A stretch of DNA of 64,000 nt from Rivularia sp. MS3 (GTDB lineage: Bacteria; Cyanobacteriota; Cyanobacteriia; Cyanobacteriales; Nostocaceae), in the NCBI GenBank assembly GCA_019192545.1, contig JAHCMI010000006.1:62001-126000 (forward strand), in the 5' to 3' direction. A program made the position numbers and the translations under genes. Below the pieces are notes generated by a model. That model saw nothing but the letters and a program-made list of their open reading frames with translations, had not been told where the DNA came from and made no database searches. Shown here piece by piece: positions 1-64,000 of this stretch. Positions within the stretch are counted from its first letter, which is position 1, and the number at the start of each line of letters is the position of its first letter.

Positions 1-285
1 AAATAGGTTAGCGACAACGAACAAAGACCAAAAATAGTTAGTTAGGGGTGCAAGAGTGATATTAAATATCAAGGTAGATGTCACAACAGTTAAAGTTGTT
101 GCCATAAATAGCAGCAAACCATTGAGCTTGTAAGATTTCCGAGTACCATCTAGTTGCAAACAACCTGTGTATTGTTTACCTGGCAGAAAGATTGTACCGA
201 GAAACATTACACTCACGAAGCCTACAAATATCAGCGATGCATAAGCCAAACTAACAGGGGTAATTGAATCGATGGGGTTATTCAC
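1..285 (-). CDS. ERG4/ERG24-family sterol reductase-like protein (partial, N-terminus only)
   Basis: Ninety-five codons are present, reading from a GTG at 285 down to the window edge, so the C-terminal part is missing. The visible part has a first membrane segment (about residues 15-33), then a luminal-type motif FLPGK...G..L.DGTR..YKLNG (about residues 35-63), then a second membrane segment. LPG-G-DGTR-YK-NG is characteristic of the ERG4/ERG24 family, the sterol C-14 and C-24(28) reductases and 7-dehydrocholesterol reductase. The family reduces sterol double bonds with NADPH in membranes. The gene starts 17 nt after the stop of the squalene-synthase-like gene, so the two are probably cotranscribed. 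The exact bond reduced cannot be told from this fragment, and the catalytic C-terminus lies outside the window. An isoprenoid-modifying DUF1295 relative is the main alternative. Confidence 0.66.
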   Translation of the reverse strand, partial: MNNPIDSITPVSLAYASLIFVGFVSVMFLGTIFLPGKQYTGCLQLDGTRKSYKLNGLLLFMATTLTVVTSTLIFNITLAPLTNYFWSLFVVANLF

Positions 286-302
286 GTTTCTAGGTATTGT
301 TT

Positions 303-1121
303 TTACTTTCCACTAGTTACTTTTTCAATTAGGCTCATAACTGCACTACGGCTGAGTTTTGGCTTTCCAAGAGTCAAAACATCCAAAGTCGCATGAGCTA
401 ATGTCAAGGGAATGATACAAAAATTAAAAGCAGGACCTTGAGGAAGTGCTTTAGTATAGGCATCAGCTAGAGACAGGTTGCGACGAGCATACATTTGCAT
501 ATTCTCTTTCGTCCAACCATTGGGAAAGAAATCCACTCCGCGTTCTAAATCATCACTGGTATTGCGGAGAATATTAACAGCTTGCAAACCCCTACCAAAG
601 CCTATTGCTTGGGAACGGTTGGTTGTGGTGCCATCGTACCAAGCCCATAAGTCTGATAGCATTAATCCCACAGCACCAGCGACGCTGAAGGTGTAACAAT
701 CCAAGTCAGATTCTGTATCAATTTTCCAGCCCGTAAGCGCCCAGTGAGCCATCCTGTCTGCCATTGCTGCGGTTGCATCCCAAATACGGGGAGCAATGCT
801 TTCTGGAGCTAAAGCTACCCATTCTCCAATACGAGTTGTTACCTCTGGTAGAGGTTGAGAAGAGCTATTAAATAGCATGGAAAAGTCATCAACAGCAGTT
901 TCTAAGGCAGTTGATTGCAGTTTTAAGCTAATCTTTCTTAAGAGTTGAGCTTTAGATGAATTATCCAGACTGGGATGATCTTCAACTTCATCAATGGCAC
1001 GCATACACAAATATGCAGAAGCAGTTGCCTCTTGAAGCCCGGAAGGTAAACGACTAATTGGGATATAAAAGGTACGGCTAGTTTCTTCTAGAGCTTTGAG
1101 AGCATTCTTGCATGAATTCAT
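303..1121 (-). CDS. Squalene/phytoene synthase family protein
   Basis: A 272-residue all-helical prenyl transferase that would condense two prenyl diphosphates head-to-head, giving squalene or presqualene-type products from FPP or phytoene from GGPP. The first aspartate-rich motif is DEVED (residues 44-48), after an SRTFY segment near residue 15 that binds diphosphate in the family. The second motif is NILRNTSDD (183-191), followed by ERGVDFFP. The first Asp of the usual RDxxxD is Asn here, a pattern I recall from one bacterial subgroup. Length is normal. The ATG at 1121 is preceded by an AGGGAA ribosome site. It is first in a probable two-gene unit with the sterol-reductase-like gene and diverges from the P450/SDR/Rieske series. 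That context favours a squalene/triterpene role over carotenoids, but phytoene synthesis cannot be excluded. Confidence 0.85.
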   Translation of the reverse strand: MNSCKNALKALEETSRTFYIPISRLPSGLQEATASAYLCMRAIDEVEDHPSLDNSSKAQLLRKISLKLQSTALETAVDDFSMLFNSSSQPLPEVTTRIGEWVALAPESIAPRIWDATAAMADRMAHWALTGWKIDTESDLDCYTFSVAGAVGLMLSDLWAWYDGTTTNRSQAIGFGRGLQAVNILRNTSDDLERGVDFFPNGWTKENMQMYARRNLSLADAYTKALPQGPAFNFCIIPLTLAHATLDVLTLGKPKLSRSAVMSLIEKVTSGK

Positions 1122-1171
1122 TATTGTTCCCTATAAACCTATAAAATAGATAGCTGTCGATTGTCTCTTAA

Positions 1172-1903
1172 AAACAACGTCGTCAACACTACAATCCCGA
1201 TGGTAGCGATATCTTTAACTTACTGATTTCAGCACGGGATGAAAATGGTGAACCAATGACAGATGAAGAGTTACATGATGAATTACTAGTTCTTTTAATG
1301 GCTGGTCATGAAATCACCGCAGCAGCCATGACTTGGGCATTGTATTGGACGCATTCTCTAGCAAATGTGGAAAATAGAATATTAGAAGAGCTAGATACTT
1401 TGCATGTTTCAAAAGACCCAATCAGCGTTTCCCAACTGCCATACCTCACGGCTGTTTGTAAAGAAACCCTACGTCTTTATCCCGCCGCAATTGCTTCTTC
1501 TGCACGACTTGTCACCTCGTCCGTTGAGTTGGGGAGCCATAAATTAGACCCTGGTACAATGGTGATGCCTTGTATTTATTTAACTCATCATCGTCAAGAT
1601 TTATATCCCGATTCCAAACAGTTTCAACCCGAGCGCTTTTTAAAACGACAGTTTTCTCCCTATGAATATTTCCCATACGGAGGCGGAAATCGTAGCTGTA
1701 TTGGCGCAGCTTTTGCGATGTTTGAAATGAAGTTGGTTTTGGCAACTATGTTGGCAAAATATAAGCTGGCTCTGAGCGAGAACCAAACCGTACACCCTCA
1801 GTATCAAAGTTTTTTGCTGGCACCTGCTGGTGGAGTAAAAATGATTGTTGAGAAATCGGCGAAATCTAATGAAGCTAAAATGTTTACAGCTCAAAAAAAT
1901 TAG
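1172..1903 (+). pseudogene. CYP110-like cytochrome P450, N-terminal half missing
   Basis: The frame is open from 1172 (an in-frame TAA lies at 1169), and P450-like sequence is already present ahead of the first ATG at 1256: RRQ...DIFNLLISARDENGEP. Downstream are the I-helix AGHEIT, the ExxR motif in KETLRLYP, PERF, and the heme loop FPYGGGNRSCIG with the cysteine thiolate ligand. The text around LTHHRQDLYP and RQFSPYEYFPYGG resembles cyanobacterial CYP110 (fatty-acid or terpene hydroxylase), not CYP51. About 240 codons remain of the usual 440-460, so helices A to H are gone. The protein is very unlikely to fold as an active monooxygenase. The break lies within about 50 bp of the divergent squalene-synthase gene, consistent with a deletion. 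A short protein from ATG 1256 could still be made. Confidence 0.8.
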
Positions 1904-1965
1904 CACAACATATAGTTAATATACATAACAAAATTAGATTTTTTTAGTAAAAAATTGATATTTGC

Positions 1966-3033
1966 ATGACTATTTTAGTTACTGGTGCTTCCGGTCATTT
2001 AGGAGCCAACTTAGTTCGACGTTTGCTTGATGAAGGTGAAGCTGTTCGGGTGCTGCTGCGCGAGGGCAGTAATAATGCTGCTGTTGAGGGGTTAGCCGTT
2101 GAGAAAGTTTATGGCGATCTGCGTGAGTGGTCATCAGTTTTAGCAGCAGTCAAAGGATGCGATCGCATTTATCACGCGGCAGCAAAAATTTCTACCCTCT
2201 ATGGTAATGCCCGTTTTCAACAAGAACTCTACGACTGCAATGTTCTAGGAACTCGTCATCTGCTGCGTGCAGCCTTAAAGGTAGGGGTTAGCAAAGTTGT
2301 TGTCACCGGTTCGAGTGCTGCTCTGGGATACAAACCGGGTGAACCGAGTAACGAAAGCACACCATTTTATCCTTTTACTAAAACCTTGCCTTACGAGTTG
2401 ACAAAAGTTTTTGTTGAGCAAGAATGTTTAAAAGCATTTGCCGATGGATTAGATGTAGTCATCGTTCAGTCTTGGGCTATCGTTGGACCTAACGATTTCA
2501 AGCCATCTCGCTTGGGACAGACATTAATAGATTTTGCCAATGGCAAATTGCCAGCCTACACAACAGGTGGACGTGATTGGGTTGCAACTCGGGATATTGT
2601 TGCTGCACATCTGTTGGCAATGGAGAAAGGGCGTTCGGGACAAACCTACACAATCAGTAGCGAATTTTTGACTTTGCCCCAGATGATGGAATTGTTTGAA
2701 AAAGTAACTGGAAAACATCGTCCAATGCTGTGTTTACCTATATCAATGATGGCAGGTGTAGCGACAGTGGCTGACATAATCATGCCTCGACTTTTTCCCC
2801 ATACACAACGATATTTAACAGCCGGAGCTATAAAATTAGTACGAACGAATCAAAGAGCTGATTGCACTAAAGCAAAGAAAGAACTAGGGTATCAGCCAAC
2901 ATCGATTGAGCAGGCTGTTGTTGAAGCATATACAGATTTTGTGCAAAGAGGTTTGATTGCCAGACCTAAACAGATTTTGGTTTCTCAAGGGACACCTTCA
3001 CAACCAACAGCAACAAAAATAGGAATCAAATGA
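1966..3033 (+). CDS. NAD-dependent epimerase/3-beta-hydroxysteroid dehydrogenase-like SDR (copy 1)
   Basis: A 355-residue extended short-chain dehydrogenase. The nucleotide motif TGASGHLG (residues 6-13) opens a Rossmann fold. The catalytic set is Ser116 in VTGSS, Tyr143 and Lys147 in YELTK. The family includes 3-beta-HSD, NSDHL (sterol-4-carboxylate 3-dehydrogenase, decarboxylating), dihydroflavonol reductases and the bacterial sterol C-4 demethylation enzyme SdmB. It would oxidise or reduce the C-3 oxygen of a hydrophobic substrate with NAD(P). The stop overlaps the start of the next SDR (ATGA at 3030), so the two are translationally coupled, and three Rieske oxygenases follow. The copies are clearly paralogous from the first residues to the C-terminus. 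The steroid substrate is inferred from the neighbourhood; the SDR sequence alone would also fit other small-molecule substrates. Confidence 0.82.
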   Translation: MTILVTGASGHLGANLVRRLLDEGEAVRVLLREGSNNAAVEGLAVEKVYGDLREWSSVLAAVKGCDRIYHAAAKISTLYGNARFQQELYDCNVLGTRHLLRAALKVGVSKVVVTGSSAALGYKPGEPSNESTPFYPFTKTLPYELTKVFVEQECLKAFADGLDVVIVQSWAIVGPNDFKPSRLGQTLIDFANGKLPAYTTGGRDWVATRDIVAAHLLAMEKGRSGQTYTISSEFLTLPQMMELFEKVTGKHRPMLCLPISMMAGVATVADIIMPRLFPHTQRYLTAGAIKLVRTNQRADCTKAKKELGYQPTSIEQAVVEAYTDFVQRGLIARPKQILVSQGTPSQPTATKIGIK

Positions 3034-4061
3034 CAGTATTAGTCACAGGAGCTTCCGGTCATTTAGGAGCCAATTTAGTTCGACGCTTGCTTGACGAAGG
3101 TGAAACTGTACGAGTGCTGCTACGTCATGGCAGTAATAATGCTGCGGTTGAAGGGCTACCAGTTGAGAAGGTTTATGGTGATTTACGGGATTGGTTATCA
3201 ATTTTAGCAGCAGTGAAAAAATGCGATAAAATTTACCACACAGCTGCGAAAATCTCTACCCTCTATGGTAATGCTAGTTTCCAACAAGAACTTTACGACT
3301 GTAATGTTTTGGGAACCCGTCATCTGCTTCATGCAGCCTTGGAAGAAGGAGTTAACAAAGTTGTTGTCACGAGTTCTTGCGAAGCCATAGGACATCAACT
3401 GGGAAAACCAAGTAATGAAAACACACCATTCTATCCCTTTCCTGAAACTTTGCCCTATGCACTCACCAAAATTTTTGTTGAGCATGAGTGTTTAAAAGCA
3501 TTTGCCGATGGTCTGTTTGTTGTGATTGTTCAACCCTGGCCTTATATCGGCTCGAATGATTTTAAACCTTCTGCTATGGGGCAAACACTTTTAGACTTTG
3601 CTCGCGGTAAACTACCCGCTTATACGACCGGAGCAAGATGCTGGGGAGCGATGAGAGATATGGTCGAGGGACACATCCTAGCCATGAAGTCAGGACGTGC
3701 AGGGCAGAAATACACCTTCAGTACAGATTTTTTAACCATGGATGAAATGCTCAGTTTGTTTGAAAAGATAACCGGAAAAAAACGTCCAAAGCTTTGCATT
3801 CCAACATCAATGATGGCAGATATAGCAAAGGTGACAGATTTGATTATGCCGCGATTATTTCCCCAGATGCCACATAATTTGACTTCAGGAGCAATACATC
3901 TACTACAAATGAATCAAAAAGCCGACTGTAGTAAAGCTAAAAATGAGTTAGGATACAAACCAACATCGATTGAGCAAGCTGTTGGTGATGCTTACACCGA
4001 CTTTATTCGTCGAGGTTTAATTATAAATACGAACAAACTTATTTCCGTAACTCAATCTTGA
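3030..4061 (+). CDS. NAD-dependent epimerase/3-beta-hydroxysteroid dehydrogenase-like SDR (copy 2)
   Basis: A 343-residue tandem paralogue of the preceding gene, sharing long identical stretches in the N-terminal Rossmann region (TGASGHLG, then GSNNAAVEGL). Catalytic residues remain: Ser116 in VTSSC, and Tyr143 and Lys147 in YALTK. Divergence concentrates in the substrate half (about residues 150-260), for example PWPYIGSNDF against SWAIVGPNDF in copy 1, and in the tail. This is what one expects if the copies act on different intermediates. The start ATG overlaps the previous stop by 4 nt. It is followed at 90 bp by the first Rieske gene, giving a likely operon SDR-SDR-Rieske-Rieske-Rieske. 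It plausibly partners a Rieske oxygenase in oxidative removal of a methyl or carboxyl group, as in the SdmA/SdmB pair. The substrate is unknown. Confidence 0.82.
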   Translation: MTVLVTGASGHLGANLVRRLLDEGETVRVLLRHGSNNAAVEGLPVEKVYGDLRDWLSILAAVKKCDKIYHTAAKISTLYGNASFQQELYDCNVLGTRHLLHAALEEGVNKVVVTSSCEAIGHQLGKPSNENTPFYPFPETLPYALTKIFVEHECLKAFADGLFVVIVQPWPYIGSNDFKPSAMGQTLLDFARGKLPAYTTGARCWGAMRDMVEGHILAMKSGRAGQKYTFSTDFLTMDEMLSLFEKITGKKRPKLCIPTSMMADIAKVTDLIMPRLFPQMPHNLTSGAIHLLQMNQKADCSKAKNELGYKPTSIEQAVGDAYTDFIRRGLIINTNKLISVTQS

Positions 4062-4096
4062 AACTAATATCAAGCCTCTCACGATCTTTTTATCTA

Positions 4097-4124
4097 GTTA
4101 ATTTAAGTTAGTTAATTTAAGTTA
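4097..4124. repeat. Two-copy 14-bp tandem repeat upstream of the first Rieske gene
   Basis: GTTAATTTAAGTTA occurs twice back to back, ending 25 bp before the ATG of the first Rieske gene. It could be a slippage product or a dimeric regulator site. No function can be assigned. Confidence 0.6.
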
Positions 4125-4149
4125 GCTGGCATTTTATAAGCAGATTACC

Positions 4150-5148
4150 ATGAAGCAATCCTCTTCTTCACACCTCTGTTTTCCTAATGGTTGGTTCCGT
4201 ATTGCCTATAGTAATGAGATTCCGCCGAAAACTGTCAAGCCGCTCCATTACTTTGGTCAAGATTTAGTGCTATTTCGTACCGAGAAAGGGGTTGTTCGTG
4301 TTTTCGATGCCCACTGCTCACACTTAGGTGCTCATCTAGGTTACGGCGGGATTGTCAAAAATGAGACGATTCAATGTCCTTTTCATGGTTGGTGTTTTAA
4401 TAACAGTGGCAATTGTACTCAAATTCCTTATACAAACAAAATACCTCCGAAAGCACAAATTCGGACTTGGCCAGTTAGAGAAGTTAATGGTTTAATAATG
4501 ATTTATTACCATTCTCAAGGACATTCCCCTGATTGGGAAATTCCAGAGTTGCCAGAATTTTTATCTCAAAATTGGACTTCATTATTACCTGTGATTCGAC
4601 GTAAAAGTAGCACTTCTACTCAAGAAGTTGGTGAAGGAAGTATTGTAGATACGGCTCACTTTAGCCACTTGCATCCTCACACATTTGATGAAATAAAAGG
4701 CGAATCTTTAGTTGTCAGCTATCCAACTCTTACCTACAAAATGTATCCAGAATATAACTTATCTGGAGTAGCTAAGATATTAGGAGTAGAGGGAAAAACT
4801 TCGTTAGACTTTACATCCTATGGTTTGGGTTGCTTGGTTGTGCGCTCTTCCAGTAAAGCAATGGTGGAGATCGAAACTCTTACGATGTTTCTGCTAACGC
4901 CAATTAATCAGAACTCTATTGATTTTCATTTTCTTGTTAGTATCAAAAAGGTATTGAATAAACCTATAACTGCCCTACTTAAAAAATTTATTAAAGATTC
5001 TGCAATTAAAACGCTAAAAGAAGATATGAAAATCTGGGAGAATAAGATTTTTCGCACTCACCCTCTACTCTGTGATGGGGATGGACCAATCGCACAGTAT
5101 CGTCGTTGGGTAAGTGAGTTTTACACAGATATATCAGTACCCTTGTAG
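4150..5148 (+). CDS. Rieske non-heme iron oxygenase, copy 1 of 3
   Basis: A 332-residue aromatic-ring-hydroxylating-type oxygenase alpha subunit. The Rieske [2Fe-2S] ligands are Cys56-x-His58 and Cys76-x2-His79 (CPFHGW). The mononuclear iron site is Asp167-x2-His170-x4-His175 in VDTAHFSHLH. The family uses electrons from a ferredoxin reductase to activate O2. This arrangement, with a short C-terminal catalytic domain, resembles single-subunit Rieske enzymes acting on sterols (DAF-36/Neverland cholesterol 7-desaturase, KshA, bacterial SdmA). No dedicated reductase is seen nearby, so host ferredoxin is presumably used. It is the most divergent of the three copies: it has a different N-terminus, and Ser57 replaces the Pro found between Cys and His in the others. 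An oxygenase on sterol, triterpenoid or another lipid fits; the substrate is inferred from context only. Confidence 0.87.
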   Translation: MKQSSSSHLCFPNGWFRIAYSNEIPPKTVKPLHYFGQDLVLFRTEKGVVRVFDAHCSHLGAHLGYGGIVKNETIQCPFHGWCFNNSGNCTQIPYTNKIPPKAQIRTWPVREVNGLIMIYYHSQGHSPDWEIPELPEFLSQNWTSLLPVIRRKSSTSTQEVGEGSIVDTAHFSHLHPHTFDEIKGESLVVSYPTLTYKMYPEYNLSGVAKILGVEGKTSLDFTSYGLGCLVVRSSSKAMVEIETLTMFLLTPINQNSIDFHFLVSIKKVLNKPITALLKKFIKDSAIKTLKEDMKIWENKIFRTHPLLCDGDGPIAQYRRWVSEFYTDISVPL

Positions 5149-5362
5149 AGTAAGTAGAAATAACTTTTTATGAGTCATGAGCTAATAGTAATGTTGACAA
5201 AAAATTGTATTAATTACTTAAGTTTAAACTGATTCTCGCCAACAAAGCTTAAAATTTCTATCACAACTAGAAATAGCTTCCTATAAAAAGTTTTTGGCTA
5301 ATCTAACTTAGACCACCGATGATTGTATTCTTGAAGAATCTAACTCTACACTTTATCAGCTG

Positions 5363-6334
5363 ATGAAATCGCGCTTTCCCTTTACATCTTTTCCTAATGG
5401 TTGGTTTTGCATTGCCTACAGTCATGAATTATCTGCGAAACAAGTTATACCACTACACTATTTTGACAGAGATTTAGTGCTTTTCCGGAGCGAAGATGGA
5501 ATCGCTCACGTACTGGATGCTTACTGTCCTCATTTGGGCGCACATTTGGGTCACGGAGGACAAGTTAAAGGTGAGAAAATTCAATGTCCCTTTCATGGGT
5601 GGTGTTTCGATGGCAAAGGACAATGCCTTGATATCCCGTATGCAAACAAAATTCCACTAAAAGTACAAATTCAATCTTGGTTGGTTAAAGAAGTTAATGG
5701 GTTAATTCTGGTGTGGTATCATACTCATGGAGAAAAGCCTACCTGGGAGATACCAGAACTTCCTGAATATACTTGCTCTCAATGGACTTCCTTTCGCACT
5801 GTTGGTCAATGGAAGATTCGTTCACACGTTCAAGATATCAACGAAAATGCTTTAGATACCGCTCATTTGCAGTATTTACACGGGGTTGATTCTGTCAAAG
5901 GCAAAAGTTTACACAAAGAGGGTTGTATTTTGCGCTGGCCTTGCTCTACAACAAGCAAGATTGCTGCTGATGCTCAAGGATCGAGCGTTGAAGTAGTAAG
6001 CAAAATTGAATTTACTTTTTATGGTTTAGGCTATACAGTGCAGCGCTGTTGTACTAAAGGAATAATTGAGCAAGAATTTATAACAATAAATTTAAATACC
6101 CCAGTAGACATAGAATATGTTAACTCTTACTTAATTATTAGTTTCAAAAAACACTCGGAGCAATCTGAAATTTCTGATTTAGAAGCAATGACACTTCAAG
6201 TGGTCGCTATGGAAGCTCAGAAAGATATGCCAATTCTAGAAAATAAAGTGTATCAAAGTTCGCCTATCTTAAGTGATGGCGATGGACCAATTATGCAGTA
6301 TCGTCATTGGGCACAGCAATTTTATTTAAATTAA
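5363..6334 (+). CDS. Rieske non-heme iron oxygenase, copy 2 of 3
   Basis: A 323-residue paralogue. Cluster ligands are Cys55-x-His57 and Cys75-x2-His78; iron ligands are Asp165, His168 and His173 (LDTAHLQYLH). The first 18 residues are nearly identical to copy 3 (MKSRFPFTSFPNGWFCIAYS), marking a recent duplication. The C-terminal half is shorter and lacks the KKLFNK/KKVLNK segment of the other two, so the substrate pocket probably differs. A 214-bp AT-rich gap separates it from copy 1, while only 9 bp separate it from copy 3. It probably shares electron donors with its sisters and acts on the same pathway. Reaction type (hydroxylation, demethylation or desaturation) is not visible in the sequence. 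Confidence 0.87.
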   Translation: MKSRFPFTSFPNGWFCIAYSHELSAKQVIPLHYFDRDLVLFRSEDGIAHVLDAYCPHLGAHLGHGGQVKGEKIQCPFHGWCFDGKGQCLDIPYANKIPLKVQIQSWLVKEVNGLILVWYHTHGEKPTWEIPELPEYTCSQWTSFRTVGQWKIRSHVQDINENALDTAHLQYLHGVDSVKGKSLHKEGCILRWPCSTTSKIAADAQGSSVEVVSKIEFTFYGLGYTVQRCCTKGIIEQEFITINLNTPVDIEYVNSYLIISFKKHSEQSEISDLEAMTLQVVAMEAQKDMPILENKVYQSSPILSDGDGPIMQYRHWAQQFYLN

Positions 6335-6343
6335 TTTATTTTT

Positions 6344-7345
6344 ATGAAATCACGTTTTCCATTCACATCTTTTCCTAATGGCTGGTTTTGTATTGCTTAT
6401 AGTCACGAACTATTGCCTGGAGATGTTAAGCCAATCCACTATTTTGGACAAGATTTAGTACTCTTCCGAACAGAATCTGGAACTCCATATGTGCTTAATG
6501 CTCACTGTCCTCACTTAGGAGCGCACCTCGGTTATGGAGGTTGCGTTCAAGGTGAAACCATTCAATGCCCTTTCCATGGTTGGCGTTTTAATGAGGACGG
6601 GAAATGCATAGAAGTACCTTACGCTAATAAAATCCCAGCTAAAGCACAAGCTCGAACTTGGTGTATCCGAGAATTAAACGGAGTGATTTTAGTTTATTAT
6701 CATGCTCAAGGGAAACCACCGACTTGGGAACCACCACAAATACCTGAATTAAATTCTCAAGAGTGGACAAAATTTAAGGAAGTTGATCGGTGGCGAATCA
6801 ACTCTCATTTGCAAGATTTACACGAACAAGTTGTAGACATTGCCCATTTCCCGACAGTGCATTCCGACCATTCTGCAAAAAGTCAAGGCTCTGATGTAGA
6901 TGGTCCGGTTTGGAAGCAACGTCTTTACTCAGGGCAGGCTTTTAAAGCTGCAACATTAGACTTCAAGATAGAAACCCAATACGAAATTGCTCTTTATGGC
7001 TTGGGTTATAGCTTACAAAGATATTGTATAAATGGAATTGGTAAACTACAATTCATTCTCCTATTTTTGACAACACCAGTGAATGAGAAGTGTGTTGAGA
7101 TTCAATTACTAATTAGTGTCAAAAAGTTATTTAATAAAGCCATAGCTTCGGTTATTACGTCTTTAGTGCTAAAAATGTTGAAGCAGGAAATGGAAAAAGA
7201 TATTACTATTCTGGAGAACAAACTGTACCGTAAGGTTCCTCTTTTATGCGATGGTGACGGTGAAATCATAAGATATCGCCATTGGGCTAGCCAGTTCTAT
7301 TCTGAAAATTTAGAACTACTTCCTTCCCTTCAAAAAATTACCTAA
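6344..7345 (+). CDS. Rieske non-heme iron oxygenase, copy 3 of 3
   Basis: A 333-residue paralogue with intact sites: Cys55-x-His57, Cys75-x2-His78, Asp165, His168 and His173 (VDIAHFPTVH). It starts 9 bp after the copy 2 stop, so it is almost certainly cotranscribed. The residues after the iron motif (SDHSAKSQGSDVDG) and the block around 190-215 differ from copy 2 although the N-terminal Rieske domains are close. That suggests retained electron transfer with altered substrate recognition. It is the last intact gene of the terpenoid island; transposase debris begins about 100 bp downstream. The best-known relatives by architecture are sterol-acting Rieske monooxygenases, but pheophorbide or choline-type Rieske oxygenases share the same motifs, so specificity is inference. 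Confidence 0.87.
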   Translation: MKSRFPFTSFPNGWFCIAYSHELLPGDVKPIHYFGQDLVLFRTESGTPYVLNAHCPHLGAHLGYGGCVQGETIQCPFHGWRFNEDGKCIEVPYANKIPAKAQARTWCIRELNGVILVYYHAQGKPPTWEPPQIPELNSQEWTKFKEVDRWRINSHLQDLHEQVVDIAHFPTVHSDHSAKSQGSDVDGPVWKQRLYSGQAFKAATLDFKIETQYEIALYGLGYSLQRYCINGIGKLQFILLFLTTPVNEKCVEIQLLISVKKLFNKAIASVITSLVLKMLKQEMEKDITILENKLYRKVPLLCDGDGEIIRYRHWASQFYSENLELLPSLQKIT

Positions 7346-7439
7346 AATGTAGGTATAACTATGAATGACACTAAAATAAGTTAGAAGTAATTTAATGTGA
7401 AGGTTTTAGAGAAATATAGAAAGTTTGAATCAAGTGGTT

Positions 7440-7617
7440 AAACAAAAGAAAAAACAATTCGCGTAATAATTTAGCGAATTTTAAAGGTCAATTAGCGGGA
7501 AAAATTGGAACTGTAATAGATTTAATGAGCAGATTACCACTAGAGATTTAGTTTCAAGAAAATCCTAGAAGTTCTGATACTAAAATTGAAGGAAACATTT
7601 TAAATTTAGTTTCATAA
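7440..7617 (+). pseudogene. IS4-like transposase fragment with a nonsense codon
   Basis: In the frame running through 7498, the sequence reads AGKIGTVIDLMSRLPLEI, then TAG at 7549, then FQENPRSSDTKIEGNILNL, then TAA at 7615. The G(K/T)IGTVIDLM..LP.EIWF.E.P..SD pattern matches the central part of cyanobacterial IS4-type transposases as I remember them, with TAG standing where Trp is usual. Only about 60 codons remain and both ends have decayed. It marks old transposition at the right border of the oxygenase island. Confidence 0.5.
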
Positions 7618-7897
7618 TCACTTTTATTTTACTCATCAAAAACGTAAGGTAACTGACCCCATCATGTACTTTGCAGCACCAGAAAACCAAAATTTAGGAA
7701 TTGTTAAACGAAAATGAAAGAAAGGATGTGCAAAACTCAGTGTTGTCCCTTTCACTGAAAAACAGCGAGGAACTCCGGAGTTTTTCTTTCAAACATCTTC
7801 TAAAACTTCCTTGACAGCTGTGATACAAGCTTAACTTGACCAGAACGTTGCTGCATTTTTTTAATTCCATCGTTACGAAGCGTAAGTCACTGTTTAG

Positions 7898-9028
7898 AAC
7901 CCACATTCCGCATCCGAATTTGTAGTACTCGCTTATCACGGATAATACATCGAACAAAAAAGAATCAAATGACACAAGCAGCTATTTTTTTTAGTCTAGT
8001 ACACGGCGATCGCCACGCAAAACTAATGTCAATAAGTATCAATAAAGAAAGTATTATGTTTGAAGGAGTATTTATACTTCATAGACAATAAAATATTATA
8101 TAGAATCTAGATTTTTCTAGATAAAGCTAATGGTCATACATAATAAAATAGAAAAAAGAGTATAAAAATTAGGAGGTAAAAGGAATAAAGCTTTTAACTC
8201 TAATAATAAATAATTTGAAAAGAATTATGTTAATTATTTAAGCTAATATTGATAGTATTGATAGCATTCACTCGGTAGAAAATTGAGTATGTACTTCCTA
8301 TCTTCTGTAAGATTAGATATTTGTTTATCATTATTATTATTGTTATATTCACCATGCAGATGAAAAGATGAAGAGTCTAGATGTCCAAATAGTAATGATA
8401 CATCAAATCTTTTAACTACATTTAATGAAATCGCTAAAAAAACATTACTTAATCCTTGATTAAATAATTTATCCATTGTCCTACCTAACTTATCATCGTT
8501 AAGATATTCAGGTTTTACTCCTTCTCCAATTAAATGTTCACAAGGTCGGTTTTCAAAAAATTATGAAAACATATACAGCGGTGCAGAAACGAAGCCTATA
8601 CCATTTAAAATCATTGCTTTTACAACATGACCAGAACTAATTTTTTCGGAAAAATCTTCTCCAACCAATTTATTAATTATTTCGACTGAACCAATTGAAT
8701 CAATAATTCCGGCGACTATTCCTAAATGGTCAATATTTTTAATTTCAATTTCTTCGAGATTAGACATAGCACCTGTAAAATGTGAAAAACACCTTGCTCA
8801 TATTTTCACACTTTGTGTGCTTAAAAACTTATAAAAATCTTTTCTTACTATCAACAAAACTAAAGGCGCTTAATAAAGCCTACGGTACTGGTTACTCAAT
8901 ACATAATTACTATACTTGTTAATAATTTTTCTCATTTGACTGACAATAACTCTGAACCCTGATAGTTATTATGTACTACTTATTTGTGTCAATCTATTTT
9001 GAAGATTGTGGGGTGCGGAATGTGGGTT
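7898..9028. mobile_element. Decayed insertion element bounded by 18-bp inverted repeats
   Basis: AACCCACATTCCGCATCC at 7898-7915 is repeated in inverse orientation at 9011-9028 (17 of 18 positions equal). The 1131-bp interval contains the remnant of an IS1634-like transposase on the minus strand. Intact elements of this type are longer (about 1.7-2 kb), so the centre or the transposase C-terminus has been deleted. I see no clear target duplication. The remaining interior is AT-rich and has no other gene. Confidence 0.6.
8243..8767 (-). pseudogene. IS1634-family (DUF4277) transposase, nonsense-mutated and truncated
   Basis: From ATG 8767 the reading is typical of the DUF4277 N-terminus: IKNIDHLGIVAGIIDSIG, then VVKAMILNGIGFVSAPLYMF. 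A TAA then interrupts the same frame at 8558-8560, after which the homology continues without a shift: FFENRPCEHLIGEGVKPEYL, LSNVFLAISL, HLDSSSFHLHGEYNN. The TAA sits where a Gln or Glu codon is expected. After the GEYNN segment the sequence degenerates into a low-complexity Asn run and stops at 8243. The catalytic DDE part is therefore absent. The protein would be inactive in transposition, though its ends could be mobilised by an intact relative elsewhere. Confidence 0.75.
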
Positions 9029-9105
9029 AGAAAAAATATTTTTTACTAATCACTAGATAACTATAAAAATTATTAACTGCTGGTATCTGCTATCAGCAGT
9101 TATCG

Positions 9106-9186
9106 TTTTACGGCTCACGCCGATGGGAGAGTGAAGTCTGCCGTGGGGAGGCTCCCCACGGCGAGCTTCACGTGAAGTCCGTAAAA
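9106..9186. repeat. Composite palindrome upstream of the DUF6876 gene
   Basis: Three nested inverted pairs are visible: TTTTACGG/CCGTAAAA at the outside (9106-9113, 9179-9186), GTGAAG/CTTCAC (9131-9136, 9166-9171), and a perfect 10-bp stem CCGTGGGGAG/CTCCCCACGG with a 1-nt loop (9141-9161). It is much more GC-rich than its surroundings and belongs to the class of structured intergenic repeats common in Nostocales. It ends 16 bp before the next start codon, so it may form in the 5' leader of that mRNA. Confidence 0.7.
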
Positions 9187-9202
9187 TAAAGGATTTGAAA
9201 AA

Positions 9203-9565
9203 ATGAAAACTCCGCAAGAAATAGCCAGTGAACTAAAGAAGTTCTATGGTTCAGCTATTCTCTACAAACACTGGCTCGGCTTGAGATATACCGACGGTAT
9301 TCAATACCTAGCTCAAGAAGCTAATTGTTATTGGCTCTTAGATGCAATTGCTTCACATCAAACAAAGCAATTTCTATCTAATCCAAAGTTAAGAGAATTT
9401 CAAATTTGGCATTTAAGAGTTAAAGATAATTCCGGTGTTTTGATATGTGAGTGGGATACGAATCAAGAAGTATTACGCCAAGAAATCGAATATACAGATT
9501 TTCCATTAAACCATATCAAGCTCTATCTGGTTGAAAAAGTCTTAATGCTTCCAAACGAATACTAA
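9203..9565 (+). CDS. DUF6876 family protein
   Basis: A 120-residue soluble protein. The segment FYGSAILYKHWLGLRYTDG followed by YLAQEANCYWLLDAIASHQ is what I recognise as the DUF6876 signature. The family is usually encoded near small unknown genes on cyanobacterial plasmids, phages and integrated elements. It has no known activity. No signal peptide or membrane segment is present. The ATG follows a GGA-containing leader and the palindrome described above. It heads a run of small same-strand genes (9203-10276) that ends at a strong terminator, so these are probably one transcription unit. Context suggests mobile-element cargo, but no mobilisation gene is visible. Confidence 0.72.
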   Translation: MKTPQEIASELKKFYGSAILYKHWLGLRYTDGIQYLAQEANCYWLLDAIASHQTKQFLSNPKLREFQIWHLRVKDNSGVLICEWDTNQEVLRQEIEYTDFPLNHIKLYLVEKVLMLPNEY

Positions 9566-9597
9566 ATCGCAACAAAAATAGTTCATAGGAGAAAATA

Positions 9598-9843
9598 ATG
9601 ATTCAGGCAATTACTTCAGAACAGGTTTTCGTCACAAATCTCGAACAATTCATGACTAAAGCTGACAAATTCATCAAAATCTACTACTCAGGTGTCAGCG
9701 ATGATAATCATGTTCTGGAAATAAAGCAAGAACTGAAAAATTTAGTTTCAGATACAGACTTGCAACAGTTAGAAATTGATTACAAACACAACTGTGAAAT
9801 CAAGGATTTGATGTCAGATTATCACGATTCATCTTGGTGGTAA
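9598..9843 (+). CDS. Small acidic hypothetical protein
   Basis: An 81-residue protein of unknown family, predicted mostly helical and acidic, with a C-terminal DYHDSSWW tail. AGGAGA stands 7-8 bp before the ATG, a strong ribosome site that supports translation. It lies 32 bp after the DUF6876 gene and 55 bp before the next gene in the same run. No membrane segment, signal or metal motif is seen. The company of DUF6876 suggests an accessory function carried by a plasmid or prophage-type module. Confidence 0.6.
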   Translation: MIQAITSEQVFVTNLEQFMTKADKFIKIYYSGVSDDNHVLEIKQELKNLVSDTDLQQLEIDYKHNCEIKDLMSDYHDSSWW

Positions 9844-9898
9844 TTGGCTAAGAGCTTACGCTCAGAGGACAATGAAGTACTTAGGAGAAATCTACCTC

Positions 9899-10276
9899 AT
9901 GGCTAAACGTAAATATTCTACACCCAAATTTCAAGCAATTGATGATTCTGTTTTAGGCGAGTACTCAGTTAGTGATTACTCAGAAAGACTCTACTCAAAA
10001 GTCTACTATTCAATACGTTCTTTATGTGGACTTGTCGCTAAAAACAATTTCCAGGATTTCAATTGGGATATATTCAAAGAGCGCTTCGCAAGTGATTTTG
10101 GAAATGTTGAAGAAAAACGCTATTCTCTGGAACAGCTACTTGAATTCGCATTCCGTAAATTCGGTAAAACTAAAGAAGATTTAGTAGTACTAAACGAATT
10201 ATCTTGGCAGCGAAGACGAGAATATGCTGCTCGTGTAAATGCAAGTGTTAATCCTCACATGAAAGCCGAGAATTAG
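9899..10276 (+). CDS. Hypothetical protein of the accessory block
   Basis: A 125-residue protein counted from ATG 9899 (MAKRKYSTPKFQ). I prefer this start because AGGAGA at 9883-9888 lies about 10 bp ahead of it. An in-frame ATG at 9872 would add nine residues without a comparable ribosome site. The protein is basic at its N-terminus and at the end (WQRRREYAARVN) and rich in Tyr and Ser in the middle (residues 20-45). I do not recognise a family. A perfect 12-bp stem terminator follows 24 bp after the stop, marking the end of the run that begins with DUF6876. Confidence 0.6.
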   Translation: MAKRKYSTPKFQAIDDSVLGEYSVSDYSERLYSKVYYSIRSLCGLVAKNNFQDFNWDIFKERFASDFGNVEEKRYSLEQLLEFAFRKFGKTKEDLVVLNELSWQRRREYAARVNASVNPHMKAEN

Positions 10277-10300
10277 TACTGAAATTATAAACCATAATAT

Positions 10301-10333
10301 AAGGGGAATAAAGCAGATTTTATTCCCCTTTTT
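10301..10333 (+). terminator. Intrinsic terminator after the DUF6876 gene run
   Basis: A perfect 12-bp stem (10301-10312 with 10319-10330, AAGGGGAATAAA and its complement) closes a GCAGAT loop and is followed by TTT. It is a good Rho-independent terminator for the three small genes upstream. Confidence 0.8.
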
Positions 10334-10415
10334 GCTGTCGAAAATTATTTCAAATACATCATCAGTTCAACCTTTTTTCGCTTCACAAAAATCAAAATTA
10401 TTGTCCGCTAGTAAA

Positions 10416-11147
10416 ATGTTGAAAAATAGTTACATCGTTTGGGAAGGGGCATCTTTAATTAACGGTTCTCCTATAGTTTTGATATTGACAGGTTTTGTTT
10501 CTCCTAGCACAAATCGTAAAACTGGAAGGCTAATTCAAAGCTGGATTTTACAACAAGAATTTGCTCCCACTTTCGCTGCTTCTAAAGGTCTTGATTCAGG
10601 TGTATGTGGGTCTTGTCCTTTAAAATTGAGTCAAATAGGAAGCTGCTATGTTCATCTATTGCCTATCAATAATATTTACCGAAAATATGTAGCAGGCAAT
10701 TATCCAAAATTGGGCACAAATGAAATAGAAGTTTTGAAGCATTATCGATATCCTATCAGAATTGGTTCCTATGGCGACCCTACAGCAGTACCATTTGATG
10801 TTTGGGAATCAATCATCTCTGCATCTGGTAGGTATACGGGTTATACACATCAATTTTACGAATGTGACTCTCGTTGGAAACAATATTTAATGGCTTCGGT
10901 ACAGAGCGAATCCGAAGCCCGTATTGCTCAAATTCAAGGTTGGAGAACCTTCAGAATCATTGCTCCCGATGCACCATTAAGTGAAAACGAAATCCTTTGT
11001 CGTCATACCGAAGATGACAGAATTCAATGTGAAACTTGTTTGTTATGCGATGGAGCATCTTCAAAACCGAATATTGCAGACAGAGTTCACGGTTTGAAAT
11101 GGAAAGTATCAAATTTCGTGAAATATTCCAATTCTCTATCTAATTAA
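10416..11147 (+). CDS. DUF7227-like cysteine-rich protein of phage/plasmid type
   Basis: From ATG 10416 the protein has 243 residues. A TTG at 10332 is also in frame but falls on the last bases of the upstream terminator, so I do not favour it. Conserved features are KTGRLIQSWIL, then VCGSCPLK...GSCYVHLLP, IRIGSYGDPTAVPFDVW, and a C-terminal CETCLLCDG. These match my memory of a phage and plasmid family (DUF7227, related to gp88-type proteins). The spaced cysteines suggest a bound metal or Fe-S cluster, though no activity is established. It stands alone between a terminator and a hairpin. Together with DUF6876 it indicates that 9.1-11.5 kb was acquired horizontally. Confidence 0.65.
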   Translation: MLKNSYIVWEGASLINGSPIVLILTGFVSPSTNRKTGRLIQSWILQQEFAPTFAASKGLDSGVCGSCPLKLSQIGSCYVHLLPINNIYRKYVAGNYPKLGTNEIEVLKHYRYPIRIGSYGDPTAVPFDVWESIISASGRYTGYTHQFYECDSRWKQYLMASVQSESEARIAQIQGWRTFRIIAPDAPLSENEILCRHTEDDRIQCETCLLCDGASSKPNIADRVHGLKWKVSNFVKYSNSLSN

Positions 11148-11154
11148 TTCAAAT

Positions 11155-11199
11155 GAAAGCTTGTGTAATGGTACCTCAATTTATCCATCACAAGCTTTC
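11155..11199. repeat. 11-bp-stem hairpin between accessory genes
   Basis: GAAAGCTTGTG (11155-11165) pairs perfectly with CACAAGCTTTC (11189-11199). It begins 7 bp after the DUF7227-like stop. There is no U-run after it on the plus strand, so it is either an imperfect terminator or an RNA-stability element. Confidence 0.6.
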
Positions 11200-11235
11200 A
11201 AAATTATTCAAAACATTTTTCGTAAGGTAATACTA

Positions 11236-11511
11236 ATGGCAGAAGTCTTAAGCGAACCACAATTTCAAATATTTACTCATTTAAAAACAGGAATTAAAAC
11301 CGGAAGAATTTATTTTCCTGCGCTTTTCTTGGCTGATTATCATGAGAGTATTGCTCAATGGTTGCAAAGGCAAGAAATTATCTTCGATGAACGGGACTTG
11401 AAGCAATACCCAGATGGTTCGTTTCGGCTCTATTTCAGAACAAGTAATTCCCTCGAAATTGAATATTTTAGTTTAATAGCACCCCTGATTCGCCAGCAGT
11501 ATCTTTACTAA
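11236..11511 (+). CDS. Small hypothetical protein
   Basis: A 91-residue protein from ATG 11236 (MAEVLSEPQ). An earlier in-frame ATG at 11161 falls inside the hairpin of the previous entry, so the internal start is preferred, with AAGG about 9 bp ahead of it. The body (KTGIKTGRIYFPALFLADY, then LEIEYFSLIAPLIRQQYLY) has no motif I recognise and no membrane segment. It is the last gene of the accessory block, and a gene-free AT-rich gap follows. Confidence 0.55.
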   Translation: MAEVLSEPQFQIFTHLKTGIKTGRIYFPALFLADYHESIAQWLQRQEIIFDERDLKQYPDGSFRLYFRTSNSLEIEYFSLIAPLIRQQYLY

Positions 11512-12153
11512 GCAGAAGGGAAGGGGGTAAGGTAAGCGACTGTATCGGATTCAAATAAAAACAGCTATACCCGCATTTCTCACAAGCTGTAGGTTAATTA
11601 TCCCCAAGCCCTTATCTAGTTCCCTTTTAAAATTACTTTTGAAATCAAATAATTAACTAAACTTGATCTTAACAAAGGCTTTCAGAAAAACCGCTTTCTC
11701 TGAATGGATAAATTTTAATTATCAAATAAATAAAATTAAATATTTGAATTTATGAAGGGATTATTTTAATCTTGAAGTTAATTTAAGAAATTAATTTTTC
11801 TAAAAGGTTTTTTGTTACCAGATTGTATGATAATCAAAGTTGAATAAATTTAAGAATAACTTTCTGATACTTATGAGAATCTAAAACAGTAATGAAAACT
11901 AGGTAGTAGTTAGAAGCGGTTTCTTATGGTTCTAAATTGAGCTAACTACAATTACTTAGTCCTTTTTTTCAGTTAGTAATAAAAAGTAATCTGCAACAAA
12001 GAGGTATAGATTAGTATTTATATTGTAATTATAAAATATTCTAATTGTTAATTAATATGAAAATTGCTGAAATATATTTATGATTATGGATTAACCTAAT
12101 TTTTAAATGTTTCATAAATAATATATATATTAATTATAACTGGATAAAAGAAT
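11512..12153. other. Gene-free AT-rich interval
   Basis: No supported gene is present in about 640 bp. Stop codons are frequent in all frames, and no transposase remnant or clear terminal repeat was recognised. It separates the plasmid-like block from the respiratory region and may hold the promoter of the following small membrane protein. Confidence 0.6.
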
Positions 12154-12594
12154 ATGAATAATATTGACCAGTTGACACCTGTGACATTAAAAACAGATTT
12201 AAATGCTCAAGAAATATATTTCAAAGTTTGGGAAAGGGAGCAAGAACATACCAAAACTCGCTGGAATGTTACGACTTTCTTTGTAAGTATTAGTTTTGCA
12301 ATTTTTGGAATCTCGCTCCAAACCAAAAATCCTTCTGCGCCACCAATTATATCTCATGTAGCAGCTTTGGCTGTGTATTGGTTTGCTTTCGTGCTGTTTT
12401 GGCGGTTCAACAGTTTTACTAATTACTTACGGGATTATTTACGAAATATGGAATCATCAGCAATTGTAAATATTGACGTACAGACTAAGATGGATAACAC
12501 AATACACGCAAATCGATGGATTTCTACATTTAATTTATTGTTCTATTTTGGTGTTTTTTATACTGTTGCTGTTGGACTATTGTGGTGGAAATAG
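12154..12594 (+). CDS. Small integral membrane protein of unknown function
   Basis: A 146-residue protein. It has an N-terminal soluble part (residues 1-38, charged EREQEHTKTRW) and three hydrophobic segments at about 39-56, 66-85 and 120-142, the last ending in LLWWK. I do not recognise a family. It is transcribed towards the DUF2231/oxidase operon but is separated from it by 217 bp of AT-rich DNA. The alternation of a cytosolic helix and three membrane helices would suit a small regulator or subunit of a membrane complex, but nothing in the sequence demonstrates this. Confidence 0.6.
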   Translation: MNNIDQLTPVTLKTDLNAQEIYFKVWEREQEHTKTRWNVTTFFVSISFAIFGISLQTKNPSAPPIISHVAALAVYWFAFVLFWRFNSFTNYLRDYLRNMESSAIVNIDVQTKMDNTIHANRWISTFNLLFYFGVFYTVAVGLLWWK

Positions 12595-12811
12595 GTATTA
12601 ATCAATTAAAAAATAATTAAAACTAATAAAAATTAAAAACAATAATAAATAACTTTAAAAGAGAGATGATAAAAAACTGATGGAATTAAAGTTTGTCGCA
12701 ATCAAAGTTAAACTTTCAATACATTTTTTACCTTAAATATATTTGTTTTGATGGAGGATATTGTGTCTTTAAGGGTATTAACAATGATGAGAAGTAAAAC
12801 TGGAGTAGGCT

Positions 12812-13306
12812 ATGTCTAATTTACCTCTTAACGACTTAAATCTACCATACCCCGACCCCCTACATCCTATCGTCGTACATTTCGTAATTGCGATGGTATT
12901 TTTTTCCTTTTTCTGTGATGTGGTGGGCTATTTTAATCGCAACCAACGGCTGTTCGAGGTAAGTTTCTGGAATATGTTTGTTGCGGCGATCGCCATTTTC
13001 GTTGCTATCATTTTTGGTCAGTTTGAAGCCGGTTTAGCCAAGCCCTATCCAGCAGTGCAACCAGTTCTGAACTGGCATACTATTATGGGTTGGTCGCTTT
13101 CGGCACTAGTTGTTGGTATTACTGGTTGGCGCTTTGTAATTCGCGCTCGTAACCCGCGCAAAGTCCCAGCAGCTTATCTTGGCGCAGCTACGTTTTTAAT
13201 TGTTTTAGTATCATTGCAAGTATATTTAGGAACTCAGTTAGTTTGGAAATACGGGCTGCATATCAAGCCTGTGGTTAAAGCGATTGAACAGGGAGTCGTG
13301 CAATGA
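12812..13306 (+). CDS. DUF2231 domain membrane protein, first of the ARTO operon
   Basis: A 164-residue protein with four membrane segments (about 22-42, 53-74, 88-108 and 118-138). It carries the DUF2231 signature HPIVVHFVIAM, with a second histidine in NWHTIMGW and third and fourth in the later part (GLHIKP). Conserved histidines facing the membrane could bind heme or a metal, but this is unproven for the family. GGAG lies about 9 bp before the ATG. The stop overlaps the start of the next DUF2231 gene (ATGA at 13303), so the two are coupled. From memory, two similar small membrane genes precede the cox3-type oxidase operon in Anabaena, which supports a role in assembly or function of the oxidase. 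Confidence 0.82.
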   Translation: MSNLPLNDLNLPYPDPLHPIVVHFVIAMVFFSFFCDVVGYFNRNQRLFEVSFWNMFVAAIAIFVAIIFGQFEAGLAKPYPAVQPVLNWHTIMGWSLSALVVGITGWRFVIRARNPRKVPAAYLGAATFLIVLVSLQVYLGTQLVWKYGLHIKPVVKAIEQGVVQ

Positions 13307-13908
13307 ACGAGCAACTTGTTAACCAATTAGGACTTAGGCTGGGTGCTAATAATCTTCCTTATGAGTTGCCGATTCATCCAATTTTAGTGCATTTCACCCT
13401 GGGTCTATTTATCATTGGAATCTTTTTTGATATTGCTGGCAATTTGTTTGCATGGGAAAAACCAATCCTCAAATTCTTATCGCTTCCTACTTTGCGATCG
13501 GGATTCTACGATGTTGGCTGGTATAACGTTTTAGCTTCAGCTTGCATCACGTTTTTCACGGTGACAGCAGGTTTTTTTGAGATTTTACTTGCCAATCCCC
13601 CTACTAATTTCAACAGCGCTTGGGGATTGGGAGCGGGGACAACAATGGTTTTGCATGGCATAGGAGGGGTATTACTCTTAGCAATCATTGTTGCCATGAC
13701 GGTGTGGCGAGCATTACAGCGCTACCGCTGGTGTAAGGATGCTTCAAGACAGGTACAGTGGAGCTATCTGCTAGCAGGAATTGTGATTCTAGGGATTATG
13801 TATATTCATGGGACGTTAGGAGCGCACTTAGGTGGTGATTTTGCCATTCACAATACTGCTGCTGGATTAATAGAAAAGGGTATAAATCCTAACTCTGCTT
13901 TGAAGTAA
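13303..13908 (+). CDS. DUF2231 domain membrane protein, second of the ARTO operon
   Basis: A 201-residue relative of the preceding gene with the same HPILVHFTLG motif (residues 25-34) and about four membrane helices. His appears again in VLHGIGG and in the IHGTLGAHLGGDFAIHN stretch (about residues 165-181). The duplicated family members probably form a heterodimer in the membrane. The gene begins within the stop of its partner. About 285 bp of repeats separate it from coxB, so transcription through to the oxidase is likely but not certain. Functions suggested by context are heme or quinone handling for the oxidase; direct evidence is lacking. Confidence 0.82.
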   Translation: MNEQLVNQLGLRLGANNLPYELPIHPILVHFTLGLFIIGIFFDIAGNLFAWEKPILKFLSLPTLRSGFYDVGWYNVLASACITFFTVTAGFFEILLANPPTNFNSAWGLGAGTTMVLHGIGGVLLLAIIVAMTVWRALQRYRWCKDASRQVQWSYLLAGIVILGIMYIHGTLGAHLGGDFAIHNTAAGLIEKGINPNSALK

Positions 13909-13991
13909 TAAAGAAAGGTTATTAGATAGTGGATAGTGGATAGTGGTTAGTAGTTTAGAAATTTAACAACCAACAACCAACCCTTCGGATT

Positions 13992-14114
13992 CGGCAGTTG
14001 CTACAACGGTGCGTGTTCCTCCCTACGGGTTCGTTAGTTGTAATCTGCGAGAAAGCCTCCGGCTTACATGGGGGAAACCCCCAAGACCACACTAACTCAC
14101 CGCAACGCACTGCC
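13992..14114 (-). repeat. Structured mobile repeat, family with GCAGYGCGTTGCGGTGAG head
   Basis: Read on the minus strand, the element starts GGCAGTGCGTTGCGGTGAG, contains a GGGGGTTTCCCCC hairpin, then CGAACCCGTAGGGAGG, and ends GTAGCAACTGCCG. The same order of blocks occurs at 22808-22907, and a shortened form at 36358-36401. It lies in the spacer between the second DUF2231 gene and coxB. Confidence 0.7.
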
Positions 14115-14116
14115 TC

Positions 14117-14181
14117 ACAACTAACAACCATCAACCAACAACTAACAACTAACAACTAACAACTAACAACTAACAACTAAC
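14117..14181. repeat. Heptad short tandem repeat (CAACTAA)n
   Basis: The unit CAACTAA repeats at least six times with a few CAACCA variants, ending about 12 bp before the coxB start. Such heptad arrays are typical of heterocystous cyanobacteria. A second small heptad run, TAGTGGA, is present near 13926-13947. Confidence 0.85.
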
Positions 14182-14193
14182 TCCTCGTTTATT

Positions 14194-15126
14194 ATGTTGA
14201 GAATTATAGAATATTTGGTCTTTGCGATTGGTGCGGCAGCGATTATCGTTGTTAGCTATTTGATGGGACAATGGTCATATTCCTGGTTGCCTGTTGAGGC
14301 AAGTACAGATGCTCAAAGGATTGATGACCTATTTTGTTTCCTAGTCACTTTAGGTTCGGTTATTTTCTTTGGGGTAATTGGCATGATTTTATTTTCGCTA
14401 ATTGCTTATCGCGCACCCAAAGGAGACTATAGCGAGGGGCACCCAATTAGAGGTGATTGGAAGTTAGAAGTTACTTGGACTGCGATTCCAACTTTATTAG
14501 TGTTAATTATCGTTGGTTATAGCTTCATAATTTATCAAAAAATGGATATCGCTGGACCTACGCGGGTGCTAGGGGAACTACCCGTAGGAATTCAAAGAGC
14601 TAATGCCCAAACTATTAACCAGAATATTGCAGACACCGAACTAATCGAGGTGATTTCTCAGCAGTGGGACTGGACTTTCCGCTATCCAAAACAGAACGTT
14701 GTTAGTAAGGAACTGCATCTACCGAGCAACCAGCGCGTTCGCTTAGTGTTGCAATCGAAAGACGTTCTCCACGGATTCTATGTCCCAGAATTTCGCATCA
14801 AACAAGATATTATCCCCAACCGTAATATTAATTTTCAGTTTATACCGACCCGCGTAGGTAAATATCAGTTGCATGATTCCCAATTTAGCGGCACATATTT
14901 CGCCGTCATGCAGGCAGATGTTTACGTGGATACTCCCCAAGATTATGTCAGATGGTTGGCACAAGCAGCTAATCATCCTTCAAATACTTTGAGTTTGGCG
15001 GCTTCCGAAGAGGCTCAACCACCTCATCAAGTTTTCAAAAGTAATTGGTATACAGTTTTACCCGCAAAACCTAAAGAGGTAGATAGTTCAAATTTTGCAT
15101 TAAGGAATTTTACTAATGACCAATAA
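14194..15126 (+). CDS. coxB: Terminal oxidase subunit II, ARTO type without CuA
   Basis: A 310-residue subunit II with two membrane helices (about residues 8-27 and 48-72) and a cupredoxin domain (about 150-245). The first CuA histidine remains (His193 in VLHGFYVPEF). At the second ligand group the usual C-x-E-x-C-G-x2-H-x2-M reads Asp228-x-Gln230-x-Ser232-G-x2-Phe236-x2-Met239, so both cysteines, the glutamate and the second histidine are gone. A binuclear CuA centre cannot form, so the enzyme should accept electrons from quinol and not from cytochrome c6 or plastocyanin. This is the hallmark of the cyanobacterial alternative respiratory terminal oxidase. Its 3' end overlaps subunit I by 11 bp. 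Confidence 0.9.
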   Translation: MLRIIEYLVFAIGAAAIIVVSYLMGQWSYSWLPVEASTDAQRIDDLFCFLVTLGSVIFFGVIGMILFSLIAYRAPKGDYSEGHPIRGDWKLEVTWTAIPTLLVLIIVGYSFIIYQKMDIAGPTRVLGELPVGIQRANAQTINQNIADTELIEVISQQWDWTFRYPKQNVVSKELHLPSNQRVRLVLQSKDVLHGFYVPEFRIKQDIIPNRNINFQFIPTRVGKYQLHDSQFSGTYFAVMQADVYVDTPQDYVRWLAQAANHPSNTLSLAASEEAQPPHQVFKSNWYTVLPAKPKEVDSSNFALRNFTNDQ

Positions 15127-16789
15127 TCCTGCTCAAAGTCTTGCTGGTGCTAGTGAATCGGCAACTCACAGCGAAATTCACAACTGGCGGCAATATTTTA
15201 GTTTCAATACCGACCATAAGGTAATTGGGATTCAGTATTTAGTAACAAGCTTTATCTTTTTCCTAATTGCTGGCTTATTAGGCATGTTCATCCGTGCCGA
15301 ACTGATTACCCCTCCCTCAGATTTGGTGGATCGTCCTCTTTACAATGGCTTATTCACCATGCACGGCACGCTGATGATTTTCTTATGGATTATTCCATCG
15401 TTGGTAGGTTTAGCTAATTATTTAGTACCGTTGATGATTGGGGCTAAGGACATGGCTTTTCCCACCCTGAACGCCATCTCTTTCTGGCTGATTCCACCGG
15501 GGGGTTTGTTACTAATGTCAAGTTTCTTGCTACCTAGTGGTACGGCTCAATCTGGTTGGTGGTCTTATCCGCCGTTGAGTATTCAGAATCCAGGGGATAA
15601 TCTGTTAAACGGTCAACTTTTTTGGTGTCTGAGTCTGGTTGTACTCGGCATATCCTCAATTATGGCAGCGGTTAACTTTGTTACCACTATTATCTGGCTG
15701 CGAGCGCCGGGGATGACGTTTTTTCGGATGCCGATTTTCGTATGGTCTGTATTCAGCGCCCAAATACTTCAGTTGCTTTTCCTGCCTTCTCTGACTGGAG
15801 CAGCGATTATTCTATTTTGCGATTTGACTTTCGGGACTAATTTCTTTCGACCCTTTGTAGACGGCGATCCGGTACTTTACCAACATCTATTCTGGTTTTA
15901 CTCTCACCCCACAGTATACGTATGGGCGCTACCCTGTTTCGGTATTTTCTCGGAGATTATCCCAGCCTTCAGCCGCAACCCATTGTTTGGGTATCGGTCA
16001 GTGGCGATCGCCACGATTTCTTTAGCGGTAATTACCTCGGTGGTGTGGGTTCACCATATGTTTGCCAGCGGTACGCCGGAGTGGATGCGGTTACTATTTA
16101 TGCTGACTTCAGAGCTTGTCGCCGTCCCTACGGGAATCAAAGTATTTGCCTGGACTGCTACGATTTGGAGGGGAAAACTACACTTAGAAACCCCGATGCT
16201 GTTTGCCATCGGTGGAGTGATGATGTTTCTTGTGGGTGGGGTAACTGGGGTAATGCTGGGCGCGATGCCTTTTGACCTGCACGTTAACAACACCCATTTT
16301 ATAGTGGGACATTTTCATTATCTCGTTTTCAACACCATCACAATGGCAATATATGGAGCAGTTTACTTTTGGTTCCCTAAGATGACCGGACGAATGTATG
16401 CTGAAGGTTGGGGCAAAATCCATTTCTGGCTAACCTTTATTGGTGCCAACCTTACCTTCTTCCCGATGTTTCCCTTGGGTTTACAGGGAATGGTACGCCG
16501 CATCTCTTCCTACGAACCGCAATACGCTGGTTGGAACATCCTCGCTAGTTTGGGAGCGTTCTTACTGGGAGTATCCACACTACCTTTTATCGCCAATATC
16601 ATTGCTTCCTGGCTATACGGTGCCAGAGCTACCAAAAACCCCTGGTTAGCAACTGGGTTAGAGTGGATAGTTTCCTCACCACCACCCAAAGAGAACTTTG
16701 AAGAAATTCCCCACGTTCACTTTCCCCCATACAGCTACGGAAGTCCTCAAGCTTGGTCTCAAGATGCTTCCGATCCATATGATTATTAA
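15116..16789 (+). CDS. ctaD: Terminal oxidase subunit I (heme-copper, A2-like), ARTO
   Basis: A 557-residue subunit I with twelve membrane helices. Low-spin heme ligand His83 is in TMHGTLM. CuB ligands are His264 with the cross-linked Tyr268 in YSHPTVY, and His313-His314 in WVHHMF. The HFIVGHFHY block near residue 390 carries the high-spin and second low-spin heme ligands. The usual Glu of HPEVY is Thr, and the YSHPxVY signature of A2-type oxidases is present, so proton transfer uses the Tyr-Ser variant of the D channel. The enzyme reduces O2 to water and pumps protons in the cytoplasmic or thylakoid membrane. It starts inside the end of coxB. Subunit III follows after a 213-bp repeat-filled spacer. 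Confidence 0.95.
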   Translation: MTNNPAQSLAGASESATHSEIHNWRQYFSFNTDHKVIGIQYLVTSFIFFLIAGLLGMFIRAELITPPSDLVDRPLYNGLFTMHGTLMIFLWIIPSLVGLANYLVPLMIGAKDMAFPTLNAISFWLIPPGGLLLMSSFLLPSGTAQSGWWSYPPLSIQNPGDNLLNGQLFWCLSLVVLGISSIMAAVNFVTTIIWLRAPGMTFFRMPIFVWSVFSAQILQLLFLPSLTGAAIILFCDLTFGTNFFRPFVDGDPVLYQHLFWFYSHPTVYVWALPCFGIFSEIIPAFSRNPLFGYRSVAIATISLAVITSVVWVHHMFASGTPEWMRLLFMLTSELVAVPTGIKVFAWTATIWRGKLHLETPMLFAIGGVMMFLVGGVTGVMLGAMPFDLHVNNTHFIVGHFHYLVFNTITMAIYGAVYFWFPKMTGRMYAEGWGKIHFWLTFIGANLTFFPMFPLGLQGMVRRISSYEPQYAGWNILASLGAFLLGVSTLPFIANIIASWLYGARATKNPWLATGLEWIVSSPPPKENFEEIPHVHFPPYSYGSPQAWSQDASDPYDY

Positions 16790-16796
16790 TTGGGAA

Positions 16797-16985
16797 TTGG
16801 GCATGGGGCATTGGGCATTGGGCATGGGGCATTGGTAATTGGTAATAGGCATTGGTAATTGGTAACAGCTAGGGAGCAAGATGCTCCCACTACAAATATT
16901 TCTCCTTGTCCCCCTCTCCCCTTGTCTCCCCATCACCCCATCTCCCGTTCTCCCCCTCTCCCCCTCTCCCGTTCTCCCCCTTTCT
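16797..16985. repeat. Repeat tract between subunit I and III genes
   Basis: The first part (16797-16862) is a chain of degenerate heptads (GGGCATT, GGTAATT). The second (about 16906-16985) is almost pure pyrimidine with runs of CCCC and CTCCC, so the minus strand is G-rich with many GGG blocks and could form G-quadruplexes. The tract breaks what is normally a tight oxidase operon. Confidence 0.8.
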
Positions 16986-17002
16986 TTAAAGCCGAGTAAG
17001 TT

Positions 17003-17707
17003 ATGCAAAATTCTGCCCCACAAAATCTTAGACCCAGCCACGAAGATCCCCGATATGGTCAAGAAGATGAAATTTTTGTCGATTTAGAGCAGTTGCGGCA
17101 GAAAATGCCACGTCCTTTGCGGCGATTTTTCCCTAACGGTGGGGGACACCATCATCGCGAGAAGGATAGAACGTTATTTGGCTTCACCGTGTTTCTGATG
17201 TCGGAAAGTGTCATCTTCCTCGCTTTTATTGTCAGCTACATCGCTTTGCGGCTAACTGCTGAAACTTGGCTACCACCTGGGGTGAAAGGACCGGAAGTAT
17301 CAACTTCTATCATTATTTATACGGTAGTTCTTTTATCCAGTAGCTTGGTTATCTACTTAGCCGAACGTGCTTTAGAGCGCGGTAAAATCAATCTATTTCG
17401 CTTGCTGTGGCTGACTACTTCGGCAATGGGAAGCTTTTTTCTATATGGTGAGATTAAAGAGTGGTTGAGTAATAGTTTTGGACCTTCTACGGGTTTAGTC
17501 GGCTCAACCTACTACCTGCTGACGGGTTTCCACGGTTTGCACGTGACTGCCGGAATCATTCTACAGTTAATTATGCTCGGTCGCTCTTTCATTCCCCATA
17601 ATTATGATAAAGGACATTTTGGTGCTACTGCGGTTTCTTTGTTCTGGCATTTAGTTGATGCAATCTGGATTATTCTGTTTTCGCTTCTTTATCTTTGGAA
17701 AGCGTAA
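17003..17707 (+). CDS. ctaE: Terminal oxidase subunit III, ARTO
   Basis: A 234-residue subunit III with a hydrophilic N-terminal extension (1-55, including the HHHRE stretch) followed by five membrane helices, the arrangement typical of bacterial oxidases. The signatures FLMSESVIFLAF and the late block FHGLHVTAGI and LFWHLVDAIWI are family hallmarks. The subunit stabilises subunit I and affects proton uptake; it holds no redox centre. A GCCGAG leader precedes the ATG and no clear Shine-Dalgarno sequence is present. It completes the three-subunit set started by coxB and ctaD. A 124-bp MITE follows 12 bp after the stop codon and may act as the 3' end of the message. Confidence 0.92.
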   Translation: MQNSAPQNLRPSHEDPRYGQEDEIFVDLEQLRQKMPRPLRRFFPNGGGHHHREKDRTLFGFTVFLMSESVIFLAFIVSYIALRLTAETWLPPGVKGPEVSTSIIIYTVVLLSSSLVIYLAERALERGKINLFRLLWLTTSAMGSFFLYGEIKEWLSNSFGPSTGLVGSTYYLLTGFHGLHVTAGIILQLIMLGRSFIPHNYDKGHFGATAVSLFWHLVDAIWIILFSLLYLWKA

Positions 17708-17718
17708 ACTACTTTTAT

Positions 17719-17842
17719 AGGACTTACGCAACTGGCATATTTTTCTTGTAGGGTGCTGTGACACTTCGACTATTTCTGAACGTAGTAATAACCTTTTTAG
17801 TGTCACGCACCAACAGGTAATTGTGACAATTGCGTAAGTCCT
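17719..17842. mobile_element. 124-bp MITE-like element, copy A
   Basis: Terminal repeats are AGGACTTACGCAA at the left and its complement at the right. An inner pair GGGTGC-GTGACAC / GTGTCACGCACC gives a second stem. A same-length copy in the same orientation is found at 54267-54390. It carries no coding sequence and would depend on a transposase in trans. It sits directly after ctaE. Confidence 0.8.
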
Positions 17843-18016
17843 GTTTTAATTTATAGGGTCTAAAAAACAGCGATAAATCGCTTACTACGAGCAAAAATAA
17901 GCGATACATTCTGATTGATTCAGATAACCTGAATTTATCGTTTTAAGAGAAAAGAATATTTGCTCTTATTAATTAACTTACCTAAAGTTAAATCAACCAA
18001 GAAGGGTAAGGTTGAT

Positions 18017-19069
18017 ATGAAGCAATTTCACAAATCAAAACATTTATCGCCGACTCGCCGCAACAGAAATAATCGACAATGGATACAGCAACTAGGTGCA
18101 GGACTAACCCTGACTTCCGGACTGGCACTTTTAGCGACTTTTCTACATACTCTACCGGGATTGGGACTATTTAGTCCTTTAATTCTGGCAATACTTCTCG
18201 GTATTTTGGTTCGCAATACTGTAGGAACTCCCCAAGTTTGTCAGTTGGGAATTACCTTCTCACTCAAGCGGATTCTCAAGTTTGCGATTATTCTGCTGGG
18301 TTTGCAACTTAGTTTGGAACAGGTGATTGAAGTCGGTGGGGTAGGACTTTCTATCGTTACCCTTTCCTTGCTCGCGACCTTTGTTTTCACCTGCTGGCTG
18401 GGTAAACGCTTGGGTGTAGATAGAAAACTCTCACAACTTATTGCTGCGGGTGCTTCTATTTGTGGAGCTTCTGCGGTGATTGCTACCAATGTGGTAGTCG
18501 ATGGTCATGATGAGGATGTTGCTTACGCAGTGGCAATGGTAACGGTTTTCGGTACTGCTTCAATGTTGCTATATCCGCTGTTACCGGGACTGCTGCACCT
18601 TACACCCCAAGCATTCGGGCTTTGGTGCGGTGCTTCGATTCATGAAGTAGCTCAAGTTATTGCTGCTGCCTTTCAAGATGGTAAAGTTAGCGGTGAAATT
18701 GCGACCATTTCCAAATTATCGCGGGTAATGCTACTGGCTCCGATGGTTTTAGGACTAGGGCTAATATCTGCTCGCACGAATCAAAAAGGACGAAAGCTCA
18801 ATCTACGTCAAATGCCAATCCCTTGGTTTGTGCTGTACTTTTTAGGGGTAATTATTCTCAACAGCTTGAATATTTTCCCCGCAGGTGCAAAAGCCGCAGT
18901 CATACAGATAAATCAATTTTTATTAGCAATCTCCTTGGCAGCGATGGGATTAGAAACGAGTTTATTAAAGCTCAAGCAAGCGGGAATAAAACCTTTATAT
19001 TTAGGAGCTGCTTCTTGGTTGTTTATCTCTGTATTTAGTTTGGGTTTAATTAAAATCTTTTATTGGTAA
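18017..19069 (+). CDS. YeiH/UPF0324 family putative sulfate (sulfite) exporter
   Basis: A 350-residue protein from ATG 18017, chosen because AAGG precedes it and because the frame upstream (to 17960) lacks homology-like sequence. It has about ten membrane helices after a basic N-terminus (HLSPTRRNRNNRQW). Family signatures include LGILVRNTVG, ITFSLKRILKFAIILLG, GASICGASAVIATNVVVD and CGASIHEVAQVIAAA. The family is annotated as putative sulfate exporters, and E. coli YeiH is under the LysR regulator YeiE. The transported ion remains inferred. The universal stress protein gene starts 5 bp after its stop, so they are likely cotranscribed. Confidence 0.85.
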   Translation: MKQFHKSKHLSPTRRNRNNRQWIQQLGAGLTLTSGLALLATFLHTLPGLGLFSPLILAILLGILVRNTVGTPQVCQLGITFSLKRILKFAIILLGLQLSLEQVIEVGGVGLSIVTLSLLATFVFTCWLGKRLGVDRKLSQLIAAGASICGASAVIATNVVVDGHDEDVAYAVAMVTVFGTASMLLYPLLPGLLHLTPQAFGLWCGASIHEVAQVIAAAFQDGKVSGEIATISKLSRVMLLAPMVLGLGLISARTNQKGRKLNLRQMPIPWFVLYFLGVIILNSLNIFPAGAKAAVIQINQFLLAISLAAMGLETSLLKLKQAGIKPLYLGAASWLFISVFSLGLIKIFYW

Positions 19070-19074
19070 TAAAT

Positions 19075-19485
19075 ATGTGGCAACGCATTTTAGTCGCAAC
19101 GGACGGAACAGAATTAGCTCGAATAGCTGTTGATGAAGCGATCGCTCTAGCTGCTTTAACTCAAGCTCAACTTTTCGGCATCTTTGTAGTCGATCCAGTG
19201 GATTTTGATGAAGATATTGCCGAGCAGATGTTACAAACAGGTCAGTCTGAGCGACAAAGGTTTGAGCAAGCAGCAAAAGTCCAGAACGTTCCAGTTCAGT
19301 TTGAACTTAAAACGGGAGAACCTGTAGTTGAAATTCTATCTATGGCAAAGACTGTTAAAGCCGAGTTGATTGTAGTTGCACCCCATCATCGTAGTTCCTT
19401 TTATCATCTCCTAATTCAGAAAAGTGTAACAAATAGATTGGTCGAGCAAGCCAAACAATCTATCTGGATTGTTAATCCTGCATAA
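19075..19485 (+). CDS. Universal stress protein (UspA family)
   Basis: A 136-residue single-domain Usp from ATG 19075. The N-terminal WQRILVATDGTELA strand-turn is typical, and the fold ends with KQSIWIVNPA. The ATP-binding signature GxxG-x9-G(S/T) of the UspFG type is replaced by APHHRSSFYHLLIQKSVTNR, so nucleotide binding is doubtful. Such proteins dimerise and appear under energy or redox stress. The gene lies between the YeiH exporter (5 bp upstream) and cydA (45 bp downstream) on the same strand, so it is probably induced together with the bd oxidase. Its molecular target is unknown. Confidence 0.85.
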   Translation: MWQRILVATDGTELARIAVDEAIALAALTQAQLFGIFVVDPVDFDEDIAEQMLQTGQSERQRFEQAAKVQNVPVQFELKTGEPVVEILSMAKTVKAELIVVAPHHRSSFYHLLIQKSVTNRLVEQAKQSIWIVNPA

Positions 19486-19530
19486 ACGTAAATTATGCAG
19501 TTAAACCGCGAGAATTAATTGAGGAAAATA

Positions 19531-20970
19531 ATGGAATTTTTATCTAATACAGTTGCCTTGTCGCGGATGCAGTTTGCCTTAACGGCAACATTTCATATGC
19601 TTTGGCCAGTTTTAACCACTGGTATGGGTATTTACTTGGTTATTGTTGAAGCACTATGGCTCAAAACTCGCAATCGCGATTATTATTACCATGCTCGCTT
19701 CTGGTCTAAGCTTTACGTTCTAAATTTTGGTATCGGAGTAGCAACTGGAATTCCGATGGAATTTCAGTTTGGCACTAATTGGGCATCTTTTTCGGAAGCA
19801 ACAGGAGACTTTTTTGGCAGCATTATAGGCTTTGAGGCTTCAATGGCATTTATGCTGGAGGCTGGCTTTTTAGGGATTATGCTGTTTGGCTGGGAGCGAG
19901 TTAATTCAGTAATTCACTTATTCGCTACCGTAATGGTAGCTTTTGGGGCTAATTTATCAACGTTTTGGATTTTAACGGCAAACTCCTGGATGCAAACACC
20001 TAGCGGTGGGGAATTTATTGATGGCAAATTTGTAGTACGCGATTTCTTTGAGGCTATGTTTAGTCCATTTATGCTTAATAGCGTGCTGCATATGTTTTTT
20101 GCGACTTTAGAAACTTCTTTGTTCGTTATTGGTGGCATTAGCGCTTGGTATATTCTCAATCAACGCAATTCGGAGTTTTTTGCCAAGTCATTGAAAGTGG
20201 TTTTAGCTGTGGCGATCGCCGTTGCTCCCCTGCAAATTTACATCGGACATCTTAGCGGCGAACAGGTTTATCACTACCAGCCCACAAAACTGGCAGCGAT
20301 GGAAGCTCAGTGGAATACTACACCTGCTGGACAAGGTGCTGACTGGAGTTTGGTTGCTTGGCCCAATGAAAAGAGCGAAAAAAACGATTGGGAAATTACC
20401 GTTCCTAACGCTCTAGGATACATTTTGGAATTCAAACAAAAGCTTTCAGAACCCGTAAGAGGTTTAAAATCATGGCAGCCAGAAGATCGACCTCATTTAT
20501 TGCCTTTGATTTACTATGCTTTTCGCATCATGATTGCCATTGGTTTTTTCTTTGCAGGATTGATGCTATGGAGTACCTTACAGTGGTTGCGAGGTAAGCT
20601 GAGTGGAGAAACTATTGCTCAACAACGTTGGCTGCTACGGGCTTGGGTTATTGCTGCTCCTCTGGGCTATATCGCTGTAGAGTCGGGTTGGATTGTGCGT
20701 TGTGTAGGTAGACAACCTTGGACGGTTTACGGACAAATTCGTACTGCCGATGCTGCGTCTAATTTACCTGCTCAAACTGTTCTTTCGTCTTTAATTGTTT
20801 ACGCTGCTATTTATTCTTTGCTGTTTGTGGCAGCACTATTTTTTGGTAGCCGTATCATCCGTCGCGGACCTAAATTCGACTTACCTATTCCTGGCGAAGA
20901 AAAACCCCCGATTGAAACCGACTCAGCCGAACACCTTCCGAATCAGCGTCCAGCAGAAGCACAACAATAG
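19531..20970 (+). CDS. cydA: Cytochrome bd-type quinol oxidase subunit I
   Basis: A 479-residue CydA from ATG 19531, with GAGG 5-10 bp ahead. An upstream TTG at 19519 is less likely. His22 in TFHMLWP is in the position of the axial high-spin heme ligand. The conserved block FEASMAFMLEAGFLGIMLFGW (around 100-120) and GRQPWTVYGQ near the C-terminal third are diagnostic. The periplasmic Q-loop is of the short type, as in cyanide-insensitive oxidases. The enzyme oxidises quinol and reduces O2 with high affinity without pumping protons. It is followed at 8 bp by cydB. With ARTO just upstream, two copper-independent or quinol-fed oxidases cluster here. Confidence 0.95.
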   Translation: MEFLSNTVALSRMQFALTATFHMLWPVLTTGMGIYLVIVEALWLKTRNRDYYYHARFWSKLYVLNFGIGVATGIPMEFQFGTNWASFSEATGDFFGSIIGFEASMAFMLEAGFLGIMLFGWERVNSVIHLFATVMVAFGANLSTFWILTANSWMQTPSGGEFIDGKFVVRDFFEAMFSPFMLNSVLHMFFATLETSLFVIGGISAWYILNQRNSEFFAKSLKVVLAVAIAVAPLQIYIGHLSGEQVYHYQPTKLAAMEAQWNTTPAGQGADWSLVAWPNEKSEKNDWEITVPNALGYILEFKQKLSEPVRGLKSWQPEDRPHLLPLIYYAFRIMIAIGFFFAGLMLWSTLQWLRGKLSGETIAQQRWLLRAWVIAAPLGYIAVESGWIVRCVGRQPWTVYGQIRTADAASNLPAQTVLSSLIVYAAIYSLLFVAALFFGSRIIRRGPKFDLPIPGEEKPPIETDSAEHLPNQRPAEAQQ

Positions 20971-20978
20971 GAGAATTT

Positions 20979-21992
20979 ATGGAAACGTTAGAGTATTTTT
21001 TACCACAGGTTTGGTTCGTAATCTTAGGTATTTTCCTATTTCTCTATGTGATGCTCGATGGCTTTGATTTAGGAGTTGGAATTCTTTCTCTAACAGCATC
21101 TACCGAACAACGACGCAGCATTTTAATGACCTGCTTGGGAAATGTTTGGGATGCAAACGAAACCTGGTTGGTACTGATGGGAGGTACTTTATTTGGGGCT
21201 TTTCCTTTGGCTTACAGCACGATTCTTAATGCTCTATACATTCCAGTTTGTTTGATGATTTTTGGACTTATCTTTCGAGCAGTTGCCTTTGAATTTAGAG
21301 AACATTCAGATAACAAAATTTTTTGGAATCTTGCTTTCGGAGTTGGGAGCTTTTTAGCAGCAATAGGTCAGGGTTTCGCTCTCGGTACAGTATTTAAAGG
21401 TATTCGCGTTGATGAGGTAGGACACTTTGTTGGCGGTCCCTGGGACTGGTTGAGTTGGCAAACAGTCCTTGTCGCGTTAACTTTAATACAGGGTTACGTT
21501 CTAATAGGCTCGACCTATCTTATTCTTAAAACAGAAGGGGACTTACAGGCAACTTATTTCCGAACAGCTAAAGTTGCGTCAGTGACAACTTTGCTAGGAG
21601 CCGTTTTTATCACAGTTTCGACTCCACTTTTTTTTTATAATCAATTCCAAGCTCGCTTATTTGAAAAACCTCAAATTTTTATCTTTGCTTCAATTCCCCT
21701 GTTAGGATTATTGTTGATTTGGCAACTACTTAGAAGCCTCAATCATCAGCAGGAAGTTACTCCTCTTGTTTGGACAATCCTCATTTTTTTGCTTTCTTTT
21801 TTGGGACTGGGGCTAATAGTTTTTCCTTTGATTATTCCTCCTCAAATCACTATTTATGAAGCTGCTGCTTCACCCAGTTCCTTAGTTTTTATGCTGATTT
21901 TTATTGGTTTTCTGATTCCGATAATGATGGCATACAACATTTATCAGTATATTGTTTTCCGAGGGAAGGTTGTCAGCGATTTGTATGAGTAA
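20979..21992 (+). CDS. cydB: Cytochrome bd-type quinol oxidase subunit II
   Basis: A 337-residue membrane protein with about eight helices. Diagnostic segments are YVMLDGFDLGVGIL (25-38) and GNVWDANETWLVLMGG (51-66). The Asp29 and Asp58-type acidic residues belong to the structural core that contacts CydA. GGAGA lies 5-8 bp before the ATG, and the gap to cydA is 8 bp. CydB carries no heme but is required for assembly. No cydX or cydDC gene is seen next to it. The gene is followed at 48 bp by crcB. Confidence 0.95.
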   Translation: METLEYFLPQVWFVILGIFLFLYVMLDGFDLGVGILSLTASTEQRRSILMTCLGNVWDANETWLVLMGGTLFGAFPLAYSTILNALYIPVCLMIFGLIFRAVAFEFREHSDNKIFWNLAFGVGSFLAAIGQGFALGTVFKGIRVDEVGHFVGGPWDWLSWQTVLVALTLIQGYVLIGSTYLILKTEGDLQATYFRTAKVASVTTLLGAVFITVSTPLFFYNQFQARLFEKPQIFIFASIPLLGLLLIWQLLRSLNHQQEVTPLVWTILIFLLSFLGLGLIVFPLIIPPQITIYEAAASPSSLVFMLIFIGFLIPIMMAYNIYQYIVFRGKVVSDLYE

Positions 21993-22040
21993 AAATCAGT
22001 TTTTAACTATAGCAGTATCTATCTCTTATCGCTGTTTTAT

Positions 22041-22433
22041 ATGGTAGATATAAATTTACGCGCTCCTCTAGCAATTAGCTTGGGAGCAATTGCTGGAGCT
22101 TTAAGCCGCTACTATCTCACCCTGGCATTTAGCCGGTGGTTGGGAACGACTTTTCCTTACGGAACTTTTGCGATTAATCTTTCTGGTGCTTTTATTATGG
22201 GCTTTTTTACGACTTTAGCGTTTGAAAGTGTTGTTTTATCTCCAGATTTACGGCTGTTAATTACAGTTGGTTTCTTAGGTTCGTATACTACTTTTTCAAC
22301 TTATGCTCTCGATACTGCGAACCTGCTGCGAATAGATAGTTGGTTCGTGACGCTATTTTACTGGTTGGGAAGTGCGTTTTTAGGAGTGATTAGCTTAGAA
22401 ATAGGCAGTTTTTTGGCGAGGAAATTATTATGA
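22041..22433 (+). CDS. crcB: Fluoride channel CrcB/Fluc
   Basis: A 130-residue protein of four membrane helices. Arg23 in GALSRYY, Asn46 in AINLSGAF and the pore-lining GFLGSYTTFSTY block (77-88, with the two Phe-box residues) are all present. The family forms dual-topology dimers that export F- and relieve fluoride toxicity. I searched the 48-bp leader for the fluoride riboswitch core and did not find it. The ATG of the DUF190 gene overlaps its stop (ATGA at 22430), a pairing common in bacteria. Confidence 0.93.
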   Translation: MVDINLRAPLAISLGAIAGALSRYYLTLAFSRWLGTTFPYGTFAINLSGAFIMGFFTTLAFESVVLSPDLRLLITVGFLGSYTTFSTYALDTANLLRIDSWFVTLFYWLGSAFLGVISLEIGSFLARKLL

Positions 22434-22750
22434 CTACTTGGGAACAGTTAACAATTTATACAGAAGAATCTGACCGCTGGCATGGTAAAGCTTTATACGT
22501 AGCTATAATTGAGCGAGCCAAACAGCAAGGTTTAACTGGAGCAACCGCAACTCGTGGAATTATTGGATTTGGCAAGCATGGCAGAATTCATACTACCGAA
22601 ATTCTGGCTCTTTCATCAGATTTACCGATTGTAGTGACTTTAATTGCTCGTTTTGAACAAATAGAAGAATTTTTACCCGTAGTGCAAGAAATGGTAAAAG
22701 AAGGAATTATTGTGAGACAAACGGTAGGCGTGATTCATTCGAGCCTTTAA
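22430..22750 (+). CDS. DUF190 domain protein linked to CrcB
   Basis: A 106-residue soluble protein of the DUF190 family, a PII-like ferredoxin fold. Visible signature residues are the SDRWHGKALY segment and GATATRGIIGFGKHGRIHT (about 37-55). Members are often encoded right beside crcB, and a regulatory or fluoride-responsive role is assumed, but no biochemistry is established. The start overlaps the crcB stop by four bases, so translation is coupled. It is the last gene of the respiratory/ion run; a repeat-rich gap follows. Confidence 0.87.
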   Translation: MTTWEQLTIYTEESDRWHGKALYVAIIERAKQQGLTGATATRGIIGFGKHGRIHTTEILALSSDLPIVVTLIARFEQIEEFLPVVQEMVKEGIIVRQTVGVIHSSL

Positions 22751-22807
22751 TATTCCGTTGCTTTTATTGCGGTTTTCAGTTGGGTAGAATACATTCTTGT
22801 GGGATGG

Positions 22808-22907
22808 AGAGCAGCGCGTTGCGGTGAGTCTAGTTTGGGGTGTCGGTTTCCGTCCCCAAAACTAGCGAACCCGGAGGGAGGTTCCCGCAGTACGTAGCGA
22901 CTGCGGG
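22808..22907 (+). mobile_element. 100-bp small repeat nested inside another palindromic repeat
   Basis: The flanks ATTCTTGTGGGATGG (22793-22807) and GCATCCCTGCCCGTCC (22908-22923) are contiguous in an uninterrupted copy at 58387-58417. The insert starts AGAGCAGCGCG and ends GCGACTGCGGG, exactly like the 44-bp insert at 36358-36401. It contains a hairpin of TAGTTTGGGG type and CGAACCCGGAGGGAGG. Confidence 0.75.
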
Positions 22908-23334
22908 GCATCCCTGCCCGTCCGAATCTGACTAATTTTGCTGTATTGCACTCAACCGAAAAACGCTATAGTTCGACGGCAAACCATTTATTCATCCCCA
23001 AAACCGAGTCAGAAGCAGTTTCGCAATATAGCGGTTTTCACGCTTATTGCAATACAAATTTAATCTCACCCGTCCTGTCAGACACCCCTCTCCTTATCGA
23101 GGCTATGGTGTACACAAAAGTAGTTAAAACCATTACCCGCCAGGGACTGCAAGTCCCTGGCTAATAGCAAAAGTCCTATAAATAGGACTAAATTAATAAC
23201 TATCATGTTTTTTTAGGTAATTTGTTAGTCGTCTTTAGACGACTTGAGCTATTAGACGGGGGTTTCCAACCCTCGGCGGACTCAACCGAAAAGCGCTATA
23301 TACCGAAAAAATAGCTGTAAAATATTTGAGGAGC

Positions 23335-23354
23335 TATTCACAAATTTTTAATAT
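23335..23354 (+). promoter_or_regulatory. Candidate response-regulator box, copy 1
   Basis: TATTCACAAATTTTTAATAT ends 47 bp before the start of the response-regulator gene. It matches 18 of 20 positions with TATTCACAGATTTTTAACAT, 41 bp before the lipoprotein gene that follows this two-component operon. Shared promoters and autoregulation are plausible. Confidence 0.5.
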
Positions 23355-23401
23355 CTGGATGAGAAACTAAAATTAAACTCCTCTAAATCCCCAACTTCCC
23401 C

Positions 23402-24094
23402 ATGTCCGCAACCACGATTTTAATTATTGAAGATGATACAAATCTTTGCGAGACGCTACAGCTTTACGTTGAGCGTGAGGGATGGAAATGTCTAATTGCT
23501 AATAACGGTTTGAAAGGGGAGCAAATAATTAAGCAGTGTCATCCCGACTTAATGGTGCTGGATATTATGTTGCCAGATACCGATGGTTTCGGGTTTTGTC
23601 AAAAGTTACGTGCTGCGGGATTATTTGTGCCAATTTTGATGTTAACTGCCAGAACTGGAGAAGGCGATCGCATTCAAGGACTTTCCCTTGGTGCTGATGA
23701 TTATCTTACCAAACCTTTCAGCGCTAAAGAATTGATAGCGCGGATAAAATCTTTACTGCGGCGAGCTTACAGCGCCGGATATCGAGATGTCAGTCATCGT
23801 AGTGGTTTAACTTTAGACGGATTACAGCGTCAGGTATTTCTTAATGGTGAGCTTCTTGACTTGCGAGGTAAAGAATTTGACGTACTCAATCAATTGGTAG
23901 GTACTCCTGGAAAAGCATATTCCCGCGAAGAACTGTTAGAAAAAGTTTGGGGTTTTGATTTTGAAGGAGATACCCGAATTGTTGATGTTTATATTCGCAA
24001 GCTACGGGAAAAAATTGAGTTAGACGCGGCTCATCCTGACTATATCCAAACTGTTTGGGGTGTAGGTTATCGCTTTAAGGCAGGTGAAAAATGA
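23402..24094 (+). CDS. OmpR/PhoB-family response regulator
   Basis: A 230-residue two-domain regulator. The receiver domain (1-120) has the acidic pair Glu10-Asp11, phospho-acceptor Asp54 in VLDIMLPD and Lys104 in LTKPF. The winged-helix DNA-binding domain (about 133-227) ends in the typical TVWGVGYRFK. It should bind as a dimer to direct repeats when phosphorylated by the adjacent kinase. The kinase ATG overlaps its stop (24091). A 20-bp motif upstream recurs before the lipoprotein gene at 25611, suggesting autoregulation plus control of the downstream genes. The inducing signal is not visible; metal or redox stress would fit the neighbouring respiratory genes but is speculation. Confidence 0.92.
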   Translation: MSATTILIIEDDTNLCETLQLYVEREGWKCLIANNGLKGEQIIKQCHPDLMVLDIMLPDTDGFGFCQKLRAAGLFVPILMLTARTGEGDRIQGLSLGADDYLTKPFSAKELIARIKSLLRRAYSAGYRDVSHRSGLTLDGLQRQVFLNGELLDLRGKEFDVLNQLVGTPGKAYSREELLEKVWGFDFEGDTRIVDVYIRKLREKIELDAAHPDYIQTVWGVGYRFKAGEK

Positions 24095-25536
24095 AAGGAT
24101 GGTACAGTGTTTCTACCCGCCTCTCCTTGATACTTATGGGTCTGACTTTGGGTAGTTTGCTCGTACTTTCCTTTGTTTTAGATGCAGCGCTCAAACACTT
24201 TTTTATACAAGGTGCTTTAGCTCGTTTGCAGCGTCACGCAAGTACATATGCGGCAAAATCCCAATCGGAATTGAATCATCGTTCCACTCTCGAACAATGG
24301 GCAGACTTAACTGCACGGCAAGGACAGCTACAAGTTATCGTTTTCGATTCCAAAGCCAGAGAAACGATTCAAAGTGAAGGAGTTCCCCGAGTCAGCTTGG
24401 TCAAACCTCCACCTCATATAATCTCGAAAACTTTGGCAGGCTCATCTCAACAAGGAAGGTTTTGGGTCGAAACTACTTCGCCATATCCTTGGTGGCTCTA
24501 TGCTACTGCACCTATTTATCAAAATGCTAGTTCTCAAGTATTCGGTGCGGTCTACATTGCCATGCCGTTACGACGACCGCAGCAGTTTGCCCAACAAGTT
24601 AAAGGTGTGGTTTTCGGTATGGCTATTGTGGTACTTTGTATTACTGCTCTGACCGCATTTTTACTATCTCGCAGTTTGACCGTTCCCCTCAGCCGTCTTC
24701 ACCATCAAGCCGAACAACTCAAAGCTGGAGATTATACGGCGCGTTCTCACCTCCAAGGTAAGGGAGAACTCGCACAGCTAAGTACTTTATTAGACCAAAT
24801 GACGGATAAACTAGCAACTACTTTACAAGCCCTGAAAGCCCAAGAAAACGCCCGTCGCGAATTAGTCGCAAACGTTTCTCACGACCTCCGCACGCCTCTA
24901 GCAACTTTGCGGGTAGAATTAGAAGCGGTTTTAGATGGGGTGGTTGAGGGTGAACAAGCAACGCAATACTTGCGACGTGCTTGTCGAGAAACCGATTATC
25001 TCGCGAACTTGGTTAACCAACTGTTACTATTAGCACGAGCAGATGCGGGTCAACTGTCAGTAAGTCCACAGGCAGTTTCGGCGGTAGCAATTGCTCAAGA
25101 ATGTCTCTCGCGGATGGAGGTGGCAGCCTCATTGGCTCAACTCCAGCTAGAACTGCAAGCCATTCCTAATTTACCTCTAGTTCGGGTAGACCCGGAATTA
25201 ACCGGACAAGTAATTTTAAACCTACTCGATAACGCGATTAAATACGCTCCCGGTAGCGGCACTATTAAGTTAGAAATTTTATCCGTAATTGAACGTCAAC
25301 AACAGCAATACATTCCCGTAAAAATTTGCGATCGCGGACCCGGAATAGCACCAGAAATTCTTCCCTTCGTCATTGAACGCTTTTATCGGGGAAACGAAGC
25401 CCGTCCTAGAGGTGGATTTGGTTTGGGATTGGCGATCGCACACCAGATATGTCAACTTCAAGGCTGTATTCTGCAAATTCAATCTCAACCGCATCAAGGG
25501 ACTGTTGTCACGTTATTGTTACCTGTCGCAATCTGA
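24091..25536 (+). CDS. Sensor histidine kinase
   Basis: A 481-residue membrane kinase. The first helix is at about 11-30. An extracytoplasmic sensor domain (31-170) contains a PYPWWLYATAP strand. The second helix (172-193) is followed by a HAMP linker (195-245). The phosphorylated His264 is in NVSHDLRTPL. The ATPase has the N box NLLDN (377-381), G1 DRGPGIA (414-420), FYRG, and G2 GGFGLGL (441-447). All catalytic elements are intact. The periplasmic domain has no clear metal-binding cluster. It forms a coupled operon with the regulator and is the likely partner for signal detection. Confidence 0.92.
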   Translation: MKGWYSVSTRLSLILMGLTLGSLLVLSFVLDAALKHFFIQGALARLQRHASTYAAKSQSELNHRSTLEQWADLTARQGQLQVIVFDSKARETIQSEGVPRVSLVKPPPHIISKTLAGSSQQGRFWVETTSPYPWWLYATAPIYQNASSQVFGAVYIAMPLRRPQQFAQQVKGVVFGMAIVVLCITALTAFLLSRSLTVPLSRLHHQAEQLKAGDYTARSHLQGKGELAQLSTLLDQMTDKLATTLQALKAQENARRELVANVSHDLRTPLATLRVELEAVLDGVVEGEQATQYLRRACRETDYLANLVNQLLLLARADAGQLSVSPQAVSAVAIAQECLSRMEVAASLAQLQLELQAIPNLPLVRVDPELTGQVILNLLDNAIKYAPGSGTIKLEILSVIERQQQQYIPVKICDRGPGIAPEILPFVIERFYRGNEARPRGGFGLGLAIAHQICQLQGCILQIQSQPHQGTVVTLLLPVAI

Positions 25537-25550
25537 AAAATTGCCATACT

Positions 25551-25570
25551 TATTCACAGATTTTTAACAT
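25551..25570 (+). promoter_or_regulatory. Candidate response-regulator box, copy 2
   Basis: TATTCACAGATTTTTAACAT overlaps the 3' side of the kinase gene boundary and precedes the lipoprotein gene by 41 bp. It matches the motif at 23335-23354 in 18 of 20 bases. Confidence 0.5.
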
Positions 25571-25610
25571 TTTTGCTTAACAATACACTTATCTACCCCA
25601 GGTAAACATA

Positions 25611-26078
25611 ATGAACAAACTGATTGGTGTACTTGTACTCTCCGGTTTTTCAACCTTATTGATTAGCTGTGACAACACAACTAAGACTGTTTCGGAAACA
25701 CCAGCAAACCCCGCAGTCACAACGAGCGATACAAACGTCACTCCCAGCGTCTCCGTTTCCGACCAAGCAGTGCAAAACGAAATCATAACTGTAACCGAGG
25801 TTGATGCACCTCAAAAAGGTTGGATTGTCATTCATCAAAGCAGTAGCGATGGTTCGGTAAAAGTACCGGAAAACATTGGTTATGCACCAGTACAAGCCGG
25901 TAAAAACAATAACGTTACCGTTAAGTTAAACCAACCAGTAGCATCTGGCGAGAAGCTTTGGGTAATGTTGCACCAAGACCAAGGACAGTTAGGAACCTAT
26001 GAGTTTCCCGGTGCTGATAAACCCGTAAAAGTGAGTGAAGACATTGTTGTAGAATCTTTTACAACAACTGATAAATAA
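25611..26078 (+). CDS. DUF7282 domain lipoprotein
   Basis: A 155-residue exported lipoprotein. The signal peptide ends in the lipobox LLISC with Cys20 as lipidated residue. A Thr/Ser/Val-rich linker (21-58) leads to a beta-rich domain (about 60-150) with KGWIVIHQSS, VPENIGYAPV, LWVMLHQDQG and GTYEFPGADKPV. This is the pattern I know from DUF7282, small proteins found in archaea and cyanobacteria, often with redox or copper-related neighbours. The function is unknown. Its location 75 bp behind the two-component operon, with a shared 20-bp upstream motif, makes it a likely target of that system. Confidence 0.75.
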   Translation: MNKLIGVLVLSGFSTLLISCDNTTKTVSETPANPAVTTSDTNVTPSVSVSDQAVQNEIITVTEVDAPQKGWIVIHQSSSDGSVKVPENIGYAPVQAGKNNNVTVKLNQPVASGEKLWVMLHQDQGQLGTYEFPGADKPVKVSEDIVVESFTTTDK

Positions 26079-26101
26079 GGAGAATCAGACACAAAATTAT
26101 T

Positions 26102-27529
26102 ATGAAAACTCGTTTAATTGCAGGTACCGCAATAGTTGCAGTATTTCTAGCGGTATTTTTCAGCCTGAATAGCCCGATTTTTGCTCAAAGGTTTCCCCAT
26201 CGGAGAGGATTTAACCGACCGATTCCCATTACTTCGAGCGATCGCGTTTACACCGCAGACCAAAGTTCTAATACAGTTAGTGTAATCAATCCTGCAACAA
26301 ATCAAGTTTTGGGTACGATTCCTTTGGGTGAACCGCGACTTGATGGGGTACTCGGTCCGGTAGACCGCAACCAAGTTAACGTCCACGGTTTGGGATTTTC
26401 CCGCGACGGACGTTACATTGATGTGGTCAGCGTCACCTCGAATGCAGCTCAAGTCATTGATACTAGTACCAACAAAGTAGTAGGGACATACTACGTCGGG
26501 CGATCGCCACATGAAGCGTTCATTTCTCCCAATGGTAAGGAATTGTGGGTAGCTGTACGGGGACAAGATTATGTCTCGGTTATCGACCTCAGTCAAGGTA
26601 AGGAAGTTGACCGCATTCAAACCACAGATGGTCCTTCCAAGGTAGTGTTTAGTCCCGATGGTCGTCGCGCTTTTGTTAACCATTTATTTTCCAACGTTCT
26701 CGATGTTATCGGTGTCAGAAACAGGAATATTGAAAGACGAATTCCCATTCCCGAAGAAGCTGGAGGTTCCTCCGATTTATCGATATCACCCGACGGAGAA
26801 CAAGTTTGGTTGGGACATCCCGGTACGGGTAAGACTACCGTAGTAGATGCCCAGCAACTAGAGGTAGTGACTGTACTTGATAGCGGTCCGCGCACCAATC
26901 ACCCGAACTTCGTTAATACCAAGGAAGGCGAATTTGCCTATGTGACTGTCGGCGACCTCAACCAAACAAAAGTTTACCGTCGCGGCAGACCCAATCAAGT
27001 ACCTAAGCTTGTCGATACCATCAAACACACAGGCTTTGCACCGCATGGCATTTGGGCTAGTGGCGATTATTCTCGCGTATACGTAGCATTACAGAAATCT
27101 GATTCGGTTGATGTTATCGATACTTCTAAGCGCGAGGTAATTGATACGATCCAAATTGGGCAAGACCCCCAAGCATTGATTTTCGTAACTGGTGCGGTAC
27201 CGTCGGGTACTGACGAAAGCGCAAATCTTACCAAACAAGGGCTTGGTCGTCGCGTCAAAAATTTGAAGATTGAAACCCGTGGTGTCGAACCCGAATATGC
27301 GATCGCCAATATCCGCGACCTCGGTGACGTAGACGGTATCGACGTGCGTTTGCGGGGACTTCCACCGAATGAAAGTTACACAATTTGGGCTTCTGATGGC
27401 AATAATGCTGATGCGATTTTGAATATTAACAGCAACGATAAAGGTATAGTACCCGAAGCGATTGCTTTTACAAAGTTTTTTGAGAACTACGACCGAGTTA
27501 TTTTGACACCCAAAGGTCAGCAGCTTTAG
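26102..27529 (+). CDS. YncE-like YVTN beta-propeller protein, secreted
   Basis: A 475-residue protein with an N-terminal signal peptide (residues 1-28, cleaved near IFAQ). Repeated blades of the YVTN/40-residue type occupy about 45-360: VYTADQSSNTVSVINPATN, then VDVVSVTSNAAQVIDTSTN-like blades through VYVALQKSDSVDVIDTSKR. A C-terminal domain (375-475) with VEPEYAIANIRDLGDVDG and NESYTIWASDGNNA resembles an anti-sigma/RskA-like beta sandwich. It starts 24 bp after the lipoprotein gene, so the two are likely cotranscribed. Such propellers act as periplasmic scaffolds; no catalytic site is recognised. Confidence 0.82.
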   Translation: MKTRLIAGTAIVAVFLAVFFSLNSPIFAQRFPHRRGFNRPIPITSSDRVYTADQSSNTVSVINPATNQVLGTIPLGEPRLDGVLGPVDRNQVNVHGLGFSRDGRYIDVVSVTSNAAQVIDTSTNKVVGTYYVGRSPHEAFISPNGKELWVAVRGQDYVSVIDLSQGKEVDRIQTTDGPSKVVFSPDGRRAFVNHLFSNVLDVIGVRNRNIERRIPIPEEAGGSSDLSISPDGEQVWLGHPGTGKTTVVDAQQLEVVTVLDSGPRTNHPNFVNTKEGEFAYVTVGDLNQTKVYRRGRPNQVPKLVDTIKHTGFAPHGIWASGDYSRVYVALQKSDSVDVIDTSKREVIDTIQIGQDPQALIFVTGAVPSGTDESANLTKQGLGRRVKNLKIETRGVEPEYAIANIRDLGDVDGIDVRLRGLPPNESYTIWASDGNNADAILNINSNDKGIVPEAIAFTKFFENYDRVILTPKGQQL

Positions 27530-27650
27530 AAATAGAGAAACTATTGTAGAGATATAGCCCTGCTATGTCTCAAACAACTTGAAAAAATTACTTTATCCCC
27601 ACGATTCTGTAACGTCAATTTTCGGATAAATCAAGTATGTTTGTTTACCA

Positions 27651-28055
27651 ATGTTTGCCAAAAAGTTAACTTTAGTTTTCGCCGCAGGATGTCTTGGTGG
27701 TCTTTCAAATAGTCTCGTCGTTTGGTTATTTGGGACAATCGGCGTAACTGCATTATTTGGGGTTAAAATTGCTCCTAGTTTAACTCCGGCTTGGCTTTAT
27801 CCTCGTATCGTTTGGGGTGGACTGTGGGGCTTGCTATTTCTCCTACCTTTGTGGAAAAGAAAATATCTCGTTCGCGGTCTTTTCTACAGTTTATTTCCTA
27901 CAATTGTTCAACTTTTTATCGTGTTTCCAATAAAAGCTGATAAAGGAACAATGGGTTTAGAATTGGGAACCTTAACTCCAATATTTGTAATATTTTTTAA
28001 TGCTGTTTGGGGTATAGTTACAGCATTTTGGTTGGATTTTGTCAATGATAAATAA
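27651..28055 (+). CDS. Four-helix membrane protein of unknown function
   Basis: A 134-residue protein with hydrophobic segments at about 7-31, 50-68, 74-95 and 106-127. GCLGGLSNSLVVWLFG and PRIVWGGLWGLLFLLPLW are its most distinctive parts, with Gly-rich helix faces that suit close packing. I recall similar short proteins in cyanobacteria without functional data. It is separated by 120 bp from the propeller gene and by 104 bp from the LysR gene, on the same strand. Nothing in the sequence indicates transport or catalysis. Confidence 0.62.
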   Translation: MFAKKLTLVFAAGCLGGLSNSLVVWLFGTIGVTALFGVKIAPSLTPAWLYPRIVWGGLWGLLFLLPLWKRKYLVRGLFYSLFPTIVQLFIVFPIKADKGTMGLELGTLTPIFVIFFNAVWGIVTAFWLDFVNDK

Positions 28056-28158
28056 TCAAATTTGAAGTCTAAATTACTAATAAATTAGGTTAAAAATTGT
28101 TAATTAACCTGTAGTTAAGACTTCTATCATCTACTTTCAAAGAAGAGGAAGGATACTT

Positions 28159-29115
28159 TTGGCGAATATATTTAGGGCAGGAATGACACTCGAACAACTA
28201 CGAATTTTTCTCAAGGTTGCCGACTGTATGCACTTTACCCATGCAGCCGAAGCCCTATATATTACTCAACCTGCCGTTAGTGCAGCAATTCAAAGTTTAG
28301 AAGAACAATACAAAATCAAATTGTTTCATAGAATTGGTCGTCGGATTGAAATTACTGAAGCAGGTAAATTTTTACAGGCTGAAGCCCAAAATCTGACAAC
28401 TCAAGTTGTCTTAATCGAAAGAGGTTTACAAGAATTCAACGGTTTGCAAAAAGGTGAACTTAAATTAGGAGCAAGTCAAACTATTGGTAATTACTTTTTA
28501 CCCGGTTTTATTGCTCGGTTTAAACAGGAGCATCCAGGAATTGAGATTAATTGCAGCCTGAATAATACAGAAATAATTAGTGCAGGTGTCATGAATGGAG
28601 AGTTTGATTTAGGTTTAGTTGAAGGTGAAATAGAAGCTTCTTTTTTAAACACTTTAGAACAACAAGCTATTGGTAGCGATTATCTACAAATAGTCGTAGG
28701 AAAAGGTCATCCTTGGTTCGAGACAGATATTGTTTCAGTAACTGAATTTCCCAAAACGAATTGGATTATGCGAGAATCAGGTTCGGGAACGCGGCAAATA
28801 TTCGAGCAATTTTTAGACAAATGGAGTATTAAACCAGCAGAGTTACAGGTAATTTTAGAAATGAGTAGTGGTGAAATGGTTAAAGCTGTTGTCGAGAATG
28901 GAGTTGGTGCTACGGCAATTTCTGGGTTAATGATAAAAAAGGAAATTGAACTTGGGATACTTCACCCAATTAAAGTTATCGGTTCGGCAAAATATCCCGT
29001 TACTGTAACTCAAATCATCCGACCTTTTCTGTTAATTAAACATAAAGAACGTTTTCAAACACAAAGTTCTCATGCATTTGAGAAATTATTAGTTACAAAT
29101 TCAAATAACGAATAG
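28159..29115 (+). CDS. LysR family transcriptional regulator
   Basis: A 318-residue regulator. I keep the TTG at 28159 because GAGGAAGG lies 6-7 bp before it; the alternative ATG at 28183 would start exactly at MTLEQLRIFLKVAD, the usual LysR beginning. The winged helix (about 10-70) has ITQPAVSAAIQSLEE as recognition helix. The effector domain (about 100-300) is of the periplasmic-binding type. The family includes CysB-, CbbR- and YeiE-like members; no gene next to it diverges from it in the usual arrangement, since its upstream neighbour is collinear. The target is therefore unclear. YeiH elsewhere in this window is a possible but unproven target. Confidence 0.87.
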   Translation: MANIFRAGMTLEQLRIFLKVADCMHFTHAAEALYITQPAVSAAIQSLEEQYKIKLFHRIGRRIEITEAGKFLQAEAQNLTTQVVLIERGLQEFNGLQKGELKLGASQTIGNYFLPGFIARFKQEHPGIEINCSLNNTEIISAGVMNGEFDLGLVEGEIEASFLNTLEQQAIGSDYLQIVVGKGHPWFETDIVSVTEFPKTNWIMRESGSGTRQIFEQFLDKWSIKPAELQVILEMSSGEMVKAVVENGVGATAISGLMIKKEIELGILHPIKVIGSAKYPVTVTQIIRPFLLIKHKERFQTQSSHAFEKLLVTNSNNE

Positions 29116-29130
29116 TTTTTAGAGAGAAAA

Positions 29131-29751
29131 CTATACAATTTGTATGGGTTTTTCAAAACATTTGAAATGAGCTACATTTGCTGGAGTTTGACTGGCAGGG
29201 TCAATAGAATCATCGATAACTTCAGCAACTTGTAATGCTCTAGTTACTAACTCCGAACAGAATAATTTACTGTAGTCTAGCTTGAGTTTTATGCCACAGG
29301 CATCTTCAATTTTAGCTAGAGGTATACCCCACACTCTTACATAAGTGTAAGATACTTTTTCCGCATAAATATGCCGCAGCCAAGCCAGCATTTTTTCTTG
29401 TTGCTGTTGCGGAATAGGATTTTTTAAAGGAAGCCAGAAAGCAGAACCTTCAAACATTGAAAGTCTTTGTCCCAAAAAATGCATCTGCACTCCTTTCATT
29501 GCTTCATTACCAGTTGCGTCTGACATTTTAAGTTGAGTTGATGATTCAATAAGTAATAAAGTTTCGCCAAATAAAGCCGAATCATCTCTCAAAATAATCG
29601 CCGTATGAGAATATGGAGAATGGGTAAACAACTTAATGAATTTGGAAAAGCCACTATTTCCGTCAAACGCAATAACATCACCAGTCTTCATCAAAGGACG
29701 GTATTGCTCGTAAAGATGTAATGAGCTTGGTTGTCTCTCAATTTTTTTCAT
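29131..29751 (-). CDS. YiiX/YaeF-like papain-fold hydrolase
   Basis: A 206-residue protein of the permuted NlpC/P60 superfamily. The ordering is circularly permuted: catalytic His49 lies in YSHTAIIL near the N-terminus and Cys165 in LFCSELVTRAL near the C-terminus. The strand TGDVIAFDG (23-31) is typical of YiiX-type enzymes. Family members act on lipids, amides or peptides in the envelope. There is no signal peptide, so it may act in the cytosol. It converges with the LysR gene (15 bp apart) and diverges from the diacylglycerol-kinase-like gene over a 193-bp promoter region carrying a TTTCAT repeat box. A lipid substrate would fit that partner, but this is inference. Confidence 0.77.
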   Translation of the reverse strand: MKKIERQPSSLHLYEQYRPLMKTGDVIAFDGNSGFSKFIKLFTHSPYSHTAIILRDDSALFGETLLLIESSTQLKMSDATGNEAMKGVQMHFLGQRLSMFEGSAFWLPLKNPIPQQQQEKMLAWLRHIYAEKVSYTYVRVWGIPLAKIEDACGIKLKLDYSKLFCSELVTRALQVAEVIDDSIDPASQTPANVAHFKCFEKPIQIV

Positions 29752-29791
29752 GTGTAATCACTTATCTAGTTAATTGCTTTTGTATTAAACC

Positions 29792-29817
29792 TTAACAAAA
29801 TTTCATTCTGATTTCAT
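29792..29817. promoter_or_regulatory. TTTCAT-N5-TTTCAT response-regulator-like box
   Basis: TTAACAAAA (29792-29800) is followed at once by TTTCAT, five bases, and TTTCAT (29801-29817), a direct repeat with an 11-bp period. The same arrangement, including the preceding TTAACAAAA and following GAAAAAGTGAAA-like bases, occurs at 40480-40508 before another gene. An 11-bp period is typical for OmpR-type regulators. From memory, a TTTCAT-N5-TTTCAT site was described for the copper regulator CopR of Synechocystis. Confidence 0.55.
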
Positions 29818-29944
29818 TTGTATATGAAAAAGTGAAATTAGAAACAATTGTAAGAGTTTTGGTAGATACAACTTTACTAAACTCTAAAGTAGGCTAAAGA
29901 CTTTCATCTGAACCTAGATAAACTTTCCAATACACAATTAGCTC

Positions 29945-30826
29945 ATGAAACAACGAGCGATACTTTTAATCAATCCTCGTGCCAGAAAGGGAAAAAAAGC
30001 TCTTGCCAAAGCTAGAGAATATTTGCATGATTTGGGAATTGTAGCCAAAGAAGAAATAATTCTCAATCCCCAGGAGCTTTCATCAATAATTGAGAGATAT
30101 CATCAGCAATGTGATTTGGTAATTATCGGTGGTGGAGACGGTACTCTCAGTAGTGCCCTTCCTGGGTTACTTAGTACAGGCTTACCTTTGGGAATTTTGC
30201 CCTTGGGAACTGCCAATAATCTCGCTCGGACTTTAGCTATTCCGCAATCGCTCTTTGCTGCCTGTAAAGTTATTGCGGATGGCACTACTCGAAAAATTGA
30301 CCTCGGTTTAGTCAACGGACATTACTTTTTGAATGTGGCAGGAATTGGTTTAAGTGCCCAAATCAACCATCGAGTCACTAGCGCAGCTAAACGTCGTTGG
30401 GGATTAATCGCCTATGCTGCCACTGCATTAGAAGTAGTTCGGCAAGCACCTGTATTTTCCGCCGAAATAACTCAATCTCAAACTGAGACAATTCAAGTTC
30501 AAGCGGCTCAACTTACGGTTTGTAACGGTCGCTATTATGGTAGTGGCTTAATTATTGCCGATGATGCCGCGATTGACGATGCTCGGCTCGACTTATACGG
30601 TTTTAGTTTTCGACATTGGTGGGAAATTATTCCTCAATTGCCATCGATGATGCGAGGAAAACATAAAATAATGCCTAATGTTTTTTGGCTACAAGGACAA
30701 GAAATAACTATTAAAACTTCCATTCCATACCCCTTAGATGCAGATGGAGAAATAGTCACCAGCACTCCTGCAAAATTTCAAGTTGTTCCAAAAGCTCTTT
30801 GTGTTTTTGTTCCTACTAATAAATAA
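29945..30826 (+). CDS. YegS/diacylglycerol kinase-family lipid kinase
   Basis: A 293-residue protein. The nucleotide-binding loop GGGDGT (62-67) and the following PLGTANNLARTLAIP (86-100) are diagnostic of the DAGK catalytic domain. The C-terminal beta-sandwich contains DGE near residue 269 (YPLDADGEIV), which coordinates metal in YegS and DgkB. It would phosphorylate a lipid alcohol (diacylglycerol, sphingoid base or a polyprenol) with ATP. The leader holds a TTTCAT-type regulator box, shared with the divergent YiiX-like gene. It belongs to the soluble family and not to the small membrane DgkA type. Confidence 0.88.
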   Translation: MKQRAILLINPRARKGKKALAKAREYLHDLGIVAKEEIILNPQELSSIIERYHQQCDLVIIGGGDGTLSSALPGLLSTGLPLGILPLGTANNLARTLAIPQSLFAACKVIADGTTRKIDLGLVNGHYFLNVAGIGLSAQINHRVTSAAKRRWGLIAYAATALEVVRQAPVFSAEITQSQTETIQVQAAQLTVCNGRYYGSGLIIADDAAIDDARLDLYGFSFRHWWEIIPQLPSMMRGKHKIMPNVFWLQGQEITIKTSIPYPLDADGEIVTSTPAKFQVVPKALCVFVPTNK

Positions 30827-30950
30827 GTAAATAATTGCTCACATAATTTATTGAAGAACCCAATTTTTTTAAAAGCTGAAAATCTTGCTAACTTCTTGAT
30901 TATTGTTTCTTATAGTTTAATTACTAACAAATTCAAGAGAGGTTCTGATT

Positions 30951-31148
30951 ATGATATTCAATCGTTGGTATCGAAATTATCGTGAAACTATGACTCGTTC
31001 TCAATTACGTAGCGAACTTTATGCTCTGGTTCACGGTCAAAAAGATACTGCTCAAAGACTAATTGATTTAGAACAAGTCCGACATCCAGGTCATACAGAA
31101 AGCTGGTATCTCGATAAAGTAATTTACGATTTGAGACGCTCTGCATAA
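30951..31148 (+). CDS. Small conserved-looking hypothetical protein
   Basis: A 65-residue basic, helix-rich protein (MIFNRWYRNYRETMTRSQLR...). AGAGAGG lies about 9 bp ahead of the ATG, and a good terminator follows 43 bp after the stop, so it forms its own transcription unit. A large share of Arg, Tyr and Leu gives amphipathic helices. I do not recognise a named family, although similar small proteins occur in cyanobacteria. It may bind nucleic acid or membrane surfaces, but this is a guess from composition. Confidence 0.6.
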   Translation: MIFNRWYRNYRETMTRSQLRSELYALVHGQKDTAQRLIDLEQVRHPGHTESWYLDKVIYDLRRSA

Positions 31149-31190
31149 AGTCTCTAAAATCCCAGTTTTGATACCAAAAAAAGCTAAATT

Positions 31191-31219
31191 AAAAAATGGC
31201 AAATCTTGCCATTTTTTAA
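31191..31219. terminator. Bidirectional intrinsic terminator
   Basis: AAAAAATGGCAA (31192-31203) pairs with TTGCCATTTTTT (31207-31218) around a short loop. The stem is flanked by A- and T-runs, so it can act on both strands. It ends the small gene at 30951. Confidence 0.8.
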
Positions 31220-31268
31220 ACTACTTCTTTCCCCCACAACTTTATACAAAAAAAGACAAATTACAATC

Positions 31269-31421
31269 ATGGGTAGAAATCTTATCTGGCAATTGGCAAT
31301 CTTTGTAATTGTGCTACTTGGTCTAAATATTTTCTTCCATATGCACATATCAATTATTAGTAGTTTAATACTAACGATTGTCCTATCGCTATTGTTTAAT
31401 TTCATTCAAAATCGTAGTTAA
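31269..31421 (+). CDS. Single-pass 50-residue membrane protein (paralogue A)
   Basis: A 50-residue protein from ATG 31269: a short basic start MGRNLIWQL, one long hydrophobic segment (about 8-43) and a polar end FIQNRS. It has a clear paralogue of the same length on the opposite strand at 37055-37207, with the same WQLA, VLxxLN, H(I/L)S(I/V)ISSL and LTIVLSLxFNFIQNR pattern. Conservation between the two copies argues that both are real genes. The family is unknown to me. A 115-bp mobile repeat begins 5 bp after its stop. Confidence 0.7.
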   Translation: MGRNLIWQLAIFVIVLLGLNIFFHMHISIISSLILTIVLSLLFNFIQNRS

Positions 31422-31425
31422 GACA

Positions 31426-31540
31426 GGGAGCATCCCAATTTTGCAAAAAGCCCTCAGACTATAAGTCTGGGGCTAATATTACAAAGCCCCACCCTTCCAG
31501 GGTGTTGGGTAAAATATTTGTTCAAAATTGGGATGCTCCC
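31426..31540. mobile_element. 115-bp MITE-like element with 18-bp terminal repeats
   Basis: GGGAGCATCCCAATTTTG (31426-31443) is repeated inversely without mismatch at 31523-31540. The interior has two hairpins, CAGACTATAAGTCTG and GGGGC...GCCCC types. A partial relative of the end (ATTTGGGATGCTCCCT) is present at 46560-46575. No coding sequence is present. Confidence 0.75.
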
Positions 31541-31640
31541 TTAAGAAAAGCATACTAATACAATTTATCGGCAATTAAATCTTGCTAATTAAAAAAAGTA
31601 AGGATTTAATTGCAATTTTTTTGACAATTATAAAATACAA

Positions 31641-32045
31641 TTATTCAATATAGTTGTTTGCTTCTAAATGATGAACGACGATTGGATCTAGAAGTATACA
31701 GTGGTGAACATTAATCCAATATTGAATTGCTACAATCGCAGTACCAGTTTTGGCTTGAAGTAAAGCTATTTTGAAATCTTCTTTTTTATCCGATAACTGA
31801 TTTGCTAAAGTGAAAGGGTCAAGTAAATGTTTAAACATTACCTTTTCATTCTCAAAATGTTGTATTAATAAATATGGGTCATTAAATACTACCAACACTG
31901 TATCTAATGGTGTAATTAAACTAAACTCAGAATAGCAATCAACTTCGAGTTTTACAAAAGCGGGTAAGTTATATTGAGCGTAATAATAAATCATAAATTC
32001 AATCTCTTTGTAAAAGCGCAATATTAAGATGTTAGAGATTTTCAT
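31641..32045 (-). CDS. Hypothetical protein, probably conserved in cyanobacteria
   Basis: A 134-residue soluble protein. The N-terminal part (1-25, MKISNILILRFYKEIEFMIYYY) is hydrophobic but has charges, so it is not a clear signal. The rest (about 30-130) is alpha-beta with ITPLDTVLVVFNDPYLL and AVQ-like helical stretches ending in HHCILLDPIVVHHLEANN; the HH pairs could bind metal. An internal start at residue 18 (MIYYYAQYNLPAF) is possible. I do not recognise the family. It is isolated, with repeats before and a hairpin after. Confidence 0.55.
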   Translation of the reverse strand: MKISNILILRFYKEIEFMIYYYAQYNLPAFVKLEVDCYSEFSLITPLDTVLVVFNDPYLLIQHFENEKVMFKHLLDPFTLANQLSDKKEDFKIALLQAKTGTAIVAIQYWINVHHCILLDPIVVHHLEANNYIE

Positions 32046-32100
32046 TGTTAGTTAAATCTTTGTATTTATGAAAAGGAGTTATGAAAATAATCATTAGAAA

Positions 32101-32143
32101 AGGGTTTTGAAAATAGGAAATAAATTATTTCCCTCAAAACCCT
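32101..32143 (-). terminator. Strong imperfect hairpin, probable terminator of the PepSY gene
   Basis: AGGGTTTTGA (32101-32110) pairs with TCAAAACCCT (32134-32143), with a further GGAAATAA/TTATTTCC inner stem. Read on the minus strand it is followed by TTTTC. It lies 147 bp downstream of the PepSY gene stop. Confidence 0.55.
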
Positions 32144-32289
32144 GGTATCAGCGTGAGTCAAGCGCTGTTGGGATGAACAAAGTCTTTATCTGCTAACTTC
32201 GTAAGAGATTGATTTAAAGCACAGATGCGATTGTTAAAGAAGATTGCTTCTCTAATCTATCCTTGACGAACTTTGCTTTGATACTACTG

Positions 32290-32751
32290 TTAGTCTTTGT
32301 CTGTATCGGGAACTTGGATACTGCTTTTAGGTCGATTAGCTTCTGCTGCTTCATCATCTTCTTGGCTTTCGTCCTCGGTATAAAGAACTTTACCGTTACC
32401 AGCATCAACAATTACTTCTTTTTTGCCAATCTCGACTTCATACACGAGATTACCATCTTCATTTTCTAATTCAACTTCACTAGCTTGTCCTCCTATCTCT
32501 GCTTCAGCTGCTGCTTTCGCTTGTTCGGGGGTGATTTTGGCTAAAGATTTGTATTTAGCCATTTCTTGTTTTTCTTCTAAGTCGTCATTTATTTCACCAT
32601 CACCATCGCTTGCTTGAGCGATAGTAGTTTGGTATTGAGGAACTGTTAACTGCGAATTGGTTTGTTTTGCAGAAACGTTACGAGCTAAACCAGCAAAACC
32701 TAAAGTACCTACCAAAGCTGCGGTTAGAGCGATTTTTTTGGTTGTATTCAT
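32290..32751 (-). CDS. PepSY domain protein, exported
   Basis: A 153-residue protein with a cleavable signal peptide (1-28, ending near NVSAKQ). The single PepSY domain (about 65-125) shows KITPEQAKAAAEAEIGG, LENEDGNLVYEVEIGKKEVIVDAGNGKVL, typical of small periplasmic PepSY proteins. The tail is acidic (SQEDDEAAEANR) and ends in a polar strand. Such proteins may inhibit proteases or bind cations in the periplasm. Two AAGAA blocks 11 bp apart (32806-32821) stand before a TATAGT -10-like hexamer on the minus strand, suggesting control by an OmpR-type regulator. Confidence 0.85.
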   Translation of the reverse strand: MNTTKKIALTAALVGTLGFAGLARNVSAKQTNSQLTVPQYQTTIAQASDGDGEINDDLEEKQEMAKYKSLAKITPEQAKAAAEAEIGGQASEVELENEDGNLVYEVEIGKKEVIVDAGNGKVLYTEDESQEDDEAAEANRPKSSIQVPDTDKD

Positions 32752-33134
32752 GATGTAATTTGTCCTTGTTCTATGTTTGTGATTTCACTATAGATACAAA
32801 CTGTCAAGAACTTGATAAGAATCTGATTAATTATGTCAGAGATGTTAAATGTAGCGTTTGAGTTATTACAATGAACAGTAAGGTTTTTATTCCCTGCCAT
32901 ATCTTTCCAAGTTCTTGATTTTCTCTCTCTATAGTTAAACCGCAAGTTAGGTTGTATATCGCTTGATAGCAAACAAAAACAACAGCGAGCATTCTCATGC
33001 TTTTAACTTTTACCTTCCCAGTACATGAAATCTGAAATTTAGTCTATGGAACTGAGTTACTTTTACTGCATAAAGTTAATTTTGAAGTTGTTTAAGTAAC
33101 TTTGTTTGTTCATCCTCAGAAATAAAGGAGCCAA
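32752..33134. other. Divergent promoter region between PepSY and bestrophin genes
   Basis: About 380 bp without a convincing gene. A short open frame on the minus strand (32748-32972) lacks any homology-like pattern and overlaps the PepSY promoter, so I leave it out. It should hold both promoters, and the bestrophin leader ends in AAAGGAG 6 bp before its ATG. Confidence 0.6.
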
Positions 33135-34109
33135 ATGAAATTCTTAAGTCAAAAAAGTGGTTCTTCAAGGACTTGGAAGCAAAAATTTAATTTCCACACT
33201 GGTGAAAGATTAAATTTGTTTCAATTAATTTTACGACTTCAAGGTTCAAATGTAGCAAACATCATTCCTTGGATAGCGTTTTCAACTGGATACAGTTTGA
33301 TTATTACCTTATTGGATTATCATGAAAAACATTTACCACTGCCAAAAATAAGTGCTGGTATTTCTAATATTGTTTTGAGCTTCAATCTTATTTTAAGTTT
33401 TCTATTAGTTTTTCGAGTAAATGCAGCTTATGACCGATATTGGGAAGGTCGAAAATTATGGGGAGCTTTAATAAATTCAGTTCGTAATTTGACTCGTAAA
33501 ATTATAATAATTATTGAGGTTAGCTCAAAACAAAATCAATTAGAAAAAGAAGAAATTTTGAGGCTGATAGTTGCTTTTACCGTAGCTTTGAAGTTACATT
33601 TGCGTCGTGAACCACCAGATAAACAATTAATGATGCTGATGTCTTCATATCGATATGCAAAACTTCAAAATACTAGTAATATTCCACTTGAAATTATTCT
33701 TTGGATTGAAGAATATTTGCAAGAGCAGTATCGCCGAAATTTTATCAATGTATATCAACTAAATACCTTACAAAAGCTAGTTGACAACTTAGTAGATATT
33801 TTGGGTGGTTGCGAGCGAATTTTAAAAACACCAACACCTTTAGCTATTTCAATTTTACTTAAACAAATGTTGGTACTTTATTTTCTCAGTTTACCCATTG
33901 AAATGGTTGAAACTTTAAAATGGTGGACAGTTCCCGCAATTGCTATTATTAGTTTAATGTTCTTCGGAATTGAGGATATCGGCTCTGAGCTAGAAAATCC
34001 TTTTGGATGTGACCCAAATAATCTACCTTTGGATTTAATTTGTAATGCAATATATACCAATGTTGAAGACTTAATCAAATCTCAAGAATCGTTACCAATC
34101 TCTGAATAG
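33135..34109 (+). CDS. Bestrophin-family (UPF0187) anion channel
   Basis: A 324-residue protein. The first membrane block (about 35-60), the VFRVNAAYDRYWEGRKLWG signature (96-114) and NSVRNLTRKI (116-125) are characteristic of bacterial bestrophins, which form pentameric anion channels. A second membrane pair lies at about 225-275 (LYFLSLPIEMVETLKWW, PAIAIISLMFFGIEDIG). The end contains ELENPFGCDPNNLPLD, the conserved acidic turn of the family. In cyanobacteria and algae some members carry bicarbonate or Cl- into thylakoids; here the ion is unknown. A GGAG ribosome site is 6 bp before the ATG. Neighbours do not specify its role. Confidence 0.87.
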   Translation: MKFLSQKSGSSRTWKQKFNFHTGERLNLFQLILRLQGSNVANIIPWIAFSTGYSLIITLLDYHEKHLPLPKISAGISNIVLSFNLILSFLLVFRVNAAYDRYWEGRKLWGALINSVRNLTRKIIIIIEVSSKQNQLEKEEILRLIVAFTVALKLHLRREPPDKQLMMLMSSYRYAKLQNTSNIPLEIILWIEEYLQEQYRRNFINVYQLNTLQKLVDNLVDILGGCERILKTPTPLAISILLKQMLVLYFLSLPIEMVETLKWWTVPAIAIISLMFFGIEDIGSELENPFGCDPNNLPLDLICNAIYTNVEDLIKSQESLPISE

Positions 34110-34192
34110 AAACTATTGAAGTAAATTGCGAATACAAATTGTTACTGATTAGTTTTGATAATATTTTCAAATTGAATTTGACTCCTCATATC

Positions 34193-34468
34193 TTATAAAG
34201 TCCATAAAACAAACATTAGAATTGCAGCAAGTATTAAAGAAATTATAATCGCGTAATCAAACCGGCGATTAAAAATTCCAATAGCAAAAATAATCAATAC
34301 AAATAACAAAAATACACCAATATAAATGGCATATTCTCCACTTTTATCAATTAGAGGATCGCTTTGAGGTGGTAGATTCTCGGATTGGTTTATTTGAGCT
34401 ACAAATATCTTTAGTTTTTGTAGCAGTTTGATTTGATTTGCAATTTCCAGGCTTTTAAAGGGTATCAT
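34193..34468 (-). CDS. Small membrane protein behind NDH-2
   Basis: A 91-residue protein. An N-terminal amphipathic helix (1-25) and a polar linker (NQSENLPPQSDPLIDKSG) precede two hydrophobic segments (about 46-66 and 71-89). It begins 17 bp after the stop of the NDH-2 gene on the same strand, so the two are probably cotranscribed. I do not recognise the family. A role as a membrane anchor or small partner of the NADH dehydrogenase is an inference from spacing alone. Confidence 0.6.
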   Translation of the reverse strand: MIPFKSLEIANQIKLLQKLKIFVAQINQSENLPPQSDPLIDKSGEYAIYIGVFLLFVLIIFAIGIFNRRFDYAIIISLILAAILMFVLWTL

Positions 34469-34484
34469 CTTTTAATAATTAACA

Positions 34485-35924
34485 TTACTTATTAAACTGT
34501 TCTTGAGTCGGTTGGGGTTGTCTTGGGGGCTGTGTTGTCCTAAATGCCCAAACTAAACCTGTAAGTAATGATAAGCCTAGAAAAATACCAGCTACCTTTA
34601 TAGTAAATGCATTATCTGAGCGTCTTTGATTTCTTGCTATAGATGTCCGGGATTTTAACTGAGGTTGCGGTTGATGATAGCGATGGAAAATTTCGTCGGT
34701 TAGCCATTCTGTTGTAGCTTTAAAGTTATGTACTGGAGTCGGCAACATTTCCAAATAAGTAGCGTTACGGATTAAATCTCCGGTTTTTCCGTTGATTTGC
34801 AGCTTATTAAACAAGTTGGCAACCCCGTTACCTAATCCTAGCTTCATTAGGGTTCCCCTCAAGTTAACTTTCACGGGTGCCGGTTCTTTCCCTTGTGATA
34901 GAGCAATAAGATTATCCGCAATCCCTGCTCCTTGTTGATAAGCTACTTGGGCTACAGGTGGTAAAGATTTATCTTGGACGATCGCACAATCTCCAGCAGC
35001 AAAAACATCGGGGAAATCTGGTAACTGTAGCGTTGAAGTAACCAGAGGTAAACCGTGCTTATCTCGATGTTCTGCGGGAATCGGCAAGTTATTGATTAAA
35101 GGATTAGTTGCCGTACCTGCCGTCCAGATTGTTGTCTGCGTCAATATTTGAGCTTTTTGGTCTTTTGACTGATACTCCAAGCAATCAGTACTTACTGTAT
35201 TAACTTTGACACCGAGAAGTAATTCAACCGGAACGGTACGACTTTGCAAGGCTTTAAGAGCAGTTTCTTGAAGATGAGCGTTAATATCTCCTTTAAGAAT
35301 CTCTTCACCGTGATTGACTAACACAATACGGATATCATCGATATTGCCTCCTAACTTTGCATACCAACTCGGTAATAAATCCGCCAAAGTTGCTGCCATC
35401 TCTACTCCCGAAGGTCCTGCACCCACTACCGCTACTGTAAGTAAGGCTTGCCGTTGAGTTGGATTTTTTACTAGAGTTGCCTGTTGCAAACAACTCTGGA
35501 GGTGTTGTCCTAAACTAACTGCATCCTCTCTTGTCCGAAAAGGAAAAGCGTATTGTTTTGCACCCTCTGTACCGAAGTAACCTTGAAGACTACCTACTCC
35601 TAACACTAAATATTGATAGTCGTAGTGTAAACCAGAAGCAAGTTCTACCCGATGCTGCTGTAGGTCAATATTCGTTGCTTTATCTTGTATAAAAGTGACT
35701 TTGCTTCCCTTTAACAGTTCTTGGTAGCGGGGTAAAACCTGTTCGTCCTCCATTTCGACCGTTAAATACTCATAGAGCAGAGGTTTAAAAACGAACCTTT
35801 CTTGCGAGTCTATTAGGATAATAGGGTTTTGATAATGTCGATGATTTAAATGCAAAGCAGTGAAAAGACCAACAAAGCCCCCTCCCACAATTACAGTAGA
35901 TTTAGACTTTAATGAATCAGTCAT
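34485..35924 (-). CDS. Type II NAD(P)H dehydrogenase (NDH-2)
   Basis: A 479-residue two-dinucleotide-fold flavoprotein. The FAD-binding GGGFVGL (14-20) and NAD-binding VVGAGPSGVEMA (about 165-176) motifs are intact, and the FAGDCA-type segment PDVFAAGDCAI (near 308-318) binds FAD. A C-terminal membrane helix (about 440-463, VAGIFLGLSLLTGLVWAF) tethers it. It transfers electrons from NAD(P)H to plastoquinone without proton pumping. The small membrane gene downstream is probably cotranscribed. With quinol oxidases elsewhere in the window it could complete a non-pumping NADH to O2 route. Confidence 0.92.
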   Translation of the reverse strand: MTDSLKSKSTVIVGGGFVGLFTALHLNHRHYQNPIILIDSQERFVFKPLLYEYLTVEMEDEQVLPRYQELLKGSKVTFIQDKATNIDLQQHRVELASGLHYDYQYLVLGVGSLQGYFGTEGAKQYAFPFRTREDAVSLGQHLQSCLQQATLVKNPTQRQALLTVAVVGAGPSGVEMAATLADLLPSWYAKLGGNIDDIRIVLVNHGEEILKGDINAHLQETALKALQSRTVPVELLLGVKVNTVSTDCLEYQSKDQKAQILTQTTIWTAGTATNPLINNLPIPAEHRDKHGLPLVTSTLQLPDFPDVFAAGDCAIVQDKSLPPVAQVAYQQGAGIADNLIALSQGKEPAPVKVNLRGTLMKLGLGNGVANLFNKLQINGKTGDLIRNATYLEMLPTPVHNFKATTEWLTDEIFHRYHQPQPQLKSRTSIARNQRRSDNAFTIKVAGIFLGLSLLTGLVWAFRTTQPPRQPQPTQEQFNK

Positions 35925-36196
35925 TTTTTAGAGAGTTTAAATTACTCAACATTGGAATTGCCAATACAATAGAAAAAACTAGTATTTCTTTTCTATTATT
36001 TCTTGTTCTATTTTTAAATTTATCAGATATTTTCGCTTCAGACAGACTTGACTGGGGTTGAAAACCCCAGTCTAATAGCTAAAGTCCTATAAATAGGACT
36101 AAAAAAATTAACATCGGGATATTCATTAGCTACCACTCAGAACTAATGTGACGCAGTAATAGTATTCCACCACATTAATCCTTTGGGGTGTTGTTT

Positions 36197-36253
36197 GTAG
36201 TTGCGCTTCAGCGCCTCATATTCCGGCATCGGGAGGCGCTGAAGCGCAACTAC
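36197..36253. repeat. Long hairpin with a perfect 21-bp stem
   Basis: Bases 36197-36217 and 36233-36253 are perfectly complementary (GTAGTTGCGCTTCAGCG...), with a 15-nt loop. An outer pair CACATTAAT/ATTAATGTG (near 36172 and 36268) extends the symmetry. It should form a cruciform or very stable RNA stem. Confidence 0.85.
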
Positions 36254-36357
36254 GAACCCATAATAATTAATGTGCTGGGTTCGTAATAGTGCTTAAGTAC
36301 AAAAGTTTTACGTGGTATTCCCCAGTCCTCTTAAGAGGACTTTTGCTATTAGACAGG

Positions 36358-36401
36358 AGAGCAGCGCGGTCTTGGGGGTTTCCCCCATGAGCGACTGCGG
36401 G
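36358..36401 (+). mobile_element. 44-bp small repeat nested in a palindrome
   Basis: AGAGCAGCGCG...GCGACTGCGGG interrupts the sequence GCTATTAGnCAGG | GACTTGCAGTCCCTGG. An uninterrupted version of this, in opposite orientation, stands at 23139-23168. The middle is a GGGGGTTTCCCCC hairpin. The ends are identical to those of the 100-bp element at 22808-22907. Confidence 0.75.
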
Positions 36402-36458
36402 GACTTGCAGTCCCTGGCGGATTATACATTCACCCACCAATTTTAATGTGATAAACCA

Positions 36459-36959
36459 CTAGACCTCTTGCCCTTTCGCTTTTTCTAAAGCAGCTCTTAA
36501 GCTTTCCTCATCTGCTTTTGATAATGAGGTTCGCAGTACTTTACCACCGAAAGGACGCAGTTCTGTTAAAACTTTGTCCGGTGTAACTTTTTCTACCAAA
36601 ATAAACAGAGCCGATGTTCCTGGTTCTATAGTTTTACCTAAATCCTTGATAAAGCTATCATCAATACCCACGTCAGTGAATGCACCACTTATAGCTCCGC
36701 TTGCCATTCCAGCCGCAACCCCTAACAATGGATTCATAAATATTAAACCTATTAATAACCCCCAAAAACTACCACTGACGGCTCCTTCGCTTACTAAATC
36801 GTAGGTTTGTTTGATTCTAACTTTGCCTTTATTATTTTTAATTACAACAACTGCATCTTCAAGATCGACTAGATGCTCTTTTTGCATTTGTCCTAATCTA
36901 TGTAAAACTTCATCGGCTTTCAATTCGTTATCAAAGCCAACGACAATTAAATCGCTCAT
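36459..36959 (-). CDS. DUF1269 domain protein
   Basis: A 166-residue protein of the DUF1269 family. The N-terminal ferredoxin-like part (1-55) has MSDLIVVGFDNELKADEVL; a Gly-rich hydrophobic segment (about 60-95, GSFWGLLIGLIFMNPLLGVAAGMASGAISGAFTD) is followed by the GIDDSFIKDLGKTIEPGTSALFILVE block typical of the family. Proteins of this kind accumulate under salt or general stress and attach to membranes; no molecular function is established. GGAG lies 5-8 bp upstream of the ATG. It is isolated between a repeat region and a small membrane gene on the same strand. Confidence 0.87.
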   Translation of the reverse strand: MSDLIVVGFDNELKADEVLHRLGQMQKEHLVDLEDAVVVIKNNKGKVRIKQTYDLVSEGAVSGSFWGLLIGLIFMNPLLGVAAGMASGAISGAFTDVGIDDSFIKDLGKTIEPGTSALFILVEKVTPDKVLTELRPFGGKVLRTSLSKADEESLRAALEKAKGQEV

Positions 36960-37054
36960 AGTTATCTCCTAGTAAAATAAAAGCGGTAAATGATTGGATT
37001 ATAAGTAGCTTCAGGTTTAATTTATTTCATGCTAACTATCAAAATCTACTGACT

Positions 37055-37207
37055 TTAACGGCGATTTTGAATAAAATTAAACACTAAAGAGAGGACGATG
37101 GTCAGTAAAAGACTGCTAATTACCGAGATATGAAGTTGGAAAAAGAAATTTAGCAATACCAAAACAATCGCAAAAACCGCGAGTTGCCAAAGGAAGCTTT
37201 TGTTCAT
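37055..37207 (-). CDS. Single-pass 50-residue membrane protein (paralogue B)
   Basis: Reading ATG at 37207 to TAA at 37055 gives MNKSFLWQLAVFAIVLVLLN and a continuation with HISVISSLLL and FNFIQNRR. It matches the 31269-31421 protein in length (50) and in most positions, while the codons differ widely. That implies selection at the protein level. It has one hydrophobic helix with a short basic N-terminus. There is no recognised function. The gene is separated by about 95 bp from the DUF1269 gene upstream and is read in the same direction. Confidence 0.68.
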   Translation of the reverse strand: MNKSFLWQLAVFAIVLVLLNFFFQLHISVISSLLLTIVLSLVFNFIQNRR

Positions 37208-37426
37208 AGCTACAAGAAAATTATGTAAAACTATCGGAAGTTAAAGACATTGCTTGTTTTTCTATCGAAAAATGGCTAAAACTGCACGGCACTTAATTTT
37301 AATTCTCTTACTTTAATCAGAATTAAACAACAAATAAAATTTATCTAATCAATAAACATCAGATTAAGTTCCATTAAGAAAGATATCGAGAGTTTCGACT
37401 TTGGCAAACAGCCCAATAATTAATTG

Positions 37427-38350
37427 TTAAGTTTGTTGTATACCTCGCGTCTTCAGCTCTATTGCGTACAATGATTTACCAGCAGCTATAAATAAAGAAT
37501 TGCCTGATTTTCCCCCAAAGGTAAGGTTAGCGCAGGTCTGGGGAACCATAATTTTACCCAAACGAGTCCCATCAGATGTGTACACCTGCACGCTATCCTC
37601 AGAACTGGTGAAAATATTGCCATGTTCGTCTACACAGAAACCATCGGGTTGACCGGGTTCTATAATTGCAAACACGCGCCCGTTTGTTACTCTTTTACCA
37701 TCTACAACATCATAGACGCGAATATAATGATGTTGTTGTGGATGCTCGAAGGCAGAGGTATCGGATACGTACAGCAGGCTTTCGTCTGGACTAAAGGCAA
37801 TTCCGTTAGGACGCTCCATCTCCGTAATTACAGCATCAATTTCCTCTGTTTCTGGGTCAAACCGATACACGAAACTTCCTGGTTGTTCTTCGTTCCCACC
37901 ATATCCTTGATTGGGTTGAGTCAATCCAAATGGTGGGTCGGTAAACCATATTGTACCGTCACTTTTGACTACCAAATCATTGGGACTATTAAGACGATTA
38001 CCTTGATAGCGGTCTACCAAAATATTCCATTGTCCATCTCGTTCGCGACGCACGATTCCGCGATCGCCATGCGAACAAGCAACTATTCGTCCTTTTCGGT
38101 CGCGATAATTGCCATTTTGATAATGCGATGGTTTGCGAATAATCGAAACACCATCACTTGCACTCCACCGGAACAAGCAGTTAGCATTAACATCACTCCA
38201 AACAACGCTATCGTCCTCTTGGAAATAAACCGGACCTTCGCTATGAATTTCACCTTCGGCAATTTTGACTACTGTTGCATCTGGATTAATTAGCGATAAT
38301 ATCCGCTGGTCATATATCTTAATAGTTTCACTTGCAATAATTTCAGACAT
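37427..38350 (-). CDS. SMP-30/gluconolactonase family protein
   Basis: A 307-residue six-bladed propeller hydrolase from ATG 38350 (MSEIIASETIK), with AAAGG 8 bp before it. An in-frame ATG 15 bp upstream is less well placed. Metal ligands typical of the family are visible: Glu38 in SEGPVYF, Asn124 in NSPNDLV and Asp near 200 in SPDESLLYVSDTS. The segments TIWFTDPPFGL and PDGFCVDEHGNIF are family hallmarks. The enzyme opens sugar lactones such as glucono-1,5-lactone with a divalent cation. A glucose 1-dehydrogenase-like SDR and glucoamylases lie within 12 kb, which suits a glucose to gluconate path. Confidence 0.85.
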   Translation of the reverse strand: MSEIIASETIKIYDQRILSLINPDATVVKIAEGEIHSEGPVYFQEDDSVVWSDVNANCLFRWSASDGVSIIRKPSHYQNGNYRDRKGRIVACSHGDRGIVRRERDGQWNILVDRYQGNRLNSPNDLVVKSDGTIWFTDPPFGLTQPNQGYGGNEEQPGSFVYRFDPETEEIDAVITEMERPNGIAFSPDESLLYVSDTSAFEHPQQHHYIRVYDVVDGKRVTNGRVFAIIEPGQPDGFCVDEHGNIFTSSEDSVQVYTSDGTRLGKIMVPQTCANLTFGGKSGNSLFIAAGKSLYAIELKTRGIQQT

Positions 38351-38365
38351 AGGAAAACCTTTCAT

Positions 38366-38773
38366 CTGCCTACTTTTAACTGTCTTAGAGTCGCTTTTCT
38401 TGCTAAAACCACGCTCTGACTACTTCTGACTTAAAAAATTGCTAAAATTTACTAAACTTGCTTGATTTTTTACCTATCGCTTGGCTTATTTAGCAAAAAA
38501 TATGGCTTGAATTCTTTGTCTCATCAAAACTTTTTTCTCATGGTTTAACCTCATACCGTAGACATAGATTCTATAAATAACTTGATAGCGCAGCCTTTTC
38601 CAGAGGGACATAAATTAAAAAAGGAAACAGAGAAAAACATAATAAACATCTCATTCTGATGATAGATGTTGTGGCTTATGGCAAGCCATAGGCTAAATTC
38701 AGCGCTACAAGTTATTTCTGTTTAAATTTCTTTAAATTTCACAAAATATTACATTTAAAAAGGAACTGTTTTT
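38366..38773. other. Divergent intergenic region
   Basis: About 400 bp between the lactonase and the VOC genes, read outward in both directions. Near 38721-38740 a 10-bp direct repeat TTTAAATTTC occurs twice in tandem. It stands about 35 bp before the VOC start, a position suitable for a dimeric regulator. A GCTTATGG-CAAG-CCATAGGC hairpin lies at 38673-38692. No gene was found. Confidence 0.55.
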
Positions 38774-39709
38774 ATGAATATACCCGTTCGTACCATACAG
38801 GTGCAAAAAATCCGAAGTATTGGATTAACGGTGATAGATGCTGAAGAATCCAAAGATTTCTATACAAAAGCACTGTTGTTTAAACCTATTTCAGATATAA
38901 CTGTTGAAGGACAATACAGCGACCTCGAAGGAGTTACCGATACAAAAATTCGCATTGTCACCTTGCAACTGGGTGATGAAACTATCGAGTTGATGCAATA
39001 TCTCGATATTAAGGGAAAACCAATCCCCAAAGATTCACAAAGTAATGACTTGTGGTTTCAACATATGGCAATTGTAGTCAGCGATATGGATGCTGCTTAT
39101 ACACATTTACAGTCTTATCCTATTGACCGAATCTCGGATAAACCTCAGACAATCCCACAATCCAATCAAACTGCGGGGGGTGTTCGAGCTTTCAAATTTA
39201 AAGACCCCAACGGTCACGATTTAGAATTAATTTGGTTTCCTCCAGATAAAGGACAAGATAAATGGCATAGCGATACTGAAGGTTTGTTTCTCGGAATTGA
39301 CCATAGCGCAGTGACTATTGCGAATACCGAGCAAAGTCTCCAGTTTTACCAGGATATCTTGGGAATGCAAGTAGAAAGCAGCAGTCTCAATCAAGGTGAA
39401 ACCCAAGCCCGTCTTGATGGTTTACCCGAAGCTGAAGTCAAAGTTACAGGATTGCGACCGGCTCAAGGTGGTTTGGGAATTGAACTACTTGACTATATTA
39501 AACCTGGAAATGGTCGCCCTATACCCAACGACCAAAAAAGTTACGATATTCCCCATATGCAAGTCGAGTTTGTGGTTAATGATATTGAGAAAGCAGTAGA
39601 TATACTCAAGCAGAACCAAGTTGAATTTGTCTCGTCGCAACTCGTAAAACATCAAGGTTGCTTAATCAAAGACCCGAACGGACACGCTATATTATTAATT
39701 ATGCAATGA
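38774..39709 (+). CDS. Two-domain VOC (glyoxalase/dioxygenase) superfamily protein
   Basis: A 311-residue protein formed of two VOC repeats. Domain 1 (about 10-155) has IGLTVIDAEESKDFY and FQHMAIVVSDMDAAY, ending with PNGHDLELIWFP. Domain 2 (about 175-311) has LGIDHSAVTIANTEQSLQFY, DIPHMQVEFVVNDIEKA and PNGHAILLIMQ. Each repeat has the beta-alpha-beta3 pattern, and the His/Glu positions (QHM, ELM/ELL) could form a metal site. Possible activities include ring-opening dioxygenase, glyoxalase or isomerase; the sequence does not decide. AAGGA precedes the ATG by 7 bp. The gene is a single transcription unit with a large gap behind. Confidence 0.82.
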   Translation: MNIPVRTIQVQKIRSIGLTVIDAEESKDFYTKALLFKPISDITVEGQYSDLEGVTDTKIRIVTLQLGDETIELMQYLDIKGKPIPKDSQSNDLWFQHMAIVVSDMDAAYTHLQSYPIDRISDKPQTIPQSNQTAGGVRAFKFKDPNGHDLELIWFPPDKGQDKWHSDTEGLFLGIDHSAVTIANTEQSLQFYQDILGMQVESSSLNQGETQARLDGLPEAEVKVTGLRPAQGGLGIELLDYIKPGNGRPIPNDQKSYDIPHMQVEFVVNDIEKAVDILKQNQVEFVSSQLVKHQGCLIKDPNGHAILLIMQ

Positions 39710-40615
39710 AATAAATTTATAATTATTCTTACCAATCAAAAAACCTGTACGCAAAAGGGTGTAGAGACGTAGCAGTGCTACGTCTTTGCTACGTCCCTAC
39801 ATAGGGTTATATCAGACTAACAAGCGAATGATAAATCTAATTTGTCAGAACCATAAAAAATAATGTTTGCAAATTATCGATATTTCAGAGACTCTGATGA
39901 GTCTGATTTAATGTTGTAGTTTCTCTATAAAATACTCTTATCGGACGATAAACAGGCTACAGATTATCCTAAAAACAGTAGTTAATTTGCAAATAAGGAC
40001 TAGAAAAGGGTTTTAAAATCAAAAAACTAATTATTTCTTTAGTTTTATCATCAATAAACAAATTTTATTAAATCGATTAAAGCAAATAATTGTATTAATT
40101 AGGTTGTTATTTACGCTATTATTTGATGTAAAATTCAAGCTAAATATTTTTATTATTCAAAATCTATCGAAAGATAGACCAAAGCTGTTGATATATTTAT
40201 GTATGCTCTCAATAGTATTGCTTGAAGAAATTGAATCAAACCATTAAATAGACTGGTATTCGTATTTTTTGCTCTTGCATATACGATGCATACAAAGGCA
40301 TAACTTCGTAATAACTCTTAATAATTGCGAAATTTTGATTAAATCAAGGTTTTTAATTATTAACAATACATTTCGTTTTTGCAAAAAAACAAACACTATC
40401 ATTAGGTATTAAGTATTAAAAAAGCTACTTTTTTGCAAGACAAAGCATTTGAGTAAACTGACAAAAATCTTTACTTAAGTTAACAAAATAATTTCATCTT
40501 GATTTCATTTAATTGTGAGAAAGTAAAAATATGCAGAATTCAAGTTAGGAATAGAAGAAACTCGGACTAAAACTTTTGACAGCTAAGAATTTGCAAAAAA
40601 AATAGAAAATTAATT
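39710..40615. other. Long gene-free interval upstream of the glucose-dehydrogenase-like gene
   Basis: About 900 bp with no supported gene. Near its start is a repeat hairpin (39761-39800) in which GTAGAGACGTAGCA can pair with either of two TGCTACGTC copies. The centre is AT-rich with many stops. The last 140 bp carry a TTTCAT-N5-TTTCAT promoter box. The length and AT content suggest a long regulated leader or a decayed segment. Confidence 0.6.
40480..40508 (+). promoter_or_regulatory. TTTCAT-N5-TTTCAT response-regulator-like box
   Basis: TTAACAAAATA is followed by TTTCAT (40492-40497), five bases and TTTCAT (40503-40508). The arrangement parallels 29792-29817 in order, spacing and flanking GAGAAAGTAAAA. 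It ends 107 bp before the ATG of the SDR gene, consistent with activation of a long 5' leader. Confidence 0.55.
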
Positions 40616-41428
40616 ATGAGCATATCTTCAGACCTTCTTGAAGGACAAGTAGCGCTGGTCACGGGTAGTAGTTCTGGAATTGGGGAGTCAGTTGCCCGTT
40701 ATTTAGCTTCATCTGGTGCTGCGGTGGTCATCAATTATCATTCCGAAAAGGATGAAGCACATAAAATTGTAGAGGATATAAAGTCAAATGGGGGTAAAGC
40801 AATAGCCATTGGGGCTGATGTCAGTAAAGAAGACCAGGTGAAGGCAATGTTCGAGCAAACATTGCAAACATTTGGTACGCTTCACATTTTAGTTAATAAT
40901 GCTGGATTGCAAAAAGATTCTGCTTTTGTAGACATGAGCCTCGACCATTGGAACATGGTAATTGGCATTAATTTAACTGGACAGTTTTTGTGTGCTAGAG
41001 AAGCTGCTAAAGAGTTTTTGCGTCGGGGTATAGAGCCGAATATTTCCAAAGCTGCTGGTAAAATCATTTGCATGAGTTCGGTACATCAAGTAATACCTTG
41101 GGCTGGTCACGTTAATTATGCAACAAGTAAAGGTGGTATCGATATGATGATGCGGAGTATTGCTCAAGAACTCGCACCGCAAAAAATCCGGGTTAACAGT
41201 ATTGCACCAGGAGCTATTAAAACACCAATTAATAAATCTGCTTGGGATACACCAGAAGCTGAAGCCGATTTACTAAAATTAATTCCCTCCGGTCGAGTGG
41301 GTGAAGTTGATGATATTGCAAAAGCTGCTGTTTGGCTAGCTTCCGACGAATCAGATTATGTAAACGGAATAACTTTGTTTGTCGATGGTGGTATGACTTT
41401 GTATCCAGGATTTAGAACTGGGGGTTAG
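40616..41428 (+). CDS. Glucose 1-dehydrogenase-like SDR
   Basis: A 270-residue classical short-chain dehydrogenase. The cofactor motif TGSSSGIG (16-23), NNAG (94-97), catalytic Ser154/155 in CMSSVHQ, Tyr168 and Lys172 (YATSK) and the C-terminal YVNGITLFVDGGMT are complete. The region from LEGQVALVTGSSSGIG to VINYHSEKDEA matches the bacillus-type glucose 1-dehydrogenase subgroup, which oxidises beta-D-glucose to gluconolactone with NAD(P)+. Closely related enzymes act on other alcohols, so specificity is probable but not certain. It heads a same-strand series with ctaB, DUF4396, AI-2E and GH15. Confidence 0.82.
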   Translation: MSISSDLLEGQVALVTGSSSGIGESVARYLASSGAAVVINYHSEKDEAHKIVEDIKSNGGKAIAIGADVSKEDQVKAMFEQTLQTFGTLHILVNNAGLQKDSAFVDMSLDHWNMVIGINLTGQFLCAREAAKEFLRRGIEPNISKAAGKIICMSSVHQVIPWAGHVNYATSKGGIDMMMRSIAQELAPQKIRVNSIAPGAIKTPINKSAWDTPEAEADLLKLIPSGRVGEVDDIAKAAVWLASDESDYVNGITLFVDGGMTLYPGFRTGG

Positions 41429-41522
41429 TAACTGTTAAAAATTACATAGTCGTTCAACAGAGAACAGCAATTGAGTTTGCTGAGAATACTAATTTAAGAA
41501 TACTAACTTAGGAATAACTGCG

Positions 41523-42503
41523 ATGACTGGTACTAGTTTTGTTTACCGCAATGTGCATCTCCTGGAAATAATAAAAAATTACTACCAGCTAACCAAACCT
41601 CGTATTATCCCCTTACTCTTAATTACCACCGCTGCATCCGTATGGATTGCCTCGAAAGGAAAAGTAGATTTTTTATTATTGTCAATTACTCTTTTAGGTG
41701 GGACATTAGCCGCAGCTTCAGCCCAAGTACTTAATTGTATTTATGACCAAGATATAGATTACACAATGTTGCGGACGCGCAATCGTCCTCTTCCTGCTGG
41801 TGATATACAATCCCAACACGCACTTTTATTTGCTGTAATTTTAGGATTATTATCTTTTTCTGTTCTAAGTTTGTTTGTCAATTTGTTAGCGGCTTTACTA
41901 GCGATGTCCGGTATTCTCTTTTATATGCTGGTATATACTCATTGGCTAAAGCGACATACAGTTCAAAATATAGTTATCGGTGGAGCTGCTGGGTCGATTC
42001 CTCCGTTAGTCGGTTGGGCAAGCGTAACAGGAGATTTAAGTTGGACTGCTTGGTTGTTATCTACCATCATCTTTCTGTGGACACCACCTCATTTTTGGTC
42101 GCTAGCACTAATGATTAAAGAAGACTACGCTCAAGTAGGAGTACCTATGTTGCCTGTTGTTAAAGGAGAAGAGGTAACAGTTAAACAGATTTGGCTTTAT
42201 GTTCTACTAGTTATCCCTTGTAGTTTACTGTTAGTTTATTCTCTAGGTACATCGGGAATAATTTATGGTGCGATCGCCCTCATCCTCAATATTGTTTTGC
42301 TTCGCAAAGCTTGGCAACTCAAACAATCACCGACTAACAAACAATTAGCTCGTTCTTTGTTTAAATACTCTATTTTCTACATGATGTTGCTGTGTACGAC
42401 GATTATAGTAGTTAGTTTACCTATAACTCAGCATTTAGCTACTGCAATAGTAAATAAGTACTTAAATCTGCATTATCTACATATTCACTATTTAGTCGTA
42501 TAG
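41523..42503 (+). CDS. ctaB: Protoheme IX farnesyltransferase (heme O synthase)
   Basis: A 326-residue UbiA-type prenyltransferase with about nine membrane helices. The first aspartate motif is NCIYDQDIDYTMLRTRNRP (Asn71, Asp75, Asp79), which binds farnesyl diphosphate with Mg2+. A second one lies near residue 200 (IKEDYAQVGVPMLPVV). It attaches a farnesyl group to heme b to give heme O for heme-copper oxidases. No ctaA (heme A synthase) is seen next to it, so a quinol oxidase with heme O is a possibility for the ARTO 25 kb upstream. It has a GGAATAACTG leader and lies 94 bp after the SDR gene. Confidence 0.92.
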   Translation: MTGTSFVYRNVHLLEIIKNYYQLTKPRIIPLLLITTAASVWIASKGKVDFLLLSITLLGGTLAAASAQVLNCIYDQDIDYTMLRTRNRPLPAGDIQSQHALLFAVILGLLSFSVLSLFVNLLAALLAMSGILFYMLVYTHWLKRHTVQNIVIGGAAGSIPPLVGWASVTGDLSWTAWLLSTIIFLWTPPHFWSLALMIKEDYAQVGVPMLPVVKGEEVTVKQIWLYVLLVIPCSLLLVYSLGTSGIIYGAIALILNIVLLRKAWQLKQSPTNKQLARSLFKYSIFYMMLLCTTIIVVSLPITQHLATAIVNKYLNLHYLHIHYLVV

Positions 42504-42535
42504 TTCATACTCACTACTCTCTATCCTGAAGTCCT

Positions 42536-43225
42536 ATGCCTCCACCTAACTGGTTAACAATAATTGCAAATATATCCTTAATTCTCGCCTTCGCAAGTGC
42601 TTTTGTGATTCTTTTCGACATATTCGTCCGAGGTTATCGGCAGAAAATGTTCATTATGGAATGGGTTTGGCCAATTACAGCCTTGTACTTTGGACCTCTA
42701 GGACTCTGGGCTTATTGGGATATGGGACGACCTAGCTCTAAAAAACATCTCAAGCGAGAAGGACGAGATAAACCTCAACAACCCTTTTGGAAAACCGTAT
42801 TTGTGGGAGCTACTCACTGCGGTGCTGGCTGTACCTTGGGTGATATTATTGCAGAGTGGGGAGTATTTTTAACTGGTTTTACACTCTACAGTTCTAATTT
42901 GCTCACCGAGTATATTTTTGACTTTACGCTGGCATATTTACTTGGCATTATCTTTCAATATTTTGCCATTGTCCCCATGCGTAATCTTTCATTCTGGGAA
43001 GGACTAAAAGCCTCTATTCAAGCCGATACATTTTCCCTAATTGCTTTTGAAATTGGGCTATTTGGCTGGATGGCATTAATGCGTTTCGTCTTTTTCAATC
43101 CACCTTTAGAACCAAATGACCCCGTTTACTGGTTTATGATGCAGATTGGCATGGTAATTGGCTTTGCTACTAGCTATCCGATGAACTGGTTCCTGATTCG
43201 CAAAGGAATTAAAGAAGCAATGTAG
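42536..43225 (+). CDS. DUF4396 domain membrane protein
   Basis: A 229-residue protein with about six membrane helices. The DUF4396 hallmark FVGATHCGAGCTLGDIIAEW (about 88-107) contains His-Cys-x3-Cys, which could ligate a metal such as copper. The preceding loop (SSKKHLKREGRDK) is strongly basic. The end SYPMNWFLIRKGIKEAM is also typical. Function is not established; relatives are often found near copper enzymes or oxidases. It starts 32 bp after ctaB, so cotranscription and a role in oxidase maturation or metal handling are plausible. Confidence 0.82.
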   Translation: MPPPNWLTIIANISLILAFASAFVILFDIFVRGYRQKMFIMEWVWPITALYFGPLGLWAYWDMGRPSSKKHLKREGRDKPQQPFWKTVFVGATHCGAGCTLGDIIAEWGVFLTGFTLYSSNLLTEYIFDFTLAYLLGIIFQYFAIVPMRNLSFWEGLKASIQADTFSLIAFEIGLFGWMALMRFVFFNPPLEPNDPVYWFMMQIGMVIGFATSYPMNWFLIRKGIKEAM

Positions 43226-43294
43226 GAAAATTATATGTTTGGTAAACTATTTACATGATAGGAAAAACTGTCATCTGAGAATATTCTCAGCAAA

Positions 43295-44347
43295 ATGAAA
43301 ATGTCACCTCCGAAACAAAATAACGAACAACATCCGCTTTTTAGTGGCGCTCCATTAGCGGTATTAATAGCAACAATACTATATATTTTATATCAGTTAT
43401 TACCCGTTCTAGAACTAGTAGCTTTAGCCGTACTGCTTGCTTTAGTTATAAGAACATTTTTAGTGTGGTTTGAGAAAATTTTTCGAGTTCGTTTGATAGC
43501 TTTAACAATGCTAGTCGGAGTAACCATTGGATTTTTTCTGTTTTTAGGATTTGTAGTTATTCCTAATCTGATTCAAGAAGCAACAATTTTAAGCGCAGCT
43601 TTACCGAAGTATCTTAACTCGCTAATTGAATTGTCTCGCAGTCTTCACCGCGATATAAGTTTTGTTCCCAATTTATCTCAAGGTTTAGAACAATTAAAAA
43701 ACACAATTAACAGTTTACTTTCGTATATTCCAATATTACTTGCATCCACTTTAGATATCAGCCTCCAAGCAATTGCAACTTTGATTCTGGCTTTATATAT
43801 GGCTCATGACCCTAATACTTTAATTAATGGTATTCTTAGTTTAGTTCCTCGCCGATATCATAAAAGAGTCATAAAAATACTACAAGTTACGAAAGTAAGG
43901 CTTGAAGGTTGGATATTTGGAACTGGGTTAGCAATGTTAATTGTTGGTACTGGCGCAACGATTGGATTATGGTTGTTAGAAGTACCATTAGCTCTTTCTT
44001 TCGGTGTTTTGGCTGGTATTTTAGAAGTAATTCCTTATGTCGGTTCGATTGTAGGAGCATTATTGCCTTCAATTGTGGCGCTGACTATCTCCCCGCTGAA
44101 AGCACTATTTGTTTTGATATTATTCTTAGTTATTAATCAACTAGATGCTCATATTGTCCAACCAATAGTCATGGCTAAACGAGTAAATTTAAATCCAGTA
44201 GTAGTAATTTTAGCTTTTCTTTTTATGGGTAAACTATTAGGGTTAGTCGGTGCAATTTTAGCAGTTCCAACTGCTGCTATTGTGGTAAGTATTATTGATA
44301 ATTTGACAGCTGATTCTGAGGACGTAATTGTTAACAACACGGTTTAA
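43295..44347 (+). CDS. AI-2E family transporter
   Basis: A 350-residue membrane protein of the AI-2E/TqsA/PerM family. Eight helices are expected: two at the N-terminus (about 20-55), one at 65-90, an extended soluble section (95-145), and the later bundle. Signatures are PLALSFGVLAGILEVIPYVGSIVGALLP (about 231-258) and LVGAILAVPTAAIVV (near 319-333). Members export signalling compounds or ions; annotation as an AI-2 exporter is only formal. The gene follows DUF4396 by 69 bp in the same direction. Nothing ties it to a specific substrate. Confidence 0.85.
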   Translation: MKMSPPKQNNEQHPLFSGAPLAVLIATILYILYQLLPVLELVALAVLLALVIRTFLVWFEKIFRVRLIALTMLVGVTIGFFLFLGFVVIPNLIQEATILSAALPKYLNSLIELSRSLHRDISFVPNLSQGLEQLKNTINSLLSYIPILLASTLDISLQAIATLILALYMAHDPNTLINGILSLVPRRYHKRVIKILQVTKVRLEGWIFGTGLAMLIVGTGATIGLWLLEVPLALSFGVLAGILEVIPYVGSIVGALLPSIVALTISPLKALFVLILFLVINQLDAHIVQPIVMAKRVNLNPVVVILAFLFMGKLLGLVGAILAVPTAAIVVSIIDNLTADSEDVIVNNTV

Positions 44348-44430
44348 TTAAATTGCTTAATATAATTTACCTTCATCAGTCAATAAGTGCAGTTATACAA
44401 CCTATAACAACGCATTCTTAAATTATCGGA

Positions 44431-46356
44431 ATGATACCAATGACTAATCTAAAATCCCCTTCTGAAAATATCAGTAGCAGTAAACAATCTCCAACGTCTT
44501 TTACTCCAATTGAAGATTATGGAATAATTGGTAATTGTCATACGGCAGCGCTTATCGATAGTCGTGGTTCGATTGACTGGCTTTGTTTGCCTCGCTTTGA
44601 TTCCCCGTCTATTTTTGCGCGAATTCTAGATAGAGGTGGTGGGGAATGGAGCATTAGTCCAGCAACTACTTTTACTAGTACGCATCAGTATATTGATGAA
44701 ACGAACGTCCTGGAAACAACTTTTATTTGTGAATCCGGGAAGATTTCGCTGTTAGATTTTATGGCAATTACGAGTACTGAATCAAAACAGCCTCAAGCTG
44801 CTCCTGGAAGGCTCATCCGTATTGTCAAAGCCATTGAAGGGACGGTAGAAATTATCAGTATCTTTACTCCTCGTCCCGACTACGGACGCAGAAATCCCGA
44901 ATTTATTAGTAATGGTAACGAAGTAACTTTTGGTACTTTCACCGTTACTGCTCCTACAAAATGGCAGGTTGATACAGGTACTCTAACTTGTCGCGTTACC
45001 CTCGAAGCTGGGCAGCAAGTTGCATTTACCTTAATGACACAAGAAGATAAGCGACTTGCTCACCCTTCCCCAGATGAAGCCCTGACTTCAACTATCGATT
45101 ATTGGCAGCACTGGGCAAAGCAATGTACTTATGAAGGTTCTTACCGCGATACCGTAATCAGGAGTGCGCTGGTACTGCAACTGATGACTTACGCTCCAAC
45201 AGGGGCAATTGTGGCTGCACCTACCACCTCCCTACCGGAAGAAATCGGCGGAGAACGTAATTGGGACTACCGTTTTACCTGGATTCGTGACTCATCGCTA
45301 ACGTTATATGCATTGCTTTTAGCGGGTTATCTCGACGACGAGCAGCCCTATTTTGACTGGATTGCCCGGACTGTGAAAATGGAAGGTACTGGGATTAAAA
45401 TTCTTTACCCTATCACCGATGAGGGACAGTTAAACGAGCAAAACTTGGATTATTGGAGCGGCTATCGTAATTCTCAACCCGTGCGAATTGGGAATGCAGC
45501 AGCCCAACAAGTGCAGCTTGATGTTTACGGTGAGGTTTTGAGCGCTTTACATTTTGCTTGGAAGGCAAAGAAATACGACCCGACCGAGATTTGGACGCAC
45601 ATTCAACCGATGCTCAATTGGGTAGCCGCGCATTGGCACGAACCAGGTAGCGGGATTTGGGAAATACGTGGGGGGAAGCGGCACTTTGTCTACGGTAAAG
45701 TAATGATGTGGGTGGCGCTATCTTCTGGTGTAGAAATGGCACAAACGCTGAAGTTACCGGGAGATACGGCTTGGTGGCAAAGCGAGCAAGATAAAATCCG
45801 TGCCGAAGTATTAGAAAAAGGCTGGAGCGAGAAACTGGGTGCGTTCAAGCAGTCTTATGAAGATGAAACTTTAGATGCTGCTAATTTACTGTTATCGATT
45901 GTAGGTTTTATCGATGGTACTGACCCCCGCATGGTATCAACCATCGATGAAACTATCAAACATTTAGTATCTAATGGTTTGTGTTACCGCTATAAGCAGG
46001 CACCAGAAGGAGTTAAGGGTGAGGAAGGGGCTTTCGTCTTGTGTACTTTCTGGCTTATCAATGCCTTAATTAGAGCGGGACGAACAGATGAAGCTCGCGA
46101 TTGGTTCGACCAAATGTTAGCTAAAGGCAGTCCTTTAGGTCTATTCGCTGAAGAAATGAACCCAGAAACGGGAGAGCATTTAGGTAATTTTCCACAAGCT
46201 TTTTCTCATCTGGGTGTAATTAATGTTGCTGTTTCTTTAGCCCATGCCGGACATACTGGAAAAGTGCGATCGCATCACATTGAAGCTGCGGAAGCTGTTG
46301 GAAGAGGAGGGGGAGGAATAGGAGCTACTTCTTTTTCATCATCAAATTATCGTTAA
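44431..46356 (+). CDS. Glycoside hydrolase family 15 protein
   Basis: A 641-residue enzyme from ATG 44431; ATG 44440 is an alternative start. The N-terminal beta-sandwich (about 25-220) has IEDYGIIGNCHTAALIDSRG and SIDWLCLPRFDSPSIF. The (alpha/alpha)6 barrel follows, with GGERNWDYRFTWIRDSSLTL (about 275-294), and the Glu acid near 483-490 is in the EDETLDAANLL segment. The family includes trehalase and glucoamylase-like enzymes that release glucose. No signal peptide is present, so it should act in the cytosol on glycogen fragments or trehalose. The tail is Gly/Ser-rich and disordered. Confidence 0.88.
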   Translation: MIPMTNLKSPSENISSSKQSPTSFTPIEDYGIIGNCHTAALIDSRGSIDWLCLPRFDSPSIFARILDRGGGEWSISPATTFTSTHQYIDETNVLETTFICESGKISLLDFMAITSTESKQPQAAPGRLIRIVKAIEGTVEIISIFTPRPDYGRRNPEFISNGNEVTFGTFTVTAPTKWQVDTGTLTCRVTLEAGQQVAFTLMTQEDKRLAHPSPDEALTSTIDYWQHWAKQCTYEGSYRDTVIRSALVLQLMTYAPTGAIVAAPTTSLPEEIGGERNWDYRFTWIRDSSLTLYALLLAGYLDDEQPYFDWIARTVKMEGTGIKILYPITDEGQLNEQNLDYWSGYRNSQPVRIGNAAAQQVQLDVYGEVLSALHFAWKAKKYDPTEIWTHIQPMLNWVAAHWHEPGSGIWEIRGGKRHFVYGKVMMWVALSSGVEMAQTLKLPGDTAWWQSEQDKIRAEVLEKGWSEKLGAFKQSYEDETLDAANLLLSIVGFIDGTDPRMVSTIDETIKHLVSNGLCYRYKQAPEGVKGEEGAFVLCTFWLINALIRAGRTDEARDWFDQMLAKGSPLGLFAEEMNPETGEHLGNFPQAFSHLGVINVAVSLAHAGHTGKVRSHHIEAAEAVGRGGGGIGATSFSSSNYR

Positions 46357-46685
46357 GACAGCAGGGGAAAAGAAATAATAACAGTAATCTTATTGTAAGG
46401 AGGATTTAGGGGGGTTGATTAAATTAATTTAGGTAAGAAAAGTTGAATATAATTCCGAAATTTAATTTTCAAGCCCTTAACTTTAAAGCGTTTAAAGGGA
46501 ATTAAACAGCCCCCTTTTTTAAGGGGGGTTGGGGGGATCTAAGTTTGCGGGAACACGATATTTGGGATGCTCCCTATAGAAAATAATAAACAAATAAATA
46601 AACAAATAAATAAAAAATTTAAAATTTGATTTAGTATAGCCAAGCGAAATTTGATTATTTTATAAACTTTAGACCTGATTTATTT
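46357..46685. repeat. Repeat-rich spacer
   Basis: About 330 bp without a gene. It contains the Nostoc-type repeat CCCCCTTTTTTAAGGGGGG (46511-46529), an element end ATTTGGGATGCTCCCT shared with the 115-bp element at 31426-31540, and AAACAAATAAAT direct repeats near 46590-46612. Confidence 0.65.
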
Positions 46686-47201
46686 ATGGAAAATAATCCC
46701 TCATTCATAAAAAGATTAGAAAATTTGTTCGAGCTAAATACTATAGTTCGCAATCTTGAAAGATTTCAGAACTTTATTGTTATCTTGCTATGTATTGGTT
46801 TATTTTTCGTCATGTTAATTAGATTAGGAGAAATGTTTATCTCCTTACTTGAACCACTCAATTTTCAAACGATTACCTCTGATATTTTATTTATCCTAAT
46901 TTTAGTAGAATTATTTAGACTTTTAATTATTTACCTCCAAGAACAAAGAATTTCAATCCAGTCAACCGTACAAGTTTCTTTAGTTTCAGCTTTACGAGAA
47001 ATACTTTTAGAAGGAGTTGTAGAAATCCCCACAGATAAGCTTTTAGGAATATGCGCTTTTTTAATAGTTTTGGGAGGACTTTTATTTTTACGTTTATTGA
47101 TGTTCGAGCGATTTAATTCTGTTGAAAAAACTGATGATAAATCCGAATATAATGATAATGATTTCCAAAATAATTCATTAGCTGTTAAGAATATACCATA
47201 G
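46686..47201 (+). CDS. Phosphate-starvation-inducible PsiE-like membrane protein
   Basis: A 171-residue protein with four hydrophobic helices (about 27-48, 60-85, 90-112, 120-140). LFELNTIVRNLERFQNFIVILLC is at the start; ILFILILVELFRLLIIYLQEQRISIQ is typical of the PsiE family, with the conserved Glu/Arg in the third helix. The C-terminal tail (about 145-171) is polar. PsiE of E. coli is induced on phosphate starvation, with unknown biochemistry. No Pho-box-like motif was recognised in the leader, though AT-richness makes this hard to judge. It is isolated from its neighbours. Confidence 0.75.
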   Translation: MENNPSFIKRLENLFELNTIVRNLERFQNFIVILLCIGLFFVMLIRLGEMFISLLEPLNFQTITSDILFILILVELFRLLIIYLQEQRISIQSTVQVSLVSALREILLEGVVEIPTDKLLGICAFLIVLGGLLFLRLLMFERFNSVEKTDDKSEYNDNDFQNNSLAVKNIP

Positions 47202-47365
47202 GTATAATTTTATTTAATATTTAATTAATTTTATTTAATACTTTAGATTGAGGAATAGTTTATATCAAATACTTTATAAATTGATTGAGCAATATAAAAA
47301 ATATATAGCATTTTATAACCAATAAAATCTATTCAAACTATTGTTTACTAAGGAAAAAATAAATT

Positions 47366-48580
47366 ATGAACGCATCAAAACCAGAAGTTGTAGTAATTAC
47401 CGGAGCCTCGGCGGGAATCGGACGAGCTACGGTTCAAGCTTTTGCTAAACGGGGAGCGCACATCGGACTAGTAGCCCGCAGTCTTGATGGACTCGAAGGA
47501 GCGTGTCGAGAGGTAGAAAAGTTAGGTGGTAAGGCTTTGGTATTACCTACCGATGTTGCTGACCCGGAGCAAGTGGAAAAAGCAGCAGCAGCAGTAGAAG
47601 AAGCGTTTGGATCGATTGATATTTGGGTTAACAATGCAATGGCATCGATTTTATCGCCGTTTATGGAGATGAACCTCGATGATTTTCGTCGTGCGACAGA
47701 GGTAACATATTTGGGCTACGTGTATGGAACTATGTCAGCATTAAAGCGGATGAAACCGCGAGACAGAGGTACGATTGTACAAGTCGGTTCAGCCCTTGCC
47801 TATCGCTCGATTCCGCTACAGTCGGCTTATTGCGGTGCTAAATCAGCAATTCGCGGCTTCACCGATTCTCTGCGTTGCGAACTGATCCACGATAATAGCA
47901 ACGTTCACATCACAATGGTGCAGATGCCAGCCGTCAACACACCGCAATTCGACTGGATTAAAAGCAATATGTCCCACAAACCGCAGCCAGTTCCGCCAAT
48001 CTTTCAACCGGAAGTAGCGGCAGATGCAATTGTCTGGGCAGCAACTCACAAGCGACGGGAATTATACGTAGGCGGTTCTTCGGTAGAAGCAATTTTAGGC
48101 ACTAAAGTAGCACCGGGAATATTAGACCATTACCTGGCAAATTCAGCATACAGCGGGCAGCAAACCAACGAACCCGCAGATAAAGATAGAGGTAATAATT
48201 TATGGGAGCCACTACCCGGCGATCGCGGTGCCCACGGTAGGTTTGATGACCGAGCGCAAGATTCAAGTATGCAGCTATGGGCAACCAAGAATCAAGACTG
48301 GCTGACCTTGGCAGCAGGGGCTGGCTTGGCTTGCGTGGCTTTTGGTGTTTACTTAGGTTCTCATCAGTCTGGGCAAGTTGTTTCAAATAAGGAAGACAAG
48401 GACGATGAAATCAGCGAATCGGAAATTCGTCAAGCAATCGGACAAAAGTTGAATCAACAAATGCATCGCAACAGCAAACCAGATAACTTGCAGCTATTAA
48501 TGGGGCTAGCTCGTTTTGGTTGGGATGCGTTTAATAAAAAACCCGTAAAACAGGAGATTACAGAGCAATTATCTAGTTAA
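47366..48580 (+). CDS. SDR family oxidoreductase with C-terminal membrane extension
   Basis: A 404-residue protein. Residues 1-250 form a classical SDR: TGASAGIGRA (11-20), a NNAM variant of NNAG, Ser near 142, and Tyr155-x3-Lys159 in YCGAKSA. The remaining 150 residues include a hydrophobic segment (about 310-329, WLTLAAGAGLACVAFGVYLG) and a charged tail, absent from ordinary SDRs. It would therefore be anchored in a membrane with the catalytic domain at the cytosolic side. Substrate unknown; DHRS7-type SDRs act on lipids or retinoids. The following gene is a glucoamylase-type GH15 enzyme 148 bp away. Confidence 0.82.
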   Translation: MNASKPEVVVITGASAGIGRATVQAFAKRGAHIGLVARSLDGLEGACREVEKLGGKALVLPTDVADPEQVEKAAAAVEEAFGSIDIWVNNAMASILSPFMEMNLDDFRRATEVTYLGYVYGTMSALKRMKPRDRGTIVQVGSALAYRSIPLQSAYCGAKSAIRGFTDSLRCELIHDNSNVHITMVQMPAVNTPQFDWIKSNMSHKPQPVPPIFQPEVAADAIVWAATHKRRELYVGGSSVEAILGTKVAPGILDHYLANSAYSGQQTNEPADKDRGNNLWEPLPGDRGAHGRFDDRAQDSSMQLWATKNQDWLTLAAGAGLACVAFGVYLGSHQSGQVVSNKEDKDDEISESEIRQAIGQKLNQQMHRNSKPDNLQLLMGLARFGWDAFNKKPVKQEITEQLSS

Positions 48581-48665
48581 ATATTCATGCATTTTGATCT
48601 GCTCTTACTTCCTTCCCGGTGGAAGATTACCCAACTGATTACTTCATTTGTAGCGAGGGGATTTT

Positions 48666-48700
48666 TAACCTTTGACCTTTAACCTTTAACCTTTAACCTC
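48666..48700. repeat. Heptad repeat (CCTTTAA)n
   Basis: The unit CCTTTAA (with one CCTTTGA variant) recurs four times shortly before the GH15-like gene. It is a further example of short tandem heptads in this genome. Confidence 0.75.
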
Positions 48701-48728
48701 GTAGGGCGCTTTTGAGCAATTAATAAAA

Positions 48729-51122
48729 ATGGTGAAATTTTTTACGCAAAGTCAAGCTTTCGGCGCACCAGGGATTGAACCTCGCTGGACTCATTCTGAT
48801 AAAGATGGGGTAGGTACTGCTTACTCTGTCTCTAGTCCAATTTGGTTTACGCTTTGGAATGGGGTGATTACAGAAGTCTACTATCCTACAATAGACCGTC
48901 CGCAAATTCGAGATTTACAGTATCTAATTACCGATGGTAAAAGCTTTTTTCATGAAGAGCAGCGACACCTACAATCAAAAACAGAAAAATTATGGAATCA
49001 AGGGTTGGGTTATCGGATTACCAATTCTGACCCCGAGGGACGCTATAAAGTTATAAAAGAAGTCATCAGCGACCCGCATATGCCCTGTTTTCTCCAGCAT
49101 ACTCAGCTAACAGGCAACTCTGAATATCTTCGGGGGTTGAAACTTTATGCATTGTGTGCGCCACATTTAGAAGTCGGTGGTTGGGGGAATAATGCCCATG
49201 TGATTGAAGTTTCCGGATACAAGCTGCTTGCGGCTCAAAAAGGAGAAACATGGCTGGTATTGGGTGCAACTATTCCATTTACCCGTCTTTCTTGTGGCTA
49301 TGTGGGTAAAAGCGATGGCTGGCAAGATTTAGCCGATAACTATCAGCAAGACTGGGAATTTGAACAAGCTTTAAATGGTAATGTTGCCCTGATGGGTGAA
49401 CTGGATTTGCAGCAGGGTTATGAATTTACCCTGGGACTTGCTTTTGGTACGAGCATTCACAATGCAATCTCAACGTTATTCCAATCGTTAGAAATTCCCT
49501 TTGACGAGCAAAAGCAGGAATATAAACAGCAGTGGGAACGCTCTTGCGACGATATTCTACCCTTAGATAAAGTTTCTGGTGGTAGCAACTTATATCATAG
49601 TAGCTATAGTTTGCTGCTAGCCCATGAAGATAAATTTTATCCTGGTGCTTTGATTGCTTCGCTAGCGATTCCTTGGGGGGAAGCAAAGGGAGATTCGGAT
49701 AGAGGAGGCTATCATTTAGTCTGGACGCGGGATATGGTGAGTAGTGCTGCGGGATTGATGGCAGCAGGTGAAACTCAAACAGCAGCGCGATCGCTAATTT
49801 ACCTAGCGACAACCCAGGAAGAAGACGGTGGTTTTGCTCAAAACTTCTGGATTGATGGAGAAGCTTACTGGAAGGGAATTCAACTTGATGAAGTGGCTTT
49901 TCCGATTCTATTAGCTTGGAAACTTCACCAGCAAAATGTGTTTTCGCACTTTGATATCTATCCAATGATTATCCGAGCAGTGGCTTATCTAATTCGTAAC
50001 GGTCCGGCTACTCAACAAGAACGATGGGAAGAAAACAGCGGCTATTCTCCTTCTACCTTAGCATCGAATATTGCCGCTTTGATATGTGCTGCTCAATTCG
50101 CTCGTCAACGCGGGGATGAAACTACAGCCGACTTTATCTCAGAATATGCAGACTTTCTCGAAAGCCATATTGAACAATGGACAGTAACTACTGAAGGAAC
50201 ATTAGTTTCTGGAATCAAAAAACACTATATCCGAATTACACCAGCGGATATAAATAGTCCCCAGCCAAATGAAAACCCAAACAGCGGATCTCTTTATATT
50301 AGTTCTCGACCGCCCCGAGAGCAAAACGCTTTTCCGGCTAAAGAAATTGTAGACGGGGGATTTCTGCAATTAGTGCGCTACGGGATTCGCTCTCCTGATG
50401 ACCCGATTATCCTAGATTCCGTCAAAGTTTTAGATAAAGTACTCAAAATAGACACACCCTTTGGTTCGTGCTGGCACCGTTACAACCACGACGGATACGG
50501 ACAGCGTTCCGACGGTAGCCCCTACGAAGGTTGGGGAACGGGACGCGCTTGGCCCCTCCTGACTGGGGAACGAGGACATTACGAACTAGCTGCCGGAAGA
50601 GATGCGAAACCGTACATTAAAGCGATGGAAGGATTTGCGACAGATACGGGATTATTACCGGAACAGATTTGGGACGAAGAGGATTGTCCCGACACTCATA
50701 TGTTTTTAGGAAGATCGACGGGTTCAGCAATGCCCCTGATGTGGGCGCACGCTGAATATATTAAACTTTTGCGGTCGGTAAAAGATGGCAAGGTTTTCGA
50801 CTTTATTCCCGAAGTTGCCAACCGTTACTTAAAAAATCGTCAGCAATGTAAATTGTTAGAAATTTGGAAGTTTAATCGTCAGGTTAGTAGTGTAAAAAAA
50901 GGTCATATTTTGCGGATTCAAGCATTAAAACCTTTTCGGCTTCACTGGTCAAAAGATAATTGGCAAACTTTTACAGATACTGATTCTAAATCAACAGTTT
51001 TAGGGATTGATTATGTAGATATTTCAACTGCAAACGAGCAATTTAAAGCAATTAAATTTACATTTTACTGGATAAGTAACAATAATTGGGAGCCGCGTAA
51101 CTATGCTGTTTCAGTTCAATAA
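48729..51122 (+). CDS. Glucan 1,4-alpha-glucosidase (GH15, glucodextranase-like)
   Basis: A 797-residue enzyme with an N-terminal beta-sandwich (about 10-270), an (alpha/alpha)6 catalytic barrel (about 290-690) and a small C-terminal beta domain. The signatures GYHLVWTRDMVSSAAGLMAAG and GWGTGRAWPLLTGERGHYEL are characteristic of bacterial glucoamylases and glucodextranases. The Glu in LLPEQIWDEED (near 643) is the expected general base. It hydrolyses alpha-1,4-glucans or dextrins from non-reducing ends and releases beta-glucose. No signal peptide is present, so an intracellular function on glycogen or maltodextrins is expected. It pairs with the smaller GH15 gene at 44431. Confidence 0.9.
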   Translation: MVKFFTQSQAFGAPGIEPRWTHSDKDGVGTAYSVSSPIWFTLWNGVITEVYYPTIDRPQIRDLQYLITDGKSFFHEEQRHLQSKTEKLWNQGLGYRITNSDPEGRYKVIKEVISDPHMPCFLQHTQLTGNSEYLRGLKLYALCAPHLEVGGWGNNAHVIEVSGYKLLAAQKGETWLVLGATIPFTRLSCGYVGKSDGWQDLADNYQQDWEFEQALNGNVALMGELDLQQGYEFTLGLAFGTSIHNAISTLFQSLEIPFDEQKQEYKQQWERSCDDILPLDKVSGGSNLYHSSYSLLLAHEDKFYPGALIASLAIPWGEAKGDSDRGGYHLVWTRDMVSSAAGLMAAGETQTAARSLIYLATTQEEDGGFAQNFWIDGEAYWKGIQLDEVAFPILLAWKLHQQNVFSHFDIYPMIIRAVAYLIRNGPATQQERWEENSGYSPSTLASNIAALICAAQFARQRGDETTADFISEYADFLESHIEQWTVTTEGTLVSGIKKHYIRITPADINSPQPNENPNSGSLYISSRPPREQNAFPAKEIVDGGFLQLVRYGIRSPDDPIILDSVKVLDKVLKIDTPFGSCWHRYNHDGYGQRSDGSPYEGWGTGRAWPLLTGERGHYELAAGRDAKPYIKAMEGFATDTGLLPEQIWDEEDCPDTHMFLGRSTGSAMPLMWAHAEYIKLLRSVKDGKVFDFIPEVANRYLKNRQQCKLLEIWKFNRQVSSVKKGHILRIQALKPFRLHWSKDNWQTFTDTDSKSTVLGIDYVDISTANEQFKAIKFTFYWISNNNWEPRNYAVSVQ

Positions 51123-51190
51123 TAAAATTCGATATTGTACTGGGCAAGAACCATTACAACAAAACTTTTATCGAAACACGGTGATTACAA

Positions 51191-51748
51191 ATGGGTATTA
51201 AATATATCTTTGCTGCTATTGGGACATTTCTTTTAACCAGCGGCACTTTGTTTGATGCATGGGATTCCATTCTTAATTTAATCGACCTTCTTTATCCACC
51301 ATTTTTATTCGGTATAAAAGGTTGGATGCTATTAATTTTTAGAGTAAGTATAGGAATTTTATTCGTATTACATGGCTTTCCTAAGTTAGTAAACCTCCAT
51401 AAGTGGGCTAAATCTTTAAAAATGCCTGCCGATTTATGCTTTCTTTCGGCTTTATCAATGTTTCTAGGTGGTTTTGCTTTAATTGTGGGTTTTCTAACTC
51501 CTTTGGCTAGTTTAGCGATTTTATTTTCAATGGGGTTTGCAACTTTTTTACATATCAAGCAAGGAGAACCTTTTGTAGGAACAGACCCTTATCTTTTACC
51601 CGAAGGACAGTATGAAGGACCAAAAGGAAAAAGCGAACCTCCTAGCTTTGAGAAAGCTTTTATGTATGATTTGATGTTGTTGATGATAATTATATTTGGT
51701 CCGGGTGCGTATTCTTTGGATGCTATATTTTTCGCGGGGATTAATTAG
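51191..51748 (+). CDS. DoxX family membrane protein
   Basis: A 185-residue protein with four membrane helices (about 7-23, 45-67, 82-103, 155-175). The family motif LLIFRVSIGILFVLHGFPKL (47-66) is followed by AKSLKMPADLCFLSALSMF and LIVGFLTPLASLAI. DoxX proteins are small quinone-associated membrane proteins, in some species subunits of thiosulfate-quinone oxidoreductase. The loop GEPFVGTDPYLLPEGQYEG (about 120-138) is unusual in length. A hydrolase gene follows at 44 bp in the same direction, then a GMC oxidoreductase. A role in electron transfer from that GMC enzyme to quinone is a possibility but unproven. Confidence 0.82.
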   Translation: MGIKYIFAAIGTFLLTSGTLFDAWDSILNLIDLLYPPFLFGIKGWMLLIFRVSIGILFVLHGFPKLVNLHKWAKSLKMPADLCFLSALSMFLGGFALIVGFLTPLASLAILFSMGFATFLHIKQGEPFVGTDPYLLPEGQYEGPKGKSEPPSFEKAFMYDLMLLMIIIFGPGAYSLDAIFFAGIN

Positions 51749-51792
51749 CGGGTTTGTCTTCCTATTTTCAAGCTAGATTTTAATTCAGAAAA

Positions 51793-52575
51793 ATGTCTAA
51801 TATACATGACAATGCATACTTTTTTAGTCCTCAACCAAGTAAACCGGATAGTCCTTTATTGATTTTTCTACCGGGATTAGATGAAACGGGTAAGGAACTA
51901 ATTACTTTACAAACTAAGAGTCTAGAATGTGCTTTTGATGTGCGTTCTTTTATCATTCCTCCTGATGATTTAGATAATTGGGATTCTTTGGCTGAAACGG
52001 TAATTGCTTTAACGCAAGCTGAATTGGCAAAAATCCCCCGAATGTCAGTTTATTTATGTGGTGAGTCTTTTGGGGGAAGTTTGGCACTCAAAGTTATTTT
52101 AAAAGCTCATAATTTATTTGACCGAATTATTCTAATTAATCCAGCTTCTTCGTTTCATCGAGTTCCGTGGCTCGATTTTGGTTCGTTGTTGTTTCCGTTC
52201 ACACCGGATTTTCTTTATAATTTTTCCGCAATTCTATCTTTACCGTTTTTAGCTCCCCTACACCGACTTTCAAATGAAGCAAGGGTTGCATTAGAAAATT
52301 CTGCTAAATCTGCTCCCAAGCATACTGCACAGCAGCGTATCGCAATGATGAGAGATTTTAAAGTTGATGAAACCCAATTACAACAAATAAATCAGCCAGT
52401 TTTGCTAATTGGTAGCCAAGAAGACCGAATTTTACCTTCTGTTGCTGAGGTGAAACGTCTAGCCAAAATCTTCCCCCAAGCGCAGGTTGTAATTTTACCT
52501 CATAGCGGTCATGCTTGTTTGATAGAAACAGGAATCAATCTTTATGAAATTATGCAATCAAATGTAGAGACGTAA
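51793..52575 (+). CDS. Alpha/beta hydrolase
   Basis: A 260-residue hydrolase. LLIFLPGLDETG (22-33) forms the oxyanion loop, Ser92 sits in the nucleophile elbow CGESFGG, Asp near 216 lies in LLIGSQEDRILPS and the catalytic His in LPHSGHACLIE near 242. The lid (about 125-185) is hydrophobic (PWLDFGSLLFPFTPDFLYNF). This layout resembles acyltransferase/esterase-type hydrolases acting on lipids. A palindromic terminator-like stem overlaps the 3' end of the gene. Substrate is unknown. Confidence 0.82.
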   Translation: MSNIHDNAYFFSPQPSKPDSPLLIFLPGLDETGKELITLQTKSLECAFDVRSFIIPPDDLDNWDSLAETVIALTQAELAKIPRMSVYLCGESFGGSLALKVILKAHNLFDRIILINPASSFHRVPWLDFGSLLFPFTPDFLYNFSAILSLPFLAPLHRLSNEARVALENSAKSAPKHTAQQRIAMMRDFKVDETQLQQINQPVLLIGSQEDRILPSVAEVKRLAKIFPQAQVVILPHSGHACLIETGINLYEIMQSNVET

Positions 52576-52588
52576 AATTTTACGTCTC
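52567..52588. terminator. 22-bp perfect palindrome at the hydrolase 3' end
   Basis: GAGACGTAAAATTTTACGTCTC is fully self-complementary and overlaps the stop codon of the hydrolase gene. A further TTTTACGTTTTT follows. It is related in sequence to the GAGACGTAGCA repeat at 39761. It may end transcription, but the AT-rich centre makes the stem moderate in strength. Confidence 0.55.
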
Positions 52589-52663
52589 CACAATTTTACG
52601 TTTTTACAATATTCGCGAACATACTCTTATCTATACATTGTTTAATTTTGTTATTAAAATTTT

Positions 52664-54259
52664 ATGAACAATAATAATCATTACGACATAATTATCATTG
52701 GTACTGGTGCGGGTGGTGGTACTCTGGCTCACGAACTCGCACCTACGGGTAAAAAAATTCTGATTCTCGAACGGGGTGAATTTCTACCTAGAGAAAAAGA
52801 CAACTGGAATCCCAAGGAAGTTTATCAAAATGAGCGCTACTTTACTCACGAAAAGTGGTACAACTTGCAAGGTAAAGAATTTCGTCCACAGACTTGTTAT
52901 TGGGTAGGTGGAAATACTAAAGTTTATGGTGCAGCGCTGTTAAGATTGCGGGAACGCGATTTTGAGGAAGTACAGCATAAAGGGGGAATTTCTCCCGGTT
53001 GGGCTTTAAAATATCAAGATTTTGCTCCTTATTATGCCAGAGCAGAGCAACTTTACAGCGTCCACGGTAAGCTAGGAGAAGACCCTACCGAACCCCCTAG
53101 AGATGAGTATCCTTACCTTCCGGTGAATCACGAACCCTCGATGCAGTCGATTAGTGATTCTCTTTCTGAAGAGGGTTTTTATCCGTTTCATCTTCCTTTG
53201 GGACTAAGAATTAATGAGGTTGATAGAACATTAAGCGATTGTATTCGCTGCGATACTTGTGATGGTTTTCCTTGTTTGGTTCACGGTAAAGCTGATGCGG
53301 AAGTCAACTGCATACGTCCGGCTCGAACTTATGACAATATAACTTTGATGACTGGAGCCAAGGTAACGCGATTGCATACGAGCGAGTCAGGTCGAGAAGT
53401 TACAAAAGTGGAGGTAGAAATTACTGATAAAATACATTTGTTTAGTAGCGATATTGTAGTAGTATCGTGCGGTGCAATTAATTCTGCTGCCTTACTGTTG
53501 CGCTCTGTAAATGACCAGCATCCCAACGGTTTAGCTAATAGTTCCGACCAAGTAGGACGTAACTTTATGAAGCATTTATCAACGGCAATGGTAGCGCTAC
53601 ACGACCAACCCAACGACGCGGTGCATCAAAAAACTATTGGTCTAAATGATTACTACTGGGGCGAACCAGATTTTCCGTATCCGATGGGGATGGTACAAAA
53701 TACGGGTAATGTTAAAGGGGGAATGATGCCTGCGGAATCACCTCCACTTTTGGCACCTTACGTTAAGCTAGTTCCCGAGTTTGGATTAGAGGCTATAGCC
53801 CGTTACACTACAGGTTGGTGGCTGCAAACTGAAGATTTACCCGACCCAAATAACCGCGTCCGCTGGATTGATGGTAAGCTACATTTAGACTACACAATGA
53901 ATAATACCGAGGCACGCGATCGCCTAATTCATCGCTGGACTTCGGTACTCAAAGCCATTGATAAAACCGCAAAGCACGTCGTTCCTTTTGGCATTTATCC
54001 GCGCAACTATCTTCCTTTATCTGCTGTGGCTCATCAATGCGGTACCTGTCGTTTCGGAGCAGACCCCAAAACCTCGGTTCTTAACATAAATTGTCGTACT
54101 CATGACGTTGATAACCTTTATGTAGTCGATGGTAGTTTCTTCCCCTCCCATTCTGGGGTCAACCCGACGCTGACAATTATTGCCAATGCTATCAGGGTCG
54201 CAGACCATCTCAAACAGCGTTTAAACGTACAGAGTATAAATCAAATGTCTTTGGTTTAA
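52664..54259 (+). CDS. GMC family FAD oxidoreductase with cysteine cluster
   Basis: A 531-residue flavoenzyme. The FAD-binding GTGAGGG (13-19), the ERGEF strand (36-40) and the C-terminal HSGVNPTLTI motif (catalytic His496, Asn500) are complete. A second flavin motif is NLYVVDGSFFPS. An insertion holds Cys193-x2-Cys196-x2-Cys199-x4-Cys204, plus Cys216, a spacing that could carry an Fe-S cluster like that known for bacterial FAD-dependent glucose dehydrogenase, although the pattern is different. No Tat signal is seen, so it acts in the cytosol. Likely reaction: oxidation of a sugar or alcohol with transfer of electrons to quinone or a cytochrome; the true substrate is unknown. Confidence 0.86.
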   Translation: MNNNNHYDIIIIGTGAGGGTLAHELAPTGKKILILERGEFLPREKDNWNPKEVYQNERYFTHEKWYNLQGKEFRPQTCYWVGGNTKVYGAALLRLRERDFEEVQHKGGISPGWALKYQDFAPYYARAEQLYSVHGKLGEDPTEPPRDEYPYLPVNHEPSMQSISDSLSEEGFYPFHLPLGLRINEVDRTLSDCIRCDTCDGFPCLVHGKADAEVNCIRPARTYDNITLMTGAKVTRLHTSESGREVTKVEVEITDKIHLFSSDIVVVSCGAINSAALLLRSVNDQHPNGLANSSDQVGRNFMKHLSTAMVALHDQPNDAVHQKTIGLNDYYWGEPDFPYPMGMVQNTGNVKGGMMPAESPPLLAPYVKLVPEFGLEAIARYTTGWWLQTEDLPDPNNRVRWIDGKLHLDYTMNNTEARDRLIHRWTSVLKAIDKTAKHVVPFGIYPRNYLPLSAVAHQCGTCRFGADPKTSVLNINCRTHDVDNLYVVDGSFFPSHSGVNPTLTIIANAIRVADHLKQRLNVQSINQMSLV

Positions 54260-54266
54260 GTGTTCT

Positions 54267-54390
54267 AGGACTTACGCAACTGACATATTTACCTTGTAGG
54301 GTGCTGTGACACTTCGCTTGATTGTTAACGCAGTAATGAGGTTTTCGTGTCACGCACCAACCGGGGTTGTGTGACAATTGCGTAAGTCCT
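54267..54390. mobile_element. 124-bp MITE-like element, copy B
   Basis: Same length and orientation as the element at 17719-17842: it begins AGGACTTACGCAACTG and ends CAATTGCGTAAGTCCT, with GGGTGCTGTGACAC near the left and GTGTCACGCACC near the right. The interiors differ in about a fifth of positions while the stems are kept. It starts 8 bp after the GMC stop codon. Confidence 0.8.
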
Positions 54391-54433
54391 GTGTTCATAA
54401 TTGAATAAGTAAAAATACTCGGAGAATAAAATC

Positions 54434-54745
54434 ATGAATTCTGAAAACAATCCTCAAGATAAACACCACGAACATCACCTACTTGAAACCGGAATTGGTG
54501 CAGCAGGTGGTGGTGTAGCTGGTGCGTTAGTAGGTAAAATAATCGGTGGTAAAGCTGGTACGGTAGTTGGTGCGGTGACTGGTGCTGTAGCAGGTGGAAT
54601 CATCGGTGATGCGGTTAGTGACGATGTTGAAGAACTCGAACGCAAAGCAATGGAAACTTTAGGGGAAGCTAAAGGAGAAAATGAAGTACCACACCATTAT
54701 TCTTGGGATGAGTTGGCTGCTTTATCTAAACCGCAGAATATTTAA
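54434..54745 (+). CDS. Glycine-zipper protein
   Basis: A 103-residue protein. A His-rich polar start (HHEHHLLETG) is followed by a glycine-zipper region (about 18-62, GIGAAGGGVAGALVGKIIGGKAG, then TVVGAVTGAVAGGIIGDAV) and an acidic tail. Glycine zippers insert in membranes or form oligomers, and similar small proteins are strongly induced by stress in many bacteria. GGAG lies 9-12 bp before the ATG. It converges with the MprF-like gene (12 bp between stops). Exact role unknown. Confidence 0.75.
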   Translation: MNSENNPQDKHHEHHLLETGIGAAGGGVAGALVGKIIGGKAGTVVGAVTGAVAGGIIGDAVSDDVEELERKAMETLGEAKGENEVPHHYSWDELAALSKPQNI

Positions 54746-54757
54746 GCAAAGTTTTAG

Positions 54758-56422
54758 TTAAGTTCCAGACTTAAAGTAATCCAAAAGTCTATCCCCAGAA
54801 TCAGCCCTTACCAAAGCAATGATTACATCGGGTAAACTCGTTAAACTTGGGTAAACTAAATAGCGGGGTTCCCAACGAGGTTTAAACTTCTCTTTAAATC
54901 CATGCAGTCCTTGAAAGCTGTAAAATCGATTTAAATGCTCGTAAAGATAATGCAATGCTTTTTCTAATCTAGGTGATTCTTGATTTTCACCCACTCCAGA
55001 AAGGGCTGACAAACCAAGATTAAAGCTGTCATATCCCTTTTCCTTGAAATATTTAAACATGGAAATAAACAAAAAATCCATTGTTCCATGTTCAACTTCT
55101 AATTTCCGTCGCATCAAGTCAATAGTAATTTCGTTTAGCTGATATTCAGGGATAATATTAGCAAAAGCACTAATTTCTCCTTTATCGGTTTCTACCGTTG
55201 CTATTTCACAATCGCGCAGATAATCAAAATCAAACCAACCAACAGAAAATCGTTTTTCAGAACCCTGCATCATTTTTAACCATTCATCGCTAACAATCTT
55301 GAGTTTTTCTAATAACTCATCGCTAATCGGTGGCTGGTAAAATTTGACTTGATGATTTAATTTATTGAATCGATTTACTGCCGTTCTTAAATTTTTTCCA
55401 GCTTTACCTTCAAGAGTAAAAGTTTTCAAATCAACAATTGCTTCTTCCCCGATTTGAATAACTTTAAATCCTAAAGATTTATACAGGTCGATATCCGAAG
55501 GTAAAGTTTGATAAAAGCTCGGATACCAATCATTTCTATTGCAAAATTCTTGAAAACCTTTAATTACGTTTTTACGGTCTTCTTCCGGTCCTATGGGGTC
55601 TCCTAATGCTACAGCAGCACGTCCTTTGGGAACATAAGCAATAACACTTTTACCAGTGTCGCTAAAATAATAAGCTTTATCATTAAATAAAGTCAGTCTT
55701 GCCAAAGAAGATTTACCATACTGCTCGACAATTTCCTTTGCATATTGTCTTTCTGTTTCAAAAGTAGTTCGTAACAGTACGGGACGCAGAAGCATAAATA
55801 AAGCGTAAGTTAAAGTAGTAGCACCAACAAAGTATATTGAATCGGCAAAAAAGCGTCCAAATTTGGTAGTTGGCTGTAACCCTGCGTTATCAAAAGTAAA
55901 AAACATTGCCAAAGTTTGTTGCAATGCTTCTAGTAAATTGAAGTTAACGCTGTATTGTTTATCTAAAAGAAAAAAGCCCACCGTACCGTAGGCTAAAGTA
56001 AACAGCAGAGCTACTATTAAAACGCGAATTCCTTGAGCAATTGAAGGACGGTCAGATTGTGCAGTAAACACACCGCGCATTAAAATTAATTGAATTAGTA
56101 ATACTACTGCTAGTATACTTTCTTCATAATCCAATCCTTTGAGTAAATGTAGGGTAATAGAAACAATTAAAACTCCGACAGTAAGTAGCCAAGCTACTCG
56201 TTTACGACGTAACAGATTAGCTGCAAGCGTAATTAAAATAAATCCTGTAATTGCAGCTAAAAAATGGCTGCTGGCTCGAACCTCAAAAGGAATAAATGGT
56301 TGTAATAATTCTGTACGTTTGGGTAAATTCGGAGTAACAGCAGATAATAAATTTACAATCCCTACTAATGCGGTTAAAGTAGAGGCTATCCAAAGTCCAA
56401 TACGTTGACGCTTGTTTAACAA
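54758..56422 (-). CDS. MprF-like phosphatidylglycerol lysyltransferase (DUF2156 domain)
   Basis: A 554-residue protein. The N-terminal half (about 8-225) contains six to seven membrane helices, fewer than in full-length MprF (about 840-870 residues and 14 helices). The C-terminal DUF2156 aminoacyltransferase domain (about 235-535) has FETERQYAKEIVEQYG, GDPIGPEEDR, YQTLPSDIDLYKSLGFKVI and DFDYLRDCEIATVETD, the usual tRNA-dependent transferase pattern. It would aminoacylate phosphatidylglycerol, lowering surface charge. A separate flippase-like protein, the missing half, is encoded at 62152. A 22-codon relic of a second copy lies at 58436-58500. Confidence 0.85.
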   Translation of the reverse strand: MLNKRQRIGLWIASTLTALVGIVNLLSAVTPNLPKRTELLQPFIPFEVRASSHFLAAITGFILITLAANLLRRKRVAWLLTVGVLIVSITLHLLKGLDYEESILAVVLLIQLILMRGVFTAQSDRPSIAQGIRVLIVALLFTLAYGTVGFFLLDKQYSVNFNLLEALQQTLAMFFTFDNAGLQPTTKFGRFFADSIYFVGATTLTYALFMLLRPVLLRTTFETERQYAKEIVEQYGKSSLARLTLFNDKAYYFSDTGKSVIAYVPKGRAAVALGDPIGPEEDRKNVIKGFQEFCNRNDWYPSFYQTLPSDIDLYKSLGFKVIQIGEEAIVDLKTFTLEGKAGKNLRTAVNRFNKLNHQVKFYQPPISDELLEKLKIVSDEWLKMMQGSEKRFSVGWFDFDYLRDCEIATVETDKGEISAFANIIPEYQLNEITIDLMRRKLEVEHGTMDFLFISMFKYFKEKGYDSFNLGLSALSGVGENQESPRLEKALHYLYEHLNRFYSFQGLHGFKEKFKPRWEPRYLVYPSLTSLPDVIIALVRADSGDRLLDYFKSGT

Positions 56423-56651
56423 TATATCTCTCCTTTTTTGCTTTATTTTTGAAGTCTAGCTAATTAAGCTATATTTTTGGATCAATATTTGGCATTTTTA
56501 AAAAACTTATCATACTGATATAATATTCAACAATTTCATAAGTAAAACAGCTTACTTAATATTTACTAAAGATATAAAGATATATCAGTAAAAGTTCTTA
56601 CTTATGATTAGATATTTTGAAACAAGTCTTTCAGGCAATATTATCAAAATT

Positions 56652-58295
56652 ATGGAAAAACGTGTTAAGAGTTTTCTTCAACTAAGCTCTGTCTTGACAG
56701 CAGTTAGTTGTGTTGCTGCAAATCCTGTTTTAGCAACAGAAGACCAACAGCAAAAAAGTGTTGCTGAACTCTCAGAAGATGAAAATCCTATGGCTCAGGT
56801 AACGTCGGTATCTCAGTTTTCTGACGTACAGCCTACAGATTGGGCGTTTCAAGCATTGCAATCTTTGGTTGAACGATATGGATGTATTGCTGGCTATCCC
56901 AACGGTACCTATCGCGGAAACCGCGCCATGACTCGTTATGAATTCGCAGCTGGTTTAAATGCTTGCTTGAACAGGGTAAACGAATTAATTGCTACAGGAA
57001 CGAGAGACTTATTGATCAGAGAAGATTTAGTAGTTTTAGAACGGTTGCAAGAAGAATTTAGTGCAGAATTGGGAACTTTGCGCGGTAGGGTAGATGGACT
57101 TGAAGCAAGTACCGCTCAATTAGAAACCAATCAATTTTCTACTACTACCAAGCTTAAAGGACAAGCCATATTTAACTTAGCCAACGCTTTTGGCGACCAA
57201 AGAGCAGATAACGATAATAACCCAAATAATAATCCCAACCTTGAAAGTAACACCACTTTCTCTAATCGCGTTCGATTAAATTTGCTCAGTAGCTTTACTG
57301 GAACAGACCAGTTACAAGTTCGCTTGAATGCTGGCAATATCACCCGATTCAATCGAGGACCTTTTAATGACGGTATTACGGGTACCGACATGACTCGTCT
57401 TTCTTTCGACAATGTTTTTGGCGAAGGTGATAACGACGTTGGTATCGATAAAATAAACTATGCTTTTAATTTGGGTAAAGCTTTACGGATAAAAGTTGAC
57501 GCTAATGATGCCGAATTATTTCAAAACGTCAATACCTTCAATCCTAACTTTGAAGACAGTGGAACGGGTTCAATCTCGCGTTACGGACGCTTCAGCCCCA
57601 TCTATCGCCAAGGTGCTGGCGGTGCTGGCTTAACTGTAACTGCTAATCCTCAAGGAAAAATTAAATTCACGGGTGCTTATTTAGCACGCAGACCCAGCGA
57701 CCCAGAAGACCCAAACGGTGTTTTTAACGGTGCTAACAGCGTTTTTGGTCAAATAGATTTCGAGCCTTCTAAATCCTTCAACGTTGGTTTAAGCTACGCT
57801 CGTACCTATCGCAATACTGGTCGAGGAAATGACATCAATGCATTTAGAAGTACAGGTAGCGCATTTGCTGATGACCCCTTTGGTGGTGCAGCGATTACAG
57901 CCAATCACTACGGCGTGCAAGCCAATTTTCGACCTAGTTCTAAATTCAGCGTCGGTGGTTGGGCAGGTTATTCTACCCTTGAAGCTTTAGCCGGATCGAA
58001 TGATGGTGCAGATGCGGATGTATTTTACTGGGCTGCAAATTTGGGTATCAGAGACTTTGGGACAAAAAATAGTCTTCTAGGGATTATTTTCGGTCAACCG
58101 CCAAAAGTTACAAGTAACGATGTTAACAGCCGAGAAGATGTAAATACTTCATATCATTTAGAAGCTTTGTACAGGTTACAAGTCAGTGATAACGTTTCAG
58201 TAACACCGGGTTTATTGGTTATCTTCAATCCAGAACACAACGATAATAACGACACTATCTATGTAGGTACCTTGCGTACTACTTTTACTTTCTAA
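56652..58295 (+). CDS. Iron-uptake porin (SLH plus OprB-type beta barrel)
   Basis: A 547-residue outer-membrane protein from ATG 56652 (MEKRVKSFLQLSS). An in-frame ATG at 56604 would add 16 residues ahead of the signal peptide. After the signal peptide (cleaved near LATEDQ) comes an SLH domain (about 55-110, PTDWAFQALQSLVERYGC to RYEFAAGLNACL). A coiled coil (LQEEFSAELGTLRGRVDGLE, about 135-160) and a beta barrel to the C-terminal FTF follow. This is the standard cyanobacterial porin architecture, used for iron and small solutes. The SLH part binds the peptidoglycan polymer. The barrel ends in TLRTTFTF, the usual final aromatic residue. Confidence 0.92.
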   Translation: MEKRVKSFLQLSSVLTAVSCVAANPVLATEDQQQKSVAELSEDENPMAQVTSVSQFSDVQPTDWAFQALQSLVERYGCIAGYPNGTYRGNRAMTRYEFAAGLNACLNRVNELIATGTRDLLIREDLVVLERLQEEFSAELGTLRGRVDGLEASTAQLETNQFSTTTKLKGQAIFNLANAFGDQRADNDNNPNNNPNLESNTTFSNRVRLNLLSSFTGTDQLQVRLNAGNITRFNRGPFNDGITGTDMTRLSFDNVFGEGDNDVGIDKINYAFNLGKALRIKVDANDAELFQNVNTFNPNFEDSGTGSISRYGRFSPIYRQGAGGAGLTVTANPQGKIKFTGAYLARRPSDPEDPNGVFNGANSVFGQIDFEPSKSFNVGLSYARTYRNTGRGNDINAFRSTGSAFADDPFGGAAITANHYGVQANFRPSSKFSVGGWAGYSTLEALAGSNDGADADVFYWAANLGIRDFGTKNSLLGIIFGQPPKVTSNDVNSREDVNTSYHLEALYRLQVSDNVSVTPGLLVIFNPEHNDNNDTIYVGTLRTTFTF

Positions 58296-58639
58296 CCGGG
58301 ATTTTGTACCCAAACTCTCGAAAAATCATTTTTGCTGAGAATTACAGCACTTTGCAGATAAATGAGGTACTGCTTCAAATCATCAAATTCTTGTGGGATG
58401 GGCATCCCTGCCCGTCCAGATGTACCTCATCATTAAAATAAATCCGGTAATTGCGGCTAAAAAATGGCTGCTGGCTCGAATTTCAAGAGGAATAAATGAA
58501 AGCCTCAAACCCAGTTAGGGCAAGGAATATACTTCAAGACTCGGAAAATCGCTCAAATGCAGCTATATCAAGAAAAACCAAATCTACGTAAAAAGACTGG
58601 TATATATAACTTTGAGCTTTTTTCGACCACAAAAAATGT
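58296..58639. other. Interval with repeat and a relic of the mprF-like gene
   Basis: About 340 bp without an intact gene. An ATGAGGTAC/GTACCTCAT inverted pair (58362-58370, 58422-58430) frames an uninterrupted copy of the GGGATGGGCATCCC repeat (58387-58417). Bases 58436-58500 resemble the start of the mprF-like gene. The remainder shows no recognised signal. Confidence 0.65.
58436..58500 (-). pseudogene. Remnant of a second mprF-like gene
   Basis: Read on the minus strand, this segment gives FIPLEIRASSHFLAAITGFI, nearly identical to FIPFEVRASSHFLAAITGFI of the gene at 54758-56422 (residues 43-62). Bases agree at about 85 percent by eye. Both sides lose similarity abruptly. This is a fragment of a duplicated gene, left 2 kb from the living copy and in the same orientation. 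Confidence 0.7.
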
Positions 58640-60310
58640 CTAAGTCCCGATAGGAATACCTGACTCATCACAAGCAATCTTAATCCGTCGCCGAAATTCC
58701 CGAGAAACATTCCATTGCTGTAGCGGTTTTGTTTTAAACCATACCCTAACTATTATCCCCTGAGTGCTAAAACTATCTACCCCTAATATATTGGGTGGTT
58801 CAAGAATACTTTTCTGCCAAATCGCATCTTGACTCATTTGTTCGGCTACCTGAGTAATTAACTCTAAAGCCCTATCTACGTCAGTATGGTAGGAAACGGG
58901 AATCTCTAAATTTGCTCTTGCCCAAGTATTAGAAAGGTTACGAACTATTTTGATTTCACTGTTGGGAACAGCAATTAGCTCTCCTTCCGAATTTCTGAGC
59001 TGGGTAATTCGCAAATTCATTGTTTCCACTATACCCCCTACCTCTCCCACATTGATAAAATCACCCACCGCATACTGGTCTTCTAGAACGATAAGAAATC
59101 CATTAATCACATCTTTTATTAAGTTTTGCGAGGCTAAAGATAATCCCAGACCAATAATTCCTGCACCCGCTAAAAAAGGATTAATATCAACACCAATCAG
59201 CAAAAATGCTACTAAAACTCCAACAATAAACCAACTTATGGTTACAATTCCCCGTGCAATTTCTGAAATTGTTGTCATCCGCAATTGTAAGCGGTCGTGA
59301 GCTTTCTGAGTTACTAAATAATTTTTGGCAAGAATGGAATTTAACCGGGAAATTAAGGCATAACTAAAGCAAATCAGTACGTAGGTTATGCAGCCAACAA
59401 GTCCTATTTGTAAAGGAATGCTCAGACTTGTAAAAAACCATAGCCCGATGATGCGAGTATAAGGAAATAGATCGAAAATAAATAGAGTTCCTCCGATCCA
59501 GATTGCAGCTTGAATTATTTGCAAAAGCCGATGCTGAACTTCTGTAATGTTCCACTGTTGCCTGCGATTTAGCTGTGTCAATATCGGCTGATATTCCGAT
59601 GAATTTGAAGAGGTTAAATGTTTTTTTGAATTTTTTAAATGACGTTCTTTGCGAAATATTATGCAGTTCAAGAAGAATATCACTACAGTAATTCCAGCAG
59701 CCTTTAGTCCTTGATTAATTAAAAACCTTGGTTTTCGCTCTTGTTTTGCCCTTTGTAAGCCTTCTTTTAATTTCTGAATAATCTGGTTTGTTCTAACCTC
59801 AATGCTGACACCTTTAAATTGAGCATCCCAAGGGGTAACAGTTAATAAACGAACTTCTTTATCTTCCACGGATATATATATATCTTGTAGATTTCCCGTT
59901 GCTTGTTGCCGAATCTTTAATTGAGCGCTGTCAGTTTGGAAGTACATGTTACTACTGTTGTACAATCTTTGCTCAATATCCTCAATTCTTTGTGATAATT
60001 CAGATTTTGGGTCAGCAATTTTGAATAAACAGCGACCATCAAGGCGAATGCAAGCAGAAACTAGTTCATTCTTTGAATGATTTGTTATTATAATGGAATT
60101 TGACTTTAAATCTGACAGTGTGGGAATCTGAGCCTGGACTGGTGATACAGCAAAAATCAGCATCACAAATGTGGCTAAAACGATACCAATCTGAAATTTG
60201 ATAAAAATTTTGCTGTTGATGTTAAACAAAAAAAATCTCCAAGATTGCAGGATTAATCCACAAGCCTTGGTGAAAAATAGCGATTCGGAACAATGAAGAT
60301 GTCGTGGCAT
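58640..60310 (-). CDS. MscS-family mechanosensitive channel with periplasmic extension
   Basis: A 556-residue protein. The start region holds a hydrophobic segment (about 40-60) ending in VSPVQAQ, so a later start with a normal signal peptide is possible. A soluble domain (60-190) with RIEDIEQRLYNS follows, then five or so membrane helices (from about 200 to 410). The MscS pore helix with AGIIGLGLSLASQNLIKDV (about 378-396) and the beta domain YAVGDFINVGEVGGIVETMN and LIAVPNSEI are diagnostic. It releases solutes on osmotic downshift. The gene is transcribed away from the alpha/beta hydrolase at 60712. Confidence 0.88.
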   Translation of the reverse strand: MPRHLHCSESLFFTKACGLILQSWRFFLFNINSKIFIKFQIGIVLATFVMLIFAVSPVQAQIPTLSDLKSNSIIITNHSKNELVSACIRLDGRCLFKIADPKSELSQRIEDIEQRLYNSSNMYFQTDSAQLKIRQQATGNLQDIYISVEDKEVRLLTVTPWDAQFKGVSIEVRTNQIIQKLKEGLQRAKQERKPRFLINQGLKAAGITVVIFFLNCIIFRKERHLKNSKKHLTSSNSSEYQPILTQLNRRQQWNITEVQHRLLQIIQAAIWIGGTLFIFDLFPYTRIIGLWFFTSLSIPLQIGLVGCITYVLICFSYALISRLNSILAKNYLVTQKAHDRLQLRMTTISEIARGIVTISWFIVGVLVAFLLIGVDINPFLAGAGIIGLGLSLASQNLIKDVINGFLIVLEDQYAVGDFINVGEVGGIVETMNLRITQLRNSEGELIAVPNSEIKIVRNLSNTWARANLEIPVSYHTDVDRALELITQVAEQMSQDAIWQKSILEPPNILGVDSFSTQGIIVRVWFKTKPLQQWNVSREFRRRIKIACDESGIPIGT

Positions 60311-60711
60311 TTACTTGAAGTTTTTATCAGCACAAATCATGTATTTTTGGAATAGTTAATCTGTACTAAATAAATTAGTATTATTATCTCATCCAAAAAT
60401 ATATGCTCGATTAACTTCTAATTTACAGGTTTTATAGCCTTTATTTAGCAGGGCTTTTAACTAAAAGTTTGTAATAAAGTTTATTAAAATTAATTGTAGG
60501 TTATAAAAGGACGACAAACAGGACGAAATTAATAGACTACGGGTAAACAATAGTATAAAATATCGCTTTACTGTTTAACAGCAAGAAGATGTGTTAAATT
60601 ATTTTCCTTTCAAATAATTTTTATAAAATAGGGGGAACTCGAATAAAAGTGTAAGGAGTTACTATTAAATGTTAATAAACTAATTTCTATACTTTTTACG
60701 GTAATATCTCA
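60311..60711. other. Divergent promoter region with a possible leader peptide
   Basis: About 400 bp between MscS and the hydrolase. A strong AGGAG (60653-60657) is followed by ATG at 60669, which gives only the tetrapeptide MLIN and a stop at 60681-60683. The hydrolase starts at GTG 60712. This could be a minimal leader ORF. No other gene was found. Confidence 0.5.
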
Positions 60712-61515
60712 GTGGATAAACTTGTTGGAGAAAAAATACATCTACGTAAAGGTGTAGATTTGCAGGTAGCTTACAGTCAGGGTGAAAATCCTGCTTTAGT
60801 GTTCCTGCATGGAGGATTAGGAAATCGTTTCAATTGGCGATCGCAATATGAATTCTTTCTCAATCAAGGAAGAGAGGTTTTAGCTTACGACTTGGGAGGA
60901 AACGGTGATTCAACAGCATACTCTCGCTATTCGTTAGGACGACATCAACGGGATTTAACCAGACTGCTGAAAAAATATCATATCCAAGCTCCCGTGCTTT
61001 GCTGCCATAGCTACGGTGTACCGTTAGGTTTGGAATGGGCAAGAAAGCACTCCGTAAGTGGTTTAATTTTAATAGCTGGTGGAACTCACGATTTAGCACC
61101 CTGGTGGGAAATTCCTTTAATGAAATTTTTTACTTGGGGAGGTAGATATCTTTATCATTTACCTTTTATTCAATCAATAACCAATAAATTATCTAGTTCA
61201 CAAGCTGAAAAAATAGAACGTTTTTTTGCAGAAAGCCCCGTACCAAAAACATATCATCCCTATAAAGCTTTGGAAATATTTTGGGGTTATAACTTCTTCA
61301 ATAAAAAATATAAAGCAAGTAAATTTAAGATTCCGGTTTTAGTTATCAGCGGTGGTGAAGACCCCATGTTTACCGAATCAATGGGAGAAGATTTAGCCAA
61401 ATTATTTACATTTGGAAAACATCTACACTTACCTGAAGGCGGACATTTGTTGATAGCAGAATTTCCGAAAATAGTAAATAGAGAAATATCACAACTTATA
61501 TCTCAATTGTCATAA
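60712..61515 (+). CDS. Alpha/beta hydrolase, GTG start
   Basis: A 267-residue soluble hydrolase. VFLHGGLGNRFNW (28-40) is the oxyanion loop; the nucleophile Ser98 is in CHSYGVPLG; Asp near 218 is in VISGGEDPMFT; and His near 243 in EGGHLLI. The catalytic triad is complete, and the cap (about 130-195) is of moderate size. The gene begins with GTG and has no strong ribosome site of its own; a leader tetrapeptide with a good site lies 43 bp ahead. Esterase or lactonase activity is plausible; the sequence gives no substrate. Confidence 0.8.
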   Translation: MDKLVGEKIHLRKGVDLQVAYSQGENPALVFLHGGLGNRFNWRSQYEFFLNQGREVLAYDLGGNGDSTAYSRYSLGRHQRDLTRLLKKYHIQAPVLCCHSYGVPLGLEWARKHSVSGLILIAGGTHDLAPWWEIPLMKFFTWGGRYLYHLPFIQSITNKLSSSQAEKIERFFAESPVPKTYHPYKALEIFWGYNFFNKKYKASKFKIPVLVISGGEDPMFTESMGEDLAKLFTFGKHLHLPEGGHLLIAEFPKIVNREISQLISQLS

Positions 61516-61593
61516 ATAGTTAATAATTTTTTTAACTTAATTTGCGAGATGTTTATATGAGAAAATTAAAAATAAAATATTGCCAATCGTAGA

Positions 61594-62115
61594 ATGAAAA
61601 GTAATAGAAAATTACGCGCTCGTGTTAGTCCAGAAGAATATAAACTACTAGCACGACTCAGAGAGCGCAAACCAGCCCAAAACCCGCCAAATCCCAAGAT
61701 AAAATTAGGAGACCGTATTGCAGATGGTGTTGCTGCAACAATGGGTTCTTGGCGCTTCATCATTATTCAAAGTTTTATTTTATTTCTTTGGGTTGTTCTC
61801 AACGTTGTTGCTTTTTTCAAACATTGGGACCCATACCCGTTTATCTTACTCAACTTGATGTTATCTTTCCAGGCAGCTTATGCAGCTCCTATCATTATGA
61901 TGAGTCAAAATCGTCAAGCTACAATTGACCGTCAAGATGCAAAATATGACTACGAAGTTAATAGAAAAGCAGAATTAGAAATTGAATTAATGCATGACAA
62001 ACTCAACCAATTACGCGAACAGCAAATAGTGGAAGTTCTGCAAATGCTCAAAGAACAACAGCAGCGATTGACAAATTTGGAAGAATTATTGCAGCAAAAA
62101 TTAGATAATAAGTGA
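61594..62115 (+). CDS. DUF1003 membrane protein
   Basis: A 173-residue protein. LGDRIADGVAATMGSWRFII and FILLNLMLSFQAAYAAPIIMMSQNRQ (about 92-117) are the DUF1003 core, with two membrane helices (about 52-73 and 86-105). The C-terminal third is a coiled coil (LEIELMHDKLNQLREQQIVEVLQMLKEQ split over heptads, about 127-170). The family is widespread and linked to cation or cell-envelope stress, with no defined activity. It lies 78 bp after the hydrolase and 36 bp before the flippase-like gene, all on the plus strand, suggesting one envelope-related transcript. Confidence 0.88.
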   Translation: MKSNRKLRARVSPEEYKLLARLRERKPAQNPPNPKIKLGDRIADGVAATMGSWRFIIIQSFILFLWVVLNVVAFFKHWDPYPFILLNLMLSFQAAYAAPIIMMSQNRQATIDRQDAKYDYEVNRKAELEIELMHDKLNQLREQQIVEVLQMLKEQQQRLTNLEELLQQKLDNK

Positions 62116-62151
62116 TAGACAAAATTTATAAACCTCCTATTATATAATTCG

Positions 62152-63087
62152 ATGAATGAAAAACTAATTAATCGCTTGCTTCCTTTTTTCGGTTTGGGAA
62201 TTTTGACAGTTAGCTTGTGGGCTTTGAATAAAGAATTACGACATTACCAATTATCGGAAGTAATTAAGAGTATCAAAGCTATTTCGTTGTATCGATTAAG
62301 TTTAGCGATGGTATTTACAACTTTAGGCTATCTAGCATTTGCAAGTTACGATTTAATCGCTTTTCGCTACCTCAAATACTCTTTAAGCAAAAGAAAGATA
62401 TTATTTACTGCTTTTCTGACCCATGCTATCAGTAATGTTGTCGGCTTTGCAACTTTGTCCGGTGGTGCAGTTCGCTATCGTTTCTACTCCCATTGGGGAG
62501 TACCAGCACGCCTAATTGCTTTAATTATAGCGTTTGAAAATCTATGTTTTTGGTTGGGATTATTTGCTGTTGGTGGAGTTACTTTTCTCATAGAACCTTT
62601 AACTTTACCCAGCTTATTAAAATTACCTTTCGTTTCAGTTCATCCTATCGGGTTTATCTTTTTATTAATTGTATTTACATATTTAATACTTTGTGCTGTC
62701 AGAAAACAACCCCTAGTAATTAAAGGACAAAGTTTTGCTATCCCAACTTTTAGTTCATCTCTTGTACAAATAACAGTTTCTTTTATTGATTGGGCATTTG
62801 CTGCGGGAGTACTTTATATATTACTTCCGAATCAGATTCCTTTGTCCTACCCTGGCTTTTTTGGTATTTATTTATTAGCGATGATTGTTAGCATTATCAG
62901 TCATGTTCCTGGTGGCTTAGGTGTATTTGAAACAGTTACTTTATTACTATTGCCGCAATCAATTAATTCTGCTAAAGTTTTAGGCTCTCTGTTAGCATTT
63001 CGGGCAGTTTATTACATATTACCTTTCATAATCGCGATGTTATTATTCGGTGCATATGAAATCAAGCGAAGATGGGGAAGAGTTTGA
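62152..63087 (+). CDS. MprF-type lysyl-lipid flippase domain protein (UPF0104)
   Basis: A 311-residue integral protein with about eight helices. The UPF0104 or LPG-synthase transmembrane signatures are YLAFASYDLIAFRYL (about 60-75), THAISNVVGFATLSGGAVRYRFYS (89-112) and VSIISHVPGGLGVFETVTLLLLP (near 247-269). This corresponds to the N-terminal flippase half of MprF, without the aminoacyltransferase. Together with the transferase at 54758 it would reconstitute a split MprF system about 6 kb apart. An alternative is a stand-alone lipid or polyprenol flippase. It converges with the sigma factor gene. Confidence 0.85.
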   Translation: MNEKLINRLLPFFGLGILTVSLWALNKELRHYQLSEVIKSIKAISLYRLSLAMVFTTLGYLAFASYDLIAFRYLKYSLSKRKILFTAFLTHAISNVVGFATLSGGAVRYRFYSHWGVPARLIALIIAFENLCFWLGLFAVGGVTFLIEPLTLPSLLKLPFVSVHPIGFIFLLIVFTYLILCAVRKQPLVIKGQSFAIPTFSSSLVQITVSFIDWAFAAGVLYILLPNQIPLSYPGFFGIYLLAMIVSIISHVPGGLGVFETVTLLLLPQSINSAKVLGSLLAFRAVYYILPFIIAMLLFGAYEIKRRWGRV

Positions 63088-63106
63088 AACAGGTTTGAAA
63101 TTAAAC

Positions 63107-64000
63107 TCAACTAGCAAGATGACCGCGTATCCTGTTTCCAAATCTTCGGAGATTATTTAAAGCTTGCATTTCTAGTTGTCGTACCCGTTCTCGACTAATA
63201 CCCATGCGTTGACCAATTTCGCTTAAAGTCAGTTCATTTCCATCTATTAAACCGAAACGTAAAGTCAATACTTCTCGTTGCTGAGGGGTTAATTTTGACA
63301 ATAAATTTTGAATATTTTGTTGAAGAATTTTCTGGTCTGCGTAGAATTCAGGAGACAGTCCGTCATCTTCTAACATCTCTTGTAATTCTGTATCTCCTTC
63401 CGAACCGACTCGTAATTCCAGAGGAACAGGTTGACGTGCATATAGTAAATAATCTCGAACTTGTTTGGGTTCTAAAGATAGTTCTTGAGCAATATCAACT
63501 GCGGTTGGAGTCCGACCTAATTTTTGAGCTAGTTCGCGTTGAATTCGCTTAATTTTATTCAGTTTTTCAATAATATGGATAGGTAAGCGGATAGTGCGTC
63601 CTTGTTGGGCAATTGCTCGGGTAATTGACTGACGAATCCACCAATAAGCATAAGTTGAAAACTTGTACCCCCGAGTTGGGTCAAATTTTTCAACCCCTCG
63701 CTCTAAACCTAAACTTCCTTCTTGAATTAAGTCAAGAAAATCCAAATTGCGTTTTTGATATCTCTTAGCAATAGAAACTACAAGTCGTAGATTAGCCTTA
63801 ATCATTTTCTGCTTGGCTTGATGTCCCTGCTGTAGTTGTTGCAATAATAATTTTTCACTAATATTTACATTTTCAGCCCATTCTTTTTGTGTAGGTTGAC
63901 GCTTTAATTCAAGAGCTAGTTTTTCTTTGGCATTAAGCAAATTCATCATTTTTTGAACTTGATTGCCAAAATCAATTTCTTGTTGAGTACTTAATAAAGG
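63107..64000 (-). CDS. RNA polymerase sigma factor, RpoD-type (N-terminus beyond window)
   Basis: At least 297 residues are visible and the frame stays open to the window edge ([19 protein letters not shown] before the first internal Met). Region 1.2/2.1 contains [20 protein letters not shown], region 2.3-2.4 [17 protein letters not shown], region 3 [20 protein letters not shown], and region 4.2 [25 protein letters not shown]. No region 1.1 is visible. The layout is that of cyanobacterial group 2 sigma factors (SigB to SigE type), used for stress, nitrogen or dark responses. It converges with the flippase gene with only 19 bp between stops. Confidence 0.9.

Follow-up and report, generated by a model that had tools for sequence, protein, structure and literature searches.

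Rivularia sp. MS3 carries a sterol gene cluster of 16 genes over 18.6 kb, cut by the left edge of the window (the whole stretch of DNA that was analyzed, 64,000 nt), whose left end holds about half of it. The cluster is very likely functional, and it is likely best explained as a whole as a largely self-contained sterol cluster, with a core operon (SQS to SdmA, on the minus strand) and a divergent, lineage-variable tailoring arm (on the plus strand). Judging from the encoded proteins, the strain can probably make, and then further oxidize, cholesterol-like sterols. One rare relative of the pathway, from Calothrix sp. NIES-4105, is already known in print; new here, as far as searched, are the second arm, SDR1-SDR2-RIE2-RIE3-RIE4, and a nearby block of conjugative-plasmid genes.

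The core operon and its fused epoxidase-cyclase

The initial annotation had named an ERG24-like reductase, a squalene synthase (SQS), a P450 relic, two SDRs and three Rieske oxygenases, all of which were present and, except for the P450, uninterrupted (Table 1). Its remark that no cyclase or epoxidase was in view held inside the window but not beyond it, where the leftward extension it had proposed revealed squalene epoxidase (SQE) and oxidosqualene cyclase (OSC) fused in one gene. Genes for CYP51, SdmA, SdmB (SDR0), a geranylgeranyl-reductase-like (GGR-like) protein, ERG2-type and EBP-type isomerases and a KshA-like Rieske protein (RIE1) also lay to the left. The presence of CYP51, SdmA/B, ERG2, EBP and an OSC-type cyclase points to sterols rather than other triterpenes, supporting the earlier suggestion that the island may build or remodel sterols.

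Table 1. Features of the sterol gene cluster; positions are those of the window unless preceded by the contig label C120
Feature	Position	Strand	Remarks
Window base 1	C120:62001
Nine further cluster genes	C120:50790-61101		Outside window (left)
SdmA (Rieske)	C120:50790-51902		Far end of cluster; tree position within SdmA clade
Fused SQE-OSC, 1,114 aa	C120:57757-61101		0.9-4.2 kb left of window base 1
ERG4/ERG24-family sterol reductase	1..285, on to C120:61179	-	PF01222 E 6e-80
SQS, 272 aa	303..1121	-	PF00494 E 1.3e-24; first gene of core operon
Truncated P450, 215 aa, I-helix to C-terminus	1256..1903	+	PF00067, profile positions 258-455 of 462 only
SDR1, 355 aa, SdmB paralogue	1966..3033	+	Amazonocrinis orthologue 76%
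SDR2, 343 aa, SdmB paralogue	3030..4061	+	4-base overlap with SDR1
RIE2, 332 aa, KshA_C Rieske oxygenase	4150..5148	+	PF00355 + PF19298 E 1e-28; Amazonocrinis orthologue 70%
RIE3, 323 aa, KshA_C Rieske oxygenase	5363..6334	+	PF00355 + PF19298 E 8e-29; nearest Amazonocrinis protein 62%
RIE4, 333 aa, KshA_C Rieske oxygenase	6344..7345	+	PF00355 + PF19298 E 2e-32

Each core protein matched its family at E 5e-14 or better, with intergenic distances of -4 to 115 bases inside the core. The core was 89-93% identical in DNA to that of Calothrix rhizosoleniae, where it is spread over two contigs, and dN/dS was 0.08-0.25 for 8 of 10 core genes tested. CYP51 had sterol 14-alpha demethylases as best matches and its heme motif was present, while the GGR-family protein scored exactly on the profile cut-off (GGR_cat, 27 bits); the SdmA clade was named by homology within sterol clusters. 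The first 95 of the 368 aa of the ERG24-like protein are encoded inside the window; C-7 and C-24(28) reductases are also members of this family. The genome has only one other SQS_PSY protein, on contig C1, presumed to be a phytoene synthase. No ferredoxin or reductase gene was recognized among the 16 genes, no C-5 desaturase was found within the cluster, and no RNA family reached the gathering score between SQS and SDR1 (L003:12000-14500). Four FA_hydroxylase proteins are encoded outside the cluster in the same genome, one of them ERG3-like by eye.

The SQE-OSC fusion was the genome's sole cyclase match. Its predicted model had two domains (pLDDT 83, pTM 0.61) and a disordered linker (423-460), and aligned with human OSC (1w6k; TM 0.83 by target) and human SQLE (6c6n; 0.85). 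The cyclase has the VSDCTAE catalytic motif, is nearer to OSC than to squalene-hopene cyclase (SHC) (human LAS, E 1.8e-149 versus SHC, E 9e-62), and is 66% identical to the NIES-4105 cyclase, which, according to the accessible text of Lee, Wei and Welander 2023 (PMC10202945), yields lanosterol in E. coli. The first ring product is likely to be lanosterol; nine cyclase positions carried the NIES-4105 letters, which discriminate little (the same in 33 of 61 OSC rows), and because the compared letters are common to most rows, we set this likelihood slightly lower than it would otherwise have stood.

In the OSC set, 25 of 61 rows, in five named phyla, were fused (L017, a broken fused frame, being entered as unfused), and among the nine cyanobacterial rows only those of Rivularia sp. 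MS3 and C. rhizosoleniae were. The OSC tree, from which rows aligned over at most 450 positions were left out (L034 in two pieces, L064, L086, L092), contradicts taxonomy. The fusion was rejected as a novelty, since fused bacterial SMO/OSC homologues, with the same domain order as here, are mentioned in the methods of PMC10070321; the word "fusion" is absent from the main text of PMC10202945, PMC12004948 and PMC4919349.

The divergent arm of SDR and Rieske proteins

The truncated P450 shows that the plus-strand arm is at least partly decayed; its counterpart in Amazonocrinis nigriterrae CENA67 is full length (486 aa). Completion from elsewhere in the genome was rejected, as no separate N-terminal half was found there; other full-length P450s matched at 42-48%. 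This truncation, and the inversion of the arm relative to Amazonocrinis, would fit the unlikely alternative that the core makes membrane sterols standing in for hopanoids and that the arm is a leftover in decay, no longer serving any function. However, SDR1, SDR2 and RIE2-4 are uninterrupted with their catalytic letters kept, and dN/dS against Amazonocrinis was 0.09-0.17 for SDR1, SDR2, RIE3 and the P450 relic, at a dS of 1.5-1.8, near saturation (RIE2 and RIE4 being saturated); these values cannot tell relic from gene because the relic itself lies within the range.

SDR1 and SDR2 have Epimerase/3Beta_HSD folds with GASGHLG and YxxxK present. In a tree of 38 rows, all SdmB-like and with no sugar epimerase or other SDR family as outgroup (matches over <230 positions or ≤140 bits being left out), they fell inside the cyanobacterial SdmB-type clade (support 98/97) and, like SDR0, grouped with SDRs of bacterial sterol clusters, bearing out the relationship that the initial annotation had raised. 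By this placement they are duplicates of SdmB; SdmA/SdmB systems differ from Rivularia sp. MS3, where SdmB-type proteins occur three times.

As claimed earlier, the metal ligands are intact in RIE2-4: aligned with KshA, all keep two Cys and two His for the cluster and two His and an Asp for the iron. In place of the NxxD Asn, RIE2 has Gly, as does its Amazonocrinis orthologue, and RIE4 has Gln. The Rieske tree separated RIE2-4 from nine SdmA rows (100/100), and the cluster's SdmA, like SDR0, fell with its bacterial C-4 demethylation homologues; RIE1-4 were consequently rejected as SdmA. This tree left out L086 and L092 (copies), L107 and L112 (473-479 aa), one L007 fragment, rows of ≤90 bits and 25 of 34 SdmA-like rows. 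Thus, of the family relationships suggested at the outset, that with SdmA fell away, while Pfam assigned KshA_C and no pheophorbide-oxygenase domain.

KshA is a 3-ketosteroid 9-alpha-hydroxylase, and DAF-36/Neverland are sterol C-7 desaturases. The best solved chain for RIE1, a paralogue of RIE2-4, was KshA (4qdc, E 1e-39; aromatic-acid enzymes 5e-18 or worse), followed by SxtDIOX and SxtT, neither of which is known to act on steroids. The cluster Rieske proteins have the KshA_C domain and metal ligands in common with KshA but are set apart from it by a long branch (1.6); by these features RIE2-4 are KshA_C-type, KshA-like proteins and are not classed as KshA itself. KshA is a degradation enzyme, and steroid degradation typically employs KshA-type Rieske and SDR enzymes, but a cluster for using or degrading sterols from outside is highly improbable: SQS, SQE-OSC and CYP51 are biosynthetic, the latter two under purifying selection, and no KSTD, ring-cleavage or side-chain beta-oxidation genes were recognized among the 16.

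The genome encodes four KshA_C proteins, every one of them within the cluster. Across the order sample, 14 genomes (that of Rivularia sp. MS3 among them) had a strong KshA_C match (E≤1e-20), and the domain was rejected as a sterol marker because 11 of these lacked OSC at E≤1e-100. Some KshA_C proteins from OSC-less genomes nest, with weak support, among the in-cluster ones in the Rieske tree, and six of seven flanks read from these 11 genomes (7.8-15 kb) had no cluster homologues beyond the Rieske protein. Because KshA_C proteins are not sterol-specific, we can only infer the function of the second arm. In the seventh flank (L121), a second Rieske protein and two P450-like frames lay close to a putative terpene cyclase frame, so named by eye.

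Relatives, rarity and genomic setting

The closest studied cluster, that of NIES-4105, carries in the same order SQS, ERG24-type, SQE, OSC, ERG2-type, KshA_C Rieske, EBP-type, GGR-like, SDR0/SdmB, CYP51 and SdmA genes (SdmB 73% and SdmA 77% identical). It differs in having SQE and OSC as separate, overlapping frames, only partial GGR and ERG24 frames (stop-to-stop reading), and insertions of a methyltransferase and another FAD protein; the locus lies in the 11-Mb main record, SHC is kept, and the 23 kb read held one extra KshA_C gene but no SDR1-SDR2-RIE2-RIE3-RIE4 arm. The accessible text of PMC10202945 states that NIES-4105 SdmA and SdmB together removed both C-4 methyls, that SdmB alone gave lanosterone, and that sterol analysis of the strain, which stopped producing sterols, was judged inconclusive. 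C. rhizosoleniae SC01 (L004, L131) has the fused SQE-OSC and core order of Rivularia sp. MS3, with a Cupin_8 gene between RIE1 and EBP and, upstream of SQS in the core's direction, a further SDR plus a partial Rieske protein, 46% like RIE4.

Amazonocrinis (L005 and L083) has SQS, SQE, OSC, ERG2, RIE1, GGR, SDR0 and SdmA in common with Rivularia sp. MS3, followed by P450b, SDR1, SDR2 and RIE2, and the protein closest to RIE3 is encoded some 10 kb beyond these; CYP51-, EBP- and ERG24-type frames had no match in the two stretches read. The nearest relatives of SDR1, SDR2, RIE2 and RIE3 are all in this one cluster, and no one-to-one orthologue of RIE4 was found among the compared Rieske proteins. 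By sequence comparison, the second arm is partly orthologous to the larger Amazonocrinis cluster, where SQE and OSC are separate and the arm runs in the core's direction with its P450 complete, whereas the Rivularia arm is divergent. On a Planktothrix agardhii plasmid, a homologue of 3-oxosteroid 1-dehydrogenase (best chain 7p18, E 1.6e-149) is combined with OSC, CYP51, three KshA_C Rieske proteins and further P450s, and genome G092 has a similar gene set. These joined sets, and the seven KshA_C genes with glycosyl-, acyl- and methyltransferases in Amazonocrinis, favor a possible, if doubtful, specialized-metabolite cluster in which the sterol is the scaffold for a secreted, heavily oxidized steroid; against this, decorating genes beyond Rieske and SDR were not recognized in the Rivularia cluster, and one of the seven Amazonocrinis KshA_C proteins lacks the Rieske ligands in translation. 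We know of no measured product for Amazonocrinis- or Planktothrix-type clusters.

OSC was found in only 7 of 291 sampled genomes of the order, a rarity that would suit DNA that is foreign or has no function (contamination from a eukaryote or another bacterium, or an artefact of assembly). We give this the least credence of all, as the independent C. rhizosoleniae assembly shares the fusion and the order of genes, the stated contamination of the genome is 1.59%, the cluster's G+C (0.40) lies inside the contig's range (0.35-0.43), and the flank contains plasmid genes of cyanobacterial type: 6 kb from the cluster on the same contig, a search of a plasmid-only collection revealed a conserved gene block of conjugative cyanobacterial plasmids. 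The cluster is probably on a plasmid-derived element; no overlap between the contig ends that would indicate a circle was found in this draft assembly of 174 contigs.

No SHC was found in the Rivularia sp. MS3 genome, compared to strong PF13243 matches in 22 of 28 other sampled family members, which favors sterols standing in for hopanoids; however, SHC was present in 151 of 291 order genomes, and thus absent from about half, and it is retained in 3 of 9 genomes with a sterol cluster. A link between the sterol cluster and SHC loss was not established (SHC in 1 of 7 OSC genomes versus 150 of 284 others, at E≤1e-30, with every non-OSC match taken as SHC and three of the seven OSC genomes from one genus).

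Proposed pathway and implications

By homology, as for all core steps, SQS would form squalene, which the N-terminal domain of the fusion would epoxidize and the C-terminal domain cyclize to lanosterol. CYP51 would then remove the C-14 methyl, and the ERG24-family enzyme would reduce the double bond left behind. Both C-4 methyls would be lost through SdmA and SdmB, after which ERG2 and/or EBP would shift delta8 to delta7 and the GGR-family enzyme would reduce the side chain at C-24. The accessible text of PMC12004948 places a GGR-family gene within cyanobacterial sterol clusters and describes Bsr as a GGR-family C-24 reductase; the cluster position of the putative GGR-family protein of Rivularia sp. 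MS3 fits this. A C27 sterol demethylated at C-4 and C-14 is a fairly likely core product. SDR1 and SDR2, derived from SdmB, which can oxidize the 3-hydroxyl, would form a 3-ketone, and the KshA-like Rieske enzymes would hydroxylate or desaturate this 3-ketosteroid, giving an oxidized steroid and not plain membrane cholesterol; 3-keto formation and Rieske oxidation by the second arm are put forward tentatively.

Plasmid linkage and the conflict between cyclase tree and taxonomy suggest a trait that passes from one cyanobacterium to another. Rather unlikely, in our view, is the bolder proposal of a modular steroid pathway moving among cyanobacteria on conjugative plasmids, with a sterol core and exchangeable 3-ketosteroid-tailoring modules giving hormone-like oxidized steroids, and with sterols replacing hopanoids in this strain; equally speculatively, the modules would be SdmB duplicates and KshA-like Rieske proteins here, and 3-ketosteroid 1-dehydrogenases, P450s and sugar or carbamoyl transferases elsewhere.

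Cyanobacterial sterol production is controversial, several cases having been traced to fungal contamination (accessible text of PMC10202945), and fossil steranes are commonly taken to indicate eukaryotes (accessible text of PMC10070321). A near-complete cluster whose core evolves under purifying selection, in a genome that yielded no hopanoid cyclase, makes a clean genetic test possible, and the Rieske-rich arms point to bacterial steroids as yet unknown.

Layout of the gene cluster

The initial annotation had proposed a sterol or triterpenoid gene island at the left end of the window, and all the genes that it named were located there (window 1 to 7345; the window covers bases 62001 to 126000 of contig C120). 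It had neither a cyclase nor a squalene epoxidase (SQE) in view. With the sequence left of the window examined, the Rivularia sp. MS3 genome (a draft of 9.19 Mb in 174 contigs) was found to hold a 16-gene cluster at 50790 to 69345 of contig C120, split in two by the window edge, and past base 1 SQE and oxidosqualene cyclase (OSC) were indeed present, as a single fused gene. The core operon is transcribed in the order squalene synthase (SQS), ERG24-family reductase, SQE-OSC fusion, ERG2, RIE1, EBP, GGR-family gene, SDR0, CYP51 and SdmA, with intergenic gaps of -4 to 115 bases. A second arm, on the plus strand, begins 134 bases from the SQS start and runs P450 relic, SDR1, SDR2, RIE2, RIE3, RIE4, with gaps of up to 214 bases and a 4-base overlap of SDR1 and SDR2.

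Core operon genes lying wholly or partly left of the window on contig C120, with profile matches
Gene	Position on C120	Strand	Profile match
SdmA-type Rieske (370 aa)	50790-51902	-	
CYP51 (453 aa)	51920-53281	-	
SDR0/SdmB (348 aa)	53298-54344	-	
GGR-family FAD protein (364 aa)	54386-55480	-	
EBP-family protein (166 aa)	55524-56024	-	PF05241, E 4.5e-14
RIE1 (334 aa)	56044-57048	-	KshA_C, E 5e-33
ERG2/sigma-1-type isomerase (198 aa)	57045-57641	-	PF04622, E 5.8e-61
Fused SQE-OSC (1114 aa)	57757-61101	-	
ERG24-family reductase (368 aa), spans window edge	61179-62285	-	

Predicted product of the core and the fused epoxidase-cyclase

The cyclase of the fusion shares 66% identity with its counterpart in Calothrix sp. 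NIES-4105, an enzyme that yielded lanosterol in E. coli; on its own, the SdmB of NIES-4105 gave lanosterone, and together with SdmA it removed both C-4 methyls (PMC10202945). Nine cyclase letters (human positions 381 and 449 to 456) are identical to those of NIES-4105 and say little, because 33 of the 61 rows in the cyclase alignment have them. The CYP51 assignment is unmistakable (match to 7jj1, E 5e-128). ERG2 and EBP belong to unrelated families known for one and the same activity, and the two occur together in one cluster in Rivularia sp. MS3, Calothrix rhizosoleniae and NIES-4105. The GGR-family gene, which scores at the family cut-off, fits a candidate C-24 reductase of the Bsr type, a bacterial enzyme reported in cyanobacterial sterol clusters (PMC12004948). 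The core output is likely to be a C27 sterol demethylated at C-4 and C-14. Eight core genes compared with C. rhizosoleniae, a set leaving out SQS and ERG24, gave dN/dS of 0.08 to 0.25 at dS of 0.22 to 0.44. For a possible C-5 desaturation of this sterol, the genome offers four FA_hydroxylase proteins outside the cluster, one of them (contig C93) with ERG3-like letters by eye. Besides the cluster SQS there is one other SQS_PSY protein (contig C1), presumed to be a phytoene synthase.

In the fusion, similarity to squalene epoxidase covers residues 4 to 407 (human SQLE, E 1e-25), and similarity to human lanosterol synthase covers residues 467 to 1104 (E 1.8e-149, against 9e-62 for squalene-hopene cyclase). 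An AlphaFold2 model, built on 16 fused bacterial proteins, showed two confident domains and a disordered linker at 423 to 460 (pLDDT 83.1, pTM 0.61), and Foldseek aligned it with human OSC at a target-normalised TM score of 0.83 and with human SQLE at 0.85. An assembly error is unlikely, because C. rhizosoleniae carries the same fusion, 90% identical. Among the 61 cyclase rows, 25 are fused, from Actinomycetota, Pseudomonadota, Myxococcota, Elusimicrobiota and Cyanobacteriota, and the fused/unfused label needs eight changes on the cyclase tree. The architecture is not new, since fused SMO/OSC proteins are already mentioned in PMC10070321.

Rieske and SDR proteins of the second arm

RIE2, RIE3 and RIE4 carry the KshA_C domain and were split from SdmA at 100/100 in the Rieske tree, where one protein of Amazonocrinis nigriterrae CENA67 partners RIE2, another partners RIE3, and RIE4 is unpaired. 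All three keep the metal ligands; the motif Asn is replaced by Gly in RIE2 and its orthologue and by Gln in RIE4. SDR1 and SDR2 fall among the cyanobacterial members of the SdmB clade, and each has a one-to-one relative in Amazonocrinis. KshA takes 3-ketosteroids as its substrate. In a mechanism consistent with this, SdmB-type enzymes of the arm would supply 3-ketosteroids, on which the KshA-type Rieske proteins would then act. The 3-oxosteroid 1-dehydrogenase homologues within OSC/CYP51/Rieske clusters of a Planktothrix plasmid and of another genome, G092, would be in keeping with such a scheme.

The KshA_C family is not tied to sterols: 11 of the 14 genomes with strong matches (among 291 sampled in the order) are without OSC, some proteins from such genomes nest among the in-cluster ones in the Rieske tree, with weak support, and the best solved relatives of RIE1 after KshA are SxtDIOX (E 3e-26) and SxtT (E 2e-24), enzymes of a non-steroid pathway. 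Nine KshA_C proteins from cyanobacteria without OSC (L084, L085, L087 to L091, L093 and L096) form a clade at 100/100, and no other cluster-protein homologue was found beside them in the surroundings examined, five of the nine. In genome G050 (L121, 1092 to 12583), a KshA_C gene accompanies a second Rieske gene, two P450-like frames and, by eye, a class II terpene cyclase-like frame, possibly an oxidised diterpenoid cluster.

Probable rearrangement and transfer, and distribution

The Amazonocrinis cluster (L005 and L083) exceeds 30 kb and has seven KshA_C genes, one without Rieske ligands in translation. There, a P450, SDR1, SDR2, RIE2 and another Rieske gene come after SdmA in the same direction, followed by six genes (two glycosyltransferases, an SDR, a PMT_2 protein, a radical SAM protein and an FkbM methyltransferase) and then four further Rieske genes, the RIE3 partner included, and an acyltransferase. 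The glycosyl-, acyl- and methyltransferase genes look as if the product were a decorated steroid. In Rivularia sp. MS3, by contrast, the arm lies inverted at the opposite cluster end, and its P450, at the junction, is short of about the first 245 residues. The simplest account is that an inversion broke the P450; the lost half was not found in the genome.

On the arm side C. rhizosoleniae has another SDR, not the one of Rivularia sp. MS3, and a fragment of a Rieske gene, so that between the two genomes the core is constant but for one inserted gene, and the oxidising genes beside it are not the same. Among relatives further away the core also varies: the Amazonocrinis stretches examined held no CYP51, EBP or ERG24 frame, an EBP match is absent from all three Hormoscilla loci, and in one of these (L007) only a fragment matches RIE1 and GGR. 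In Hormoscilla sp. GM7CHS1pb (L034, 11041 to 13325 and 14256 to 15262), the OSC and SdmB frames are each in two pieces; these breaks, not shared with the two sister MAGs (L007, L035), reflect either sequencing error or decay.

Planktothrix agardhii No.2A carries a sterol-type cluster on its 62-kb plasmid p2 (NZ_LR882940.1; L065, 1 to 28304), with SQE, OSC, CYP51, other P450s, an SDR1-like gene, the 3-oxosteroid 1-dehydrogenase homologue, three KshA_C genes, a carbamoyltransferase, EBP and Cupin_8. Genome G092 (L124, L125) has a similar set, its dehydrogenase being 75% identical.

About 6 kb past the SdmA end of the Rivularia cluster lies a plasmid block of about ten genes (C120:36107-44729), whose order is shared with two plasmids typed as conjugative, plasmid2 of Nostoc linckia NIES-25 and plasmid C of Trichormus variabilis. 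Thirteen plasmid records, 215 to 395 kb in size and all cyanobacterial, have a match over at least 80% of the FtsK-like gene in this block. A ParB-like gene adjoins the NIES-4105 cluster. In the cyclase tree, Rivularia sp. MS3 and C. rhizosoleniae join Hormoscilla at 100/100, and holding five presumed Nostocales rows together was rejected (p-AU 9e-9), a group named from taxonomy after the tree was seen, with the order of Rivularia sp. MS3 itself inferred. From the plasmid block, the plasmid-borne Planktothrix cluster, the ParB-like gene and the cyclase tree, transfer between cyanobacteria is therefore likely.

The contig of the plasmid block also has frames that resemble, by eye, a set of cytochrome c oxidase genes and an oxidase of the bd type (window 15104 to 21989; C120:77104-83989). 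Right of the window, at C120:173034-178257, one gene is clearly a tyrosine recombinase (PF00589, E 1e-28); with a second weak match below cut-off and companion frames at the contig end, it resembles a Tn554-type tnpABC set.

As a kind, the cyanobacterial sterol cluster is already known: the NIES-4105 cluster was published at 21 kb with similar capacity stated for other cyanobacteria (PMC10202945), and OSC was listed in Planktothrix, Prochloron and Westiella in 2016 (PMC4919349). In the open-licence literature we found no printed account of the second arm, of the link to a plasmid or of the 3-ketosteroid-dehydrogenase cluster in Planktothrix; this genome or its relatives may be named in the supplements to PMC10202945 and PMC12004948.

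In the order, OSC was present in 7 and ERG2 in 5 of the 291 sampled genomes, and squalene-hopene cyclase in 151; within the family, 22 of the 28 other sampled members have it. A PF13243 search found no squalene-hopene cyclase in Rivularia sp. MS3, since the sole match in the genome is the fusion. This absence is suggestive, and no more, of sterols replacing hopanoids in this organism.
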